NCBI GenBank assembly: GCA_025362495.1
Contig: JANYGI010000129.1
Span: 1 to 51,012, forward strand
DNA length: 51,012 nucleotides
Direction: 5' to 3'
Origin: Byssovorax sp.
Lineage (GTDB): Bacteria > Myxococcota_A > Polyangia > Polyangiales > Polyangiaceae
A model generated the notes under the pieces. That model ran no database searches and had not been told where the DNA came from. It saw only the letters and a program-made list of their open reading frames with translations. Within the stretch, counting starts at the first letter, position 1, and each line of letters begins with the position of its first letter. The translations under genes were made by a program, and so were the position numbers. Of the stretch, positions 1 to 51,012 are shown one piece after another.

Positions 1-6
1 TGAGGC

Positions 7-1449
7 TCAACGCGGCAGATCCGATCTCCCCATCAGATAGGCATCCACGGCCCGCGCCGCCTGGCGGCCTTCGCGGATCGCCCACACCACGAGCGACTGC
101 CCTCGTCGCATGTCGCCGGCGGCGAACACCTTCTCGTTCGAGGTCCGATACCCTAGCGTATCAGCCTTCACATTGCCTCTTCCATCGAGCGTCACGCCGA
201 GCTGCTCCAGCATTCCTGTCTTGACCGGGTGCAGATAGCCCATCGCGAGCAGGACGAGATCGGCGGGCACCTCGAGCTCCGATCCCGCGACCTCTTCGGT
301 CCGCCACGCGCCGCTCTCATCCTTCTTCCAGTCCAGCCTGACGGCGCGGAGCACGCTCACCCGCCCATCGACGCCGCCGAAGCTCCTTGTCGCGACGGCG
401 AAATCGCGCTCGCAGCCCTCCTCGTGGGAGCTGGAAGTCCTGAGCTTCATCGGCCAGTTGGGCCAGGTGAGTGCCTTGTTCTCGTGGTCGGGCGGCTGCG
501 GCATCAGCTCGAAGTTGGTGACTGATTTCGCGCCTTGCCGGATCGCCGTCCCGATGCAGTCCGAGCCGGTGTCGCCGCCGCCGAGCACGACGACGTGCTT
601 GCCGGCGGCGCTGATCTCGGCGTCGGTCACCGCATCTCCGGCGACTCGATGGTTCTGCTGCGGCAGATAGCTCATGGCCAGGTGAATGCCACTCAGCTCG
701 CGGCCGGGGACGTCGAGCTCGCGCGGGTGCTCGGCGCCGCCCGAGAGCACCACCGCGTCGAACTCCTCCAGCAACCGACTCGCCGCGTGGTCCGGTCCAC
801 CGATGTGGACGCTGGTCCGAAACTCCACCCCTTCGCCGCGCATCTGCTCGACGCGACGATCGATGTGGCGCTTCTCCAGCTTGAAATCGGGGATCCCGTA
901 GCGGAGGAGGCCGCCTATCCGGTCGCTCTTCTCGAACAGGACGACGGCGTGGCCCGCCCGCGCGAGCTGCTGCGAGCAGGCCATTCCCGCCGGCCCCGAG
1001 CCCACCACGGCGACGCGCTTGCCGGTGCGGCGCGCGGGCGGCTGGGGCGCGATCCACCCTTCGTTCCACCCCTTGTCGACGATGGCGTGCTCGATCGACT
1101 TGATGCTCACCGGATCGCTGTTGATGTTGAGCGTACAGGCCGCCTCGCAGGGAGCGGGGCAGACCCGGCCGGTGAGCTCCGGGAAGTTGTTGGTCGAGTG
1201 CAGGACCTCGAGCGCGCTCTTCCACTGATCGCGGTAGACGAGATCGTTCCAGTCCGGGATGATGTTGTTGACGGGACACCCGCTCTGGCAGAACGGGATG
1301 CCGCAATCCATGCAGCGCGCGCCCTGCCGGCTGACGTCGGCGTCGGCCATCGGGAGCGAGAACTCCTTGTAGAGCTGGATCCGCTCCGCCACCGGCAGGT
1401 GACCGGGCTCTTCGCGCGTGAACTCCAGGAAGCCAGTGACTTTACCCAT
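7..1449 (-). CDS. gltD: Glutamate synthase (NADPH) small subunit
   Basis: 480 residues, normal for GltD. The enzyme supplies electrons from NADPH through FAD and 4Fe-4S clusters to the large subunit, which makes glutamate from glutamine and 2-oxoglutarate. The N-terminal ferredoxin-like region carries the cluster cysteines ([15 protein letters not shown], about residues 45-59, and a second set at [10 protein letters not shown]). It is followed by an FAD-binding Rossmann motif ([10 protein letters not shown]) and an NADPH-binding motif ([12 protein letters not shown]). The C-terminus has the FAD-closing signature [16 protein letters not shown]. The ATG at 1449 overlaps the 3' end of gltB by 8 bases (ATGGGTAA), indicating translational coupling. 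The stop is within 10 bases of the window edge, so what follows is not visible. Confidence 0.97.
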
Positions 1450-4400
1450 GCTGCACCGCCATGATCTGCGTCGGCGAAGGCGTCATCGTCGCGGCGGCGG
1501 CCGCGCGGGCCTCCATCTCCCCGAGGGCCCGGCGGTACTCGTGAGGCATCACCTTGACGAAACGAGCCCGATACGAGGCGAAATCGTCGAGGATCGCCCG
1601 CGCGAGCGAGCTGCCCGTTGTGAAGAGGTGCTTCTCGATCAGGCTGCGCAGGAGCTCGGCGTCGGCGCGGCCGAGGTGCCGTATCGCCGCGGGTTGATCT
1701 TTCTCGGCCATCACCGATTCCAGAGCGACCATGGCCTTGTTGCAGCGGAGGCTGAAGTCACCCGTGGTGTCGAGCACGTAGGCGACTCCACCGCTCATGC
1801 CCGCCGCGAAGTTGCGGCCGGACTTCCCGAGCACCACCACCGTGCCTCCGGTCATGTACTCGCAGCCATGATCGCCGACGCCCTCGACCACGGCCGTCGC
1901 GCCCGAGTTGCGCACCGCGAAGCGCTCGCCGGCGACGCCGCGGAGGAAGACCTCGCCGCTGATCGCGCCGTAGAGCACGGTGTTGCCGACGATGATGTTC
2001 TCCTCCGGCACGATCGGGCACTCGCGCGGCGGATAGACGATGATCCGCCCGCCGGAGAGGCCTTTGCCCACATAGTCGTTGGCCTGGCCTTCGAGCTCGA
2101 GCGTCACCCCGCGTGCCAGGAACCCGCCGAAGCTCTGCCCCGCGGTCCCCTTGGCCTTGATCCGGATGCTGTCGTCCGGGAGCCCGGCGTGGCCGTAGCG
2201 CCGCGCCACCTCGCCCGACAGCATCGCTCCGACGGCGCGGTTGGTGTTGCGGAGCTGGACCTCGAACGTCACCGGGACCTGGTTGACGAGCGCCGGCTTG
2301 GCCTCGGCGATCAGGCGGTGATCGAGCGCGTTCGACAGCCCATGATCCTGGGTCTCCGACCAGCGGATCGCCACCTCCGGCCCGACGTCGGGGCGGTGAA
2401 GCAGCCGGGAGTAGTCGAGCCCCTTGGCCTTCCAGCGATCGATCCCCGTCGCCATGTCGAGCATGTCGGAGCGGCCGACGGCCTCGGCGAAGGTGCGGAA
2501 CCCCATGCTCGCCAGGTATTCACGGACCTCTTCGGCGACGAAGAAGAAGAAATTGATCACGTGCTCGGGCTGCCCGGCGAAGCGCGCCGTCAGCACCGGA
2601 TCCTGCGTGGCGATGCCGACAGGGCAGGTGTTGAGGTGGCACTTCCGCATCATGATGCAGCCCTCGACCACGAGTGGCGCCGTGGCGAATCCGACCTCGT
2701 CGGCGCCGAGCAGCGCAGCGACGATCACGTCGCGACCCGTCTTCATCTGCCCGTCGGCCTGGACGGCGATCCGACCGCGGAGCCGGTTCAGCACCAGCGT
2801 TTGCTGGGCCTCGGCGAGGCCGATTTCCCAGGGGCTGCCAGCGTACTTGATCGACGACAGGGGCGAAGCGCCGGTGCCGCCGTCGTGCCCCGAGATGGTG
2901 ACGTGATCGGCGTGGGCCTTGGCCACGCCCGCGGCGATGGTGCCGACCCCGATCTCCGAGACGAGCTTGACGCTGATGCTTGCCTTCGGATTCACATTCT
3001 TCAGATCGTGAATCAGCTGGGCGAGGTCTTCAATCGAGTAGATGTCGTGGTGCGGCGGAGGAGAGATGAGCCCCACGCCCGGCACCGCGTGGCGGATCCG
3101 CGCGATGTACTCCGAGACCTTGTGCCCCGGGAGCTGCCCGCCCTCGCCGGGCTTGGCGCCCTGAGCCATCTTGATCTGGAGCATGTCGGCGTTGACGAGG
3201 TACTCGGCCGTGACCCCGAATCGCCCCGCGGCGACCTGCTTTATCGCCGATCGCATCGAGTCGCCGTTCGAGAGCGGCAGGTAGCGCACCGGATCTTCGC
3301 CGCCCTCACCGGTGTTGGATTTGCCGCCGATCCGGTTCATCGCGACGGCGAGGGTGGAGTGGGCCTCGTGCGAGATCGATCCGAGCGACATCGCGCCGGT
3401 GGCGAAGCGCTTGACGATGGCGCTCGCCGGCTCGACCTCGTCGATCGGGATCGGGGCCTTCGAGTGCTTGATCACGAAGAGCCCGCGCAGCGTCATCAGC
3501 CGCTCGGTCTGATCGTTGATGAGCCGGGCGTACTCCTTGTAGGTGCTGAAGCTGTTGGTGCGCGTGGAGAGCTGGAGCTTCGATATCGAGTCCGGCGTCC
3601 ACATGTGCGCCTCGCCGCGGGTGCGCAGGGCGTAGTCGCCGCCGGGATCGAGCGCGTCGCGGTAGAGGGGCGCGTCGCCATAGGCCAGCTCGTGCAGCCG
3701 GGCCGCCTCGGCGGCGATCTCCATCAGCCCGACGCCCTCGACCACGCTGCCAGTCCCGGTGAAATACCGATCGACGAACGGCTTCGCCAGGCCGATCGCC
3801 TCGAAGATCTGAGCGCCGCAGTACGATTGATAGGTCGAGATGCCCATCTTGGACATGACCTTGAGTAGCCCCTTGGAGATGGCCTTGATGTAGCGCGCGC
3901 AGGCCTCCTTGTGGGGGACGCCGTGCGGGAGGAGATCACCCAGCTTGGCCAGCGTGGCAAAAGCCAGGTTCGGGTGGATGGCCTCGGCCCCGTAGCCCGC
4001 GAGCAGCGCGAAATGGTGCACCTCGCGCGCCGATCCGGTGTCGACGACGAGGCCAGTCCGGGTGCGGAGCCCGGCGCGGACCAGGTGCTGATGGACATCG
4101 CTCGTCGCCAGGAGCGCAGGGATCGCGATGTGGTCCTTGTCGATCTCGCGATCGCTGAGGATGATGATGTTGACGCCGCCGCGGCGCACCACGTCCTCGG
4201 CGTCGGCGCAGAGCTTGGCCAGCGCCGCCTCCATCCCGCTCGCGCCCCAGGCGGCCGGATAGCACATCGAGAACACGACCGAGTGGAAGTAGCCATGGGT
4301 GAGCTCGGCGGCGCGCCGGAGCTTCTCCATGTCCTCGAACGTCAGTATCGGCTGGCTGACCTCGAGCCGCATGTTCGGCCCGCTCTCGTCGAGCCCGAGG

Positions 4401-6061
4401 ATGTTGGGGCGAGGCCCGATGAACGAGACCAGCGACATCACCGTCTCTTCGCGGATCGGATCGATCGGCGGGTTCGTCACCTGGGCGAAGAGCTGGCGAA
4501 AGTACGCATAGAGCGGCCTCGGCCGGCTCGACAGGACCGCGAGCGGCGTATCGTCGCCCATCGAGCCAATCGCCTCTTGCCCGGTGGCGGCCATCGGCGC
4601 CATCACCAGCTTCAGGTCTTCCTGCGTGTAGCCAAAGGCCTGCTGTCGGTCGAGCACCTTGTCGCTGTCGGGCTCTGGCACGTAGTCCGGCATCGGGATG
4701 TCTTCGAGGCGGAGCTGGGTCTTGTCGAGCCACTTCTGGTAAGGCCGGTGCCTGGCCAGCTTGCTCTTGAGCTCCGGGTCCCCGATGATCCGCCCCTCGA
4801 CCAGATCAACGAGCAGCATTTTCCCGGGCTGCAGGCGCCATTTCTTGATGATCTTGCGCTCGGGGATGTCGAGCACGCCGGCCTCGGAGGCCAGGATCAC
4901 GTGATCATCGTCGGTGATGATGTAGCGCGCCGGGCGGAGGCCGTTGCGATCGAGCGTGGCGCCGATCTGCCGTCCATCGGTGAAGGCCATCGCCGCGGGG
5001 CCGTCCCACGGCTCCATCAGGGCCGCGTGGTACTCGTAGAAGGCGCGGCGTTTGTCATCCATGAGCGGGTTGTCGGCCCAGGCCTCGGGGATCATCAGCA
5101 TCATCGCGTGAGCCAGCGAGTAGCCGCCGAAATAGAGCAGCTCGAGCGCGTTGTCGAACGAGGCCGAGTCCGACTGGCCGTCGTAGATCAGCGGCCAGAT
5201 CTTGTAGAGGCCCTCGCCGAGGAGCTTGGAGGCGATGTTCTGCTGGCGGGCGCGGATCCAGTTGACGTTGCCGCGGAGGGTGTTGATCTCGCCGTTGTGG
5301 GCGATGAGGCGGAACGGGTGCGCCAGATCCCAGGTGGGGAAGGTGTTGGTCGAGAAGCGCTGGTGCACGAGGGCCAGCGCCGACGTCAGCGTGGGATCCT
5401 GGAGATCGAGATAGAACTCGCCGACCTGATGCGCCAGGAGCATGCCTTTGTAAACGATGGTCTGGGCCGAGAACGAGGGCACGTAGAGCTCGTTCGCGCG
5501 CGTGAGACCGAGGGCGCGGATGGCGTGACCGGAGCGCTTGCGGATGACGTAGAGCTTGCGCTCGAAGGCGTCGACGTCGGGCGTCGACAGGCCACGTCCG
5601 ACGAAGACCTGGCGAATCATGGGCTCGCTCGCCTTCGGCCCCTCGCCGAGTCCGCGGTTGTCGACGGGGACGTCGCGCCAGCCGAGCATCTCTTGCCCTT
5701 CGGCGAGGACGGCGCGCTCGATCTCGTGCTCGCAGGCCGCCCGCGCGCCCGGATCGCGCGGGAGGAACACCATCCCCACGCCGTACTCGCCGACCTCGGG
5801 CAGCGCGATGCCAAGGCTCGCGCACTCGCGAACGAAGAACGCGTGCGGGATCTGGAGGAGTACGCCAGCGCCGTCGCCCTGGAGCGGATCGGCGCCCGTC
5901 GCCCCGCGGTGGGTGAGGTTCGTCAGGATCTGCAGGCCCTGCGTGACGATCTCGCGGCTCTTTTGCCCCTTGATGTGGGCGATGAAGCCGAGGCCGCAAG
6001 CGTCATGCTCGTGGCGCGGATCGTAGAGGCCCTGAGCGGGCGGGGGCGCGGTGTGCTTCAC
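1442..6061 (-). CDS. gltB: Glutamate synthase large subunit
   Basis: 1539 residues, the usual size. Starts with GTG at 6061. A short propeptide precedes the catalytic Cys22 ([13 protein letters not shown]) of the class II glutamine amidotransferase domain, so processing to an N-terminal cysteine is expected. The central FMN domain contains [14 protein letters not shown] and [15 protein letters not shown]. The 3Fe-4S cysteines lie in [15 protein letters not shown] near residue 1140. The C-terminal GXGXG beta-helix domain is present ([30 protein letters not shown]). The protein hydrolyses glutamine and transfers ammonia to 2-oxoglutarate in the cytoplasm, together with GltD encoded directly downstream. 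A sigma-70-like promoter sits 53-81 bases upstream of the start, and a sigma-54 promoter lies further up, before the small gene at 6191-6445. Confidence 0.97.
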
Positions 6062-6113
6062 GGTCGGTCGTACCTCGCGCCAGCCCGGCAGAGAAGCCTG
6101 GCTGACGCGCCGT

Positions 6114-6142
6114 GTTATACGGCGATCCGAGGGATTTGTACA
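6114..6142 (-). promoter_or_regulatory. Candidate sigma-70-type promoter of gltBD
   Basis: On the minus strand a -35 TGTACA (6142-6137) and a -10 TATAAC (6119-6114) are separated by exactly 17 bases. The -10 matches 5/6 and the -35 4/6 of the E. coli consensus. Transcription would begin near 6107, giving a leader of about 45 bases to the gltB GTG. It is the only AT-rich hexamer pair in this gap. Prediction by eye only. Confidence 0.45.
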
Positions 6143-6190
6143 CCCCGGAGCGAGGTCCGATGCCGCGAGCCGCGCGGTCGTGCCGGCGCG

Positions 6191-6445
6191 CTATTTCTTC
6201 CGCATCACCATCGCGGCGATGAAGCCGATGATCGCGACGATCCCGACGACCGCGAAGATGCCGACGCCGACGCCCGCCTCGAAGATGCCTTTGACCACCT
6301 GGCACCCGTCGAGGAGCAGCAGGCTTCCCGCGATGAGCAGCAGGGGCGGGCCGTAGGCCTCCAGCCAGGTCTTTGGCATCGTACCGTCGAGGTTGGCTTC
6401 CCGGCGGGCGCGCATAATCGAGGTCGGCTTGACGTAGATATCCAT
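6191..6445 (-). CDS. Small two-helix membrane protein, unknown function
   Basis: 84 residues, not recognised. A charged N-terminal 30 residues is followed by two hydrophobic segments, about residues 33-46 (PPLLLIAGSLLLLD) and 55-80 (EAGVGVGIFAVVGIVAIIGF), and a basic end (MRKK). It is probably an inner-membrane protein with a cytoplasmic C-terminus. The start is well supported: GAGGAG lies 7 bases before the ATG at 6445. It is upstream of gltB on the same strand, 129 bases away, and is preceded by a sigma-54 promoter at 6537-6551. This suggests nitrogen- or stress-responsive expression, possibly with read-through into gltBD. The function is unknown. Confidence 0.75.
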   Translation of the reverse strand: MDIYVKPTSIMRARREANLDGTMPKTWLEAYGPPLLLIAGSLLLLDGCQVVKGIFEAGVGVGIFAVVGIVAIIGFIAAMVMRKK

Positions 6446-6473
6446 GTCGCGGCTCCTCGGGCATCAGATGTTC

Positions 6474-6492
6474 ACTCGGGATTGTTCCGAGT
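6474..6492. promoter_or_regulatory. Short inverted repeat in the leader of the small membrane gene
   Basis: ACTCGG (6474-6479) and CCGAGT (6487-6492) are perfect 6-base arms around GATTGTT. The repeat lies between the predicted sigma-54 start point (about 6526) and the ATG at 6445, so it would form a small hairpin in the 5' leader or act as an operator. It is short and could be chance. Confidence 0.3.
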
Positions 6493-6536
6493 CGGACCAC
6501 CGCGGCGGGCTGTCCTGTTCCTGGCCGAAGCGATGA

Positions 6537-6551
6537 GCAACACATGTGCCA
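6537..6551 (-). promoter_or_regulatory. Sigma-54 (RpoN) -24/-12 promoter
   Basis: The minus strand reads TGGCACATGTGTTGCT from 6551 downward. This is TGGCAC, five bases, TTGC, with the invariant GG and GC at the correct 12-base phase of the consensus TGGCACG-N4-TTGCW. Transcription would start near 6526, about 80 bases before the ATG of the small membrane protein at 6445. The strictness of the match and its position in a non-coding gap make it convincing. Confidence 0.7.
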
Positions 6552-6560
6552 TGGCAATCT

Positions 6561-6582
6561 CGCGAAATGAGGCCGATTCGCG
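6561..6582. promoter_or_regulatory. Inverted repeat upstream of the sigma-54 promoter
   Basis: CGCGAA (6561-6566) and TTCGCG (6577-6582) are perfect arms around 10 bases, starting 10 bases upstream of the -24 element. It could bind an activator or a repressor. Enhancer sites for sigma-54 activators usually lie further upstream, so the role is uncertain. Confidence 0.3.
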
Positions 6583-6669
6583 GGATATCGAGCGATGACC
6601 GCGCGGCGGGGGCGAGCCGGATCGCCCCAGGTGTGGCGCCTCGCCGCGGTGGCTCAGCCGAGCGCTTCG

Positions 6670-9030
6670 TCATTCACCGCAGGTGATGAACAGCGTGGAG
6701 TTGTTGCCAGCCATGGTATCTCCGGCGAACCGGAGTATTCGCTTCTCGTTCAGGGGACAGTCCTTGACGATGTCGGGGTTCTCGGAGGGAGTCTGCGACG
6801 GATCGACGTAGCACCAGCCGTTGGCGTTGGTGCCATCGTCCTTGCCGCCGACGATCACCGGGATCTGGCTCGCATCGCCGACGCACGCGGCGAGCTCTTG
6901 CGGCGTGCTGTTCTCCGGATCTCCGGCCTGGACCAGCTCGCAATAGCAGCCCCAGCCTTCGCTCGCGGCCATGGAAGAGGCCTCGATCTGGGCGAGGAAA
7001 GCCTGGTTCGAGACCTGCACGTCGCGCCGCGCGCGGTTCGCATCGCAGGCGCAGACCGGGCCCGCCTTGCGCGCCTCGATGATCGAGCACGCGACCTGCC
7101 CGCTGGCGTCCGCGGTCAGCGTGCGGGGGAGACACTCGCCATCGGGCGTCCAGCTGAGCCGATCGAGGATCCCGCGGAGAGCCTGGCGATAGCCATAGTC
7201 CTCGCGCGTCGCGTCGTTGAGCTGCACTGGACAGATCGAGGCGACGAGGCCCTGGCTGCCGATGGACTTCAGCGTCGCCAGCTCGCGCGAGCCGGGATAG
7301 GCCTTGGCGCGGAGCTGCGTCGTCGGCGTCGTCGTATCGCAGAGCGGATCATCGCTTCCAGCGTTGCAATCGCAGCCGTTCGCGCCGGGCGCCGAGCAGT
7401 CGCGGGGCGCGGGGAGGTCGAAGATGCAGGCGTACTGGAGATCGTCTCCGGCGGTCGTCCGATCGTGCCCGTTGATGGGATCGGCGCCGGGCGCGGACGT
7501 CGGACCGGGGATGCCAGGACGCGCCGTCACCGACTCGATCATGTGTGGATCCGCCGGTGAAGCGTGCTTTGCCGGATCACCGAGGATCCTGTCCCAGGTG
7601 GTCTTGCCGTTCGCGTCCACGGCCATCAGCTCTTCGCTGTTGCGGGATCCCTTCGTCGCATCCGCGGGATCGCGGGCGATATCCTGCCAGGGGACGCCGA
7701 CGATGCCCGAGAGAAAGACCAGACCCTTGTCGCGAAGGGTGGTGTTGGTGTCGGTCGGGTCGAGATCGCTGAAGATGGGGTTCGGCACCAGATCGCCTTG
7801 CCGGTCGGGGACGGTCGGCTCGCGGAGCGCGTTCGTGTAACGATCGATCGGGTGGAGAAAGTCGATGCCGAAGCGGCGCTTCTGGTCGAAGCAACGGAGG
7901 TTGATGGGATCCTCGGCGTCCGTGAGCGTCGGCGAGGCCGCGCAGGCGTCGTCGACAGGGCAGCTCGGGGCCGCCTGCCCGCACGACTTGCAGCACGGAT
8001 CGTCGGGGTTCGACGCGCACTCCTGGCGAGCCCGCGGGAGGTGGAAGGCCTGACCGGGGTTGGTCGGCGACTGCTGCTGCGCGGCGAAGTAGAACTGCCC
8101 CGACTCCTTGATCGAGCAGTCGTTCGAGTCGGTCAGCATCAGGATCGCCAGGAGCGAATCGGGCCGGAGGAAATCGGCGCGCTGCTTCAGGAGCGCGGTG
8201 TCCGTGCCCAGGGGCGTGGCCTTGCCACCCTGCACGGAGATCGTCTGGTAGGGTTCGGGATCGACGAGGAATCGATACCAGCTCTCGAGCTGCGACGAGA
8301 AGCCACACCCGACCTGCCCGACGCCGACGACGAGATCCTTCAGGCTCGGGAGCAGGCCAGGCGTCACCGTCGTCGCGACGCCGGTGGGGCTCACCGCGAC
8401 GGATCCCGCCTGCCCCTCGCCCGGGGGAGAGAGCCTCTGCGCCGGATCCCAGGCGAGGAATCCCTTGCCGCCGTAGGTCGGGAGGGCCGCCCCGCCGCAG
8501 GCGGCGGATCGGGTGACGAGGTGACCTGCGTCGTTGTTGGAGGGGTTCGGCGCCCCGGGGCACGACTGCGTATCTGCGGTGACGGAGCACGTGTCGGCGC
8601 CGTGGCCACCCAGGCTCGACGTGACGATACCAACATGGATGTCGGTGATCGGCGTGCTGGCGCGCCGCGTGCCGGGAGGGCAGGTCGACAGCGCGTCGCT
8701 CGGCTGGATCGCCGCAGGGACGCCGGTGGAGTCGAGGCATCGGGGGTTCAGCAGCGAGCCGATGAGATCCGGCACCGCGAACGCGAGGATCATCTGCTTG
8801 TCGGCCATCGATCGGGAGTTGTCGATCATCAGCACGAGATCGATCTTGTCGACGCTCCTCGCGGTGATGAACGGCTCCAGACCCGGGTGCGCGGGCGGCA
8901 CGGGATCGACAGGCGCGGTCGCCACGCTCCCGCAGCCGGCGATCGCGCCTCCGCCGAGGACGATGCCTGTGGCCACCGTGAGGTGGAGAGCGCGCACGAG
9001 CCTGCGCGCGGGTCGAAACAGTCGATTCAT
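6670..9030 (-). CDS. VWA-domain lipoprotein, cysteine-rich
   Basis: 786 residues from the ATG at 9030. This start was chosen because it gives a textbook lipoprotein signal (MNRLFRPARRLVRALHL, hydrophobic core, lipobox IAGC); an in-frame ATG at 9153 would bury that signal. The mature protein begins with a von Willebrand A fold bearing the MIDAS motif DNSRS (in LVLMIDNSRSMADKQ) and a later metal-site segment LTDSNDCS. Many cysteines in the remainder suggest disulfides in the envelope or outside the cell. Such VWA lipoproteins are common in myxobacteria and are usually of unknown function; adhesion or binding of a partner is the family-level guess. It is transcribed in the same direction as the small gene downstream, 224 bases away. 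Confidence 0.85.
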   Translation of the reverse strand: MNRLFRPARRLVRALHLTVATGIVLGGGAIAGCGSVATAPVDPVPPAHPGLEPFITARSVDKIDLVLMIDNSRSMADKQMILAFAVPDLIGSLLNPRCLDSTGVPAAIQPSDALSTCPPGTRRASTPITDIHVGIVTSSLGGHGADTCSVTADTQSCPGAPNPSNNDAGHLVTRSAACGGAALPTYGGKGFLAWDPAQRLSPPGEGQAGSVAVSPTGVATTVTPGLLPSLKDLVVGVGQVGCGFSSQLESWYRFLVDPEPYQTISVQGGKATPLGTDTALLKQRADFLRPDSLLAILMLTDSNDCSIKESGQFYFAAQQQSPTNPGQAFHLPRARQECASNPDDPCCKSCGQAAPSCPVDDACAASPTLTDAEDPINLRCFDQKRRFGIDFLHPIDRYTNALREPTVPDRQGDLVPNPIFSDLDPTDTNTTLRDKGLVFLSGIVGVPWQDIARDPADATKGSRNSEELMAVDANGKTTWDRILGDPAKHASPADPHMIESVTARPGIPGPTSAPGADPINGHDRTTAGDDLQYACIFDLPAPRDCSAPGANGCDCNAGSDDPLCDTTTPTTQLRAKAYPGSRELATLKSIGSQGLVASICPVQLNDATREDYGYRQALRGILDRLSWTPDGECLPRTLTADASGQVACSIIEARKAGPVCACDANRARRDVQVSNQAFLAQIEASSMAASEGWGCYCELVQAGDPENSTPQELAACVGDASQIPVIVGGKDDGTNANGWCYVDPSQTPSENPDIVKDCPLNEKRILRFAGDTMAGNNSTLFITCGE

Positions 9031-9186
9031 GAGGGTTGTCCGCCTTCCGTCCGCCAGCTCGCAAGCGGCGTGCCCCGTTGGTTCAGCGGAAAATTCCGAG
9101 GAACACGGGGAGGCTGGACAACTCGGTTGACGTTCCGGGGCGGGGATAGCCACCCGCCGGAGGACGGCGCCTCCGGCGCGAGCTGG

Positions 9187-9453
9187 TCAGTTGAGCGTCT
9201 TCGGATCGGGCGGCGCCATCTCTTCTTCTTCGCCCGTGGTCTCTTCTCCGCCGTCGGCGATCGCGCGGGCGCGCTCGGCGTTCTTCGCGTACTCGGCCCT
9301 TCGCTTCCCGTCCGTTTCGCCCTTCACGGCGCGCTCCCACAGGTGCGCGGCCTCGCGCCAGTGGCGCTCGCGAGTGCCGTCATCGCCCGCGTCGCGGGCC
9401 TTCTGCTCGGCCGCCTGGGCCTTCACGATGTGGGGATTTCGCCCGAAGCTCAT
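9187..9453 (-). CDS. Small charged helical protein, unknown function
   Basis: 88 residues from the ATG at 9453 (MSFGRNPHIVKAQAAEQKA); an upstream in-frame start at 9504 adds an unconvincing Arg-rich leader. The protein is Ala/Glu/Arg-rich and predicted helical, with an acidic tail (EETTGEEEEM). GAGG lies about 11 bases before the chosen ATG. No domain is recognised. It stands alone between a lipoprotein gene and the DUF2382 pair on the same strand. Confidence 0.7.
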   Translation of the reverse strand: MSFGRNPHIVKAQAAEQKARDAGDDGTRERHWREAAHLWERAVKGETDGKRRAEYAKNAERARAIADGGEETTGEEEEMAPPDPKTLN

Positions 9454-9566
9454 GTCTATCTCGACCTCGGCGCCGGGTGTAGCACGTCGGGCGCGCGCGC
9501 TCACGCGTCGCTCGTTCGTCGCCGGTGGAGCGCGAGGCGCGAGGTGAGGGCGCCTGTCGAGCTCGC

Positions 9567-10382
9567 TCAGCGGCGGCCGCCCGTGCCCGTCTTGGGGAGC
9601 GGCTCGACCTCGACGTCCTGGCGCCGGACGGTCCCTTCGATCGTCTCGTCGCGCTCCTCCACCGTCTTGCCGATGATCACCTCCTCGACCACGCGGGCCT
9701 GCTTGGCCACGACCGGCTCTTCCGCCGTCTGGGTCACCTCGAGCGTGACCTCTTCAAACGCATCTGCCGCGCTCGCCGGCCGATCCACCGCGCGCCGCTC
9801 GACCTCGACGTGCTCTTCGCGCAGGCGGATCACCTCTTCCACCGGCATCTCTTCCACGTGGCTGTGGACGCGTACCCCTCCTCGCTCCACGGTCCGCTTG
9901 CCGACCTCGAGCTCTTCCTGGATCACCGGGATGGTGGTCTCGCTGGTGACAGGGATCGACCGTGACGCCGGCGCGGCGGGGATGCTCCGCGCCTCGGGGG
10001 CTCCGACCGCTCCTGTCGTCGCCGCTGCGGCCGTCGCCTGCTCGCGGGTCCGGCTCCGTCCGCTGATGTCGATCGCGCCGTACTGGTTCATCAGCGCGGC
10101 CGCGCGATCCGCCATCGGATCGTCGACGTCGGCGATCAGCAGCGTATCGCCCTCGTTCATCGCGTCGGCGTACGAGGCGCCGAGCTCGCGCTCCCGCGCT
10201 TCTCCGGTGAAGCCGAAGAACGCGGCCACTCGATCGGTCCAGCGCTGGCCCCCTCGCTCGCGCGCGTCGGCCCGCGCGAGGGCGTGCACATGGCGCTTCG
10301 GCACACCGATCCGCTCCAGATCCCGGATCACGCTGTCGATGCTCGTCTTCTCGTCGAACAGCCCTACCACTGACTTCGCCAT
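9567..10382 (-). CDS. YsnF/AvaK-type DUF2382 stress protein with general-stress N-terminal domain
   Basis: 271 residues. Residues 1-95 resemble the general stress protein 17M fold (KSVVGLFDEKTSIDSVIRDL, then GDTLLIADVDD). After an Ala/Thr linker, residues 130-260 form a DUF2382 (YsnF/AvaK) domain made of alternating charged strands (IPVIQEELEVGKRTVERGGV, HVEVERRAVDRP, EEVIIGKTVEERDETI). Proteins of this class are associated with desiccation, heat and oxidative stress; the molecular role is unknown. The ATG at 10382 is preceded by a strong GGAGGAGG. It lies 19 bases downstream of a second DUF2382 gene on the same strand, so the two are probably co-transcribed. Confidence 0.9.
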   Translation of the reverse strand: MAKSVVGLFDEKTSIDSVIRDLERIGVPKRHVHALARADARERGGQRWTDRVAAFFGFTGEARERELGASYADAMNEGDTLLIADVDDPMADRAAALMNQYGAIDISGRSRTREQATAAAATTGAVGAPEARSIPAAPASRSIPVTSETTIPVIQEELEVGKRTVERGGVRVHSHVEEMPVEEVIRLREEHVEVERRAVDRPASAADAFEEVTLEVTQTAEEPVVAKQARVVEEVIIGKTVEERDETIEGTVRRQDVEVEPLPKTGTGGRR

Positions 10383-10401
10383 GGTATCCTGACCTCCTCC
10401 G

Positions 10402-10995
10402 TCAATGCTTCTCGTTGTCGTCGCCGCTCACCCGCTCGATGGTCACCTCTTCCCGTCGCACTGTCACCGTCTGCGGCGCGCGGCGCTCGACTCGCCGCTT
10501 GGTGATCCGGACCTCCTCGCGGAGGATCAGGCGCTTCTGGAGCACGATCCGCTCCTCGAAGAGCGGGACCACCGTGGTCTCACCCTCCATCCGGGCCGGC
10601 GTGGGCTCCTCGGCGAACCGGTTGATCGGCACTCGTTCGATGATGATTTCATCGGCCATCAACGGTTCGTCAACGGTCTGCTCCTCCTCGCTCACCCTCT
10701 TTTGCACGCGGAGGCGCCCGATCTCGACCTCTCGCTTGCCGATCTCGAGTCGCTCCTGGATCACCGGGATCACGACTGGCACCGATCCGTCGGGCGAGGC
10801 CGAGCTCGCGGGGAACCGCGTCGTGAGGCGCAGTCCACCTTCCGGCCGCGAGACCAGGTGAGCGGTCGGCACCACGACCTCGGCGCCGTCGTCGAGCACG
10901 ACGGCGGTCCCCGGCTCGCCGGGATCGAGCGCCTTGACCAGGCGACCATGTCGATTCGTTTCGTCGATCACCTCGAGGCCGGGAGTGCCCATCAT
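10402..10995 (-). CDS. DUF2382 (YsnF/AvaK) domain protein with PRC-barrel-like N-terminus
   Basis: 197 residues from ATG 10995 (a second ATG follows at 10992). The first 60 residues (LEVIDETNRHGRLVKALDPG, then VVLDDGAEVVVPTAHLV) look like a PRC-barrel-like beta domain. The rest is a DUF2382 domain with the same repeating pattern as its neighbour (IPVIQERLEIGKREVEIGRL, FEERIVLQKRLILREEVRIT). A longer in-frame start at 11037 exists but adds a poor sequence. It lies upstream of the other DUF2382 gene and just downstream of hsp20, making a stress-protein group on the minus strand. Confidence 0.87.
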   Translation of the reverse strand: MMGTPGLEVIDETNRHGRLVKALDPGEPGTAVVLDDGAEVVVPTAHLVSRPEGGLRLTTRFPASSASPDGSVPVVIPVIQERLEIGKREVEIGRLRVQKRVSEEEQTVDEPLMADEIIIERVPINRFAEEPTPARMEGETTVVPLFEERIVLQKRLILREEVRITKRRVERRAPQTVTVRREEVTIERVSGDDNEKH

Positions 10996-11109
10996 GGCTC
11001 TGCTTTCTATCTGCAGGTGTTCGGCTCGGCGTCGCATCGCAGCCGGCGCGCCGGGATCGCGGGCTCATCGCGCCGTCGTGCTCGAGGTGCCCGCGTGAGA
11101 TGACGCCGT

Positions 11110-11691
11110 TCAGGCGGCCTTCCTCTGCGCTTCGGGCTCGGCCGCCGGAGCCTGGCTCGCCGTCGGCGTCTGCTCGGGTGCCGATCCGATCTCGGCCGGC
11201 TTCGTCGCGCCCTGGATCGCCACCTTTCTACCCTTCATCTCGTGGAGCTTCGGCACCTTGATCTCCAGCACACCGTTCCTGAGCTGGGCCTGCACGTGCT
11301 CGAGATCGGCGCTGTCGGGCAGCACGAACGACCGGCTGAACGAGCCATGAGACCGCTCGATCGCCACGTAGCGCTCGCCCTCGCGCGTCTCCTCGGCCTC
11401 GCGCTGGCCGCTCACCGTCAGGCGATTGCCCGTCACCTGGACGTCGAGATCGTCCTCGCTCACGCCCGGAAGATCGACGTTGATCACGAAGGCATCGTTG
11501 CCCTCGGTGACGTCGAGGCTGGGCCGAAACGCGGTCTCGGTCGCGAGCAGCCCCATTCCCCCGAACGGGTCCTGGAACATCTCGCGCACCATGCGGAACG
11601 GGTCCATCCGCGACAGGGCGCCTCGCATCGGGTCCCACGAAGCCGGATCGTCCGCCTGGGTCTTCTCGCTTCTACGCATCAGCTTGGTCAT
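11110..11691 (-). CDS. Hsp20/alpha-crystallin small heat shock protein
   Basis: 193 residues from ATG 11691, chosen because AGGAGG lies 7 bases upstream. ATP-independent holdase that binds unfolding proteins. The alpha-crystallin domain spans about residues 50-145: FRPSLDVTEGNDAFVINVDL, a GSFSRSFVLP strand, and the family signature LRNGVLEIKVPK. The N-terminal arm (DPFRMVREMFQDPFGG) is typical of bacterial class A proteins. The C-terminus is long and Ala/Pro/Glu-rich (about 45 residues), ending QRKAA, without an obvious I-x-I tail. A small inverted repeat directly abuts the ribosome-binding site (see 11704-11721). It is divergent from the PP2C gene across 251 bases. Confidence 0.95.
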   Translation of the reverse strand: MTKLMRRSEKTQADDPASWDPMRGALSRMDPFRMVREMFQDPFGGMGLLATETAFRPSLDVTEGNDAFVINVDLPGVSEDDLDVQVTGNRLTVSGQREAEETREGERYVAIERSHGSFSRSFVLPDSADLEHVQAQLRNGVLEIKVPKLHEMKGRKVAIQGATKPAEIGSAPEQTPTASQAPAAEPEAQRKAA

Positions 11692-11703
11692 GTGGTCCCC
11701 TCC

Positions 11704-11721
11704 TGGGATAGGCACTTCCCA
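11704..11721 (-). promoter_or_regulatory. Hairpin abutting the hsp20 ribosome-binding site
   Basis: In the mRNA direction TGGGA (11721-11717) and TCCCA (11708-11704) pair across 8 bases, and the 3' arm runs straight into GGAGG of the Shine-Dalgarno. The geometry fits a simple temperature-sensitive leader as found in other small heat-shock genes, but the stem is only 5 bp. Confidence 0.3.
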
Positions 11722-11873
11722 TCTCGGCGCGAACATGGAGTCGACGCGGCGATCGGGTAGCCCTCGCCGACGCCGGTGGACGGTCGGCCTCGATCCGATC
11801 GCGGGGCCGCCCTCGCGGGACCGAGCGCGCGGGCCACGCGGGCCTGTTCGCGCTCACCCCGTCCGGTGTACAA

Positions 11874-11887
11874 GTCTCGGTAGAGAC
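11874..11887. promoter_or_regulatory. Inverted repeat in the hsp20/PP2C divergent gap
   Basis: GTCTC (11874-11878) and GAGAC (11883-11887) are perfect arms around GGTA, in the 251-base gap 11692-11942 between divergent genes. No convincing -35/-10 pair or CIRCE element was seen in that gap. Confidence 0.25.
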
Positions 11888-11942
11888 GTCATCGATCCCT
11901 CGTCCCCGGGCGCGCGGTTCTGCATGACGTTCGAGTGAGCCC

Positions 11943-13133
11943 ATGCCCTGGACCCTGGCCGCCGCTGCGTTCCTGATCACCTACGTGAGCCTCGTCGTCG
12001 CGTTCAGCCGGAAATCACCGGCCGATCGAGCGTCGACCGCGCCGGGCGTGCCGGCCCCTCCGCCGGCCGCGGGCGCGGCGCGGCCATCCTCGTTCCTCGA
12101 GACGGCGAAGCGAACGCGCCCGATGCCGACCGGTCGCGAGACCCCGCTCGCCAAGAAATCGAGCCCGGATCTGGCGCCGGGCGAGATCGCGCTGCTGAGC
12201 GGCGACGACGACGACGACGACATCACCATCGTCACGCTCGGCCCGCTCGCCGGCGGCGCGAGCCCGATGATGCAGACCTTCCCGATGTCGGCCTTCGACG
12301 ACGACGAGGACGTGCCGCAGCCCGGCCCGGAGGCCGTCCCGATCGTCTACGATCAGGACGCGACCGACGACGAGCCCACGCGGATCGAGGCCTTGATCCT
12401 CGTCAGCGCCGCGGGCCACACCGACACCGGCCAGCGTCGCAAGAAGAACGAGGACAGCTACCTCATCCTCGACGATCACAACCTCTTCGTCGTCGCCGAC
12501 GGCATGGGCGGCCACGCCGGTGGCGAGATCGCCAGCAAGATCGCCGTCGACACCATCGGCGCCGCCTTCAAGGCGAACCGCTTCGACGGCGAGCGCTACG
12601 CCAACGTGCCGCGCCGCGGGAGCGAGCTCGCCGTCGCCGTGCAGATGGCGAACGAGGCCATCTTCGGCCGCGCCAAGGTCGAGCCCGAGCTCACCGGCAT
12701 GGGCACCACGGTCGTCGCCGCGCGCTTCTCGCCCAACAAGCAGCGCCTCTACATCGGGCACGTCGGCGACAGCCGCTGCTACCGCCTCCGCGACGGCGAG
12801 CTCCGCCAGGTGACGACGGATCACACCATGGGCGCGAGCGGCATCACCGGCCCGCTCGCCGATCGCCTCGAGCGCGCGGTCGGGATCGCGCCCGCCGTGA
12901 AGGTCGACGTGATCATCGCCCGCCCGCTGCCGAACGATCTCTACCTGCTCTGCTCCGACGGCCTCTCGAAGATGGTGGACCTCGAGCGGATGCGCGAGAT
13001 CCTCCTCGCCGACAAGAACAACCTCGACAAGTCGGCCTCGAACCTCGTCGCCGAGGCCAACGCCGTCGGCGGCCGCGACAACATCACGGTGATCCTGGTC
13101 CAGGTCAAATCGCCGGCGACCCTCTTCCTCTGA
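11943..13133 (+). CDS. Membrane-anchored PP2C-family Ser/Thr protein phosphatase
   Basis: 396 residues. An N-terminal transmembrane helix (about residues 5-21, AAAAFLITYVSLVVAF) is followed by about 130 residues of Pro/Ala-rich and acidic linker (GDDDDDDITIV), then a complete PP2C domain. Metal-binding and conserved motifs are all visible: GHTDTGQRRKKNEDSY, VVADGMGGHAGGE, VGDSRCYRL, LCSDGLSKM and GGRDNITVILV. It would remove phosphate from Ser/Thr on cytoplasmic proteins while tethered to the membrane. It ends 4 bases before the Hsp70-like gene, so phosphatase and chaperone-like ATPase are very likely one operon and functionally linked. No kinase gene lies in the operon. Confidence 0.93.
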   Translation: MPWTLAAAAFLITYVSLVVAFSRKSPADRASTAPGVPAPPPAAGAARPSSFLETAKRTRPMPTGRETPLAKKSSPDLAPGEIALLSGDDDDDDITIVTLGPLAGGASPMMQTFPMSAFDDDEDVPQPGPEAVPIVYDQDATDDEPTRIEALILVSAAGHTDTGQRRKKNEDSYLILDDHNLFVVADGMGGHAGGEIASKIAVDTIGAAFKANRFDGERYANVPRRGSELAVAVQMANEAIFGRAKVEPELTGMGTTVVAARFSPNKQRLYIGHVGDSRCYRLRDGELRQVTTDHTMGASGITGPLADRLERAVGIAPAVKVDVIIARPLPNDLYLLCSDGLSKMVDLERMREILLADKNNLDKSASNLVAEANAVGGRDNITVILVQVKSPATLFL

Positions 13134-13137
13134 GCTC

Positions 13138-15978
13138 ATGGATAACAACGTCAACGCCTCCAAATCGAGCCCGAGCCGCGCCGCTCTGTCGCCCCGGATC
13201 CGCATCGACGATCTGACCCTGCTCATCCGCCGCTCCACGCCCAACGGCGTGCGGATGGAGATCCGGCCGCCGGCGATCGTCTCGGCCGCGACCGATCCGG
13301 TGCTGCCGATGTTCGAGGGGTGGATCCCCGGGGCCGAGCTGCTCGTGCGCGCGCGCGGCCTCTGCGACGGCGCGTTCACCGCGGCGCTCGAGGGCGGCGG
13401 GGCCGCGCTGGGCTCGCCCACGCAAGCGACGATCACGCCGGGCGAGGCGGGGCCGCTTTCGGCGTTCTCGTTCGAGATCGCGGTGCCGCTGCGCGCCCTC
13501 TCGTCCTCTGCGGGCTCGCCGCTCGCGCTCGCGGTGCTGCTCTGCCCCGGCGCCTCCGCCGCGGGGGGCCGCCGCGTCGGCCTCGTCAAGCTCACGCTGA
13601 TTGGCATCAACGGCCACGGCCCGCACCTCGCGGCCCTCGATCTGCTCGAGTCCACCGACTCGGTGCTCTTCGACGCGCCGGAGCGCCGCCTCTTCGATCT
13701 GCAGAACCCGGAAGAGGGCCTGTGGATCGGCACCGGCAAATGGCGACTCCGCCTCTTCGCCGACTGGGCCAAGAACGAGGGCGACGCCTACTCGCTCGAC
13801 GCGCGGCCGACCCAGGTCACGCACGCGTTCCAGAAGGCCTTCGACGCCACCGACGTGGTCTTCGAGGATCCCACCCGCCGCGCCGGCGGGCGCCGCACCT
13901 ACACCGAGCTGCTCCTCGACACGTCGCACCCGGATCTCGGCCCGATCCCCCAGGAAGGGAAGGACTTTCCTCTCGATCTCGGGGTCGAGCACCCGGTCAC
14001 GTTCGGCGAGCACACGGCCGTCTGCGCCTGGTTCGCCGCGCTCCCGGTGCGCTTGCGTGATCCGAAGCCGCTCCTGAAATCGTTCCAGCGCCTCTCGGCC
14101 GTCGGCATCGACTTCGGGACGACAGCCACCGTCGCGGCGCTCTATCAGAAGGGCTATCGCTCGCTGATGCGACTCGGCAGCTCCACGAGCCTTGCCGCTA
14201 AATCGGCCGAGAACCCTACGTATCTGCTGATCGAGGATCACGAGCGCCTCTGGAGCGAGATGGGCCGCGTCAACGACGTGACCCGCTTCCCCAACCTGCT
14301 CCGCGTCGTCCGCGGCAGCCACGCGGCCCACGACGCCATGGCCGACGTGCCCAGCGCCGTGCTCGGCGAGCTCAAGAGCCTGCCGGAGCGGGTGGTGAAC
14401 CTCGATCAATCCCCGCAGCTCCGCGATCGGGAGCGGCAGCGCGATTTCCTCCTCGACGAGGCCCGCGTGCGGGTCCTGGTCCGCACCTATGCTTATCTCC
14501 TCGGCCGGGCCATCAACCGCCCTGGCCAGGATGTTTATCTCCACTACTGGCTGACGCACCCGGCCAAGTTCGACGAGAAGGCGCGCAAGCTGCTGGAGGA
14601 GGAGATCAAGAACGGTATCCTGCTCAGCATCCCGGAGGGGATACCGGCGGAAGAGATCACCGTGGCGATGAGCGCGACCGAGCCAGAGGCCTTCGCGGCC
14701 GAGGTCTGCCCCGAGCTCGCGGCGCACCCGGTGCTCGAGCCCTTGATCGCCAAGTTCGGCGAGATGCGCTTCGCCGTCTTCGACTTCGGCGGAGGCACTC
14801 TGGATGTGGCCTGTGGGCGCTTCCGCCCCGCGACCGAGGCCGAGCAGGAAGAGTTCGGCAGCGCGACGGTGATCGAGACCCTCCAGGTGAGCGGCGATGA
14901 TCACCTCGGCGGCGACTACCTCACCCACGAGCTGGTGTGGCTCACCCACCAGCACGACAAGCACCTTCCCGAGATGGAGGAGAAAGAGGTGCCGATGATG
15001 CGCCCCCAGACGGTGCCTCCGAACCAGCTCGCCAACAAGCCTCACCTCTACAAGCGCAGCCTCGCCGCGCGGCAGAACCGCTTCCGCTTCGAGCGCGATC
15101 TCGGCCTGGAAGCGGTGAAGTTCGGCCCGGCCAACGAGCCCAAGCGCGCCGAGGAGCTGACGGCGGCGCGGCTCGACGGGAGCGAGGTGCGCCTCGAGTC
15201 GCTCAAGACCGATCTGCCGGGCCTGCATGTGCGCTTGAAGGCCCACCTCGAGACCCGCATCCGCGACGGCGTGAAGCTGATGAAGAGCATGCTGGCCATC
15301 GCGCCGTGGTCGGGCGACGCCGCGGCCGCGGGCGGATCACCCGCAGTGGGGGCGCAGGGCGACTGGCGCGAGCAGGGCGTCGTCATCCTCCTCGCCGGCA
15401 ACTCGTCGCGGAGCGAGTTCGTCGAGAAGGCGCTGGCCGAAGAGCTGGAGATCCCCGGCCTCAAGGTCTGGCGGCCCGACAGCGAGGGGCCGTTCCAGCA
15501 GGTGGTCCTCTACGAGACGCCGCAGCGCACCGATCGCGGCGCGACCATCGTCGGGGTGACGCCGAAGACGGCGGTGGCCCTCGGCGCGCTGAAGATTGCC
15601 AATCACGAGGTGCACCTCGTCCGGCGAACGCAGGGGTTCAGCTATTTCCTGGGCGATCTGCGCGGGTTCCCGCCCAAGTTCAAGGCCCTCGTGCCGATGG
15701 GGACCCAGGTCGGCGATCCCTCGGCGTTCGGCCCGCATTTCATCGATCTCGGTCGCTGGGACGCCAAGACGCCGCTCCGGGTCACGCGCGAGTACGTGCC
15801 TGGCCAGATGACGTCGAACGATCCGCGGATATCGCTCGTGCCCACGGGCCTGCCGCCGGGCGTGATCGGGCGACTCTATGCCTGTGTCGTCTCGCCGGAG
15901 GAGATCACGCTGGCGCTCCAGCGCGAGGGGCAAGAGCCGCTCGTCGCTCAGGTCAACCTTGCCAAGTACATGCGGTGA
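13138..15978 (+). CDS. Hsp70/actin-fold ATPase with novel N-terminal region
   Basis: 946 residues. The Hsp70-like ATPase starts only near residue 320: phosphate-1 motif GIDFGTTATVAAL (about 322-334), phosphate-2 motif FAVFDFGGGTLDVA (about 544-557), and an adenosine-site motif VILLAGNSSRSEFV (about 750). Residues 1-320 are beta-rich and match no domain I recognise (ELLVRARGLCDGAFTAAL; DATDVVFEDPTRRAG). The C-terminal 190 residues also differ from the DnaK peptide-binding domain. The overall shape, a large N-terminal beta region before an Hsp70 core, is like that of SrfB-type proteins, but identity with that family cannot be established by eye. It is encoded between a PP2C phosphatase (4-base gap) and a GrpE-like protein (4-base gap). 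Confidence 0.88.
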   Translation: MDNNVNASKSSPSRAALSPRIRIDDLTLLIRRSTPNGVRMEIRPPAIVSAATDPVLPMFEGWIPGAELLVRARGLCDGAFTAALEGGGAALGSPTQATITPGEAGPLSAFSFEIAVPLRALSSSAGSPLALAVLLCPGASAAGGRRVGLVKLTLIGINGHGPHLAALDLLESTDSVLFDAPERRLFDLQNPEEGLWIGTGKWRLRLFADWAKNEGDAYSLDARPTQVTHAFQKAFDATDVVFEDPTRRAGGRRTYTELLLDTSHPDLGPIPQEGKDFPLDLGVEHPVTFGEHTAVCAWFAALPVRLRDPKPLLKSFQRLSAVGIDFGTTATVAALYQKGYRSLMRLGSSTSLAAKSAENPTYLLIEDHERLWSEMGRVNDVTRFPNLLRVVRGSHAAHDAMADVPSAVLGELKSLPERVVNLDQSPQLRDRERQRDFLLDEARVRVLVRTYAYLLGRAINRPGQDVYLHYWLTHPAKFDEKARKLLEEEIKNGILLSIPEGIPAEEITVAMSATEPEAFAAEVCPELAAHPVLEPLIAKFGEMRFAVFDFGGGTLDVACGRFRPATEAEQEEFGSATVIETLQVSGDDHLGGDYLTHELVWLTHQHDKHLPEMEEKEVPMMRPQTVPPNQLANKPHLYKRSLAARQNRFRFERDLGLEAVKFGPANEPKRAEELTAARLDGSEVRLESLKTDLPGLHVRLKAHLETRIRDGVKLMKSMLAIAPWSGDAAAAGGSPAVGAQGDWREQGVVILLAGNSSRSEFVEKALAEELEIPGLKVWRPDSEGPFQQVVLYETPQRTDRGATIVGVTPKTAVALGALKIANHEVHLVRRTQGFSYFLGDLRGFPPKFKALVPMGTQVGDPSAFGPHFIDLGRWDAKTPLRVTREYVPGQMTSNDPRISLVPTGLPPGVIGRLYACVVSPEEITLALQREGQEPLVAQVNLAKYMR

Positions 15979-15982
15979 GCTC

Positions 15983-16747
15983 GTGAGTGAACCTACTTCC
16001 CCTCTCACGTTCGCGGCGGCGCTGCGCGCCGAGATCGACGCCGTCGTCGCTCGCTACGAGGCGATGGCGCGCGCCCACGAAGAGACGCTGTCGGCGATCC
16101 GGGCGCGCGAGGCCGAGGCGCTCGGCAAAGAGCTCGCCGCGGCGTGCGTCGAGCGCGACGGGCTCCGCGTCGAGGCCGGCGCGCAGAAGGTCGAGATTGC
16201 CACTCTCCGCGCCGAGGTGGAGGCGCTCACGCGCGAGCTCGACGCGACTCGCGGCCGCGCGGAGGCCCTCGAAGGCGCCGCCCGCGAGGCCGGCGAGACG
16301 GCGCGCGCCCTCTCGGAGCAGTTCGCCGCCGAGGAGCGCTTCGTCACCGCCTGCGCCGGCCTCGAAGGCAGCCTGCTGGGAGAGGCCTTGAAGAGCGCGC
16401 TCGGCCGGGAAATCACGGCGAATCCTGCCACCTACGCGGCGCTCAAGGGGCGAGGGCTGGAGAACATCGTGACCTCGACGTTCAAGGAGCGCGGGCGGAG
16501 CGTGGTCCAGGCGCCGCTGCTCGAGCGCGAGCGGGCCGCGATCCCGGGGATCGCCGCGGCGGCCGGCTGCGAGCTCCTCACGCCGACGCCGGGCACGCGC
16601 TACGCGGCGACCGCGATGGATAAAGCCAGCAGCGTTTCCCAGCCCGCCGAAGAGGGCAACGTGGTCGAGTGCCTGATCCCGGGCGCGCGCCGCGGCGGGA
16701 CCGAGGGAGCGCTGGTGCTCCCTCGCGTGGTCGTCGCGACCGGGTGA
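15983..16747 (+). CDS. Coiled-coil protein with GrpE-like C-terminal domain
   Basis: 254 residues, starting at GTG 15983, 4 bases after the Hsp70-like stop; longer in-frame starts lie inside that gene and read as Arg/Ser-rich shadow. Residues 10-115 are a strong coiled coil (AEVEALTRELDATRGRAEAL). Residues 120-190 are helical. The last 60 residues are beta-like and follow the GrpE beta-domain pattern: a Gly-Pro turn, a central EEGNVVECLIPGARR (compare GrpE G-x-V-x-E-x-L-x-x-G) and a terminal LVLPRVVVATG (compare L-R-P-A-x-V-x-V). GrpE is the nucleotide-exchange factor of Hsp70 and has this coiled coil-helical-beta order. I infer a dedicated exchange factor or adaptor for the adjacent Hsp70-like ATPase. 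The similarity is weak at residue level. Confidence 0.8.
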   Translation: MSEPTSPLTFAAALRAEIDAVVARYEAMARAHEETLSAIRAREAEALGKELAAACVERDGLRVEAGAQKVEIATLRAEVEALTRELDATRGRAEALEGAAREAGETARALSEQFAAEERFVTACAGLEGSLLGEALKSALGREITANPATYAALKGRGLENIVTSTFKERGRSVVQAPLLERERAAIPGIAAAAGCELLTPTPGTRYAATAMDKASSVSQPAEEGNVVECLIPGARRGGTEGALVLPRVVVATG

Positions 16748-16755
16748 GCCTGGCT

Positions 16756-16771
16756 CCGCGGCGGGCCGCGG
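16756..16771. terminator. GC hairpin between convergent genes
   Basis: CCGCGG (16756-16761), loop CGGG, CCGCGG (16766-16771). It fills the 25-base gap between the convergent stops at 16747 and 16773. It has no T tract; it may act as a bidirectional pause or terminator. Confidence 0.35.
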
Positions 16772-16772
16772 A

Positions 16773-18911
16773 TCAGCGGCGCTTCTGGATCTCGCTCCGC
16801 ACCCGATCGAGGACGCCGCCCAGTTTTTCGCGCGCCCGATCGACGTTGATCACGCCCGCGCCGGCGCGCTCGGCCGCGATGGCGCGCTCGCGCTCGCGGC
16901 CGACCGCGTCTTCGAGCTTGTCAATCGTGGCTTTGCGTGCCGTGATCTCCGCCTTGTGGCGCGCAGCGTCCTCGCGCAAGCGCTCGACCTCGACCTGCAG
17001 GGCGAGGGCCGCGGCGTGCTCGCCCGCGAGGTGCCGCGCGCGGACCTGAAGCTCGGCCTCGGCGGCGAGCGCGCGATTGATCTCCACGCCGAGGCGCTTC
17101 GTCGCGCCGTCGAGCTCGGCCGCCAGCGCTTGCTGCTCCTCGTCGAACCGCTGCTTCAGCGCGGCGGTGGCCTCGTCGCGCGACGCCAGCGCGAGCTCGT
17201 GGGACTGCTCGACCCGCGCGAGCGCCGCGGCGTGCTCTTCCTGGAGCGCGCGGATCACCGCGCTGTTCGCCGACTCGAGCTCGCGGCCACGATTGGAGAG
17301 CAAGAGCTCGCCCTCTTCACGCTCGACGCGCACCGTCACCGCGAGCTCGCGCTCGGCGCGCTCGGCGGCGTCGGCGAGCGCCTGGGCCCTGTCCGCTGCG
17401 GCCTCGGCGCGGTCCTTCTCGCGCGCGGCCTCGATCGCGGCGATCGCTTGCGCCTTGTCTTCCGCGGCGTCCGCGCGATCCTTCCACCGCGTCGCCTCGA
17501 TCTCGGCGAGCGCGCTGGCCTTGTCCCGGGCCGCCTCGGCGCGATCGTTCTCGCGGGCGGCCTCGTGCTCGCTGACCAAGCGAGCCCGGTCGTCGGCGGC
17601 GTCGAGCCGCTCGCGCGCGCTCGCGGCCTCGACCGCCGCGAGCGCGGCTCGCAGGCCGACGAGCTCCGCCTCGAATTCAGCGATGCGCGCCGCGAGATCC
17701 GGCGCGGGCGCGGCGATCGGCGCGGGCTCTTCCGCGGCGACAGCGGGCTCGATCGCGGGCGCCGGCTCGGCCGCGAGGCTCTCGAACGCGATCTCCTCGA
17801 TCGGCGGCGCGGCTTCGATTTGCGGCATTTCGGCCTCGATCGTCTCCGCCGGAGCGCTCGCAGCGGGGGGCTCGATCGTCTCCGCCGGAGCGCTCGCTCG
17901 GGCGGGCTCGATGACCTCCGCCAACGCGCTCGCAGCGGGCGCTTCGATCGCGGCCACCGGCTCGATCGCCGGCGCCTCCGCCGCGCTCACGGTGATCGAG
18001 AGCAGCTCGCCTGAAGTCGATCCGACGCAGAGCGCGCGCGCGCCCTTGATCGACGTCGCGAGCAGTACGCGCGGCCGGCCGCGGAGCCCGAGGGCGAGCT
18101 CGCTCGTCGGCGCGAGCACCGCGGCGCTCGCCGCGGCGATCGTCGGCTCGTCGTAGAGCGCCGCGCGCCCGTCGAGGAACACCACGGCGAGGCTCGATCC
18201 GATCACCGCGGCGTCCGCGACCCTGGCGCCGAGCTGCACGAGCTTGGCGTCGAAGCGGCGCGGCCCTCCGGTGATCACGGCGACGCCGGCCTCGCCGCGC
18301 TTGAACACCACGGCGAGCGACGCGCCGCCGCGCACGCGATCGAGTTCCGCGGCTTCGCGCGGCAGCTCGGCGCGCGCGCTCGTCCCGAGCTCCGGCGTCG
18401 CGCCGGGGTGGATCCGGAACACGCCGCCGCCCTCGCCCTCGGCGATCACATACGTCACGTGCTCGTCGACGTCCGCGGCGCGCAGCGCCCCTCCGCGCGC
18501 GGTGAACGTCCGCGCGCTGACCTCGCCGCGCGAGATCGAGAACGCCGTCGCGCTCCCGTCGGCGCCGATGCCGAGCGCGTGCGCGCCGCCGGGCCGCGCG
18601 TGGAGCGAGCGGATCTCGCGCGCGGCGACCTTCGGGCGCACCTCGCCGCCGAGGTTCGCGAGGGCCCACACGGCGCCGTCGGCCGTGCGCACCAGCGCCG
18701 CGTCGGGCCCGAGCAGCGCGACCTCTTGCGGGGAGTCGAGGTGGAGATCGACGACGCGCGCGCTGCCCCCGCCGAGCGGCACCAGCGCCAGCCGCGTCGG
18801 CCCCGTCAGGAGCACCCCGAGCAGCAGCGCGCCCGGGAGGATCGCGGCGGACGCGATCGGGGTATCGAGCTCGGTCACCTTCTCGTTCGCGGTAAGGCGG
18901 TGCGGCGTCAT
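16773..18911 (-). CDS. Predicted beta-propeller plus long coiled-coil protein
   Basis: 712 residues, no family recognised. Residues 1-310 show repeated short beta strands with Gly/Asp turns (VALLGPDAALVRTADGAVWA; HALGIGADGSATAFSISRG; LAVVFLDGRAALYDEP), consistent with a propeller. Residues 315-410 are Ala/Pro/Glu-rich and contain three tandem 12-residue repeats (PAASAPAETIEP type). Residues 415-690 are an Ala/Glu/Arg coiled coil (RAEAARDKASALAEIEATR). The end (INVDRAREKLGGVLDRVRSE) is a short amphipathic helix. No signal peptide is seen, so probably cytoplasmic. Its stop faces that of the GrpE-like gene across 25 bases. The architecture suggests a scaffold; its link to the Hsp70 operon is by position only. 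Confidence 0.82.
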   Translation of the reverse strand: MTPHRLTANEKVTELDTPIASAAILPGALLLGVLLTGPTRLALVPLGGGSARVVDLHLDSPQEVALLGPDAALVRTADGAVWALANLGGEVRPKVAAREIRSLHARPGGAHALGIGADGSATAFSISRGEVSARTFTARGGALRAADVDEHVTYVIAEGEGGGVFRIHPGATPELGTSARAELPREAAELDRVRGGASLAVVFKRGEAGVAVITGGPRRFDAKLVQLGARVADAAVIGSSLAVVFLDGRAALYDEPTIAAASAAVLAPTSELALGLRGRPRVLLATSIKGARALCVGSTSGELLSITVSAAEAPAIEPVAAIEAPAASALAEVIEPARASAPAETIEPPAASAPAETIEAEMPQIEAAPPIEEIAFESLAAEPAPAIEPAVAAEEPAPIAAPAPDLAARIAEFEAELVGLRAALAAVEAASARERLDAADDRARLVSEHEAARENDRAEAARDKASALAEIEATRWKDRADAAEDKAQAIAAIEAAREKDRAEAAADRAQALADAAERAERELAVTVRVEREEGELLLSNRGRELESANSAVIRALQEEHAAALARVEQSHELALASRDEATAALKQRFDEEQQALAAELDGATKRLGVEINRALAAEAELQVRARHLAGEHAAALALQVEVERLREDAARHKAEITARKATIDKLEDAVGRERERAIAAERAGAGVINVDRAREKLGGVLDRVRSEIQKRR
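17833..17940. repeat. 36-base tandem repeat, about 3 copies, inside a coding region
   Basis: Three head-to-tail copies of a unit containing CTCGATCGTCTCCGCC (the third is diverged, CTCGATGACCTCCGCC) encode the 12-residue Ala/Pro/Glu repeats of the linker between the propeller and the coiled coil of the 712-residue protein. The unit length is a multiple of three, so copy-number change would keep the frame. Confidence 0.8.
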
Positions 18912-18955
18912 CGCCGGAGCGTATCGTGATAGAGGTCGTTTGGATCAGGGCTTTG

Positions 18956-19105
18956 CGGAGCCAGCCGCGGATACCGCATCCGGCGGGGTACAACCCGATG
19001 ACGCAGCTCGTCCACGAGGACGATCTCGCGCGGGCCATCGTCGCCGCTTCGGCCGGCGAGGCGCGCGGCGTCTACGACGTGGCCGGCGGCGCGACGCTGT
19101 CTTTC
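18956..19105 (+). pseudogene. Remnant of an NAD-dependent epimerase/dehydratase (extended SDR)
   Basis: About 50 codons still read as the middle-to-late part of an extended short-chain dehydrogenase: a PRIPHPAGYNPMTQLVHEDD stretch (conserved substrate-loop and HxDD region), ARAIVAAS, and GVYDVAGGATLSF. The catalytic YxxxK region and the N-terminal Rossmann motif are absent, and downstream codons to the stop at 19285 have no family resemblance. It is therefore a decayed fragment, not a gene. The rest of the gap (19106-19335) holds nothing I can identify. Confidence 0.65.
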
Positions 19106-19335
19106 GCCGGGCCTTCGAATGGATCCCATCCTCTGGGAGCGGAGTGGCCCGACCGACAATTGAAGCATTGGTGCCCCGCTGTGGCGCGATGGACGCGCCC
19201 GCGCCGCGGGCTGCTTGTCGTCGGGCGAGAAGCGGAGTCGATCGGCCCAGGGGACATGAGGCCTCCGTGGGGTGAGCGACGGTAACAGGCGCGACCCGGG
19301 GAGGGAGCACCTTCGTTTTCGCGTCGAGAGTACGC

Positions 19336-20028
19336 TCAGCGGGCCGCGTTGAGCGTGCGCTTCGCCTTCTGGCACAGACCGATCACCAGGGCGTCAAGCC
19401 CGAACGCGAACTCGGCCTCTCCGTCGTGCGCGGCGAGGAGCGGCGCGACCTCGGCGAGCCGGGGGAACTCGTCGGGGGAGAGCGCCTCGTAGCCGGGTGT
19501 CGATACCTCGTCTCCGCGGGGCGGGCTCAGCCGGGAGAGCGTGTGACCGACGACGAAGGTGACCAGCACCTGCAGCGCGCTCACGCTCTCGTCGGGCGAG
19601 AACGCGCCACGGAGCAGGCCGAGGGCCGACTCCACGTGGCGCAGCGCTGCCGGCGTCACCGCGGGGCGCGTCACGAAGAGGGGGAGGGCGCCAGGGTGCT
19701 TCTGGAGCGCGCGCCGGAAGGCCCAGCCCATCTCGATCAGGCGCTCGCGGAACGAACCTCGGGCGGCGGGCGTCGGCATCGCGTCGAGGATCACCTCGAC
19801 CAGGCCGTCGAGCAGCGCGGCCTTGCTCGGCACGTGGTTGTAGAGCGACATGGCCTCGACGCCGAGCTCGGCGCCGATCCGCCGCATGCTCAGCGCTTCG
19901 AGGCCGCCCTCGTCGGCGAGCCGGAGCGCGGTCTCGAGGATCCGCGCGCGCGAGAGGGAGCCACGAGCCGGCCTCGGGGTGGGCTCGGGGATCGTTTTGG
20001 TTCTTGACGACACACCGACGTACACCAT
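19336..20028 (-). CDS. TetR-family transcriptional regulator (TetR_C type)
   Basis: 230 residues from ATG 20028; a longer in-frame start at 20178 would run into the divergent gene and adds Arg-rich shadow. The N-terminal helix-turn-helix domain (about residues 24-70) is clear: RARILETALRLADEGGLEAL, MRRIGAELGVEAMSLYNHVP, then KAALLDGLVEVILD. The C-terminal ligand-binding part resembles TetR_C. It is likely an autoregulated repressor: its start is 35 bases from that of the divergent M28 peptidase, with a TTAC-GCT-GTAA element between them. The inducer is unknown. Confidence 0.92.
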   Translation of the reverse strand: MVYVGVSSRTKTIPEPTPRPARGSLSRARILETALRLADEGGLEALSMRRIGAELGVEAMSLYNHVPSKAALLDGLVEVILDAMPTPAARGSFRERLIEMGWAFRRALQKHPGALPLFVTRPAVTPAALRHVESALGLLRGAFSPDESVSALQVLVTFVVGHTLSRLSPPRGDEVSTPGYEALSPDEFPRLAEVAPLLAAHDGEAEFAFGLDALVIGLCQKAKRTLNAAR

Positions 20029-20032
20029 AAGT

Positions 20033-20043
20033 TTACGCTGTAA
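20033..20043. promoter_or_regulatory. Candidate TetR operator in a divergent gap
   Basis: TTAC (20033-20036), GCT, GTAA (20040-20043) lies 5 bases before the TetR start and 20 bases before the peptidase start. TTAC-N3-GTAA palindromes are a common operator core of TetR-family regulators. It sits in a locally AT-rich patch, as promoters do here. The 4-base arms make this a modest call. Confidence 0.4.
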
Positions 20044-20063
20044 GTCAATGCGGAGGTGCACGG

Positions 20064-20957
20064 ATGCTGGTGATCGAAACCGGGCGGCGTGAGATGCAGT
20101 CGGCAGCGCGGGGACGCGGGGCCGTCGAGATCGACGAAGGCGAGCTGCGCGAGCACGTGGGGTGGCTGTCGACGCCACGGCATATCCAGGCGCAGCCGCG
20201 GGAAAATCGGCGGATCGGGGATCGCCTCGGCGATCTCCTGGCGAGCTTCGGTCACCGGGTGGAGATCCAGGGGCCGTATCGCAACGTGATCGCCCATCCC
20301 CTCGATCCCGGCCCGTGCACGCTGATCTGCGCCCACTACGACAGCGTGCCTTTCACGCCGGGCGCGGACGACAATGGAAGCGGGGTCGCGGCGCTGCTGG
20401 CCTGCGCCCGCGCCCTCGCGCGCCCCGGCCCCGGGCAGCGGCGCAACGTGGCCTTCGTGGCCTTCAACGGCGAAGAGGACGGGATGCTCGGCAGCAGCGA
20501 TTTCGTCGACGCCTTTCTCCCCGCGCGGAGCCTGGTGGTCGAGCGCGCGCACGTGCTCGAGATGATCGGCTTCTGCTCGCACGAGCGCGGATCGCAGCGC
20601 CGGCCGGTGAAGGTGCCGATCCCCATGCCCGACGTCGGCGATTTCCTCGGGCTCCTCGGCAGCGGCGGCTCCAACCGGATGGTGAACGATCTCGTGCGGA
20701 CCGCCGAGGCAGCGACACCCGATCTCCATGTGGTCGGGTTGAAGACCTACTGCGCCGTCGATCGGCTGCTCCCGGTGCTGCACCGGAGCGATCACTCCCC
20801 GTTCTGGAAGGCGGGGATCCCCTCGGTGCTCTGGACTGACACGGCCGAGTTTCGCAACGCCAACTATCATGGATCCGGGGATCGGCCGGCGACGCTCGAC
20901 TACGGTTTCCTGCGGCGGGTGACGGCGCTGCTCGTCGCGAGCGCGTCCGCGACCTGA
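20064..20957 (+). CDS. M28-family zinc metallopeptidase
   Basis: 297 residues; GGAGGT lies 6 bases before the ATG at 20064. The di-zinc ligand set of M28 aminopeptidases is visible in order: His in CAHYDSV (about 91), Asp in GADDNGSGVAAL (about 103), the catalytic Glu pair in FNGEEDGMLGS (about 137), a Glu in HVLEMIG, and a late His in HRSDHSPFWK. No signal peptide, so it is predicted cytoplasmic, unlike many secreted M28 enzymes. It would cleave N-terminal residues from peptides or act on a related amide. Divergent from and probably controlled by the TetR gene; 53 bases upstream of the dynamin-like gene on the same strand. Confidence 0.92.
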   Translation: MLVIETGRREMQSAARGRGAVEIDEGELREHVGWLSTPRHIQAQPRENRRIGDRLGDLLASFGHRVEIQGPYRNVIAHPLDPGPCTLICAHYDSVPFTPGADDNGSGVAALLACARALARPGPGQRRNVAFVAFNGEEDGMLGSSDFVDAFLPARSLVVERAHVLEMIGFCSHERGSQRRPVKVPIPMPDVGDFLGLLGSGGSNRMVNDLVRTAEAATPDLHVVGLKTYCAVDRLLPVLHRSDHSPFWKAGIPSVLWTDTAEFRNANYHGSGDRPATLDYGFLRRVTALLVASASAT

Positions 20958-21010
20958 ACGATCCGTTCGGGATGGCCAGCATGGCCGCGGGTCGATTACG
21001 GTAGCTCGCC

Positions 21011-23638
21011 ATGTGGAGCCCCGAAGGCCGTAAAGCGAACGCCGCCGAGCTGCGCCAGGTCGCAGACAAGATCCTCCGCTATCGCCAGCTCACCGACAGG
21101 TTCGCGAGCTACTTCCAGGCCGAGAGCGACAACGCCCGCCAGCTCCGCGAGCTGCGCGGGCGCTTCGAGGATCTGCGTGCGCGCAGCCTCGATCGCGAGA
21201 AGCGGCTCGCCAAGGGCGTCGTGAAGATCGGCGTCGTCGGCCTGGAAAAGCAGGGCAAGAGCGCGTTCCTCTCGGCGTGGCTCAAGAGCGAGAAGCTCCT
21301 CCCGAGCGAGGCCGAGCGCTGCACGTGGAGCACGACGGTGGTCGAGCCGAGCGAGGCCGGGCAGTTCGAGGCGGTCGTCACCTACTACGCCGAGGACGAG
21401 TTCAAGCAGCGCATCCAGAGCTACTTCGACGCGCTCGAGCCGGGCAGCGTCGAGCGCTGGCAGGGGCTCAACGCCTCGGAGATCCTGCGCATGAAGGCCG
21501 CGTTCAAGGCCCGCGAGGGCTTCGAGGTCGACGATCCCGATCGCGCCGGGCGCCGCGAGCAGACCTCGCTCGCCGAGCTCAACGACATCGCGGCAGGCCT
21601 GTCTGACATCAAATCGCGGCTCGGCAAAGCGCCCGAGACGATCATCGCCACCAGCCTCGACGAGCTCGCCGAGAAGATCCGCCCGTTCATCGCGCTGAAG
21701 GACACGCGCAACGGGAACCGGCCGTACCCCGGCGTGCGCGCGGTCAAGCTCGTGGCGGTGATGATCCCGGTCGAGGGCGCGATGCCCGGCGTGGTGCTGA
21801 TGGATCTGCCCGGCATCGACGCGCCGTCGGACAAGGCGCGGCGCGACACCGAGGACGCGCTCACCAACGAGGTCGACGTCACCATCTTCGTGAAAGACGT
21901 GACCCGGCCCTCGCTGGTCCGGAACGAGATCGAGCTCCTGCGCACGGTGCAGTCGGCCGACCGCAGCATCTCGCTCAAGGATCGGATCTTCGTGGTGCTG
22001 ACCAAGATCGATCTGTTCGATCGGCCCGACGAGAACGGCAACTGGCACTGGTCGCTCGCGGCGCGGAACTTCCGCGAGCAGGGGGTCGAGCGCGTGTTCC
22101 CGTACTCGAAGATCTGGGTCCACCAGGGCCCGGAGCTGGCGCACCCCGTCGCCAAGCAGCTCATGGATTTCTACGGCTCGACCACGCCGGTCCACGGGCT
22201 CGAGCGCCTCAAGGAGGCGGTGCTCCACTACCTCAACACCGACGTGGAAGCCCTCGATCGCAAGGTGATCTCCGGCGTGCACGCCGAGTTCGCCGAGCTC
22301 GAGGTGCGCCTCCGCGGGCTGCTCGTGACGGTCAAGGACAGCCTCTCGGATCGGGAGTTCGAGCGGCGCGCCGAGCAGGTGTTCGACCTTCATTTCGAGC
22401 ACATCCAGGCCGGCGAGGATCCGAGGGGGCTCCTGCCCGAGATCAGGAAGGGCCTCTCGGCCTTCATGGATCTCGAGATGAGCGAGTCGCAGCGGCTGGC
22501 CCGCGCCGAGCGCGCCGACGTGCGCATCGATCAGATCCGCGCCGATCTCCTGCTGCGCCTCACGCCCGAGGAGGCCGAGGCCAAGCGTCGCCAGATGCCG
22601 AGCCCCGGCCTGATGAATGAGACCGCCGTCGAGATCGAGATGCGCAAGCAGATGCGCGAGCGCGTCGCGGCCCGCATCGCCGGCCTCGGCGAGGACTTCC
22701 GCAACACCGCGCGCGACAGCGTCGAGCGGATGCTGACCGAGATGTTCGTCAAGGCCTCGTACGAGGGCGGGCGCCTGGAAGTGCTGCTCCCGCCGGGCAA
22801 GGCGCTGATCGAGCGCATCGATCAGCTCGGGCGATCTGGCCACGTGTCCGAGAGCGTCGTGCGCTACCAGAACAACGAGATGGCCAAGGCCGACGTCGCG
22901 TTCGAGGTGCTCTCGCGCTACTTCGCGCGGCAGATCGTGGACATCCTCGACGCGACCGATCCCGGCGATCGCGAGATCCGCGAGCGCGAGATGCGCGGGC
23001 TCGAGCAGTTCTTCGGGATGGGGATCGCCGACAAAGCGCAGGGCGCGCAGACTGCCGCGCCGGCCGCGTCGGCGGGCGGGATGCTCGGCTCGGTCAAGGC
23101 CAAGCTCGGCTTCGGCGAGACGGCCGAGGGCGTCGCGGCGGCGGCGCCGATCGGCGGGTTCCCCACGGCGGGCAGCGCGACGCCGATGGCCGCCGCGAAG
23201 CCCGTGGCCGCGCCCGCGGCCGGCGCGACGCGCGTGACGACGACGCGGGTCACGTCGCCCGAGCCGACGGCGGCGCCGACGTCGACGCGCGACTGGACGA
23301 AGATGATCGCCCGCGTGAAAGAGGACGTGGAGCGGATCTGCAACTTCCTCGAGGCGCTGGCGAAGCACCCGCGCGGCCTGCAGAAATATCACGAGGAGGC
23401 GGTGCGCACCGTCCACGACTCGTGGATCGATCGCGAGGGCGAGCAGTCGCTCCGGCGCTGGGTGCGGAGCGAGTGCTCGCGGATCTGGCCGCACAAATTC
23501 TCGGCGATCGACGCCGAGAAAGACCGCGCGCGCGCCGACATCGAGTCGCTCGAAGAGCTGTTCGGCGGCGAGCGCAAGGCCTCCGCGGCGCCGGTGAACG
23601 GCGCGCCCGAGGCCTCGGCCGCGCGGTCGGGGGTCTGA
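21011..23638 (+). CDS. Dynamin-like large GTPase
   Basis: 875 residues. A 70-residue helical N-terminus leads into a GTPase domain with G1 GLEKQGKS (about 77-84), a G2 threonine in CTWSTTVVEPS, G3 DLPGID (about 262) and G4 TKID (about 331). Residues 400-690 are long charged helices as in a dynamin stalk. An Ala/Pro/Thr-rich linker (about 690-755, e.g. AAPAAGATRVTTTRV) precedes a final helical region (TKMIARVKEDVERICNFLEA). No transmembrane helix. GTPases of this class remodel membranes or assemble on surfaces. The next gene begins 3 bases after the stop, so the two products almost certainly work together. Confidence 0.9.
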   Translation: MWSPEGRKANAAELRQVADKILRYRQLTDRFASYFQAESDNARQLRELRGRFEDLRARSLDREKRLAKGVVKIGVVGLEKQGKSAFLSAWLKSEKLLPSEAERCTWSTTVVEPSEAGQFEAVVTYYAEDEFKQRIQSYFDALEPGSVERWQGLNASEILRMKAAFKAREGFEVDDPDRAGRREQTSLAELNDIAAGLSDIKSRLGKAPETIIATSLDELAEKIRPFIALKDTRNGNRPYPGVRAVKLVAVMIPVEGAMPGVVLMDLPGIDAPSDKARRDTEDALTNEVDVTIFVKDVTRPSLVRNEIELLRTVQSADRSISLKDRIFVVLTKIDLFDRPDENGNWHWSLAARNFREQGVERVFPYSKIWVHQGPELAHPVAKQLMDFYGSTTPVHGLERLKEAVLHYLNTDVEALDRKVISGVHAEFAELEVRLRGLLVTVKDSLSDREFERRAEQVFDLHFEHIQAGEDPRGLLPEIRKGLSAFMDLEMSESQRLARAERADVRIDQIRADLLLRLTPEEAEAKRRQMPSPGLMNETAVEIEMRKQMRERVAARIAGLGEDFRNTARDSVERMLTEMFVKASYEGGRLEVLLPPGKALIERIDQLGRSGHVSESVVRYQNNEMAKADVAFEVLSRYFARQIVDILDATDPGDREIREREMRGLEQFFGMGIADKAQGAQTAAPAASAGGMLGSVKAKLGFGETAEGVAAAAPIGGFPTAGSATPMAAAKPVAAPAAGATRVTTTRVTSPEPTAAPTSTRDWTKMIARVKEDVERICNFLEALAKHPRGLQKYHEEAVRTVHDSWIDREGEQSLRRWVRSECSRIWPHKFSAIDAEKDRARADIESLEELFGGERKASAAPVNGAPEASAARSGV

Positions 23639-23641
23639 GCG

Positions 23642-25612
23642 ATGGCCTGGGATCTCGAGCGCCTCGGCAGCTACGTCCGCTTTTACCTCACGGTGAAGAC
23701 CCAGCTCAACGCCGCCTGGGAGAACCTCGATCGCACTCATGCCGCGCTGAAAGAGGCGCTCGCGCCGTTCGCGGAGCCGCTCGCGCCGGTGGAGGCGACG
23801 GCGCTGATCGAGGCGCTCAAGGCGGCTCCGGTGTTCCGCGAGCGCCTGGCCGAGCTGTGGGCGCCCGAGGATCTCGCGGCGCTGTCCGAGCTCAACGACG
23901 TGTACGAGGTCGTCGGGCGCTTCAGCTTCCAGGGCGAGGACAACCGCAACCTCGCACGGGTGCAGTCGCTGGTGTCGGGGGCGCGCAACGAGATCGTCAA
24001 CCAGCGCGGGCGCGTCACGGATCTCCTTCGTTTACCGGGCCTCGGGCGCGCGGCAGCGGCGCGCCTCGCGGCGCAAGAGGCGACGCGCGCGGCGACCGAG
24101 CTGCGCGAGAAGACAGCGCTGTTCGAGCCGCTCGCCGAGGCCGTCAACGTCCGCGCGCGCCAGACGATCGAGGCGACGCGCGCGGTGCCGATCCCCGACC
24201 TCTCGTCGGCGGACACCGCGGGCGACGAGTACAAGCGCTACGCCGCGAAGGTCGATCAGGTCTATCAGACCTGCGTGCCTTTCCTGCGCAAGGCCATCAG
24301 CTCGCTTTATGGCTTCGTCGGCTGCGAGCCGACCGCGACCTGGCCCGACGCGCTGCCGCTCGAGCGCGCGCTCCCCGCCGAGCTCTGCTCGGTGCCGCCG
24401 GCCGACTCGCCCGACTGGATGGCCGCGCGCACCAGCCTGAAGCAGCTCGCCGAGGAAGAGATCCAGCTCGGCCGCGCGCGGGAGGAGATCACCACGGCCG
24501 CCGCGCGGATCGAGGGCGAGATGGCCGCCGCCGCGATGAAGGACAAGGAGATCGAGATCGAGATCCTCTCGACCACGGCGATCGTCGACTACGTGTTCGC
24601 GGCCGAGCAGGCCGAGGCCGCGCACCAGGCGCTGCCGGCGCTCGAGCAGCAGCGCGCGCTCCGCCTGCACACCAGCGGCGAGGTCTCGCAGCGGCACCGG
24701 GTGATCGAAGAGTCGATCCGCCTCCTCGACGACGAGCTCCGCGCGCGCAGCGAGGAGATCGCGGCGATCGCGGCGCGGCTCGAGGCCGAGCGAAAGTCGG
24801 AGCCGGTGCTCTTCGGCAAGGACGAGTGGCGCGGTCGCGTCGGCGATCTCGAGGCCGAGCTCGAAGCGCGGCGGGTCGCGTTCGGGCAGCGGAAAACGGC
24901 CCTGAATCAGCACAAGATCGAGCTGTCGGCGGTGTCGGTGCAGGTGCAGACCGAGCAGGCGCAGAGCGGCCTCGTCGATCGCCAGGTCGAGAGCATGCAG
25001 GCTCGCCTCGCGACGCTGACGCGGACGCTGCGCGAGATGGAAGCGGCGCTCGGCGGCGCGCGGCCGGCGCGGCCCGTCACGGTGGCGGAGGCGCAGTCGG
25101 CGCTGGCGACGCTGCAGCAGGGGAGGATCGATCTCGGGCAGCGGGTGGAGCGGCTGAAGGCCGAGACGCGACGCCAGAAGGAAGAGGCCGTGCGCATCCT
25201 CGGGCGGATGAAGCAGCTCAGCGTCGAGCGACAGCAGGTGGCGGCGATGCTCCAGAACGCCGAGGTCTCGGCGACCGAGGGGCACGAGGCGGCGCTGAAG
25301 CAGCTCGCGGCCCAGCGGCGCGCGGCCGTCGAGCGCCACGTGAGCGAGGTGCTGGGCACGCTCGAGAAATCGCTGACGCTGGTGGGGCAGGTCTTCATCG
25401 ATCCGGCGCGCGAGGCGCTGGCGAAGAGCTGCGCGCCGAAGACCGAGATCGCGGCGGCGGTGCTCGAGAACGCCGAGAAGGTCGCGCCGCTGGTGGAGAA
25501 GCTCCACCACGATCTCACGCCGGAGCTGCTCGCGCAGGACGCGACGCTGGGCCAGCTCCAGCGCGAGTTCTGCGACGTGGCGTTGACGGCGTGCAAGACG
25601 GCCTGGGGTTGA
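23642..25612 (+). CDS. Large coiled-coil protein partnered with the dynamin-like GTPase
   Basis: 656 residues, no family recognised. Residues 1-260 are helical but not heptad-like and include a distinctive aromatic segment (LGSYVRFYLTVKTQL) and LRKAISSLYGFVGCEP. Residues 265-560 are long coiled coil (EEEIQLGRAREEITTAAARI; LEAELEARRVAFGQRKTALN). The C-terminal 90 residues form a separate helical part (LTLVGQVFIDPAREALAKSC). No signal peptide or membrane segment. It begins 3 bases after the dynamin-like gene and is likely translated from the same mRNA. A hairpin at 25652-25671 follows. I infer a structural partner or effector of the GTPase; the function is unknown. Confidence 0.87.
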   Translation: MAWDLERLGSYVRFYLTVKTQLNAAWENLDRTHAALKEALAPFAEPLAPVEATALIEALKAAPVFRERLAELWAPEDLAALSELNDVYEVVGRFSFQGEDNRNLARVQSLVSGARNEIVNQRGRVTDLLRLPGLGRAAAARLAAQEATRAATELREKTALFEPLAEAVNVRARQTIEATRAVPIPDLSSADTAGDEYKRYAAKVDQVYQTCVPFLRKAISSLYGFVGCEPTATWPDALPLERALPAELCSVPPADSPDWMAARTSLKQLAEEEIQLGRAREEITTAAARIEGEMAAAAMKDKEIEIEILSTTAIVDYVFAAEQAEAAHQALPALEQQRALRLHTSGEVSQRHRVIEESIRLLDDELRARSEEIAAIAARLEAERKSEPVLFGKDEWRGRVGDLEAELEARRVAFGQRKTALNQHKIELSAVSVQVQTEQAQSGLVDRQVESMQARLATLTRTLREMEAALGGARPARPVTVAEAQSALATLQQGRIDLGQRVERLKAETRRQKEEAVRILGRMKQLSVERQQVAAMLQNAEVSATEGHEAALKQLAAQRRAAVERHVSEVLGTLEKSLTLVGQVFIDPAREALAKSCAPKTEIAAAVLENAEKVAPLVEKLHHDLTPELLAQDATLGQLQREFCDVALTACKTAWG

Positions 25613-25651
25613 GCGGGGCGGCGTCGCCTCGCGGGCGAGCGGCTACATGGG

Positions 25652-25671
25652 TCGGCGCGGGGGCGCGCCGA
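25652..25671 (+). terminator. Perfect 8-bp GC hairpin after the GTPase/coiled-coil pair
   Basis: TCGGCGCG (25652-25659), loop GGGG, CGCGCCGA (25664-25671), in the 73-base gap before cfa. No T tract follows. It may end or attenuate the upstream transcript, and it argues against starting cfa at the earlier GTG-type codon at 25647. Confidence 0.45.
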
Positions 25672-25685
25672 GCGACGGGGTGAGC

Positions 25686-26828
25686 ATGAGTGGAACAAGC
25701 GGTGATGCGCGGGCCGAAGGGCTCGTGCGGGAGATCTTCGCGTCGGCCGGCGTCGGCGTCGACGGTCACAATCCGGGGGATATCCAGATCAAGAACCCTG
25801 GCTTCTACGGGCGATTCGTGCGCGAGGCCTCGATTGGCCTCGGCGAGTCGTACATGGATGAATGGTGGGAGTGCGACGCTCTCGAGGTCTTCATCGAGAA
25901 GCTCCTGCGGGTGGACATCAAGAAGAAGATCGCCGGGAGCTGGCGGCTCAAGCTGCTGACGGTGCAGGCCTATCTCACCAACATGCAGAGCAGGGCCCGG
26001 GCGAAGCAGATCGCCGAGAAGCACTACGATCTCGGCAACGATCTCTACAAGGTGATGCTCGACGAGCGCCTGGTCTACACCTGCGGTTACTGGAAGGACG
26101 CGAAGACGCTCCAGGAGGCCCAGGACGCCAAGCTCGATCTGGTGTGCCGCAAGGCCCGTTTACAGCCCGGGATGCGGGTGCTCGACATCGGGTGTGGCTT
26201 CGGCGGCTTCGCGATCTACGCGGCGCAGAAGCACGGCTGCGAGGTCGTCGGCGTGACGGTCTCGGTGGAGCAGCAGAAGCTGGCGATCGAGAAGGTGAAA
26301 GAGGCCAGGGTCCCGGTGGAGATCCGGCTCCAGGACTACCGGAGCGTGGTTGGCAGCTTCGATGCGGTGGCCTCGATGGGGATGTTCGAGCACGTGGGGT
26401 GGCGCAACTACCGGGCTTTCATGGAGGTCGCCCATCGTTGCCTGAAGAAGGAGGGGACGGTCGTGCTCCACACGGTCGGGAGCAACGAGTACCAGACCCA
26501 CGGGATACCGTTCTTCGAGAAGCACCTGTTCCCGAACTCGGCCTCTCCGTCGCTGGGGCAGCTCGGCGACGCGATGGAGAACCTCTTCGTGCTGGAGGAC
26601 CTTCACAACATCGGGCCGGACTACAACCCGACGCTGCTGGCCTGGTGGAAGAATTTCGAGGCCGGGTATCCCACGCTCGATCAGAAGCGGTACGACCGGC
26701 GGTTCTGGCGGATGTGGCGGTTCTATTTGCTCGCCGCGGCGGGCGCGGTGGCCGCGCGGGAGTCGCAGCTCTGGCAGCTCGTGCTGTCGCCCCTTGGGCG
26801 GAAGCAGGGGCAGGTGCGGTTCTCGTAG
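25686..26828 (+). CDS. cfa: Cyclopropane-fatty-acyl-phospholipid synthase
   Basis: 380 residues from ATG 25686 (GGGGTGAG upstream), similar to E. coli Cfa (382). The enzyme transfers a methylene from S-adenosylmethionine to the double bond of membrane phospholipid acyl chains. The N-terminal lipid-binding helical part (GESYMDEWWECDALEVFIEK) precedes the methyltransferase domain with the SAM motif VLDIGCGFGGFAIYAA, the family segment KHYDLGNDLYKVML, the conserved YTCGYW, and the active-site region MGMFEHVG. The C-terminus (FWRMWRFYLLAAAGAVAARE) is typical. The product acts at the inner membrane, commonly under stress or stationary phase. Confidence 0.96.
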   Translation: MSGTSGDARAEGLVREIFASAGVGVDGHNPGDIQIKNPGFYGRFVREASIGLGESYMDEWWECDALEVFIEKLLRVDIKKKIAGSWRLKLLTVQAYLTNMQSRARAKQIAEKHYDLGNDLYKVMLDERLVYTCGYWKDAKTLQEAQDAKLDLVCRKARLQPGMRVLDIGCGFGGFAIYAAQKHGCEVVGVTVSVEQQKLAIEKVKEARVPVEIRLQDYRSVVGSFDAVASMGMFEHVGWRNYRAFMEVAHRCLKKEGTVVLHTVGSNEYQTHGIPFFEKHLFPNSASPSLGQLGDAMENLFVLEDLHNIGPDYNPTLLAWWKNFEAGYPTLDQKRYDRRFWRMWRFYLLAAAGAVAARESQLWQLVLSPLGRKQGQVRFS

Positions 26829-26867
26829 AGAGGCTGTCGGGGCGGCTCGCTCGCGGCGGGCCGGCTC

Positions 26868-27800
26868 TCAGCTCGGATCGTCGATCGCGTCCACGAGGGA
26901 AGTGGCTACGATGGCCCGCTCGTGCCAGCGCTCGAGTCGCGCCGGATCCGTTTCAGCGAGGATGCGCTCACGGGCTGCGTCCGGCACCGGGATGCCGCGA
27001 ACGCGGAGAACGGTCAGCACGGCGCGGGCCGCCTCTTCGGCGCGTCCCTCGTCGCGCCCCTCGGTGCGCCCCTCGGTGCGCCCCTGGTCCCGCGCTTCTT
27101 TCCAGGTGCCCTGCATGCTCACGATGAACTCCTCTTCTTCCGGGGTCCGGCCCGGTTTCTTCCCGATCACGTGCTGCAAGCGTACCAGGATCTGCTCAGC
27201 GACGGCACGCTCGTGCGCATCGTCCGGCAGCGCGGCGAGATCGGCGAGCGCGCCCCGGAGCGCCGGACCGGCCGCCATGATGCGGACGAGCAGGGTCGAG
27301 CGGTCGCGCGGCAGCTCATCGACGACGACGATGCCTGTGCGGTAGAGATCGTCCCCGTGAAAGTAGACGCCCACCGGCCAGCCGGCCGCCGGTTCGGCCT
27401 TGAGCTTGTGCAGCATCGGTGTCGAGGCCGTGGCGGCGATGATCCAGAGTCGGGGCTCGACGAAGGGCGCGAGGGGCAGGCCCTTCTGCGTGCGCCGTTT
27501 GTTCTGCGCGCGCGCCTTGCGTTCGCACTCGTCCCAGTGCGCAAAGTGCTTGCTGAGGCAGGCTCGAATTTCCGCGCCGCTCGGCGCATGTCCATAGATT
27601 TCGATGAGACAGAGGACCGACGCGATCCGCCCCAGAAGGCCGAGGCGCGCGCGCTCTCGATCGCGGGCGAGGTCGGGATCGTGGCGAATGTCGGCGTGCT
27701 GAGCGTCCCGGGAGATCTCGTGCTGGACGACCGTGGGACCGGAGGCGTCCAGCGCTTCCTTGCCGATCTTCTTGGCGAGCTGGTCAAAGGGGTTGTGCAT
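26868..27800 (-). CDS. Rpn-like PD-(D/E)XK-family protein with RTEG repeats
   Basis: 310 residues from ATG 27800 (MHNPFDQLAKKIGKEALDAS); an open frame continues upstream to 28178 but reads as non-coding Ser/Arg-rich sequence. The order of elements (short N-terminal helix, EISRDAQHADIRHDPD, FVEPRLWIIAATASTPMLHK, then a helical half) resembles the Rpn/transposase_31 group seen in many copies in Sorangium-like genomes. The canonical PD-(D/E)XK residues are not obvious, so catalysis is doubtful. Toward the end a short (RTEG)n repeat (GRTEGRTEGRDEGRAEE) precedes a C-terminal segment with ERILAETDPARLERWHERAI, a common tail in this family. It converges on cfa with a 39-base gap. Confidence 0.82.
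   Translation of the reverse strand: MHNPFDQLAKKIGKEALDASGPTVVQHEISRDAQHADIRHDPDLARDRERARLGLLGRIASVLCLIEIYGHAPSGAEIRACLSKHFAHWDECERKARAQNKRRTQKGLPLAPFVEPRLWIIAATASTPMLHKLKAEPAAGWPVGVYFHGDDLYRTGIVVVDELPRDRSTLLVRIMAAGPALRGALADLAALPDDAHERAVAEQILVRLQHVIGKKPGRTPEEEEFIVSMQGTWKEARDQGRTEGRTEGRDEGRAEEAARAVLTVLRVRGIPVPDAARERILAETDPARLERWHERAIVATSLVDAIDDPS
27054..27089. repeat. 12-base in-frame tandem repeat
   Basis: GCGCCCCTCGGT occurs twice in a row (27054-27077), followed by an imperfect third copy GCGCCCCTGGTC (27078-27089), encoding the TEGR repeats of the Rpn-like protein. Slippage here would add or remove four residues without a frameshift. Confidence 0.85.
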
Positions 27801-28170
27801 GGCAAGACGGCGCGGCGCAGACGGTGAGAGGCCGACTCTTGCCTTCCCGAAGGCCGCCGCGATTCCTCGGCTCGAGCACGTCAGATGCCAGGATCCCGCG
27901 CCCGAGATCGTCGAGGAAAGCTGTGTCGATGGGATGGCGCCGCCGGTCCCGGGGTGACGGCCGCCAGGTACGCGAGAGGGCCAATCCTTGCGCCTCCGCG
28001 TCGAGCTCCGGACCAATTCAGATGGAGATCGTGAAAGAGCGGCGACCTCCCACGCCCCGATCTGCGCAAAAGAATCCGAGGACTTCCGGCTCTGCAGCCA
28101 GAGCGCGTATCCACCTTTTGCACCGGTCGAGTGAAGCACCCCACTATCCCCGCGATCGTCGGTTGCGAAC
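27801..28170. other. Gene-free interval of 370 bases
   Basis: This stretch between divergent starts (27800 minus, 28171 plus) has a lower GC feel than its flanks (e.g. AATTCAGATGG, GCAAAAGAATCC) and no frame with third-position GC bias. It should contain the promoters of both neighbours; I could not identify convincing -35/-10 pairs. Confidence 0.5.
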
Positions 28171-28932
28171 GTGCTCATCGTCGATGATCGTCGCGGCGTG
28201 CCCGCTCCTGCGCTTCGATCCGCGGACGAGATCGAGACGCTCGACTTCGATCTGCGTGAGGGCTTCGTTCATCATCACTTCTTTCGCCGCGGGCCAGTCG
28301 TCGCGCACCTGAGCGCCGCTTCGGGGATCGCGCCCCGGGTGCTCTTCGCGTTCCCGGCGGGCAATACCGGCGTCGGGGTGTGGTTCGAGGCCGTCGAGGA
28401 GCCCGTGGAGCTCGGCGTCGAGGGGCGGCCCATCCCGGTGATGCACTCCGACGACAGCTTCGTCCTGCTCTTCACGACGCCCGACGCCGCGTACCTGGAG
28501 CAGGCGGCTCAGCGGCTCCTGCGCCCGTTCCCCGCGGGGCTGCGCACGCCAGTGGGGATCGTCGTCGCCAACCCCGCGTTCGCGCCGTGCGCGACGCAGC
28601 GAGGCCTGTTCACTAGCGACCACTATCACGGCACCGTGGTGTGGTCGTGGCAGCAGGCGATGCTCGCCGCGGGCCTGCGTCGTCAGCTCGCGCGGGTAGA
28701 CCTGAGCGCGCCGGTCCGCGCGACGCTGGCGTCGGCCGAAGCGGCCCTGTGGGAGGTGATCGACGGCGCGGGTGCGTGGGGCAACACCGAGCTCTGGTCG
28801 TGGGCGCTCGCGGGGGCGGCGTTCGAGCCGGTGCCCTTCGGCGCGGCCGGCGGGCACCACGACGAGTCGAACGCCGTGCAGCTTTGGAGCACCGTGTACC
28901 TCGCCGTGAAGCCGCCGACGCTGCGGGTCTGA
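28171..28932 (+). CDS. Short glycosidase-like protein, possibly internally deleted
   Basis: 253 residues from GTG 28171; an in-frame stop at 28132 prevents a longer form. The first 90 residues look like an N-terminal beta domain (VAHLSAASGIAPRVLFAFPA; NTGVGVWFEA). The second half has features of (alpha/alpha)6-barrel glycoside hydrolases: DHYHGTVVWSWQQAMLAAGL and the C-terminal HHDESNAVQLWSTVYLAVKP. Enzymes of that shape are usually 450-700 residues, so the protein may lack the middle of the barrel, or it may be a small divergent family. Codon use is normal. The specific substrate cannot be named. It has no signal peptide. Confidence 0.65.
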   Translation: MLIVDDRRGVPAPALRSADEIETLDFDLREGFVHHHFFRRGPVVAHLSAASGIAPRVLFAFPAGNTGVGVWFEAVEEPVELGVEGRPIPVMHSDDSFVLLFTTPDAAYLEQAAQRLLRPFPAGLRTPVGIVVANPAFAPCATQRGLFTSDHYHGTVVWSWQQAMLAAGLRRQLARVDLSAPVRATLASAEAALWEVIDGAGAWGNTELWSWALAGAAFEPVPFGAAGGHHDESNAVQLWSTVYLAVKPPTLRV

Positions 28933-28974
28933 CGCGCTCGCGAGCAGAGCGCGGACGTCGGCGTCGCGGGCGTG

Positions 28975-28989
28975 CCCGGCGTCGCCGGG
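28975..28989 (+). terminator. Short hairpin before polA
   Basis: CCCGG (28975-28979), CGTCG, CCGGG (28985-28989) in the 88-base gap between 28932 and polA. No T tract; a weak candidate for termination of the upstream gene. Confidence 0.3.
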
Positions 28990-29020
28990 AACTCGCGCTC
29001 GGCGCCGGGCCGCGTCTATC

Positions 29021-31702
29021 ATGCGCTCCATGGCGAAGGCGGAGCGGCTGGTGCTGGTGGATGGATCGTGGCTCGTTTACCGGGCGTTCTTCGCGATCCC
29101 GGCGAACCTGACGACGAAGAGCGGCCTGCCGACGAACGCGATCTTCGGGTTCGCGACGATGTTCCGCAAGCTCTTCGCGGGGCGCATGCCCGACCTCGGC
29201 GCGGTGATCTTCGACTCGCCCGGACCGACCCTGCGCGAGCAGCGCTACCCCGCGTACAAATCGCAGCGCCCGCCGATGCCGGGCGAGCTCGCGGCGCAGC
29301 TCGCGCACATCGATCGCGTCGTCACGACGAACCACTTTCCGATCCTCCGCAAGCAGGGCTACGAGGGCGACGACCTCATCGCGACGCTGGCGCGGCGCGG
29401 CGTCGAGGCCGGCCTCGACGTGGTCATCGTCGCCGGCGACAAGGACCTCGCGCAGATGGTCGGCGAGCGCGTGCGCATGCAGGACACGATGCGCGACGTC
29501 TCGTACGACGCCGAGCTGGTGCGCAAGAAATGGGGCGTGGCGCCGGGGCTGATCCCCGATCTGCTCGCGCTGATGGGCGACGACGTCGACAACATCCCCG
29601 GCGTCCCCGGCATCGGTCAGAAGGGCGCCGCGGCGCTGCTGGAGAAGTACGGCTCGCTCGACGGCGTGCTGGCGAACCTCGGCGAGCTGAAGGGCAAGCA
29701 GAAGGCGTCGCTCGAGGAGAACCGCGAGAACGTGAAGCTCTATCGCGAGCTCGCGACGGTGGACGTCAATGCTGACATTGTGCTGACGCTCGACGCGCTC
29801 CGCCTCACGCCGCCCGATCCGCAGGAGCTCGACGCGCTCTACCGCGAGCTCGAGTTCTACTCGCTGCTCACCGGCGGCGGCGGTGACCAGAAGGTCGGCG
29901 ACGCGCCCGACATCGTGGTCGACGTCCCCGCGACGGTGGAGGCCGCGCGCGCCGCGATCGCCGCGCTGCCCGCGGGCGCGCCCGTGGCGATCGTGCCGCT
30001 GTTCGAGCCGCCGGCGCGCATCCACCACGCGAGCCTCGTCGGCCTCGCCATCGCGACCGAGGGGCGCGCGCCGCTCTACCTCGCGTTCCGCGGCGTGGGC
30101 GCGACGCTCGGCGATCCGGCCGTCGAGCTGGTGCGCGAGCTGTTCGCCGACGCGTCGCGCCCGAAGATCGTGCACGACGTGAAGGAGCTGGCCATCCTCT
30201 GCTCGCGCCACGGCCTCACGCTCGGCGGCGCGATCCTCGACACGATGATCGCCTCGTTCCTCGTCGATCCCGCGAAGTGCATCCCGCACAACCTCGACCA
30301 GGTCGCCAAGGAGTACGTGCAGCGCGCGATCCCTTCGCCGAAGTCGCTGCTCGGGAGCGGGCAGGCGCTGCGATCGCCGAGCGCCGTGGAGGTGCAGGCC
30401 GCGGCGTCGCACGCGGGGCAGCTCGCCGACGTCGTCCTCGCGCTCGGCCCCGTGCTGCAGAAGCGCATGGATGAAGCCGGCCAGACCGCGCACTGGGAGA
30501 GCCTCGAGCGCCCGCTCGCCTACGTGCTCGCGCGGATGGAGCTCGCCGGGATCCGCGTCGATCGCGCCGACCTCGTGAAGATGGGCGACGAGTTCCGCGC
30601 GCGGAAGGCCGAGATCGAGAAGAGCATCTACGCGCTCGCCGGACGCGAGTTCAACATCGGGTCGACCAAGCAGCTCGCCGACGTGCTCTTCGAGGAGCTG
30701 AAGCTGCCCGTCGTGAAGAAGACCAAGACCGGGTACTCGACCGACGCCGAGGTGCTGGAGCGCCTCGCCCCGAAGCACGAGATCGCGCAGAAGATCCTCG
30801 ATCAGCGCGAGCTGGCCAAGCTGATCAACACCTACACCGACGTGCTCCGCGACGCCGTCGCCGAGGAGACGGGGCGCATCCACGCGAGCTTCCAGCAGAC
30901 GACGGGCGTGTCGGGTCGGCTGATCTCGACCGATCCCGATCTGCAGCGCACGCCGGTGCGCACGCCCGAGGGGAGGCGCATCCGCCAGGCCTTCGTGGCG
31001 CCGGAAGGGACGCGCCTGCTCTCGGCCGACTGGAGCCAGATCGAGCTGCGCGTGCTCGCCCATTTCAGCCAGGATCCCCGCCTGATCGAGGCCTTTCGCG
31101 ACGACCTCGATCTCCACCGTCGCACCGCGGGGCTGCTCTTCCACGTCGACCCCGACGCCGTCACGAAGGAGCAGCGCACCGTGGGCAAGACGGTGAACTT
31201 CGCGACGATCTACGGCCAGGGCGCGACGGCGCTCGCGCAGATCCTCGGCGTCGCGCGCAAGGACGCGCAGACCTACATCGAGAAATATTTTCAGTACTAC
31301 GGCGGGGTGCGGCGCTGGCTCGATCGCACGATCGCCGAGGCCCACGAGAAGGGCTACGTGACGACGCTGCTCGGGCGCCGCCGCTACATCCCCGAGCTGT
31401 CGATGCGCAACGACACCGATCGCGCGGCGGGCGAGCGCATCGCGGCCAACACGCCGATCCAGGGGTCGGCGGCCGATCTCTGCAAGCTGGCGATGGTGCA
31501 GATCGATCGCGGGCTCCCGGCCGTCGCGCCGAGAGCGCGACTCTTGCTCCAGGTCCACGACGAGCTGGTCTTCGAGGCGCCCGAGGCCGAGGTGGCGGCG
31601 ACCGAGGCGCTGGTGCGCCGCGTGATGGAGAAGCCGTACCCGCTCGACGTCCCCCTGGTGGTCAGCATCGGTGTCGGCCAGAGCTGGGGCGACGCCCACT
31701 GA
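29021..31702 (+). CDS. polA: DNA polymerase I, proofreading residues lost
   Basis: 893 residues from ATG 29021; an in-frame ATG at 29030 is equally possible. Used in Okazaki-fragment maturation and repair. The 5'-3' exonuclease domain (1-290) is intact (LVDGSWLVYRAFF, VVIVAGDKDLAQMV, DDVDNIPGVPGIGQKGAAAL). The polymerase domain (500-893) has motif A LLSADWSQIELRVLAHFS (Trp in place of the usual Tyr), motif B RTVGKTVNFATIYGQG and motif C LLQVHDELVFE. The middle domain keeps the 3'-5' exonuclease fold but not its catalytic residues: the DxE region reads AIVPLFEPPARIHHASL, the second Asp region HDVKELAIL, and the YxxxD region HAGQLADVV. Proofreading is therefore probably absent, as in several other bacterial Pol I enzymes. 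Confidence 0.97.
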   Translation: MRSMAKAERLVLVDGSWLVYRAFFAIPANLTTKSGLPTNAIFGFATMFRKLFAGRMPDLGAVIFDSPGPTLREQRYPAYKSQRPPMPGELAAQLAHIDRVVTTNHFPILRKQGYEGDDLIATLARRGVEAGLDVVIVAGDKDLAQMVGERVRMQDTMRDVSYDAELVRKKWGVAPGLIPDLLALMGDDVDNIPGVPGIGQKGAAALLEKYGSLDGVLANLGELKGKQKASLEENRENVKLYRELATVDVNADIVLTLDALRLTPPDPQELDALYRELEFYSLLTGGGGDQKVGDAPDIVVDVPATVEAARAAIAALPAGAPVAIVPLFEPPARIHHASLVGLAIATEGRAPLYLAFRGVGATLGDPAVELVRELFADASRPKIVHDVKELAILCSRHGLTLGGAILDTMIASFLVDPAKCIPHNLDQVAKEYVQRAIPSPKSLLGSGQALRSPSAVEVQAAASHAGQLADVVLALGPVLQKRMDEAGQTAHWESLERPLAYVLARMELAGIRVDRADLVKMGDEFRARKAEIEKSIYALAGREFNIGSTKQLADVLFEELKLPVVKKTKTGYSTDAEVLERLAPKHEIAQKILDQRELAKLINTYTDVLRDAVAEETGRIHASFQQTTGVSGRLISTDPDLQRTPVRTPEGRRIRQAFVAPEGTRLLSADWSQIELRVLAHFSQDPRLIEAFRDDLDLHRRTAGLLFHVDPDAVTKEQRTVGKTVNFATIYGQGATALAQILGVARKDAQTYIEKYFQYYGGVRRWLDRTIAEAHEKGYVTTLLGRRRYIPELSMRNDTDRAAGERIAANTPIQGSAADLCKLAMVQIDRGLPAVAPRARLLLQVHDELVFEAPEAEVAATEALVRRVMEKPYPLDVPLVVSIGVGQSWGDAH

Positions 31703-31720
31703 CCACCTCCCGACGGGGCG

Positions 31721-33829
31721 CTACTCGCACGGATCGGCGACCTTGCCGACCGCCGGCACCCGCGGAGCCCCCTTGGCAAGGCCCTCGAGAAAGCAGCGAT
31801 ACGCGTGCTTCGGGGCCTCGGTCTGGAACACGACCTCGTGGCCGTTCTCGATCCCGTCCTCGGGATACTGGGTCACGACCGCGGTGATCTTTGCACCCGC
31901 CTTGCCAGGCACGTTCCCGGCGACCGGCAGCGCCACGGGGCCGCGGCCCACCAGCGGGAGGAGCACGCCGAGCGGCGTCATCCCGGCGAGCGCGGGGCCC
32001 TTGGCGTCGAGCTCTTGGCCCGCGAGATCGAGGCCAATCGACAGGCTGGTGGCGTCGGCGATCGGCGGGAGGATATAGCTGTCGACGATGCCTTGCATCA
32101 TCAGCACGTGGCGCGAGAGGCCGTCCTCCGGGCTCTGCACGATGCGCCGCGCGTACACCGGGGGATCGGACGGCTCGGCCGCCCACTGGAAGAGCGAGAG
32201 GATGGGATCGTACTCGCTGAGCGAGTGGTCCGCGGCCGGGTAGCCGACGAGGATCTCGGCGAGCCCTTTCAGGGCCACCGGCTCTTGCTTGTAGATCACG
32301 TTCTCGATCCAGCTCCCGCCGGCGCCGCTGAGCAGGCCGGCGCGATACCGGGGCTCGTAGGCCAGAGTCAGCGGGGCTATCGTCGCGCCCATGGAGTGGC
32401 CCATCAGCGCCAGTGTGGCGGTGTCGAAGCGGGCTTTGCCGTCGGGCGTGACGACGCCGGGGCAGTCGGCGACGTCGATGACCACGCCGTCGAGCAGGTG
32501 GGCCTGGAGGGCGAGCTCGGCGGCCGATTGACGGATGTTGTCGCGGAGCGCGACCGGGTTACCGACGTTGAAGATCAGGAACTGCTCGTCGCCGTGCGTG
32601 ATGTTGCGTAAACCCCCGTGCGGGCCGTCGATGCTCGAACCGGCGAACCCGGCGGCCGCGAAGGTGAGGGCCGGTCCGGTCCCCGGGATCAACGCCGGAC
32701 CGCCGGTCATGGCCTGGACGCCGCGGTCGACGAGGGGGCGCTCGCCGCCGCCGCCGGTGCGGCTGAAGACGACCAGCGGAAAGCCGGCCTGGGGCATCGT
32801 CCGGCGAGGCACGGTGATGATGAAATTGGCCTCTTCCATGCGCTGGAGCACCGGAGCACCCTTGTCGTCGAGCACCCACGCGCCTCCTTCGTCCTGGTAC
32901 GGAGGCGCTCCGCCCTGGTACTCGGGCATGGGGATCGTCGTCTCGTAAACGCAGTAATCGTCGAAGATCTCGTTGCGCTTGAAGGGCTTGGTCGGCGTGG
33001 GCGGCGTGGCCGCGATCATCGCCGCGGTGACCTTGCCGAAGACGTCGGCGGGGGAGCCGGTCGTGAACACGGTGAGCCCGGCGATATCGTCGTTCGAGAT
33101 ACCCGTCTTGGCGATCTCGACGAGGGCCGCTTCGTGGCTGGCGAGCACGGAGTCGCTCATTCCGTCGGGGCGATTGCCCGCGGCGAGCGCCACCATCGAC
33201 GCGGATCGGTCGAGCACCGCGCCGCCGGCGTCGTGCAGAGCGCGGCGGACGAAGGCGGCATAGCGCGTGTGCGGGCGGAGCGGCACGCCCTGCAGGGGGA
33301 GGGCCACGAGCAGGTTGGGCGCGCCATAAGGCCCTGCGTCCGCCAGGAACGCCGTGGCGATCGGGTAGCGCTGGAGATGATCGGGAGAGGCCGGATCCAC
33401 GCTGAGCAGCACGATCGGTGAGGCGGCGTCGACGCTGGCGTTCACGGTCGGGAGATCGCCCTCGCGGATCGCGGCGCTGAGCTGGAAGAAGATGCCTGAC
33501 GTGGTGCTGAATCCGAGCGCGTCCTCGCGGAGGATGCCGAGGATGCGCTTGACGAGGTCCGTCGCGCCGGGCACGGGGAAGTCGTCGAGATCGATGTGAC
33601 CGTCTTCGCGGAGCCGGTCGTCGCCGGGGAACGGCGCGCCGTAGAAGCCGCTCTTGCGGGTGAAATCCATGCTGACGGTGGTGCCCGTCACGGCCGCGCA
33701 CGCCGCGGGATCGCAGGGAACAGGCGCGCTGCTGCACGACGCGACGGAGCTCGCGACGACGATGAGCCCGAGAGCCCCGCGGCTCCAGGCGTGGCTAGTT
33801 CGCTCGGTGCTGTCGTGACGCTGGCGCAT
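31721..33829 (-). CDS. Alpha/beta-hydrolase-fold lipoprotein
   Basis: 702 residues. A basic start, a hydrophobic stretch (GALGLIVVASSVASCSS) and a lipobox-like ASC indicate a lipoprotein. GAGGTGA precedes the ATG at 33829. The second half has an alpha/beta-hydrolase core: FPLVVFSRTGGGG (oxyanion region) and the nucleophile elbow ALMGHSMGATIAPL, with a late RHVLMMQGIVDSY. A first half of about 300 residues (MDFTRKSGFYGAPFPGDDRL; HTRYAAFVRRALHD) is typical of large hypothetical lipoproteins in myxobacteria. It would sit in the envelope as an esterase or lipase-like enzyme; the substrate is unknown. Its stop faces that of polA with 18 bases between. Confidence 0.87.
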   Translation of the reverse strand: MRQRHDSTERTSHAWSRGALGLIVVASSVASCSSAPVPCDPAACAAVTGTTVSMDFTRKSGFYGAPFPGDDRLREDGHIDLDDFPVPGATDLVKRILGILREDALGFSTTSGIFFQLSAAIREGDLPTVNASVDAASPIVLLSVDPASPDHLQRYPIATAFLADAGPYGAPNLLVALPLQGVPLRPHTRYAAFVRRALHDAGGAVLDRSASMVALAAGNRPDGMSDSVLASHEAALVEIAKTGISNDDIAGLTVFTTGSPADVFGKVTAAMIAATPPTPTKPFKRNEIFDDYCVYETTIPMPEYQGGAPPYQDEGGAWVLDDKGAPVLQRMEEANFIITVPRRTMPQAGFPLVVFSRTGGGGERPLVDRGVQAMTGGPALIPGTGPALTFAAAGFAGSSIDGPHGGLRNITHGDEQFLIFNVGNPVALRDNIRQSAAELALQAHLLDGVVIDVADCPGVVTPDGKARFDTATLALMGHSMGATIAPLTLAYEPRYRAGLLSGAGGSWIENVIYKQEPVALKGLAEILVGYPAADHSLSEYDPILSLFQWAAEPSDPPVYARRIVQSPEDGLSRHVLMMQGIVDSYILPPIADATSLSIGLDLAGQELDAKGPALAGMTPLGVLLPLVGRGPVALPVAGNVPGKAGAKITAVVTQYPEDGIENGHEVVFQTEAPKHAYRCFLEGLAKGAPRVPAVGKVADPCE

Positions 33830-33833
33830 GGCT

Positions 33834-33845
33834 CACCTCGAGGTG
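33834..33845. promoter_or_regulatory. Perfect 12-base palindrome over a ribosome-binding site
   Basis: CACCTCGAGGTG lies 5-16 bases upstream of the hydrolase lipoprotein ATG (33829) and contains its Shine-Dalgarno (GAGGTG). It may be an operator or may simply reflect GC-rich sequence. The remaining gap to the tRNA (33846-34068) shows no gene. Confidence 0.3.
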
Positions 33846-34068
33846 CCGTCTCGATCCGACGGCGACGGCGTGTCCGAGGGTAACGTGAACGACGCAGGTA
33901 CGCCCGCACTTGGTCCGGTCGGTCGTCGCGCGCCGTCGCCGCGAGGGCCACCAGGAGCCGGGCCGAACGGGTCGCTGAACCGCGCGGAGATCGCCGCCGG
34001 CATGTTCGCGCGAGGCCCGGGAGGCCGCGCGGGCACCGTCGAGCGATCGAGCGGTGCGCAGATTTCGG

Positions 34069-34142
34069 CGCGCCCGGGTGGATTCGAACCACCGACCAAC
34101 GGCTTAGAAGGCCGCCGCTCTATCCAGCTGAGCTACGGGCAC
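34069..34142 (-). tRNA. tRNA-Arg (anticodon UCU)
   Basis: The minus strand folds into a full cloverleaf: acceptor GTGCCCG/CGGGCGC with one G-U pair, D arm GCTC/GAGC, anticodon stem GCGGC/GCCGT with loop CTTCTAA giving anticodon TCT, and T arm GGTGG-TTCGAAT-CCACC. The discriminator is G. The following genomic bases are CCG, so CCA is not encoded and must be added. It reads the rare codons AGA and AGG, which agrees with a single isolated gene in a GC-rich genome. Confidence 0.95.
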
Positions 34143-34169
34143 GTGCTCCTGAGCGGCCCCCTGCTTAGC

Positions 34170-34361
34170 TCATTCGCGCGCCGAGCGCGAGGGCTGCCCG
34201 CGCGCGCTCGCGAGATCACCGGCGGCCCGCTCGCTTCGTCGGCGCGGCTTCTTCTTCGGCGTCACGGTGCGGGTGCGCGCGCCCCGGTACTTCTTGTGCT
34301 CGGGATCCCAGCGATAGCTCACCTCGAAGCTGACGGCTTTCTCCAGGTAATTCGGTCTCAT
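34170..34361 (-). CDS. Small basic protein, unknown
   Basis: 63 residues from ATG 34361 (another in-frame ATG at 34406 would add 15). The first 40 residues have coding-like codon use and a credible sequence (YLEKAVSFEVSYRWDPEHKK, then ARTRTVTPKKKPRR); the tail is Arg/Ser-rich. No Shine-Dalgarno is visible and no family is recognised. It lies between the tRNA-Arg gene and the divergent VWA lipoprotein. It may be a real small nucleic-acid-binding protein or a chance frame. Confidence 0.4.
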   Translation of the reverse strand: MRPNYLEKAVSFEVSYRWDPEHKKYRGARTRTVTPKKKPRRRSERAAGDLASARGQPSRSARE

Positions 34362-34439
34362 CGGCGCGAACGACGATCGACGCGAGCCGGAACTCTCCCG
34401 ATCCATGGCTGTCTGCCCGCCACAGCCGACGAGGGCACC

Positions 34440-37400
34440 ATGCGCATGATCTCCTTCAAATCCAGTCGATCGCGCGCCATCGCGGCGCTCCTTGCCACGC
34501 TCCCCTTCACGGCGAGCTGCCACGCTCCACTCGCGCTGGACGCCTCGGTGGGCGCCGCGCCCTCTGCGCCGAGCGGCCCCGCGTCGGCGCCGCCGTACGC
34601 GTTTCCCGATCTCCCCGCCGCGGCTGCTCCGCAGGCGCCGCAGCCGCCGATGAGCCTCACGGCGTCCGATGGATCGGGGCTGCACCTGACGGCGCTCACG
34701 GCGCGGTCGGTGATCGAAGGGCCGCTCTCGTTCACCGAGATGCACCTCGTGTTCGACAACCCGGAAGACCGGGTGATCGAAGGGAATTTCAGCATCACGC
34801 TGCCCGAGGGCGCGTCGCTCGGGCGCTTCGCGATGAAGCTCGGCGACGTGTGGCAAGACGGCGAGGTCGTCGAGAAGAAGGCGGCGCGCGAAGCCTACGA
34901 GGACTTCCTCCACCGCAAGCAGGATCCGGCGCTGCTCGAGCAGGCCGCAGGGAAGGAGTTCTCGGCGCGGGTGTTCCCGATCCCGGCGCGCGGGCGCAAA
35001 GAGCTGATCCTCTCGTACTCGCAGGAGCTGACGCGGGACACGCCGTTCACGATCCCGCTGCGCGGCCTGCCCGAGCTGGGGCTGCTCGACGTCGCCGTGA
35101 TGCGCGCCGGCGATCCGGAGCCGATGCAGGAGATGCGGCGCGCGGCGTTCGTTCCCGACGCGGATTTCCGGCTCGATTCGAAGGCGCCGGTCGCCCCGAG
35201 CGCGGGTCTGCGGAGCGGGAACCTCGTCGTCGCGCGCGTGCATCCGGTGGCGAAGCCCGAGCCCGATCCGCTCGGCGCGACGCTGATCTTGCTCGACACG
35301 AGCGCGTCGCGAGCGCTCGGCTTCGACGAGGAGATCGCCCTCGTGAAGCAGCTCGCGCGGCGCGTCGCCGAGGTGTCGGGCCGGGCGACGAAGCTCTCCG
35401 TCGCTTGCTACGATCAGGTCACGTTCCCGATCTTCGAGGGCGAGGCCGGGGCCTTCGGCGACCGGGAAATCAAGCGGATCCGCGAGCGTCAGGCGCTCGG
35501 CGCGTCGAACCTCGTGCAGGCGCTCGCGTGGGCCGGCGAGCGCGCGAAGACCGCGGGCGCGAGGCGCGTCGTGCTGATCACCGACGGCGTGCCGACGGCG
35601 GGCGAGACCGAGGGCGCGAAGCTGCGCGAGGCCGCGGCGAAGCTCCGCAGCGCGGGCGTGGAGCGGCTCGACGCGGTGGCGCTCGGGGGCATCCGCGACG
35701 AGGCGCTGCTGCGTCGCCTGGTGACGGCGGGGCTGCTCCGCGACGGCGTCGTCGCCGACGGCGCGAAGGGCTTCGCGTCGATCGATCGGCGCCTCGGCGA
35801 GGCCACGAAGAGCGGCGTCGAGGTCAAGGTGGAGGGCGCGCTGTGGTCGTGGCCGAAGAAGCTCGACGGCGTGCAGGCCGGCGACGAGGTGCTGGTGTAC
35901 GCCGACGTGCCGGCCGATCGGACCGTGAAGATTACCGTCGGCGGCGCGGACGAGCCCGGGCTCGAGCTCACGCCCGTCGACAAGGCGCTGCTCGAACGAT
36001 CGGTGGCGCGGGCGAAGATCCAGAGCCTGCTCGAGCGGCAGGGCGTCGAGGGCGACAGCCCCGCGATCCAGAAGCAGATCGTCGCGCTCTCGGTCGGCTA
36101 CCGCGTGCTCAGCCCGTACACCGGGCTCCTGGTGCTCGAGACCGAGCGCGACTACGCGCGCTTCAACATCGATCGCGAGTCGGCCGCGGACATCCTCTCG
36201 ATCGATCACGGAAAGATCGCGATCACGCGGCGATCACCGCTTCAAGTGGCCGCGCCGCAGCCGGCCGCGGCGGTGGCGAGCGCGAAGAGCAAGGCGAAGC
36301 CGGCGCGATCGTGGAGCGCTCCCGGAGGGCCTCGCGGCCTCGCGCGGGACCTCGATCAGGCGGCGGGATCCGGCTGGACAGGCGCCGCGCCGTCGGCGGT
36401 CGCGAGCGCCGCTTCGCGGAACGCCGATGCGCGAGTGGCCGAGCCGGACGCGCCGGGCAGCGATCCGCAGTCGGCGCGCGGCAACATGTGGGGGCAGCCG
36501 ATCGGCGACTCGTTCGGCGCGGGCGGCCTCGGCCTCACGGGGAGCGGCGAAGGCGGCGGCGGTCGCGGCGAAGGGATCGGCCTCGGCTCGATCGGCACCG
36601 TCGGTCGTGGCGGGGCCACGAGCGCGACGGCGGCGGCGCCTCCGCGTCCCGCTCCGTCGGCAGCAGGAGCGAGCTTGTCGGGATCGGGGCAAGGCTTGGG
36701 ATCAGGGCTGGGACGCCTCGGCGGGAGCCACAGCGTCAGCGCGCCGATGGTGCGCAGCGGGGCGTCCGAGGTGAGCGGGAGGATCGCGCCCGAGATGATC
36801 CAGCGCGTGGTGCGGCTGCGGTTCGGCGCGATGCGCGCGTGCTACGAGACCGGCCTCGCGCGCAACCCGGCGCTCGCGGGGCGGGTGACGATCAAGTTCA
36901 GCATCGATCGCAGCGGCAGCGTCGTGCTCGCGGACATGAACGGCTCGAGCCTCCTCGACGCGCAGGTGAACGCGTGCATCGTGCGCGAGTTCCGCGGGCT
37001 GAAATTCCCCGCGCCCGAGGGCGGGACGATCACGGTGATGTACCCGATGACGTTCTCCAACGGCGTCGACGAGCCGCCGCCACCGCCACCGCCGCCGCCG
37101 CCCGCGCCGCCCGCTCCGGTGCGCGGCGATCGCGAGCACCCCGATCCCTACGCGGGGCGCTTCAAGGACGTGATGGATACGCTGGCGACGAGCACGGCGC
37201 GCGAAGCGATCGCGAAGGCGTACGTCTGGCATCGCGAGGAGCCGGGCGACGTGATGGCGTTGACGGCGCTGGGACAGACGCTCGAGGCCGCGGGCGAGAT
37301 CGCGACGGCGGCGCGGGCCTACGGATCGATCATCGATCTCTTCCCCGCCCGCGCCGATCTCCGGCGCTTCGCCGGCGAGCGGCTCGAGCACCTGAAGGAC

Positions 37401-38114
37401 GGCGCGGCGGCCGAGCTCGCGCTCGACACCTTCGCGCGGGCGCGGATCGAGCGCGGCGATCACCCGTCGAGCTACCGGCTGCTGGCCTTCGCGGAGCTGA
37501 AGCGAGGGCGCTACCAGGAGGCGTTCACGGCCGCGTTCGAGGGCCTGAAGCAGCCCTATCCGGCGGGGCGCTTTCGCGGCGTCGATCAGATCCTGCGCGA
37601 GGATCTCGGGCTCGTCGCCGCCGCGTGGATCAAGGCCGATCCGAAGCGGCGCGAGGAGATCCTGGCGAAGGTCGCGGCCGCGGGCGGCGTGGTCGAGGAC
37701 GCGCCCTCGCTGCGCTTCGTCCTCAACTGGGAGACCGACGCCAACGACGTCGACTTTCACATCATCGACGCCGACGGAGGCCACGCCTACTACGAGCGCC
37801 CCGAGCTGCCGAGCGGCGGTCACCTCTACGCCGACGTGACGACGGGCTACGGGCCGGAGTGCTTCACCATCCGCCTCCCGAAGGAGCGCCGATCGCCCGT
37901 CTACACGCTGCAAGCGCACTACTACTCGCGCGGACCGATGGGCTACGGGATGGGCAAGCTGGAGATCATCGAGCACGACGGGAGCGGCGGGCTGACGATC
38001 GAGGAGCGGCCCTTCGTCGCCATGGTGGACCACGCGTTCGTCGAGCTCGGCACCGTGACGGGCGGGGGCGGCGGGGTCACCGCGGTGGCCGGCCCCGCGC
38101 TGATGAAGCCCTGA
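34440..38114 (+). CDS. VIT-VWA lipoprotein with AgmX-type, TPR and DUF2135 domains
   Basis: 1224 residues from ATG 34440 (GAGG upstream); the frame is open further upstream but crosses the tRNA and is not coding. Lipobox TASC near residue 25. Order: VIT domain (about 75-215, TEMHLVFDNPEDRVIEGNFS), VWA domain (about 275-430) with MIDAS DTSAS and TDG, a Gly/Ser/Ala-rich linker (about 600-770), an AgmX/TonB-like C-terminal domain (about 780-870, RFGAMRACYETGLARNPALA, conserved Cys pair), a run of prolines near 878, TPR-like helices (about 900-1080), and a DUF2135-like domain (about 1093-1190, NWETDANDVDFHIIDADGG). It is probably a surface or periplasmic adhesion or assembly protein. The fusion of AgmX-type and VIT-VWA parts is typical of myxobacteria. 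Confidence 0.92.
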   Translation: MRMISFKSSRSRAIAALLATLPFTASCHAPLALDASVGAAPSAPSGPASAPPYAFPDLPAAAAPQAPQPPMSLTASDGSGLHLTALTARSVIEGPLSFTEMHLVFDNPEDRVIEGNFSITLPEGASLGRFAMKLGDVWQDGEVVEKKAAREAYEDFLHRKQDPALLEQAAGKEFSARVFPIPARGRKELILSYSQELTRDTPFTIPLRGLPELGLLDVAVMRAGDPEPMQEMRRAAFVPDADFRLDSKAPVAPSAGLRSGNLVVARVHPVAKPEPDPLGATLILLDTSASRALGFDEEIALVKQLARRVAEVSGRATKLSVACYDQVTFPIFEGEAGAFGDREIKRIRERQALGASNLVQALAWAGERAKTAGARRVVLITDGVPTAGETEGAKLREAAAKLRSAGVERLDAVALGGIRDEALLRRLVTAGLLRDGVVADGAKGFASIDRRLGEATKSGVEVKVEGALWSWPKKLDGVQAGDEVLVYADVPADRTVKITVGGADEPGLELTPVDKALLERSVARAKIQSLLERQGVEGDSPAIQKQIVALSVGYRVLSPYTGLLVLETERDYARFNIDRESAADILSIDHGKIAITRRSPLQVAAPQPAAAVASAKSKAKPARSWSAPGGPRGLARDLDQAAGSGWTGAAPSAVASAASRNADARVAEPDAPGSDPQSARGNMWGQPIGDSFGAGGLGLTGSGEGGGGRGEGIGLGSIGTVGRGGATSATAAAPPRPAPSAAGASLSGSGQGLGSGLGRLGGSHSVSAPMVRSGASEVSGRIAPEMIQRVVRLRFGAMRACYETGLARNPALAGRVTIKFSIDRSGSVVLADMNGSSLLDAQVNACIVREFRGLKFPAPEGGTITVMYPMTFSNGVDEPPPPPPPPPPAPPAPVRGDREHPDPYAGRFKDVMDTLATSTAREAIAKAYVWHREEPGDVMALTALGQTLEAAGEIATAARAYGSIIDLFPARADLRRFAGERLEHLKDGAAAELALDTFARARIERGDHPSSYRLLAFAELKRGRYQEAFTAAFEGLKQPYPAGRFRGVDQILREDLGLVAAAWIKADPKRREEILAKVAAAGGVVEDAPSLRFVLNWETDANDVDFHIIDADGGHAYYERPELPSGGHLYADVTTGYGPECFTIRLPKERRSPVYTLQAHYYSRGPMGYGMGKLEIIEHDGSGGLTIEERPFVAMVDHAFVELGTVTGGGGGVTAVAGPALMKP

Positions 38115-38139
38115 TCGCGAGAGGGATCCCGGGGCTGGA

Positions 38140-42087
<3,948 letters not shown>

Positions 42088-42144
42088 CAATGCACCCTCG
42101 GGCCGCGGCGCGCCGGGCGCAAAGATGTTCGCAGGATCGAGGCC

Positions 42145-42882
42145 TCAGCCGCTGCTGGCGACCAGCGCTTCGGCGGGCAGGCGGCCGTAGCGCCGCTGAC
42201 GCCGGCTGTACGCGGTGAGGGCGTCGTCGAGCGTCGCGTCGCTGAAGTCGGGCCAGAACGTCTCGGTGAAGAACAGCTCGGCGTAGGCGCTCTCGAAGAG
42301 CAGAAAATCGCTGAGGCGACGCTCGCCGCCGGTGCGGATCACCAGATCGGGATCGGGCATGGTGCTGGTGGTGAGGTACTCGCGCAGCGTCTCTTCGTTG
42401 ATCTCCTCGGGGATCACGATGCCGGCGCGGGCGCGGACGGCGAGGGCGCGCATCGCGTTGACCATGTCGCGGCGGCCGCCGTAGTTGAGCGCGAGAGCGA
42501 GCGTCATCTGCGTCCCGTGGGCGGTGTCCGCGATCAGGCGCTCCATCGCGCGGCGGGTGCGCGTGGGCACGTCCTCGAGCTCGCCGATGATCTGGACCTT
42601 GATCCCGCGGCGGATGAGCTCGTCGTGCTCGCCCTCGGCGAACTCGGTGCAGATGCGCATCAGGGCGTCGATCTCTTCCTTGGGGCGCGACCAGTTGGCG
42701 ACGCTGAAGGCGTAGAGCGTGAGGAACTCGATCCCGCGCGCGTGGCAGCCGCGCACCGCGGTGCGGACCGCGCCGGCTCCATGCTTGTGGCCCGACGTGC
42801 GCGGGAGGCTGCGCTGCGCGGCCCAGCGGCCGTTCCCGTCGAGGATGATCGCGATGTGTCCGGGCAGGTTCTCGAAGCTCAT
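42145..42882 (-). CDS. uppS: Isoprenyl transferase (undecaprenyl diphosphate synthase)
   Basis: 245 residues, standard length. It condenses isopentenyl diphosphates onto farnesyl diphosphate in cis, making the lipid carrier for peptidoglycan and O-antigen. The catalytic Asp15 is in IILDGNGRWA; other signature segments are GHKHGAGAVRTAV, LTLYAFSVANWSRP, NYGGRRDMVNA and the C-terminal diphosphate-binding RTGGERRLSDFLLFE with AYAELFFTETFWPDF. Gly17 replaces the Asn/Gly-variable position common in DGN[GR]RWA and is normal. Upstream on the same strand is the histidine kinase (150 bases); downstream is the large kinase (57 bases). Confidence 0.97.
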   Translation of the reverse strand: MSFENLPGHIAIILDGNGRWAAQRSLPRTSGHKHGAGAVRTAVRGCHARGIEFLTLYAFSVANWSRPKEEIDALMRICTEFAEGEHDELIRRGIKVQIIGELEDVPTRTRRAMERLIADTAHGTQMTLALALNYGGRRDMVNAMRALAVRARAGIVIPEEINEETLREYLTTSTMPDPDLVIRTGGERRLSDFLLFESAYAELFFTETFWPDFSDATLDDALTAYSRRQRRYGRLPAEALVASSG

Positions 42883-43007
42883 GGGGTGGGGCCACTCTGC
42901 AGCCTGCGTGGGGTGCCAGCACGAGGCTAACGTGGAGGTTCTGTGGAGAATGCGGTCCGCGAACCTGGTGATCCGGAGATCCAGGGACTCGCGCGGGCCG
43001 CAGAAAC

Positions 43008-43021
43008 CCTTGGTATCAAGG
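43008..43021 (-). terminator. Weak hairpin after the histidine kinase
   Basis: In the minus direction CCTTG, ATAC, CAAGG is followed by GTTTC, starting 12 bases after the stop of the histidine kinase at 43033. The stem is 5 bp and the T run is poor; it may separate the two-component operon from uppS. Confidence 0.35.
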
Positions 43022-43032
43022 CCCGTGCCGCC

Positions 43033-44421
43033 TCAGGCCGAGGGGAGGGTGATGCGGAACTCCACGTCCGGGGGTCCCTTCGCCGTGCACTCGGCCGAGC
43101 CGCTGTGGGCTTCGGCGATGGCGCGGACGATGGCGAGGCCGAGGCCCGTGCCGCCGCGATCGGCGCGCGTGGTGACGAAGCGCCGGAAGAGCCGCTTCTC
43201 CACGTGACGCCCCACTTGACCGTGGTTCTTCACGGTGATCGTCACCTGGCCGTCGCCGCTCCGCACCTCGACGCGCACCGGCTCGCTGTCCACGCCGTGG
43301 GTACGCGCGTTGTCCACGAGGTTGTCGATCGCCCGCGCGAGCCACACCGCGTCGCCGCGCACCGCCGTGCCGGCCGAGCGCACCACCGTCACGTTGCCGC
43401 CGCGATCGTTGGCCCGCAGCGCCGACTGCTGCGCCAGATCGCCCGCGTCGATCACCGCCGCGTCCTCGACCCCGCGGGCCTCGATCCGAGCCAGCGAGAG
43501 CAGATCGCCGAGCAGCGCCTCGATCCGCGTCGTCGCTTCCTGGATGCGGCCGACGAAGCGCGCGGCCTCCTCGGGCTCGTCGAGCGCGCCGTCGGCGAGC
43601 ACCTCGGCGCTGGCGCGGATCGCCGCGACCGGGTTCTTGAGCTCGTGCGAGAGATCGGCCGCGAACGTCTCGACGAAGGGGCGCCCCTCGAGCTGGCGGC
43701 GCATCGAGTCGATCGCTTTCGACAGGCTCTGCACCTCGCGCCCGTGCGCCGGCGGTGGCACCGCGCGCCGCTCGCCCTCGCTCACGCGCACCGCGAACTC
43801 GGTCAGCACCTCGAGCGGGCGGGCGATCGATCGGCCGATGAAGTCGGCCGAGAGCGCCGCGGTCACGCCGAGGACGATGCTCACCACCAGGATGAACGGC
43901 GCCATGTCCTCGAGCGCGCGGCGGATCACGATGGTCTGCTTCACGACGCGGACCGTGCCCACGAGCTGCCCGCGCACCATGATCGGCGCGGTGCCGAACA
44001 CGGTGCTCGGCGATGCGGGCGAGAGGCCGCCCGCGAAGACCACGCCGCCGCTCGGATCGAGCAGCGCCAGGCCGCGCTCCTTCGGATCGGGGCGGCCGGT
44101 GTGCGCAGCGGCGTACTTGCGCCCCACGTCTTCGAGGCCGGTACCGCGCACGTCGATCTCGCTGCCGACGAAGGCCGCGATGGCCTGCGCCTCCTCGGCG
44201 GCGGCGCCCTCGGTGATCAGCGTGGTGCGCGCTTCGAGCCGATCGAGCACGAGCAGGCCGAGGCCGAGCGCGAAGGCGCCGACGGTGCTCGCCAGCGCGA
44301 GGAAGAACTGCATGCGTATGCTCGTGCCCTGCGAGCGCGCGCGCATCAGGCGCGAGGCGATGAAGGCGACGAAGAAGATCAGCGCGATGGCGCTGCCGCC
44401 GGTGATGAAGACCCGGATCAC
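43033..44421 (-). CDS. CreC-like sensor histidine kinase
   Basis: 462 residues, starting at GTG 44421, whose bases overlap the stop of the response regulator (GTGA, 4 bases). Three hydrophobic helices are seen: about 3-23, 37-58 and 174-195, with a sensor region of about 115 residues between the last two. A HAMP segment (GRSIARPLEVLTEFAVRVSE) precedes the HisKA box ADLSHELKNPVAAIRAS with the phospho-accepting His near 259. The ATPase part has an N box (AIDNLVDNARTHG) and a G box (RGGTGLGLAIVRAIAEAHSG). The MRRQLEGR...FAADLSHELK run and overall plan resemble CreC. It phosphorylates the partner regulator encoded just upstream. Confidence 0.93.
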   Translation of the reverse strand: MIRVFITGGSAIALIFFVAFIASRLMRARSQGTSIRMQFFLALASTVGAFALGLGLLVLDRLEARTTLITEGAAAEEAQAIAAFVGSEIDVRGTGLEDVGRKYAAAHTGRPDPKERGLALLDPSGGVVFAGGLSPASPSTVFGTAPIMVRGQLVGTVRVVKQTIVIRRALEDMAPFILVVSIVLGVTAALSADFIGRSIARPLEVLTEFAVRVSEGERRAVPPPAHGREVQSLSKAIDSMRRQLEGRPFVETFAADLSHELKNPVAAIRASAEVLADGALDEPEEAARFVGRIQEATTRIEALLGDLLSLARIEARGVEDAAVIDAGDLAQQSALRANDRGGNVTVVRSAGTAVRGDAVWLARAIDNLVDNARTHGVDSEPVRVEVRSGDGQVTITVKNHGQVGRHVEKRLFRRFVTTRADRGGTGLGLAIVRAIAEAHSGSAECTAKGPPDVEFRITLPSA

Positions 44422-45146
44422 GCCGTCTCGCTGCCGTCTTCGCGCGCCGTCGGTCGATCGGTCACGCGGTAGCCGACGCCGCGCACCGTCTCGATCAGCG
44501 CCGCGTCGCCGCCGGCCTCCGAGACCTTCTTGCGCAGGCCCTTCACGTGCGAGTCGACGGTGCGATCGGTGATGGCGAAGCCGTCGCCCCAGACGCGATC
44601 GATGAGCTGCGCGCGGGTGAACACCCGGCCCGGCGCCGCGAGCAGGCACGCGAGCAGGTCGAACTCGACGCGGGTGAGATCGAGATCGCGGCCGTGGACC
44701 TCGGCGCGGCGCGTGGCCTCGTCGGTCGAGAGCGGGAGGCGCTGCGGCGTGCGGGCGGCGTGCTCGGCCGTGGCCGCGGCGGTGACCGGCACGACGCGGC
44801 GGAGCACGGCGCGCACGCGGGCCACGATCTCTCGCGGCGAGAAGGGTTTGTTGACGTAGTCGTCGGCGCCCGTCTCCAGCGCGGCGACGCGGTCGGCCTC
44901 GCCGTCGCGGCTCGACAGCACGATCACGGCCGTGCCCCGGCCGGCGCGGCGGATCTGCCCGATCAGATCGAAGCCGCTCCCGTCGGGGAGCATCAGATCG
45001 AGGATCACCAGATCGGCGGAGACCACCTCGCGCTCGGCGGCGGCCAGGGTCGGCGCGATGCTCACGGTGAATCCATCCCGGCGCAGCGAATAGGCGATCG
45101 ACTCGGCGATCGCCGGCTCGTCCTCGACGACGACGATCTTCGGCAT
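44418..45146 (-). CDS. CreB-like OmpR-family response regulator
   Basis: 242 residues from ATG 45146; a GTG three codons upstream (45155) is an alternative. The receiver domain has the acidic pair in VVVEDEPAIAES, the phospho-acceptor Asp50 in LVILDLMLPDGSGF, a conserved Thr/Ser switch position in VIVLSSRDGEADRV, and Lys in VNKPFSPREI. The C-terminal winged helix is OmpR/PhoB-like (LTRVEFDLLACLLAAPGRVF; DRTVDSHVKGLRKKV; VRGVGYRV). The GADDYVNKPFSPREIVARVR run and RTVDSHVK are close to CreB. It is translationally coupled to the kinase gene that follows. Confidence 0.95.
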   Translation of the reverse strand: MPKIVVVEDEPAIAESIAYSLRRDGFTVSIAPTLAAAEREVVSADLVILDLMLPDGSGFDLIGQIRRAGRGTAVIVLSSRDGEADRVAALETGADDYVNKPFSPREIVARVRAVLRRVVPVTAAATAEHAARTPQRLPLSTDEATRRAEVHGRDLDLTRVEFDLLACLLAAPGRVFTRAQLIDRVWGDGFAITDRTVDSHVKGLRKKVSEAGGDAALIETVRGVGYRVTDRPTAREDGSETA

Positions 45147-45182
45147 GGGCGCCACGCTAGCGCGAAAGCGCGCGCGCCGCGA

Positions 45183-45800
45183 TCAGGGCCGCGGCGTTAC
45201 CGCCTTCTCGACCACCTGCTGCGTGATGCGCAGGAGCCGGTCGTAGTCTTCCTGGATCGGGCGGAGCCCCTCGAAATGCAGCACCAGGCCCCCGGCGCGC
45301 AGCTCGAGGTGACCCTGGAATTTCCAGCCCAGGAGCAGCTTGCGCAGCCGCCCGTGGAAGGCCTGCCGCGCCGTCTGCGGCGACGCCGCGAAGGTGGTCA
45401 CGAGCGCGTCCCACGCCGGATCGCCGAGCGCGACCTCGGGCGGCCGCGCGCTCTCGATGAAGGCCACGCGGGTGAGGAAATGCTCCCCTCCGCGGATCGC
45501 CGCGCGCGGGCCGAGGCTCGGGTGCGACGCGAAGGCCATCACGGTGCGATCGAGCGGCGGCATGTCGTCGAAGGCGTACCAGGGCTCGACGAGGACGATG
45601 TGGCCGGGGTGCGGCGCGGCGAGCCAGGTGACGGCGTTGAGGAAGTGCGACGGCGGCGCGATGGTGTCGTGCGGCTCCCACTGGCGAAACCACGCTTCGT
45701 CCGGGAACGGCTCGTAACGAAGGCCGCGCGAGCCGGCCCACTGCGCGATCACCGAGGAGCCATGGGGCAGGGGAGGAGCCACGATCGTGAGGGTAGACAC
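45183..45800 (-). CDS. Conserved-looking hypothetical protein
   Basis: 205 residues from GTG 45800; the frame stays open further upstream but there it is antisense to the Gly/Pro-repeat gene. No family is recognised. The protein is a compact alpha/beta mix without signal peptide or membrane segments (LRYEPFPDEAWFRQWEPHD; GHIVLVEPWYAFDDMP; ELRAGGLVLHFEGLRPIQED). The C-terminus (DYDRLLRITQQVVEKAV) is an amphipathic helix. It lies upstream of the response regulator on the same strand (36-base gap) and may be the first gene of the two-component operon. Divergent from the Gly/Pro-repeat gene. Confidence 0.75.
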   Translation of the reverse strand: MSTLTIVAPPLPHGSSVIAQWAGSRGLRYEPFPDEAWFRQWEPHDTIAPPSHFLNAVTWLAAPHPGHIVLVEPWYAFDDMPPLDRTVMAFASHPSLGPRAAIRGGEHFLTRVAFIESARPPEVALGDPAWDALVTTFAASPQTARQAFHGRLRKLLLGWKFQGHLELRAGGLVLHFEGLRPIQEDYDRLLRITQQVVEKAVTPRP

Positions 45801-45913
45801 GCTCGCGCCGCGCGCGGAAGGGGGCTCGTCGCCGGACGGGAGGCGCCTCACCCGTGTCCCGGGCGACCCGAACAGGCTTGCGGTCTCCCCCGTTCGTCTG
45901 CTCCCCTGCACCG

Positions 45914-46897
45914 ATGCAACAGCCGCCTGGAGTGCCGCCTGGAGGAGGATTCCCGCCTGGAGGTGGAGGCTACGGCCCGCCCCCCGGAGGAGGTGACTAC
46001 GGTTCGCCGCCCGGAGGCGCCCCGCCCGGTGGTGGCTACGGCCCGCCGCCCGGAGGCGCCCCGCCCGGAGGTGGCTATAACCCTCCGCCTGGAGGCGCTC
46101 CGCCTGGCGGTGGCTATGGCCCACCGCCCGGTGGTGGTGGCTATGGCCCTCCGCCCGGTGGTCCGCCCGGCGGCGCTTACGGCCCTCCGCCCGGCGGTGG
46201 CGGCTATGGCCCTCCGCCCGGCGGTGGTGGCTATGGCGCGCCTCCCGGAGGGGGCTTTGGCGGCCCTCCCGGCGGCGGCTACGGCGCTCCGCCCGGCATG
46301 GGCGCACCGATGATGGGAGGGCCCCCGCCCAAGAGCGGGCCCAGCATGGCCGTGATTGCCATCATCGCCATCGTCGCTGTCGTGGTCCTCGGCTTCGGCG
46401 GCTGCATGACGTGCATGTGCCTCGGCGCGCGGGCCGGCTCCAGCGCCTCGGGCGGGTCGAGCAGCAGCGGCAGCTCCAACTGGATCACGGCCGAGCACCC
46501 CTATGTGAAGTTCATCGCTCCTCCGGGCTGGGCGAAGACCCTCAACGGGGACTGGGGCACGTTCCGATCGCCGGACGGAGCTGCGGTGTTCGCCTTCACG
46601 ACCTTCACGCAGCCGGGCGAGTCCACGGTCCGGCTCGGCCAGGCGGCGGGCGTCCTCGGCGTCACCGACGTCGACTGGCGCACTCCCAAGTACGACACCG
46701 TCGGTCGCGACGGCTTCGCGGCGCGCACCGGCGACGGCTCGTGCAATTTCCGCGGGCCGGGCGGGTACATCTGGTACGCGACCGTCAACACCGGCACTTC
46801 GGACCAGATCCTGCTCATCTACACGGTGAGCTCGCGCGGCACGGCGGACGACAAGGCCGCGGTGGTGGCCGCGATCAAGTCGCTGCAACGACGCTAG
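45914..46897 (+). CDS. Gly/Pro-repeat membrane protein with C-terminal extracytoplasmic domain
   Basis: 327 residues from ATG 45914. Residues 1-140 are tandem PPPGGGGYGPPPGG-type repeats. A single transmembrane helix follows (about 148-168, MAVIAIIAIVAVVVLGFGG) with cysteines just after it (CMTCMC). Residues 195-327 form a folded domain (YVKFIAPPGWAKTLNGDWGT; GYIWYATVNTGTSDQILLIY). With the low-complexity part N-terminal, the likely topology places the repeats in the cytoplasm and the folded domain outside. Function unknown; Gly/Pro/Tyr repeats of this sort occur in several bacterial membrane proteins. A clear intrinsic terminator follows. Confidence 0.85.
   Translation: MQQPPGVPPGGGFPPGGGGYGPPPGGGDYGSPPGGAPPGGGYGPPPGGAPPGGGYNPPPGGAPPGGGYGPPPGGGGYGPPPGGPPGGAYGPPPGGGGYGPPPGGGGYGAPPGGGFGGPPGGGYGAPPGMGAPMMGGPPPKSGPSMAVIAIIAIVAVVVLGFGGCMTCMCLGARAGSSASGGSSSSGSSNWITAEHPYVKFIAPPGWAKTLNGDWGTFRSPDGAAVFAFTTFTQPGESTVRLGQAAGVLGVTDVDWRTPKYDTVGRDGFAARTGDGSCNFRGPGGYIWYATVNTGTSDQILLIYTVSSRGTADDKAAVVAAIKSLQRR
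45930..46306. repeat. Gly/Pro-coding degenerate tandem repeats
   Basis: Many diverged copies of CCGCCCGGAGG and GGTGGCTATGGCCC-type units (roughly 30 and 36 bases) encode the Pro/Gly/Tyr repeats of the gene at 45914-46897. Similarity at the DNA level is high enough for slippage or recombination. Confidence 0.85.
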
Positions 46898-46929
46898 ACG
46901 GACAGGGCCCCTCGGGGCGAAATTGGAGG

Positions 46930-46967
46930 CGGCCACGGATCGACGCAGATCCCGTGGCCGTTTTCAT
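46930..46967 (+). terminator. Rho-independent terminator
   Basis: Perfect 9-bp stem CGGCCACGG (46930-46938) and CCGTGGCCG (46952-46960), 13-base loop, followed by TTTTCATTT. It lies 33 bases after the stop of the Gly/Pro-repeat gene. It is the only hairpin in the window with a good T tract. The rest of the gap to 47130 contains no gene. Confidence 0.85.
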
Positions 46968-47130
46968 TTCCTCACCGTTGAACGCCTTTTTGACGATCCC
47001 GTGCGCCGGAGCACCTGATTGCGGCTCCACCGGAGCGCGCTTTCCTCCCTCTTCGTCGGGCGCAGATGGAGCCTCGTTCTTCGCGCTGCTTTCACGATCC
47101 CCATCTCGAACGACGGAGGCGGACCCCGGA

Positions 47131-47736
47131 TCATTTCTTGTCGTTGTCGTCCTCCTCCTCCTCGTCGTCATCATCATCATCGCTGGCCTCGTGGGTCTCG
47201 GCCTTGTTGAGCGACTGCTCGATCGCCGAGGCCATCGCGGCCGGATCGACGGGCTCCTGCATCTTCTCGGCGACGGAGTCGCGGCGATTGACCACGTTCG
47301 GGAGATCGCGGCGCAGCTCCTCGAGCAGGGCAATCACCTTGGCCACCTTCTGCTCGGCGAGCAGGTTCACCTGCAGATCGAGGTGCGCGCGCTGCTGCGC
47401 GACCTGGAGCTGCCGGTTCTGCGACGTCAAGACCATGATGGTCATCAAGAGCGCTCCGAGCGACACGACGCCCTGGAGCCAGGAGAAGGGCGGATCGTCC
47501 AGGCGGGCGATCCCGAGGCGCGGCGCTTCGAGGTTGAAGGCGATCCACGCGACGACGAGCCCGACGACGACATACAGCGTCCGCGGTCGACCGAGGAGGC
47601 GCGTGAAGCGCTCGATCGCCCGCTGATGACGGGTGATGTCCCGCTCGGCGCGGGAGACGAGGACGCCTATGTTCTCCACGTTCTGGTGGACGTGACCGGC
47701 GAGATCGGTGTCGTCGTCGCGCGCGCGGGGGCCCAT
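47131..47736 (-). CDS. DUF1003-like membrane protein
   Basis: 201 residues from ATG 47736; the open frame extends upstream but is Arg/Ser-rich shadow. Two transmembrane helices (about 49-64, LYVVVGLVVAWIAFNL; and about 82-102, WLQGVVSLGALLMTIMVLTS) are separated by a short loop with DDPPFSWLQ, and followed by SQNRQLQVAQQRAHLDLQVN. This loop-helix-SQNR order is the DUF1003 pattern. The C-terminal half is a coiled coil ending in a run of acidic residues (SDDDDDDEEEEDDNDKK). Function of the family is unknown. Convergent with the Gly/Pro-repeat gene and divergent from the next gene. Confidence 0.87.
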   Translation of the reverse strand: MGPRARDDDTDLAGHVHQNVENIGVLVSRAERDITRHQRAIERFTRLLGRPRTLYVVVGLVVAWIAFNLEAPRLGIARLDDPPFSWLQGVVSLGALLMTIMVLTSQNRQLQVAQQRAHLDLQVNLLAEQKVAKVIALLEELRRDLPNVVNRRDSVAEKMQEPVDPAAMASAIEQSLNKAETHEASDDDDDDEEEEDDNDKK

Positions 47737-47886
47737 GCCGCTTGGAGTAGTCGCTCGCGAGCGCCGGGCCACGCGGATCAATGCTCGAATCGCGGCGAAG
47801 CACGGACCGCGCGCCGCCCTTGACAGACATGCGGTTGCCGCGCTCCGCTGTGCTCCGGCGCACTCACTTGAAAGGATCCATTCCGC

Positions 47887-48708
47887 ATGTCCATCCCGAC
47901 CCGAGTCGAGCACTTCGTCGCCATCGGCGAGCGGTACTTCAGCGAAGACATCATCAACGAGGCCGATCGCCTCGTGCCCCTCGCCACTGCCGACATCGAT
48001 CGGCTCGCCACTCGCGGCTACGGCCAGACTGACTTGAACAAGCTCCAGGGGTTTCGCGCGGCGCTCGTGGCCGAGGTCGCGGGGCGCAATCAGCAGCGCG
48101 GAGCGAAGAAGGGCTCACGGAGCGTCGAAGCTCAGGCCATGAAGGAGGCGAAGCTCGTGCTTCGAAGCGGCGAGACGACCGCGCTCGCCGTGTTGACGAG
48201 CCGCACCCCGCCGCCGGGCGAGACGGCTCTGGAGACCGAGAAGATCGTCGCCGACACCATCGGTCAGATCGACGCGCTCGGCGGCCACATCGGGAGCGAC
48301 TCGGCGAAGCTCCGGACCCGGTTGACGAGCCTCGTGTCGATCCTCGGGCTCCCCGTCCTCGCGCCTGCGCCGAGCGACGCCGCGGGGAGGGGCGCCCTGG
48401 TGGCGAAGGTCGAGGCCGCCATCGCCGCGTTGCCATCGCTGGCGGAGCAGAAGAAGACGGATCAGGTGGTGGCGAAGGCGGGGACCGCGTCGCTCGATGA
48501 GATCGATGGGCGGGCGTACACGAACCTGAAGACGCTGGCGAAGGTCGGGCGGGCGTACTGGCGGGAGCACGGGGATCCGAAGCGGGCGGGGGAGTACCAG
48601 CTCAACGCGCTGCATTCGGCGGCGGGGAAGGGCGGGGCGGGCGCGGTGCCCGTGGTGACGCCGTCCGCGGAGAAGGTCGCGCCGGCGGAGAAGAAAACGG
48701 GCGAATAG
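47887..48708 (+). CDS. Hypothetical helical protein
   Basis: 273 residues; AAAGGA lies about 9 bases before the ATG at 47887. No known domain. Predicted almost all helical: VEHFVAIGERYFSEDIINEA, LNKLQGFRAALVAEVAGRNQ, ETEKIVADTIGQIDALGGHI. A conserved-looking C-terminal part (AYTNLKTLAKVGRAYWREHG) precedes a low-complexity Gly/Ala/Lys tail. No signal peptide. Proteins with this outline appear in several copies in myxobacterial genomes as far as I recall; their role is unknown. A strong hairpin starts 22 bases after the stop. Confidence 0.82.
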   Translation: MSIPTRVEHFVAIGERYFSEDIINEADRLVPLATADIDRLATRGYGQTDLNKLQGFRAALVAEVAGRNQQRGAKKGSRSVEAQAMKEAKLVLRSGETTALAVLTSRTPPPGETALETEKIVADTIGQIDALGGHIGSDSAKLRTRLTSLVSILGLPVLAPAPSDAAGRGALVAKVEAAIAALPSLAEQKKTDQVVAKAGTASLDEIDGRAYTNLKTLAKVGRAYWREHGDPKRAGEYQLNALHSAAGKGGAGAVPVVTPSAEKVAPAEKKTGE

Positions 48709-48730
48709 CGCCGAATTTCGTGGCCGGCAG

Positions 48731-48772
48731 CGCGCCCCGAGGCGGGATCCGGGAGATCCCACCCGGGGCGCG
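48731..48772 (+). terminator. Long two-part GC hairpin after the helical gene
   Basis: Outer arms CGCGCCCCG (48731-48739) and CGGGGCGCG (48764-48772), two further pairs, then inner arms GGGATC (48744-48749) and GATCCC (48755-48760) around CGGGA. That is about 17 base pairs in 42 bases with one small internal mismatch. It lacks a T tract but is the strongest fold in the window and likely ends or protects the mRNA. Confidence 0.6.
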
Positions 48773-48778
48773 GTCGGC

Positions 48779-48996
48779 TCGAGGTGAGATTCGCGCCGTC
48801 CGAGTCCCGACGCGGTCGGTCCGAGTCGGGGGCGGGATGGGTGCGAGGTGAAATTCGCTTGGTCCGAGTCGGGATGCGCTCGGTCCGGGTCGCGGCGCCC
48901 CGGGCCCGAGGTGAAATCCAGGTGGTCCGACCCGGGACTCGCCTGGAGCGGGTCGAAATTCGGTGGGTCCGAGTCCGGACGCGCTCGGTGGCCGCG
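48779..48996. repeat. Four degenerate tandem repeats in a gene-free stretch
   Basis: Copies begin near 48779, 48844, 48907 and 48954, spaced 65, 63 and 47 bases. The core is CGAGGTGAAATTCG, then GGTCCGAGTCGGGA, then CGCTCGG. No frame across them looks coding. Each core contains GTCCGAGTC or a close variant. Not recognised as a known element. Confidence 0.7.
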
Positions 48997-49470
48997 GCGG
49001 TGGCAATGATAGGCAGCTCGGTAAGAAATGTTTCGACGGCGCCTCTGTCCTACCGCCGCAGAAGGGCCCTCGTAGCTGGTGCGGATCGAAGGGGATCACG
49101 AGCAGAGAGGGAGAAAATTCACAGGTGATTTTTGATCACTCCTGCTCTTCTTTTTCTCCGGCCTCCCTGTCTCCTCACCTCCCTGTGAACCCCTCCGATC
49201 TCGCGCCGGTTTGGTCGCCCGCTGGGAGCCGGGCCTGCGGCGAAGTACGGCTGTACCCTGGCTGTAGAACGACCACGCATATCGCCGCTGCGCCCCGCCC
49301 CCCTGATCGCGCTTCCCTGCCAGCCACCGGGTCACCCGTCCTCGACACCCATCGCTCCCACCGTCGCCGGACGGCCGAGCGCTGGCAAGCCCCATCCCTG
49401 GCCCCCTCCCGGTTCTCCCGCCGTCCCCACCCCGCGCTCCGGCCCGGCCGTGCTACAAGCGCGATCCCCC
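48997..49470. other. Gene-free interval with an AT-rich inverted repeat
   Basis: No coding frame. GTGAT-TTTTG-ATCAC (49125-49139) is a perfect palindrome with a 5-base loop, and it is nested inside wider arms GGAGAAAA (49109-49116) and TTTTCTCC (49152-49159). Local base composition is far more AT-rich than anywhere nearby. It could be a structured RNA, an operator or promoter region. The remainder to 49470 shows nothing recognisable. Confidence 0.45.
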
Positions 49471-49989
49471 GTGCTGACCGAGAACGACATCAAGGAAGAG
49501 CTCAGCTACGCGTACGTGCACGCCGTCGCCGCGCGGGCCGGGTTCTCCTGCGAGATCGTCCGCAAGGACCGCGACAGCGTCGATCTGCACGTCCACGCGC
49601 GGGGACGCCTCGATCCGGCGTCGACGCTCCTCTCGCCGGCGCTCGCGGTGCAGGTCAAGGCGAGCGTGATCGATCCCCTCGCGGAGAGCGCCTTCGATTT
49701 TCGCCTGACGCGGAAGAGCTACGACGATCTGCGCCAGCGCTCCATGGTCCCGCCCATCCTGGTCGTGCTGGCCTTGCCGAACGATCCCGAGGCCTGGCTC
49801 ACCCTCTCGGAGGCCGAGCTCGTGCTCCGTCGCTGCGCTTAGTGGCATCCGCTCCTCGGAGCGCCCGACTCCGACAACGAGAAGTATCAGGTGGTCCGCG
49901 TCTCCCGGGACAAGGTCCTCACCGGCCCGGCGCTCCATGCCCTGATGGTGCGCGCCTCGCGGCAGGAGGATCTCGCTCATGACGCATGA
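49471..49989 (+). pseudogene. DUF4365 protein gene interrupted by an in-frame TAG
   Basis: GTG 49471 (an upstream in-frame GTG at 49450 is possible) begins VLTENDIKEELSYAYVHAVA, the usual start of the DUF4365 group. A PD-(D/E)XK-like core is visible: DRDSVDLHVHARG, then LAVQVKAS (QxK). The frame stops at TAG 49840-49842 right after LVLRRCA, but family-like sequence continues in the same frame (WHPLLGAPDSDNEKYQVVRV, then ALHALMVRASRQEDL) to TGA at 49987-49989. The family has an aromatic residue at the TAG site, so one base change (TAC or TGG to TAG) explains it. The full frame overlaps the next gene by 11 bases, as in an intact operon. A truncated 123-residue protein or sequencing error are alternatives. 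Confidence 0.75.
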
Positions 49990-51012
49990 TCCGCGATCTT
50001 CCGCGTTCGCGCAGCTCAGCGCGCTCGACGTCAAACGCTACCTTCTCGGCACCGGCTGGGAGCGAGCTTCGGGCCGGAGAGTCGATGTCGGCATCTTCCG
50101 CCGTCCGGGCTCCGACGACGCCGAGGTGGTCTTGCCGCTCAGCCTCGACTTCACCGACGTGCCTGAAGCGATGGCCCGCGCCGTCGCCGAGATTGCCCGT
50201 GTCGAGCAGCGCCCCGTCGCCCAGGTCCTCCGCGATCTGCGCCGCCCGCGCTCCGATGTGCTCCGCTTCGCCGTCGAGAGCCGCGACACGGCCGACGGCG
50301 GGATTGGCCTCGACGAGGGCCTCGCGCTCCTCTCCGGCTCGAAGAAAGCGCTTCTCGCGGCGGCGTGCAGCGTCAAGCGCCCGCAGCCGTTCCACCCGCG
50401 GATGACCCTGCGCGAGGCCGAGGCCTTCGTGCGCTCGTGCCGGCTCGGCCAGACGGAGCATGGCAGCTTCGTGGCCACCATCGAGTGCGAGCTCGACGTC
50501 GACGACACCGCACCCGCGCTCCCCACGCTGGCCGAAGAAGCGCCCGTCCCGTTCGGTCGCAAGGCAACAACGCTCCTCCTCGCCTCGGTGGCGCGCGTCG
50601 TGGACGCCATCCGGGCCGACGACGCCAGCGGGCTGCTCGAGCCGCCGCCGGGCGCCCCCGTGGTGAGCGCTAACCTGTGCGAGGCCCTCGTCGAGATGAT
50701 GCCTTTGCAGGACGACGGCGGCCTGCGCATCGGCTCGTCGTGGTCACCGCTCCTCGCGCCTCCGCGCGCCGTGCCCGGGATGGTGCGAATCGAAGGCACG
50801 TACCGCAGCGCGCTCGAAGGCGTGGTGCGCGCGCTCCGCCCCGCCGCGAGCCCGACTCCCGATCTCTACGTCGGCAAGGTCGACGCCCTGCAAGGCGAGG
50901 TGGGGCCCGACGGGCGAATGCAAGGCGAGGTGGTGCTCGCGGTCCAGGTCGAGGACGCCGTCGTCAAGATGCGCTTCGACCTCGATCCCGCGGAGTACGT
51001 CGTCGCGGCGTC
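49979..51012 (+). CDS. Hypothetical protein, 3' end beyond the window
   Basis: ATG 49979 opens a frame that stays open for 344 codons to the window edge. Codon third positions are strongly GC. It begins MTHDPRSSAFAQLSALDVKR and contains LLGTGWERASGRRVDVGIFR, FTDVPEAMARAVAEIARVEQ, LRFAVESRDTADGGIGLDEG and LQGEVGPDGRMQGEVVLAVQ. No domain, signal peptide or membrane segment is recognised; the later part looks beta-rich. The start overlaps the end of the DUF4365 frame by 11 bases, so the two form a pair and may share a function such as nucleic-acid targeting or defence, which is inference from DUF4365 only. Confidence 0.82.
   Translation, partial: MTHDPRSSAFAQLSALDVKRYLLGTGWERASGRRVDVGIFRRPGSDDAEVVLPLSLDFTDVPEAMARAVAEIARVEQRPVAQVLRDLRRPRSDVLRFAVESRDTADGGIGLDEGLALLSGSKKALLAAACSVKRPQPFHPRMTLREAEAFVRSCRLGQTEHGSFVATIECELDVDDTAPALPTLAEEAPVPFGRKATTLLLASVARVVDAIRADDASGLLEPPPGAPVVSANLCEALVEMMPLQDDGGLRIGSSWSPLLAPPRAVPGMVRIEGTYRSALEGVVRALRPAASPTPDLYVGKVDALQGEVGPDGRMQGEVVLAVQVEDAVVKMRFDLDPAEYVVAA

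Follow-up and report, generated by a model that had tools for sequence, protein, structure and literature searches.

An Hsp70-like ATPase (HSP) and a dynamin-like GTPase (DLP), encoded in the window (the whole 51,012-nucleotide stretch of Byssovorax sp. DNA analysed here), occur together across genomes, cluster in one gene order in a third of them, and diverge in step. With two further proteins, CC and CC2, they may form a lineage-restricted module in which HSP, reset by CC, would load or dismantle a DLP assembly, a neighbouring phosphatase gene being a local addition. We give this tentative reading a probability of about 0.45.

Three plus-strand genes with 4-base gaps were correctly described in the original prediction: a PP2C-type Ser/Thr phosphatase gene (11943..13133, 396 aa), which opens the operon in this genome and lies outside the conserved module; HSP (13138..15978, 946 aa); and CC (15983..16747, 254 aa counted from the GTG at 15983), a possible nucleotide exchange factor. 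Both spacers, PP2C/HSP and HSP/CC, read GCTC. The limits drawn around these genes, 11943–16747, are too short for the conserved unit, which runs on at 21011–25612; the conserved company, DLP and its coiled-coil partner, was absent from the predicted set. DLP (21011..23638, plus strand, 875 aa), the conserved HSP partner, contains GTPase motifs, and the coiled-coil protein gene CC2 (23642..25612, plus strand, 656 aa) starts 3 bases past it. The window has HSP-CC and then DLP-CC2 4.3 kb further on. Between CC and DLP, outside the module, lies a convergent gene (16773..18911, minus strand) for a 712-aa protein with no family match above cut-off. In Minicystis, a relative of its N-terminal part lies ~3 kb downstream of HSP-CC. 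A promoter scan, uninformative in GC-rich DNA, found none, and 6 terminator-like sites were observed versus 4.4 expected.

Co-inheritance of HSP and DLP

Several comparisons bear on the association of the two genes. First, 52 of 86 same-order genomes were tested for both, with the best 3 candidates scored per genome and the DLP survey confined to the order; 13 carry both HSP and DLP, 38 carry neither, and one (76% complete) has an HSP fragment only. Five further genomes, found via their loci, carry both. Second, HSP and DLP are clustered in 6 of 18 genomes, either as HSP-CC-DLP-CC2 (G066, G309 and, with its 4.3-kb interval, the window) or as HSP-DLP-CC2 (G061, G284 and G285). They are unclustered in the other 12, being 838 kb apart in Minicystis, 41 kb apart in G317, and on different contigs in the remaining 10. 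Third, pairwise identities of HSP and of DLP are correlated (r = 0.956; 105 pairs, 15 genomes), although such identities share a phylogeny. With GrpE as a control, r is 0.59 for HSP or DLP versus GrpE and 0.949 for HSP versus DLP on the same 21 shared pairs; this control is small and GrpE is short. The distribution is patchy in the window's own family, where 2 of 22 genomes have the module, and patchy yet matched for HSP and DLP in family f1, whereas 11 of the 13 genomes of family f4 carry it.

Full-length HSP relatives are found only in the window's order, apart from one distant relative. A search of a species collection for exact peptide patterns, sensitive to close relatives only, yielded 6 loci, whose titles name Minicystis, Polyangium, Polyangiaceae, Myxococcota or deltaproteobacteria. 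In G202, a genome of another family, two genes separate a distant HSP relative (Prob 99.8) from a dynamin-family gene; another contig carries a relative of DLP (Prob 99.0). The dynamin-family gene has no clear relationship to DLP (hhalign E 0.008, Prob 4.8), and its DO-GTPase2 match falls short of the threshold (E 0.059).

DLP itself matches Dynamin_N (PF00350) above the cut-off (E 1.1e-9), as do all five DLP members, and its G1, G3 and G4 stretches are conserved in all five of the sequences aligned. Among solved chains it has weak matches to SynDLP (Slr0869; E 0.0012) and BDLP (E 0.0065). CC2 follows DLP in 12 of the 16 genomes with sequence at that position.

The ATPase and its coiled-coil neighbour

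By profile comparison, HSP retains the Hsp70 ATPase core, which agrees with the Hsp70 fold originally assigned to the second gene. It matches the genome's own DnaK proteins (hhalign, profile-profile; Prob 96, E 4.8e-9) and, weakly, NCBIfam HscA/DnaK (best E 9e-6). The putative catalytic residues D325, T328, K413, E515, D549 and GGGT551-554, positions that in part we presume to correspond to those of DnaK, are invariant in 11 of 11 aligned sequences. PF00012 (Hsp70) has no match over its curated cut-off in HSP, in any of 11 HSP members, or on the window's contig. A model of HSP (mean pLDDT 60.8, so that domain limits are approximate) matches DnaK by Foldseek with E 4.8e-8, yet with low TM-scores of 0.16/0.25. 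It suggests a beta-rich N-terminal part at residues about 20–307, the nucleotide-binding core at about 316–830, and a beta-rich C-terminal part at about 869–940. No solved relative below E 1 was found for the N-terminal 314 aa. A peptide-binding domain in the C-terminus seems possible by eye and is unsupported by profile comparison: the C-terminal 127 aa score 15.7 against the DnaK profile, a value that column shuffles also reach (200 shuffles, top score 27.0), and a few rows of a VIA structure comparison extend to this part, all at an rmsd of about 10 Å or more.

CC is a coiled coil, with a long helix at residues 7–123, short helices at 131–193, and a C-terminal part with a GrpE-like pattern. 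The helix order fits GrpE, and residues 202–254, in the place of the C-terminal beta domain, have a pLDDT under 50. The label GrpE-like originally given to the third gene is no more than suggestive: CC has this C-terminal pattern and no Pfam match to PF01025 (GrpE). Nine CC sequences (one cut row dropped) align in register with 13 GrpE rows at a score of 21.4 (E 0.009, Prob 4.6), with 1 of 300 shuffles as good; removal of two degenerate GrpE rows gives 17.5 (E 0.038; no shuffle control), and a smaller comparison with 5 CC sequences gives 22.1, with 1 of 100 shuffles as good. In structure searches, the best Foldseek E is 1.4 among 110 matches, with no GrpE-titled row among the best 50 of these, and the best VIA Z is 7.1, to a long helix, with no GrpE-titled row among the 50 matches listed. 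With neither a Pfam match nor a structural match in these lists, identity with GrpE is unsupported, and the weak in-register profile match leaves the likeness only suggestive. Both structure lists also contain weak rows for short chains from HSP70 structures (5aqf, 5aqg and others), presumably BAG exchange-factor fragments, whose scores carry no weight.

Relation to known systems

HSP and CC resemble DnaK-GrpE in the ATPase core and, weakly, in the exchange-factor pattern. They differ from it in that no peptide-binding domain was found in HSP and no GrpE family match in CC. DnaK proteins and a canonical GrpE are encoded elsewhere in the window's genome, with GrpE matches on contigs C131 and C33, not on the window's contig C109.

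The nearest known kinds are SrfB-SrfC and the GTPase-HSP70-GrpE conflict systems, and the defining features of neither were found in the module. A SrfB-SrfC cluster (srfABC; PF07520, PF10139) occurs in two genomes of the window's order. As with HSP and DLP, a protein with an Hsp70-type ATP site (918–965 aa) adjoins one with a P-loop-like stretch (846–894 aa), and HSP aligns to SrfB in the ATP-site region (E 3e-5, Prob 73; no shuffle control). In contrast, DLP aligns to SrfC at the P-loop only (E 0.14), and nothing next to SrfB clearly corresponds to CC or CC2. PF07520 has no match in the window's genome, in HSP, or in the 11-member HSP alignment at E up to 10, and PF10139 has no match in DLP. 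Membership of HSP and DLP in these families was rejected, with only an ATP-site region shared. The myxobacterial SrfB and SrfC (L082) have no solved relative by sequence.

The second kind is the GAP1-N2 group of GTPase-centred conflict systems, in which, according to passages of Kaur et al. 2020 (PMC7159879), GTPases share a neighbourhood with HSP70 and GrpE, and some systems have a second HSP70 without a peptide-binding domain; kinase plus PP2C is another theme in that source. The original claim that no described system has this gene set therefore needs tempering, in view of these GTPase-HSP70-GrpE and kinase-PP2C systems published in 2020. Their GTPases are described there as TRAFAC DO-GTPases accompanied by GAP1 and FNIII proteins, whereas that of the window is of the dynamin family. 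No DLP member matches a DO-GTPase at E up to 10, and no DO-GTPase, GAP1 or FNIII match is listed for HSP, CC, DLP or CC2 in a Pfam scan that covered the other neighbours in part and that may or may not represent GAP1.

Bacterial dynamin-like proteins (BDLP1, SynDLP, Cj-DLP1/2, LeoABC) are, according to passages of PMC6104087, mostly paired with a second dynamin gene. DLP resembles them through its Dynamin_N match and its weak matches to the SynDLP and BDLP chains, and differs in that its recurrent partner is an Hsp70-like ATPase. Among the matches listed in a literature search of titles, abstract starts and passages, with subscription journals mostly outside its scope, no Hsp70-like/dynamin-like module of this kind is described.

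Proposed mechanism and competing readings

The module suggests a machine that remodels membranes or complexes, the mechanism of which we infer. DLP would form a membrane-bound assembly or a polymer, scaffolded by CC2. The beta-rich N-terminal part of HSP, and not a classical peptide-binding domain, would recognise this assembly, ATP hydrolysis by HSP would load or dismantle it, and CC would reset HSP as an exchange factor. Hsc70 dismantles clathrin coats, and HSP may be likened to it in its action on DLP. It is possible, if doubtful, that HSP and a dedicated, divergent GrpE-like exchange factor, coupled to DLP and a coiled-coil scaffold, are the prokaryotic equivalent of a chaperone machinery that takes apart coats or dynamins, with an origin independent of DnaK-GrpE and of the known paired bacterial dynamins.

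We count in favour of the module the joint presence of HSP and DLP, the recurrent gene order, the identity correlation, the G202 case, the conserved motifs, and one published precedent for a dynamin-Hsp70 link: according to passages of PMC6104087, the DLP gene beside BDLP1 includes a DnaJ-like domain. Against it we count the 12 unclustered genomes, the 8 in which CC does not follow HSP, the weak GrpE likeness, and the unclear status of the G202 gene as a DLP. The control, loading and disassembly of bacterial dynamins are poorly understood. If correct, the proposal would provide a genetically simple system for asking whether an Hsp70 motor drives the dynamin cycle, and the SrfBC and GTPase-HSP70 conflict systems, both poorly understood, might share one mechanism.

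It is rather unlikely, though worth weighing, that the locus is instead an anti-phage or toxin-like conflict system whose NTPases gate a membrane-located effector step, with a logic akin to that of SrfABC or of the GTPase-centred HSP70-GrpE systems. The parts list is of the same type as in those systems (PMC7159879, from passages; SrfABC), and the patchiness in the window's own family, the alignment of HSP to the SrfB ATP site, and the DO-GTPase2 match of the G202 gene fit such a role. However, the PADLOC library of defence genes gave nothing meaningful for HSP or DLP, no effector gene recurs beside the module in the gene maps, and its presence in nearly all f4 genomes looks less like a mobile defence island than like a long-established resident.

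A cytoskeletal or envelope-morphogenesis complex, acting in division, sporulation or vesicle formation, with HSP as an actin-fold polymer and not a chaperone-type motor, appears quite improbable. Hsp70 cores and actin share a fold, the partners are coiled coils, and full-length HSP relatives are, but for the one distant relative, restricted to the window's order, which is known for complex development. The motif pattern of HSP nevertheless follows DnaK, including the LGGDYLTHE stretch, and a GrpE-like neighbour better fits a nucleotide-cycled chaperone. It is very improbable that HSP and DLP are ordinary neighbours, that is, unrelated lineage-specific genes with common vertical inheritance; they are unclustered in most genomes and occur in the same clades, but the matched patchiness within family f1, the recurrence of clustering in the same order and the distant G202 case argue otherwise.

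The original prediction, in which HSP and its exchange factor are a self-contained chaperone regulated by phosphorylation, under the control of a membrane-anchored PP2C, is scarcely credible despite the tight operon. The phosphatase identification is sound: the PP2C_2 domain is complete (Pfam E 1.8e-17, 64 bits versus a cut-off of 24), with aspartate motifs, read directly in the protein sequence, that we take to be those of the family, and the protein has a single hydrophobic N-terminal segment (residues 4–22) and an acidic linker. Its place in the machine did not survive the neighbour comparison. CC directly follows HSP in 9 of the 18 HSP-bearing genomes, as proposed for the three families, but PP2C lies upstream of HSP in none of the 14 other loci for which 1.3 kb or more of sequence is available on that side, 3 further loci not being judgeable. 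On synteny, PP2C was rejected as part of the core, and it should not be treated as such; it is a local addition in the window's genome, where it may or may not dephosphorylate a module component. Its nearest relatives, in Minicystis (68% over residues 118–393), Polyangium and G061, all lie away from the HSP locus, that of Polyangium directly after a kinase-like gene (kinase by similarity only). In G066 a PP2C gene lies ~3 kb beyond CC2, but genomes have 5–17 PP2C matches at E 1e-20, so that one nearby is unremarkable.

A co-directional operon with an Hsp70-like ATPase

In this 10.8 Mb genome of 240 contigs, a PP2C phosphatase gene (11943–13133) is followed by genes for an Hsp70-like ATPase of 946 residues (HSP, 13138–15978) and a 254-residue coiled-coil protein (CC, 15983–16747, with a GTG start codon at 15983). 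The original prediction described three genes each separated by 4 bases, and both spacers, 13134–13137 and 15979–15982, are indeed of that length and consist of the identical word GCTC. Because of this spacing, the three genes very probably form a single transcript in this genome; promoter scanning, which is uninformative in such GC-rich DNA, gave no candidates. A divergent group on the minus strand (9567–11736), 206 bases from the operon, comprises two genes of the DUF2382 family and one Hsp20 gene. Among named relatives found at the HSP locus, the closest are Minicystis rosea (77% HSP identity) and a Polyangium (75%).

HSP has no Pfam Hsp70 match, yet its central part is Hsp70-like, as predicted. 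First, NCBIfam HscA/DnaK models match it with E-values down to 9e-6. Second, hhalign comparison of an 11-sequence HSP alignment with four DnaK-type proteins encoded by the window genome gives Prob 96 and E 4.8e-9. Third, the best Foldseek match is to DnaK (E 4.8e-8), yet with TM-scores of just 0.16 and 0.25. Fourth, VIA-align Z-scores range between 8.6 and 11.2 across 122–308 residues among the 50 matches listed, nearly all of them titled as Hsp70-family structures. The putative catalytic residues D325, K413, E515 and D549 and a GGGT motif are invariant in the 11 HSP sequences, and presumably correspond to residues of DnaK. The predicted model is beta-rich and mostly of good confidence at residues ~20–307; outside this region much of it is poor (mean pLDDT 60.8). 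Profile comparison demonstrates no peptide-binding domain in HSP. A less probable alternative is that HSP acts as an actin-like scaffold.

The resemblance of CC to GrpE is a lead rather than a demonstration. An in-register profile match between the 77 C-terminal positions of CC and the C-terminal domain of GrpE proteins from related genomes (score 21.4, E 0.009, Prob 4.6) is equalled by 1 of 300 column shuffles. CC has no GrpE family match, and the structure matches listed include none with GrpE in the title. Its predicted structure has one long helix (7–123) and several shorter ones, and confidence is low in the C-terminal part. A GrpE family match is absent from two of 13 genomes searched, G139 and G202, which are drafts of 93 and 88% completeness. 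Elsewhere in the window genome, a GrpE-family match (G000:C33:12131–12400, locus L076) lies within a 462-aa reading frame near a partial-length Hsp70 match (C33:12451–12762); G061 likewise has a second, divergent GrpE match (L075).

Co-inheritance of HSP with a dynamin-like GTPase

HSP is a member of a module defined by its partner, a dynamin-like GTPase of 875 residues (DLP, 21011–23638; Dynamin_N E 1.1e-9, SynDLP E 0.0012), which is followed after three bases by a gene for a 656-residue coiled-coil protein (CC2, 23642–25612). CC belongs to the same module less surely than HSP. A survey of 282 Myxococcota genomes, which scored just the three best candidates in each, detected HSP in seven, one of which (G202) has a distant relative. 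A DLP search of the order Polyangiales, covering 86 genomes, identified the gene in 13, and all 13 carry HSP (six from the 282-genome survey and seven from a second HSP search). Among the 73 genomes of the order without DLP, HSP was examined in 39, 37 of them in the survey and two in the second search alone, and is absent from 38; the sole exception is an HSP fragment in G315 (76% complete). Four of the 37 surveyed genomes were searched twice and were negative both times. Five further genomes reached through loci carry both genes, for a total of 18.

Pairwise identities of HSP and DLP are also correlated, with r = 0.956 over 105 non-independent pairs from 15 genomes. In a small GrpE control (21 shared pairs from 7 genomes), the HSP–GrpE and DLP–GrpE values are both 0.59, versus 0.949 for HSP–DLP. 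Mere shared inheritance is an unlikely alternative to a joint module.

The gene order varies. HSP-CC-DLP-CC2 occurs in G066 and G309, and HSP-DLP-CC2 in G061, G284 and G285, while Minicystis and Polyangium split the module into two pairs, HSP-CC and DLP-CC2. CC comes after HSP in nine of the 18 genomes but not in eight (G061, G284, G285, G234, G159, G306, G311 and G314, the last with a CC fragment ahead of DLP instead); the G286 contig breaks off within HSP. Sixteen genomes have sequence beyond DLP, and CC2 comes next in 12 of them, the exceptions being G139, G159, G286 and G317; G313 and G319 are left out of this count. HSP and DLP lie outside one cluster in 12 of 18 genomes, at distances of 838 kb in Minicystis and 41 kb in G317 and on separate contigs in ten, where broken assemblies could conceal neighbours. 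The window has 4.3 kb between CC and DLP, holding a TetR gene, others, and a convergent 712-aa gene (16773–18911, minus strand) with no family match above a cut-off. In Minicystis, a 46% relative of the N-terminal 300 residues of its product is encoded ~3 kb beyond HSP-CC, and a convergent 710-aa caspase-domain (Peptidase_C14) gene lies directly behind HSP-CC (L016:11593–13725).

Outside the order, DLP was sought in G202, a genome of another family. Its HSP relative (Prob 99.8, E 3e-29) is separated by two genes from a dynamin-family gene (PF00350 E 7.9e-7) whose kinship to DLP is not clear (E 0.008, Prob 4.8), and the relative of DLP (Prob 99.0, E 5e-18), on a different contig, adjoins a second dynamin-family gene. 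At 3336–6591 of locus L047 (G202:C165), two dynamin-family genes, for products of 775 and 308 aa, stand in tandem. The G202 case, a single genome, suggests that the dynamin association of this Hsp70 branch extends past the order.

The phosphatase as an incidental neighbour

The PP2C domain scores well above the family cut-off, and the protein has one hydrophobic N-terminal stretch (residues 4–22). Its proposed place in a conserved chaperone-like set is contradicted by synteny. Seventeen other genomes have a full or contig-cut HSP; G061, G313 and G314 fall outside the count, and none of the 14 with at least 1.3 kb of upstream sequence has PP2C upstream of HSP. The best PP2C relatives are 562 kb away from HSP in Minicystis, on a different contig in G061, and on a different contig directly behind a kinase-like gene in Polyangium. 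One PP2C gene lies ~3 kb past the final module gene of G066, which is unremarkable because the 12 genomes searched have 5 to 17 PP2C matches each. PP2C is thus incidental to the module. The phosphorylation-controlled machine originally envisaged was half right: it correctly grouped HSP and, less surely, CC, wrongly included the phosphatase, and missed DLP.

Possible mechanism and related clusters

Gene content, order, co-inheritance and conserved nucleotide motifs are directly established for the module. DLP may assemble at the membrane together with CC2, HSP would use ATP to act on this assembly, and CC would reset HSP. This proposal builds on the general activities of dynamins and Hsp70 motors. 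It also draws on the DnaJ-like domain of the dynamin-like gene adjoining BDLP1, as remarked in PMC6104087.

The two nearest known kinds are SrfB-SrfC and the GTPase-centred conflict systems, which contain HSP70 and GrpE according to PMC7159879. A conflict system is a less probable reading of the module; it lacks the tested defining features both of these HSP70-GrpE systems and of SrfB-SrfC, and SrfB aligns with HSP around the ATP site only (E 3e-5, Prob 73). The module belongs with the loosely known kind comprising an Hsp70-type ATPase plus a large GTPase. No published account of the HSP-CC-DLP-CC2 set is among the matches listed, from coverage that omits most subscription journals. SrfB exceeds the cut-off in 2 of 235 Myxococcota genomes, both in this order (G032 and G149), with SrfC alongside; at their loci L081 and L082 the SrfB (PF07520) and SrfC (PF10139) relatives cluster together, separated by a gene of ~400–440 aa, and a smaller called gene is present as well. 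In the window genome, three consecutive genes at 6335–12459 of locus L083 (G000:C31:16000–35900) encode a DUF2760 protein and then two Hsp70-like proteins of 621 aa and 1169 aa, the second with DUF3731; these two are another non-canonical Hsp70 pair.
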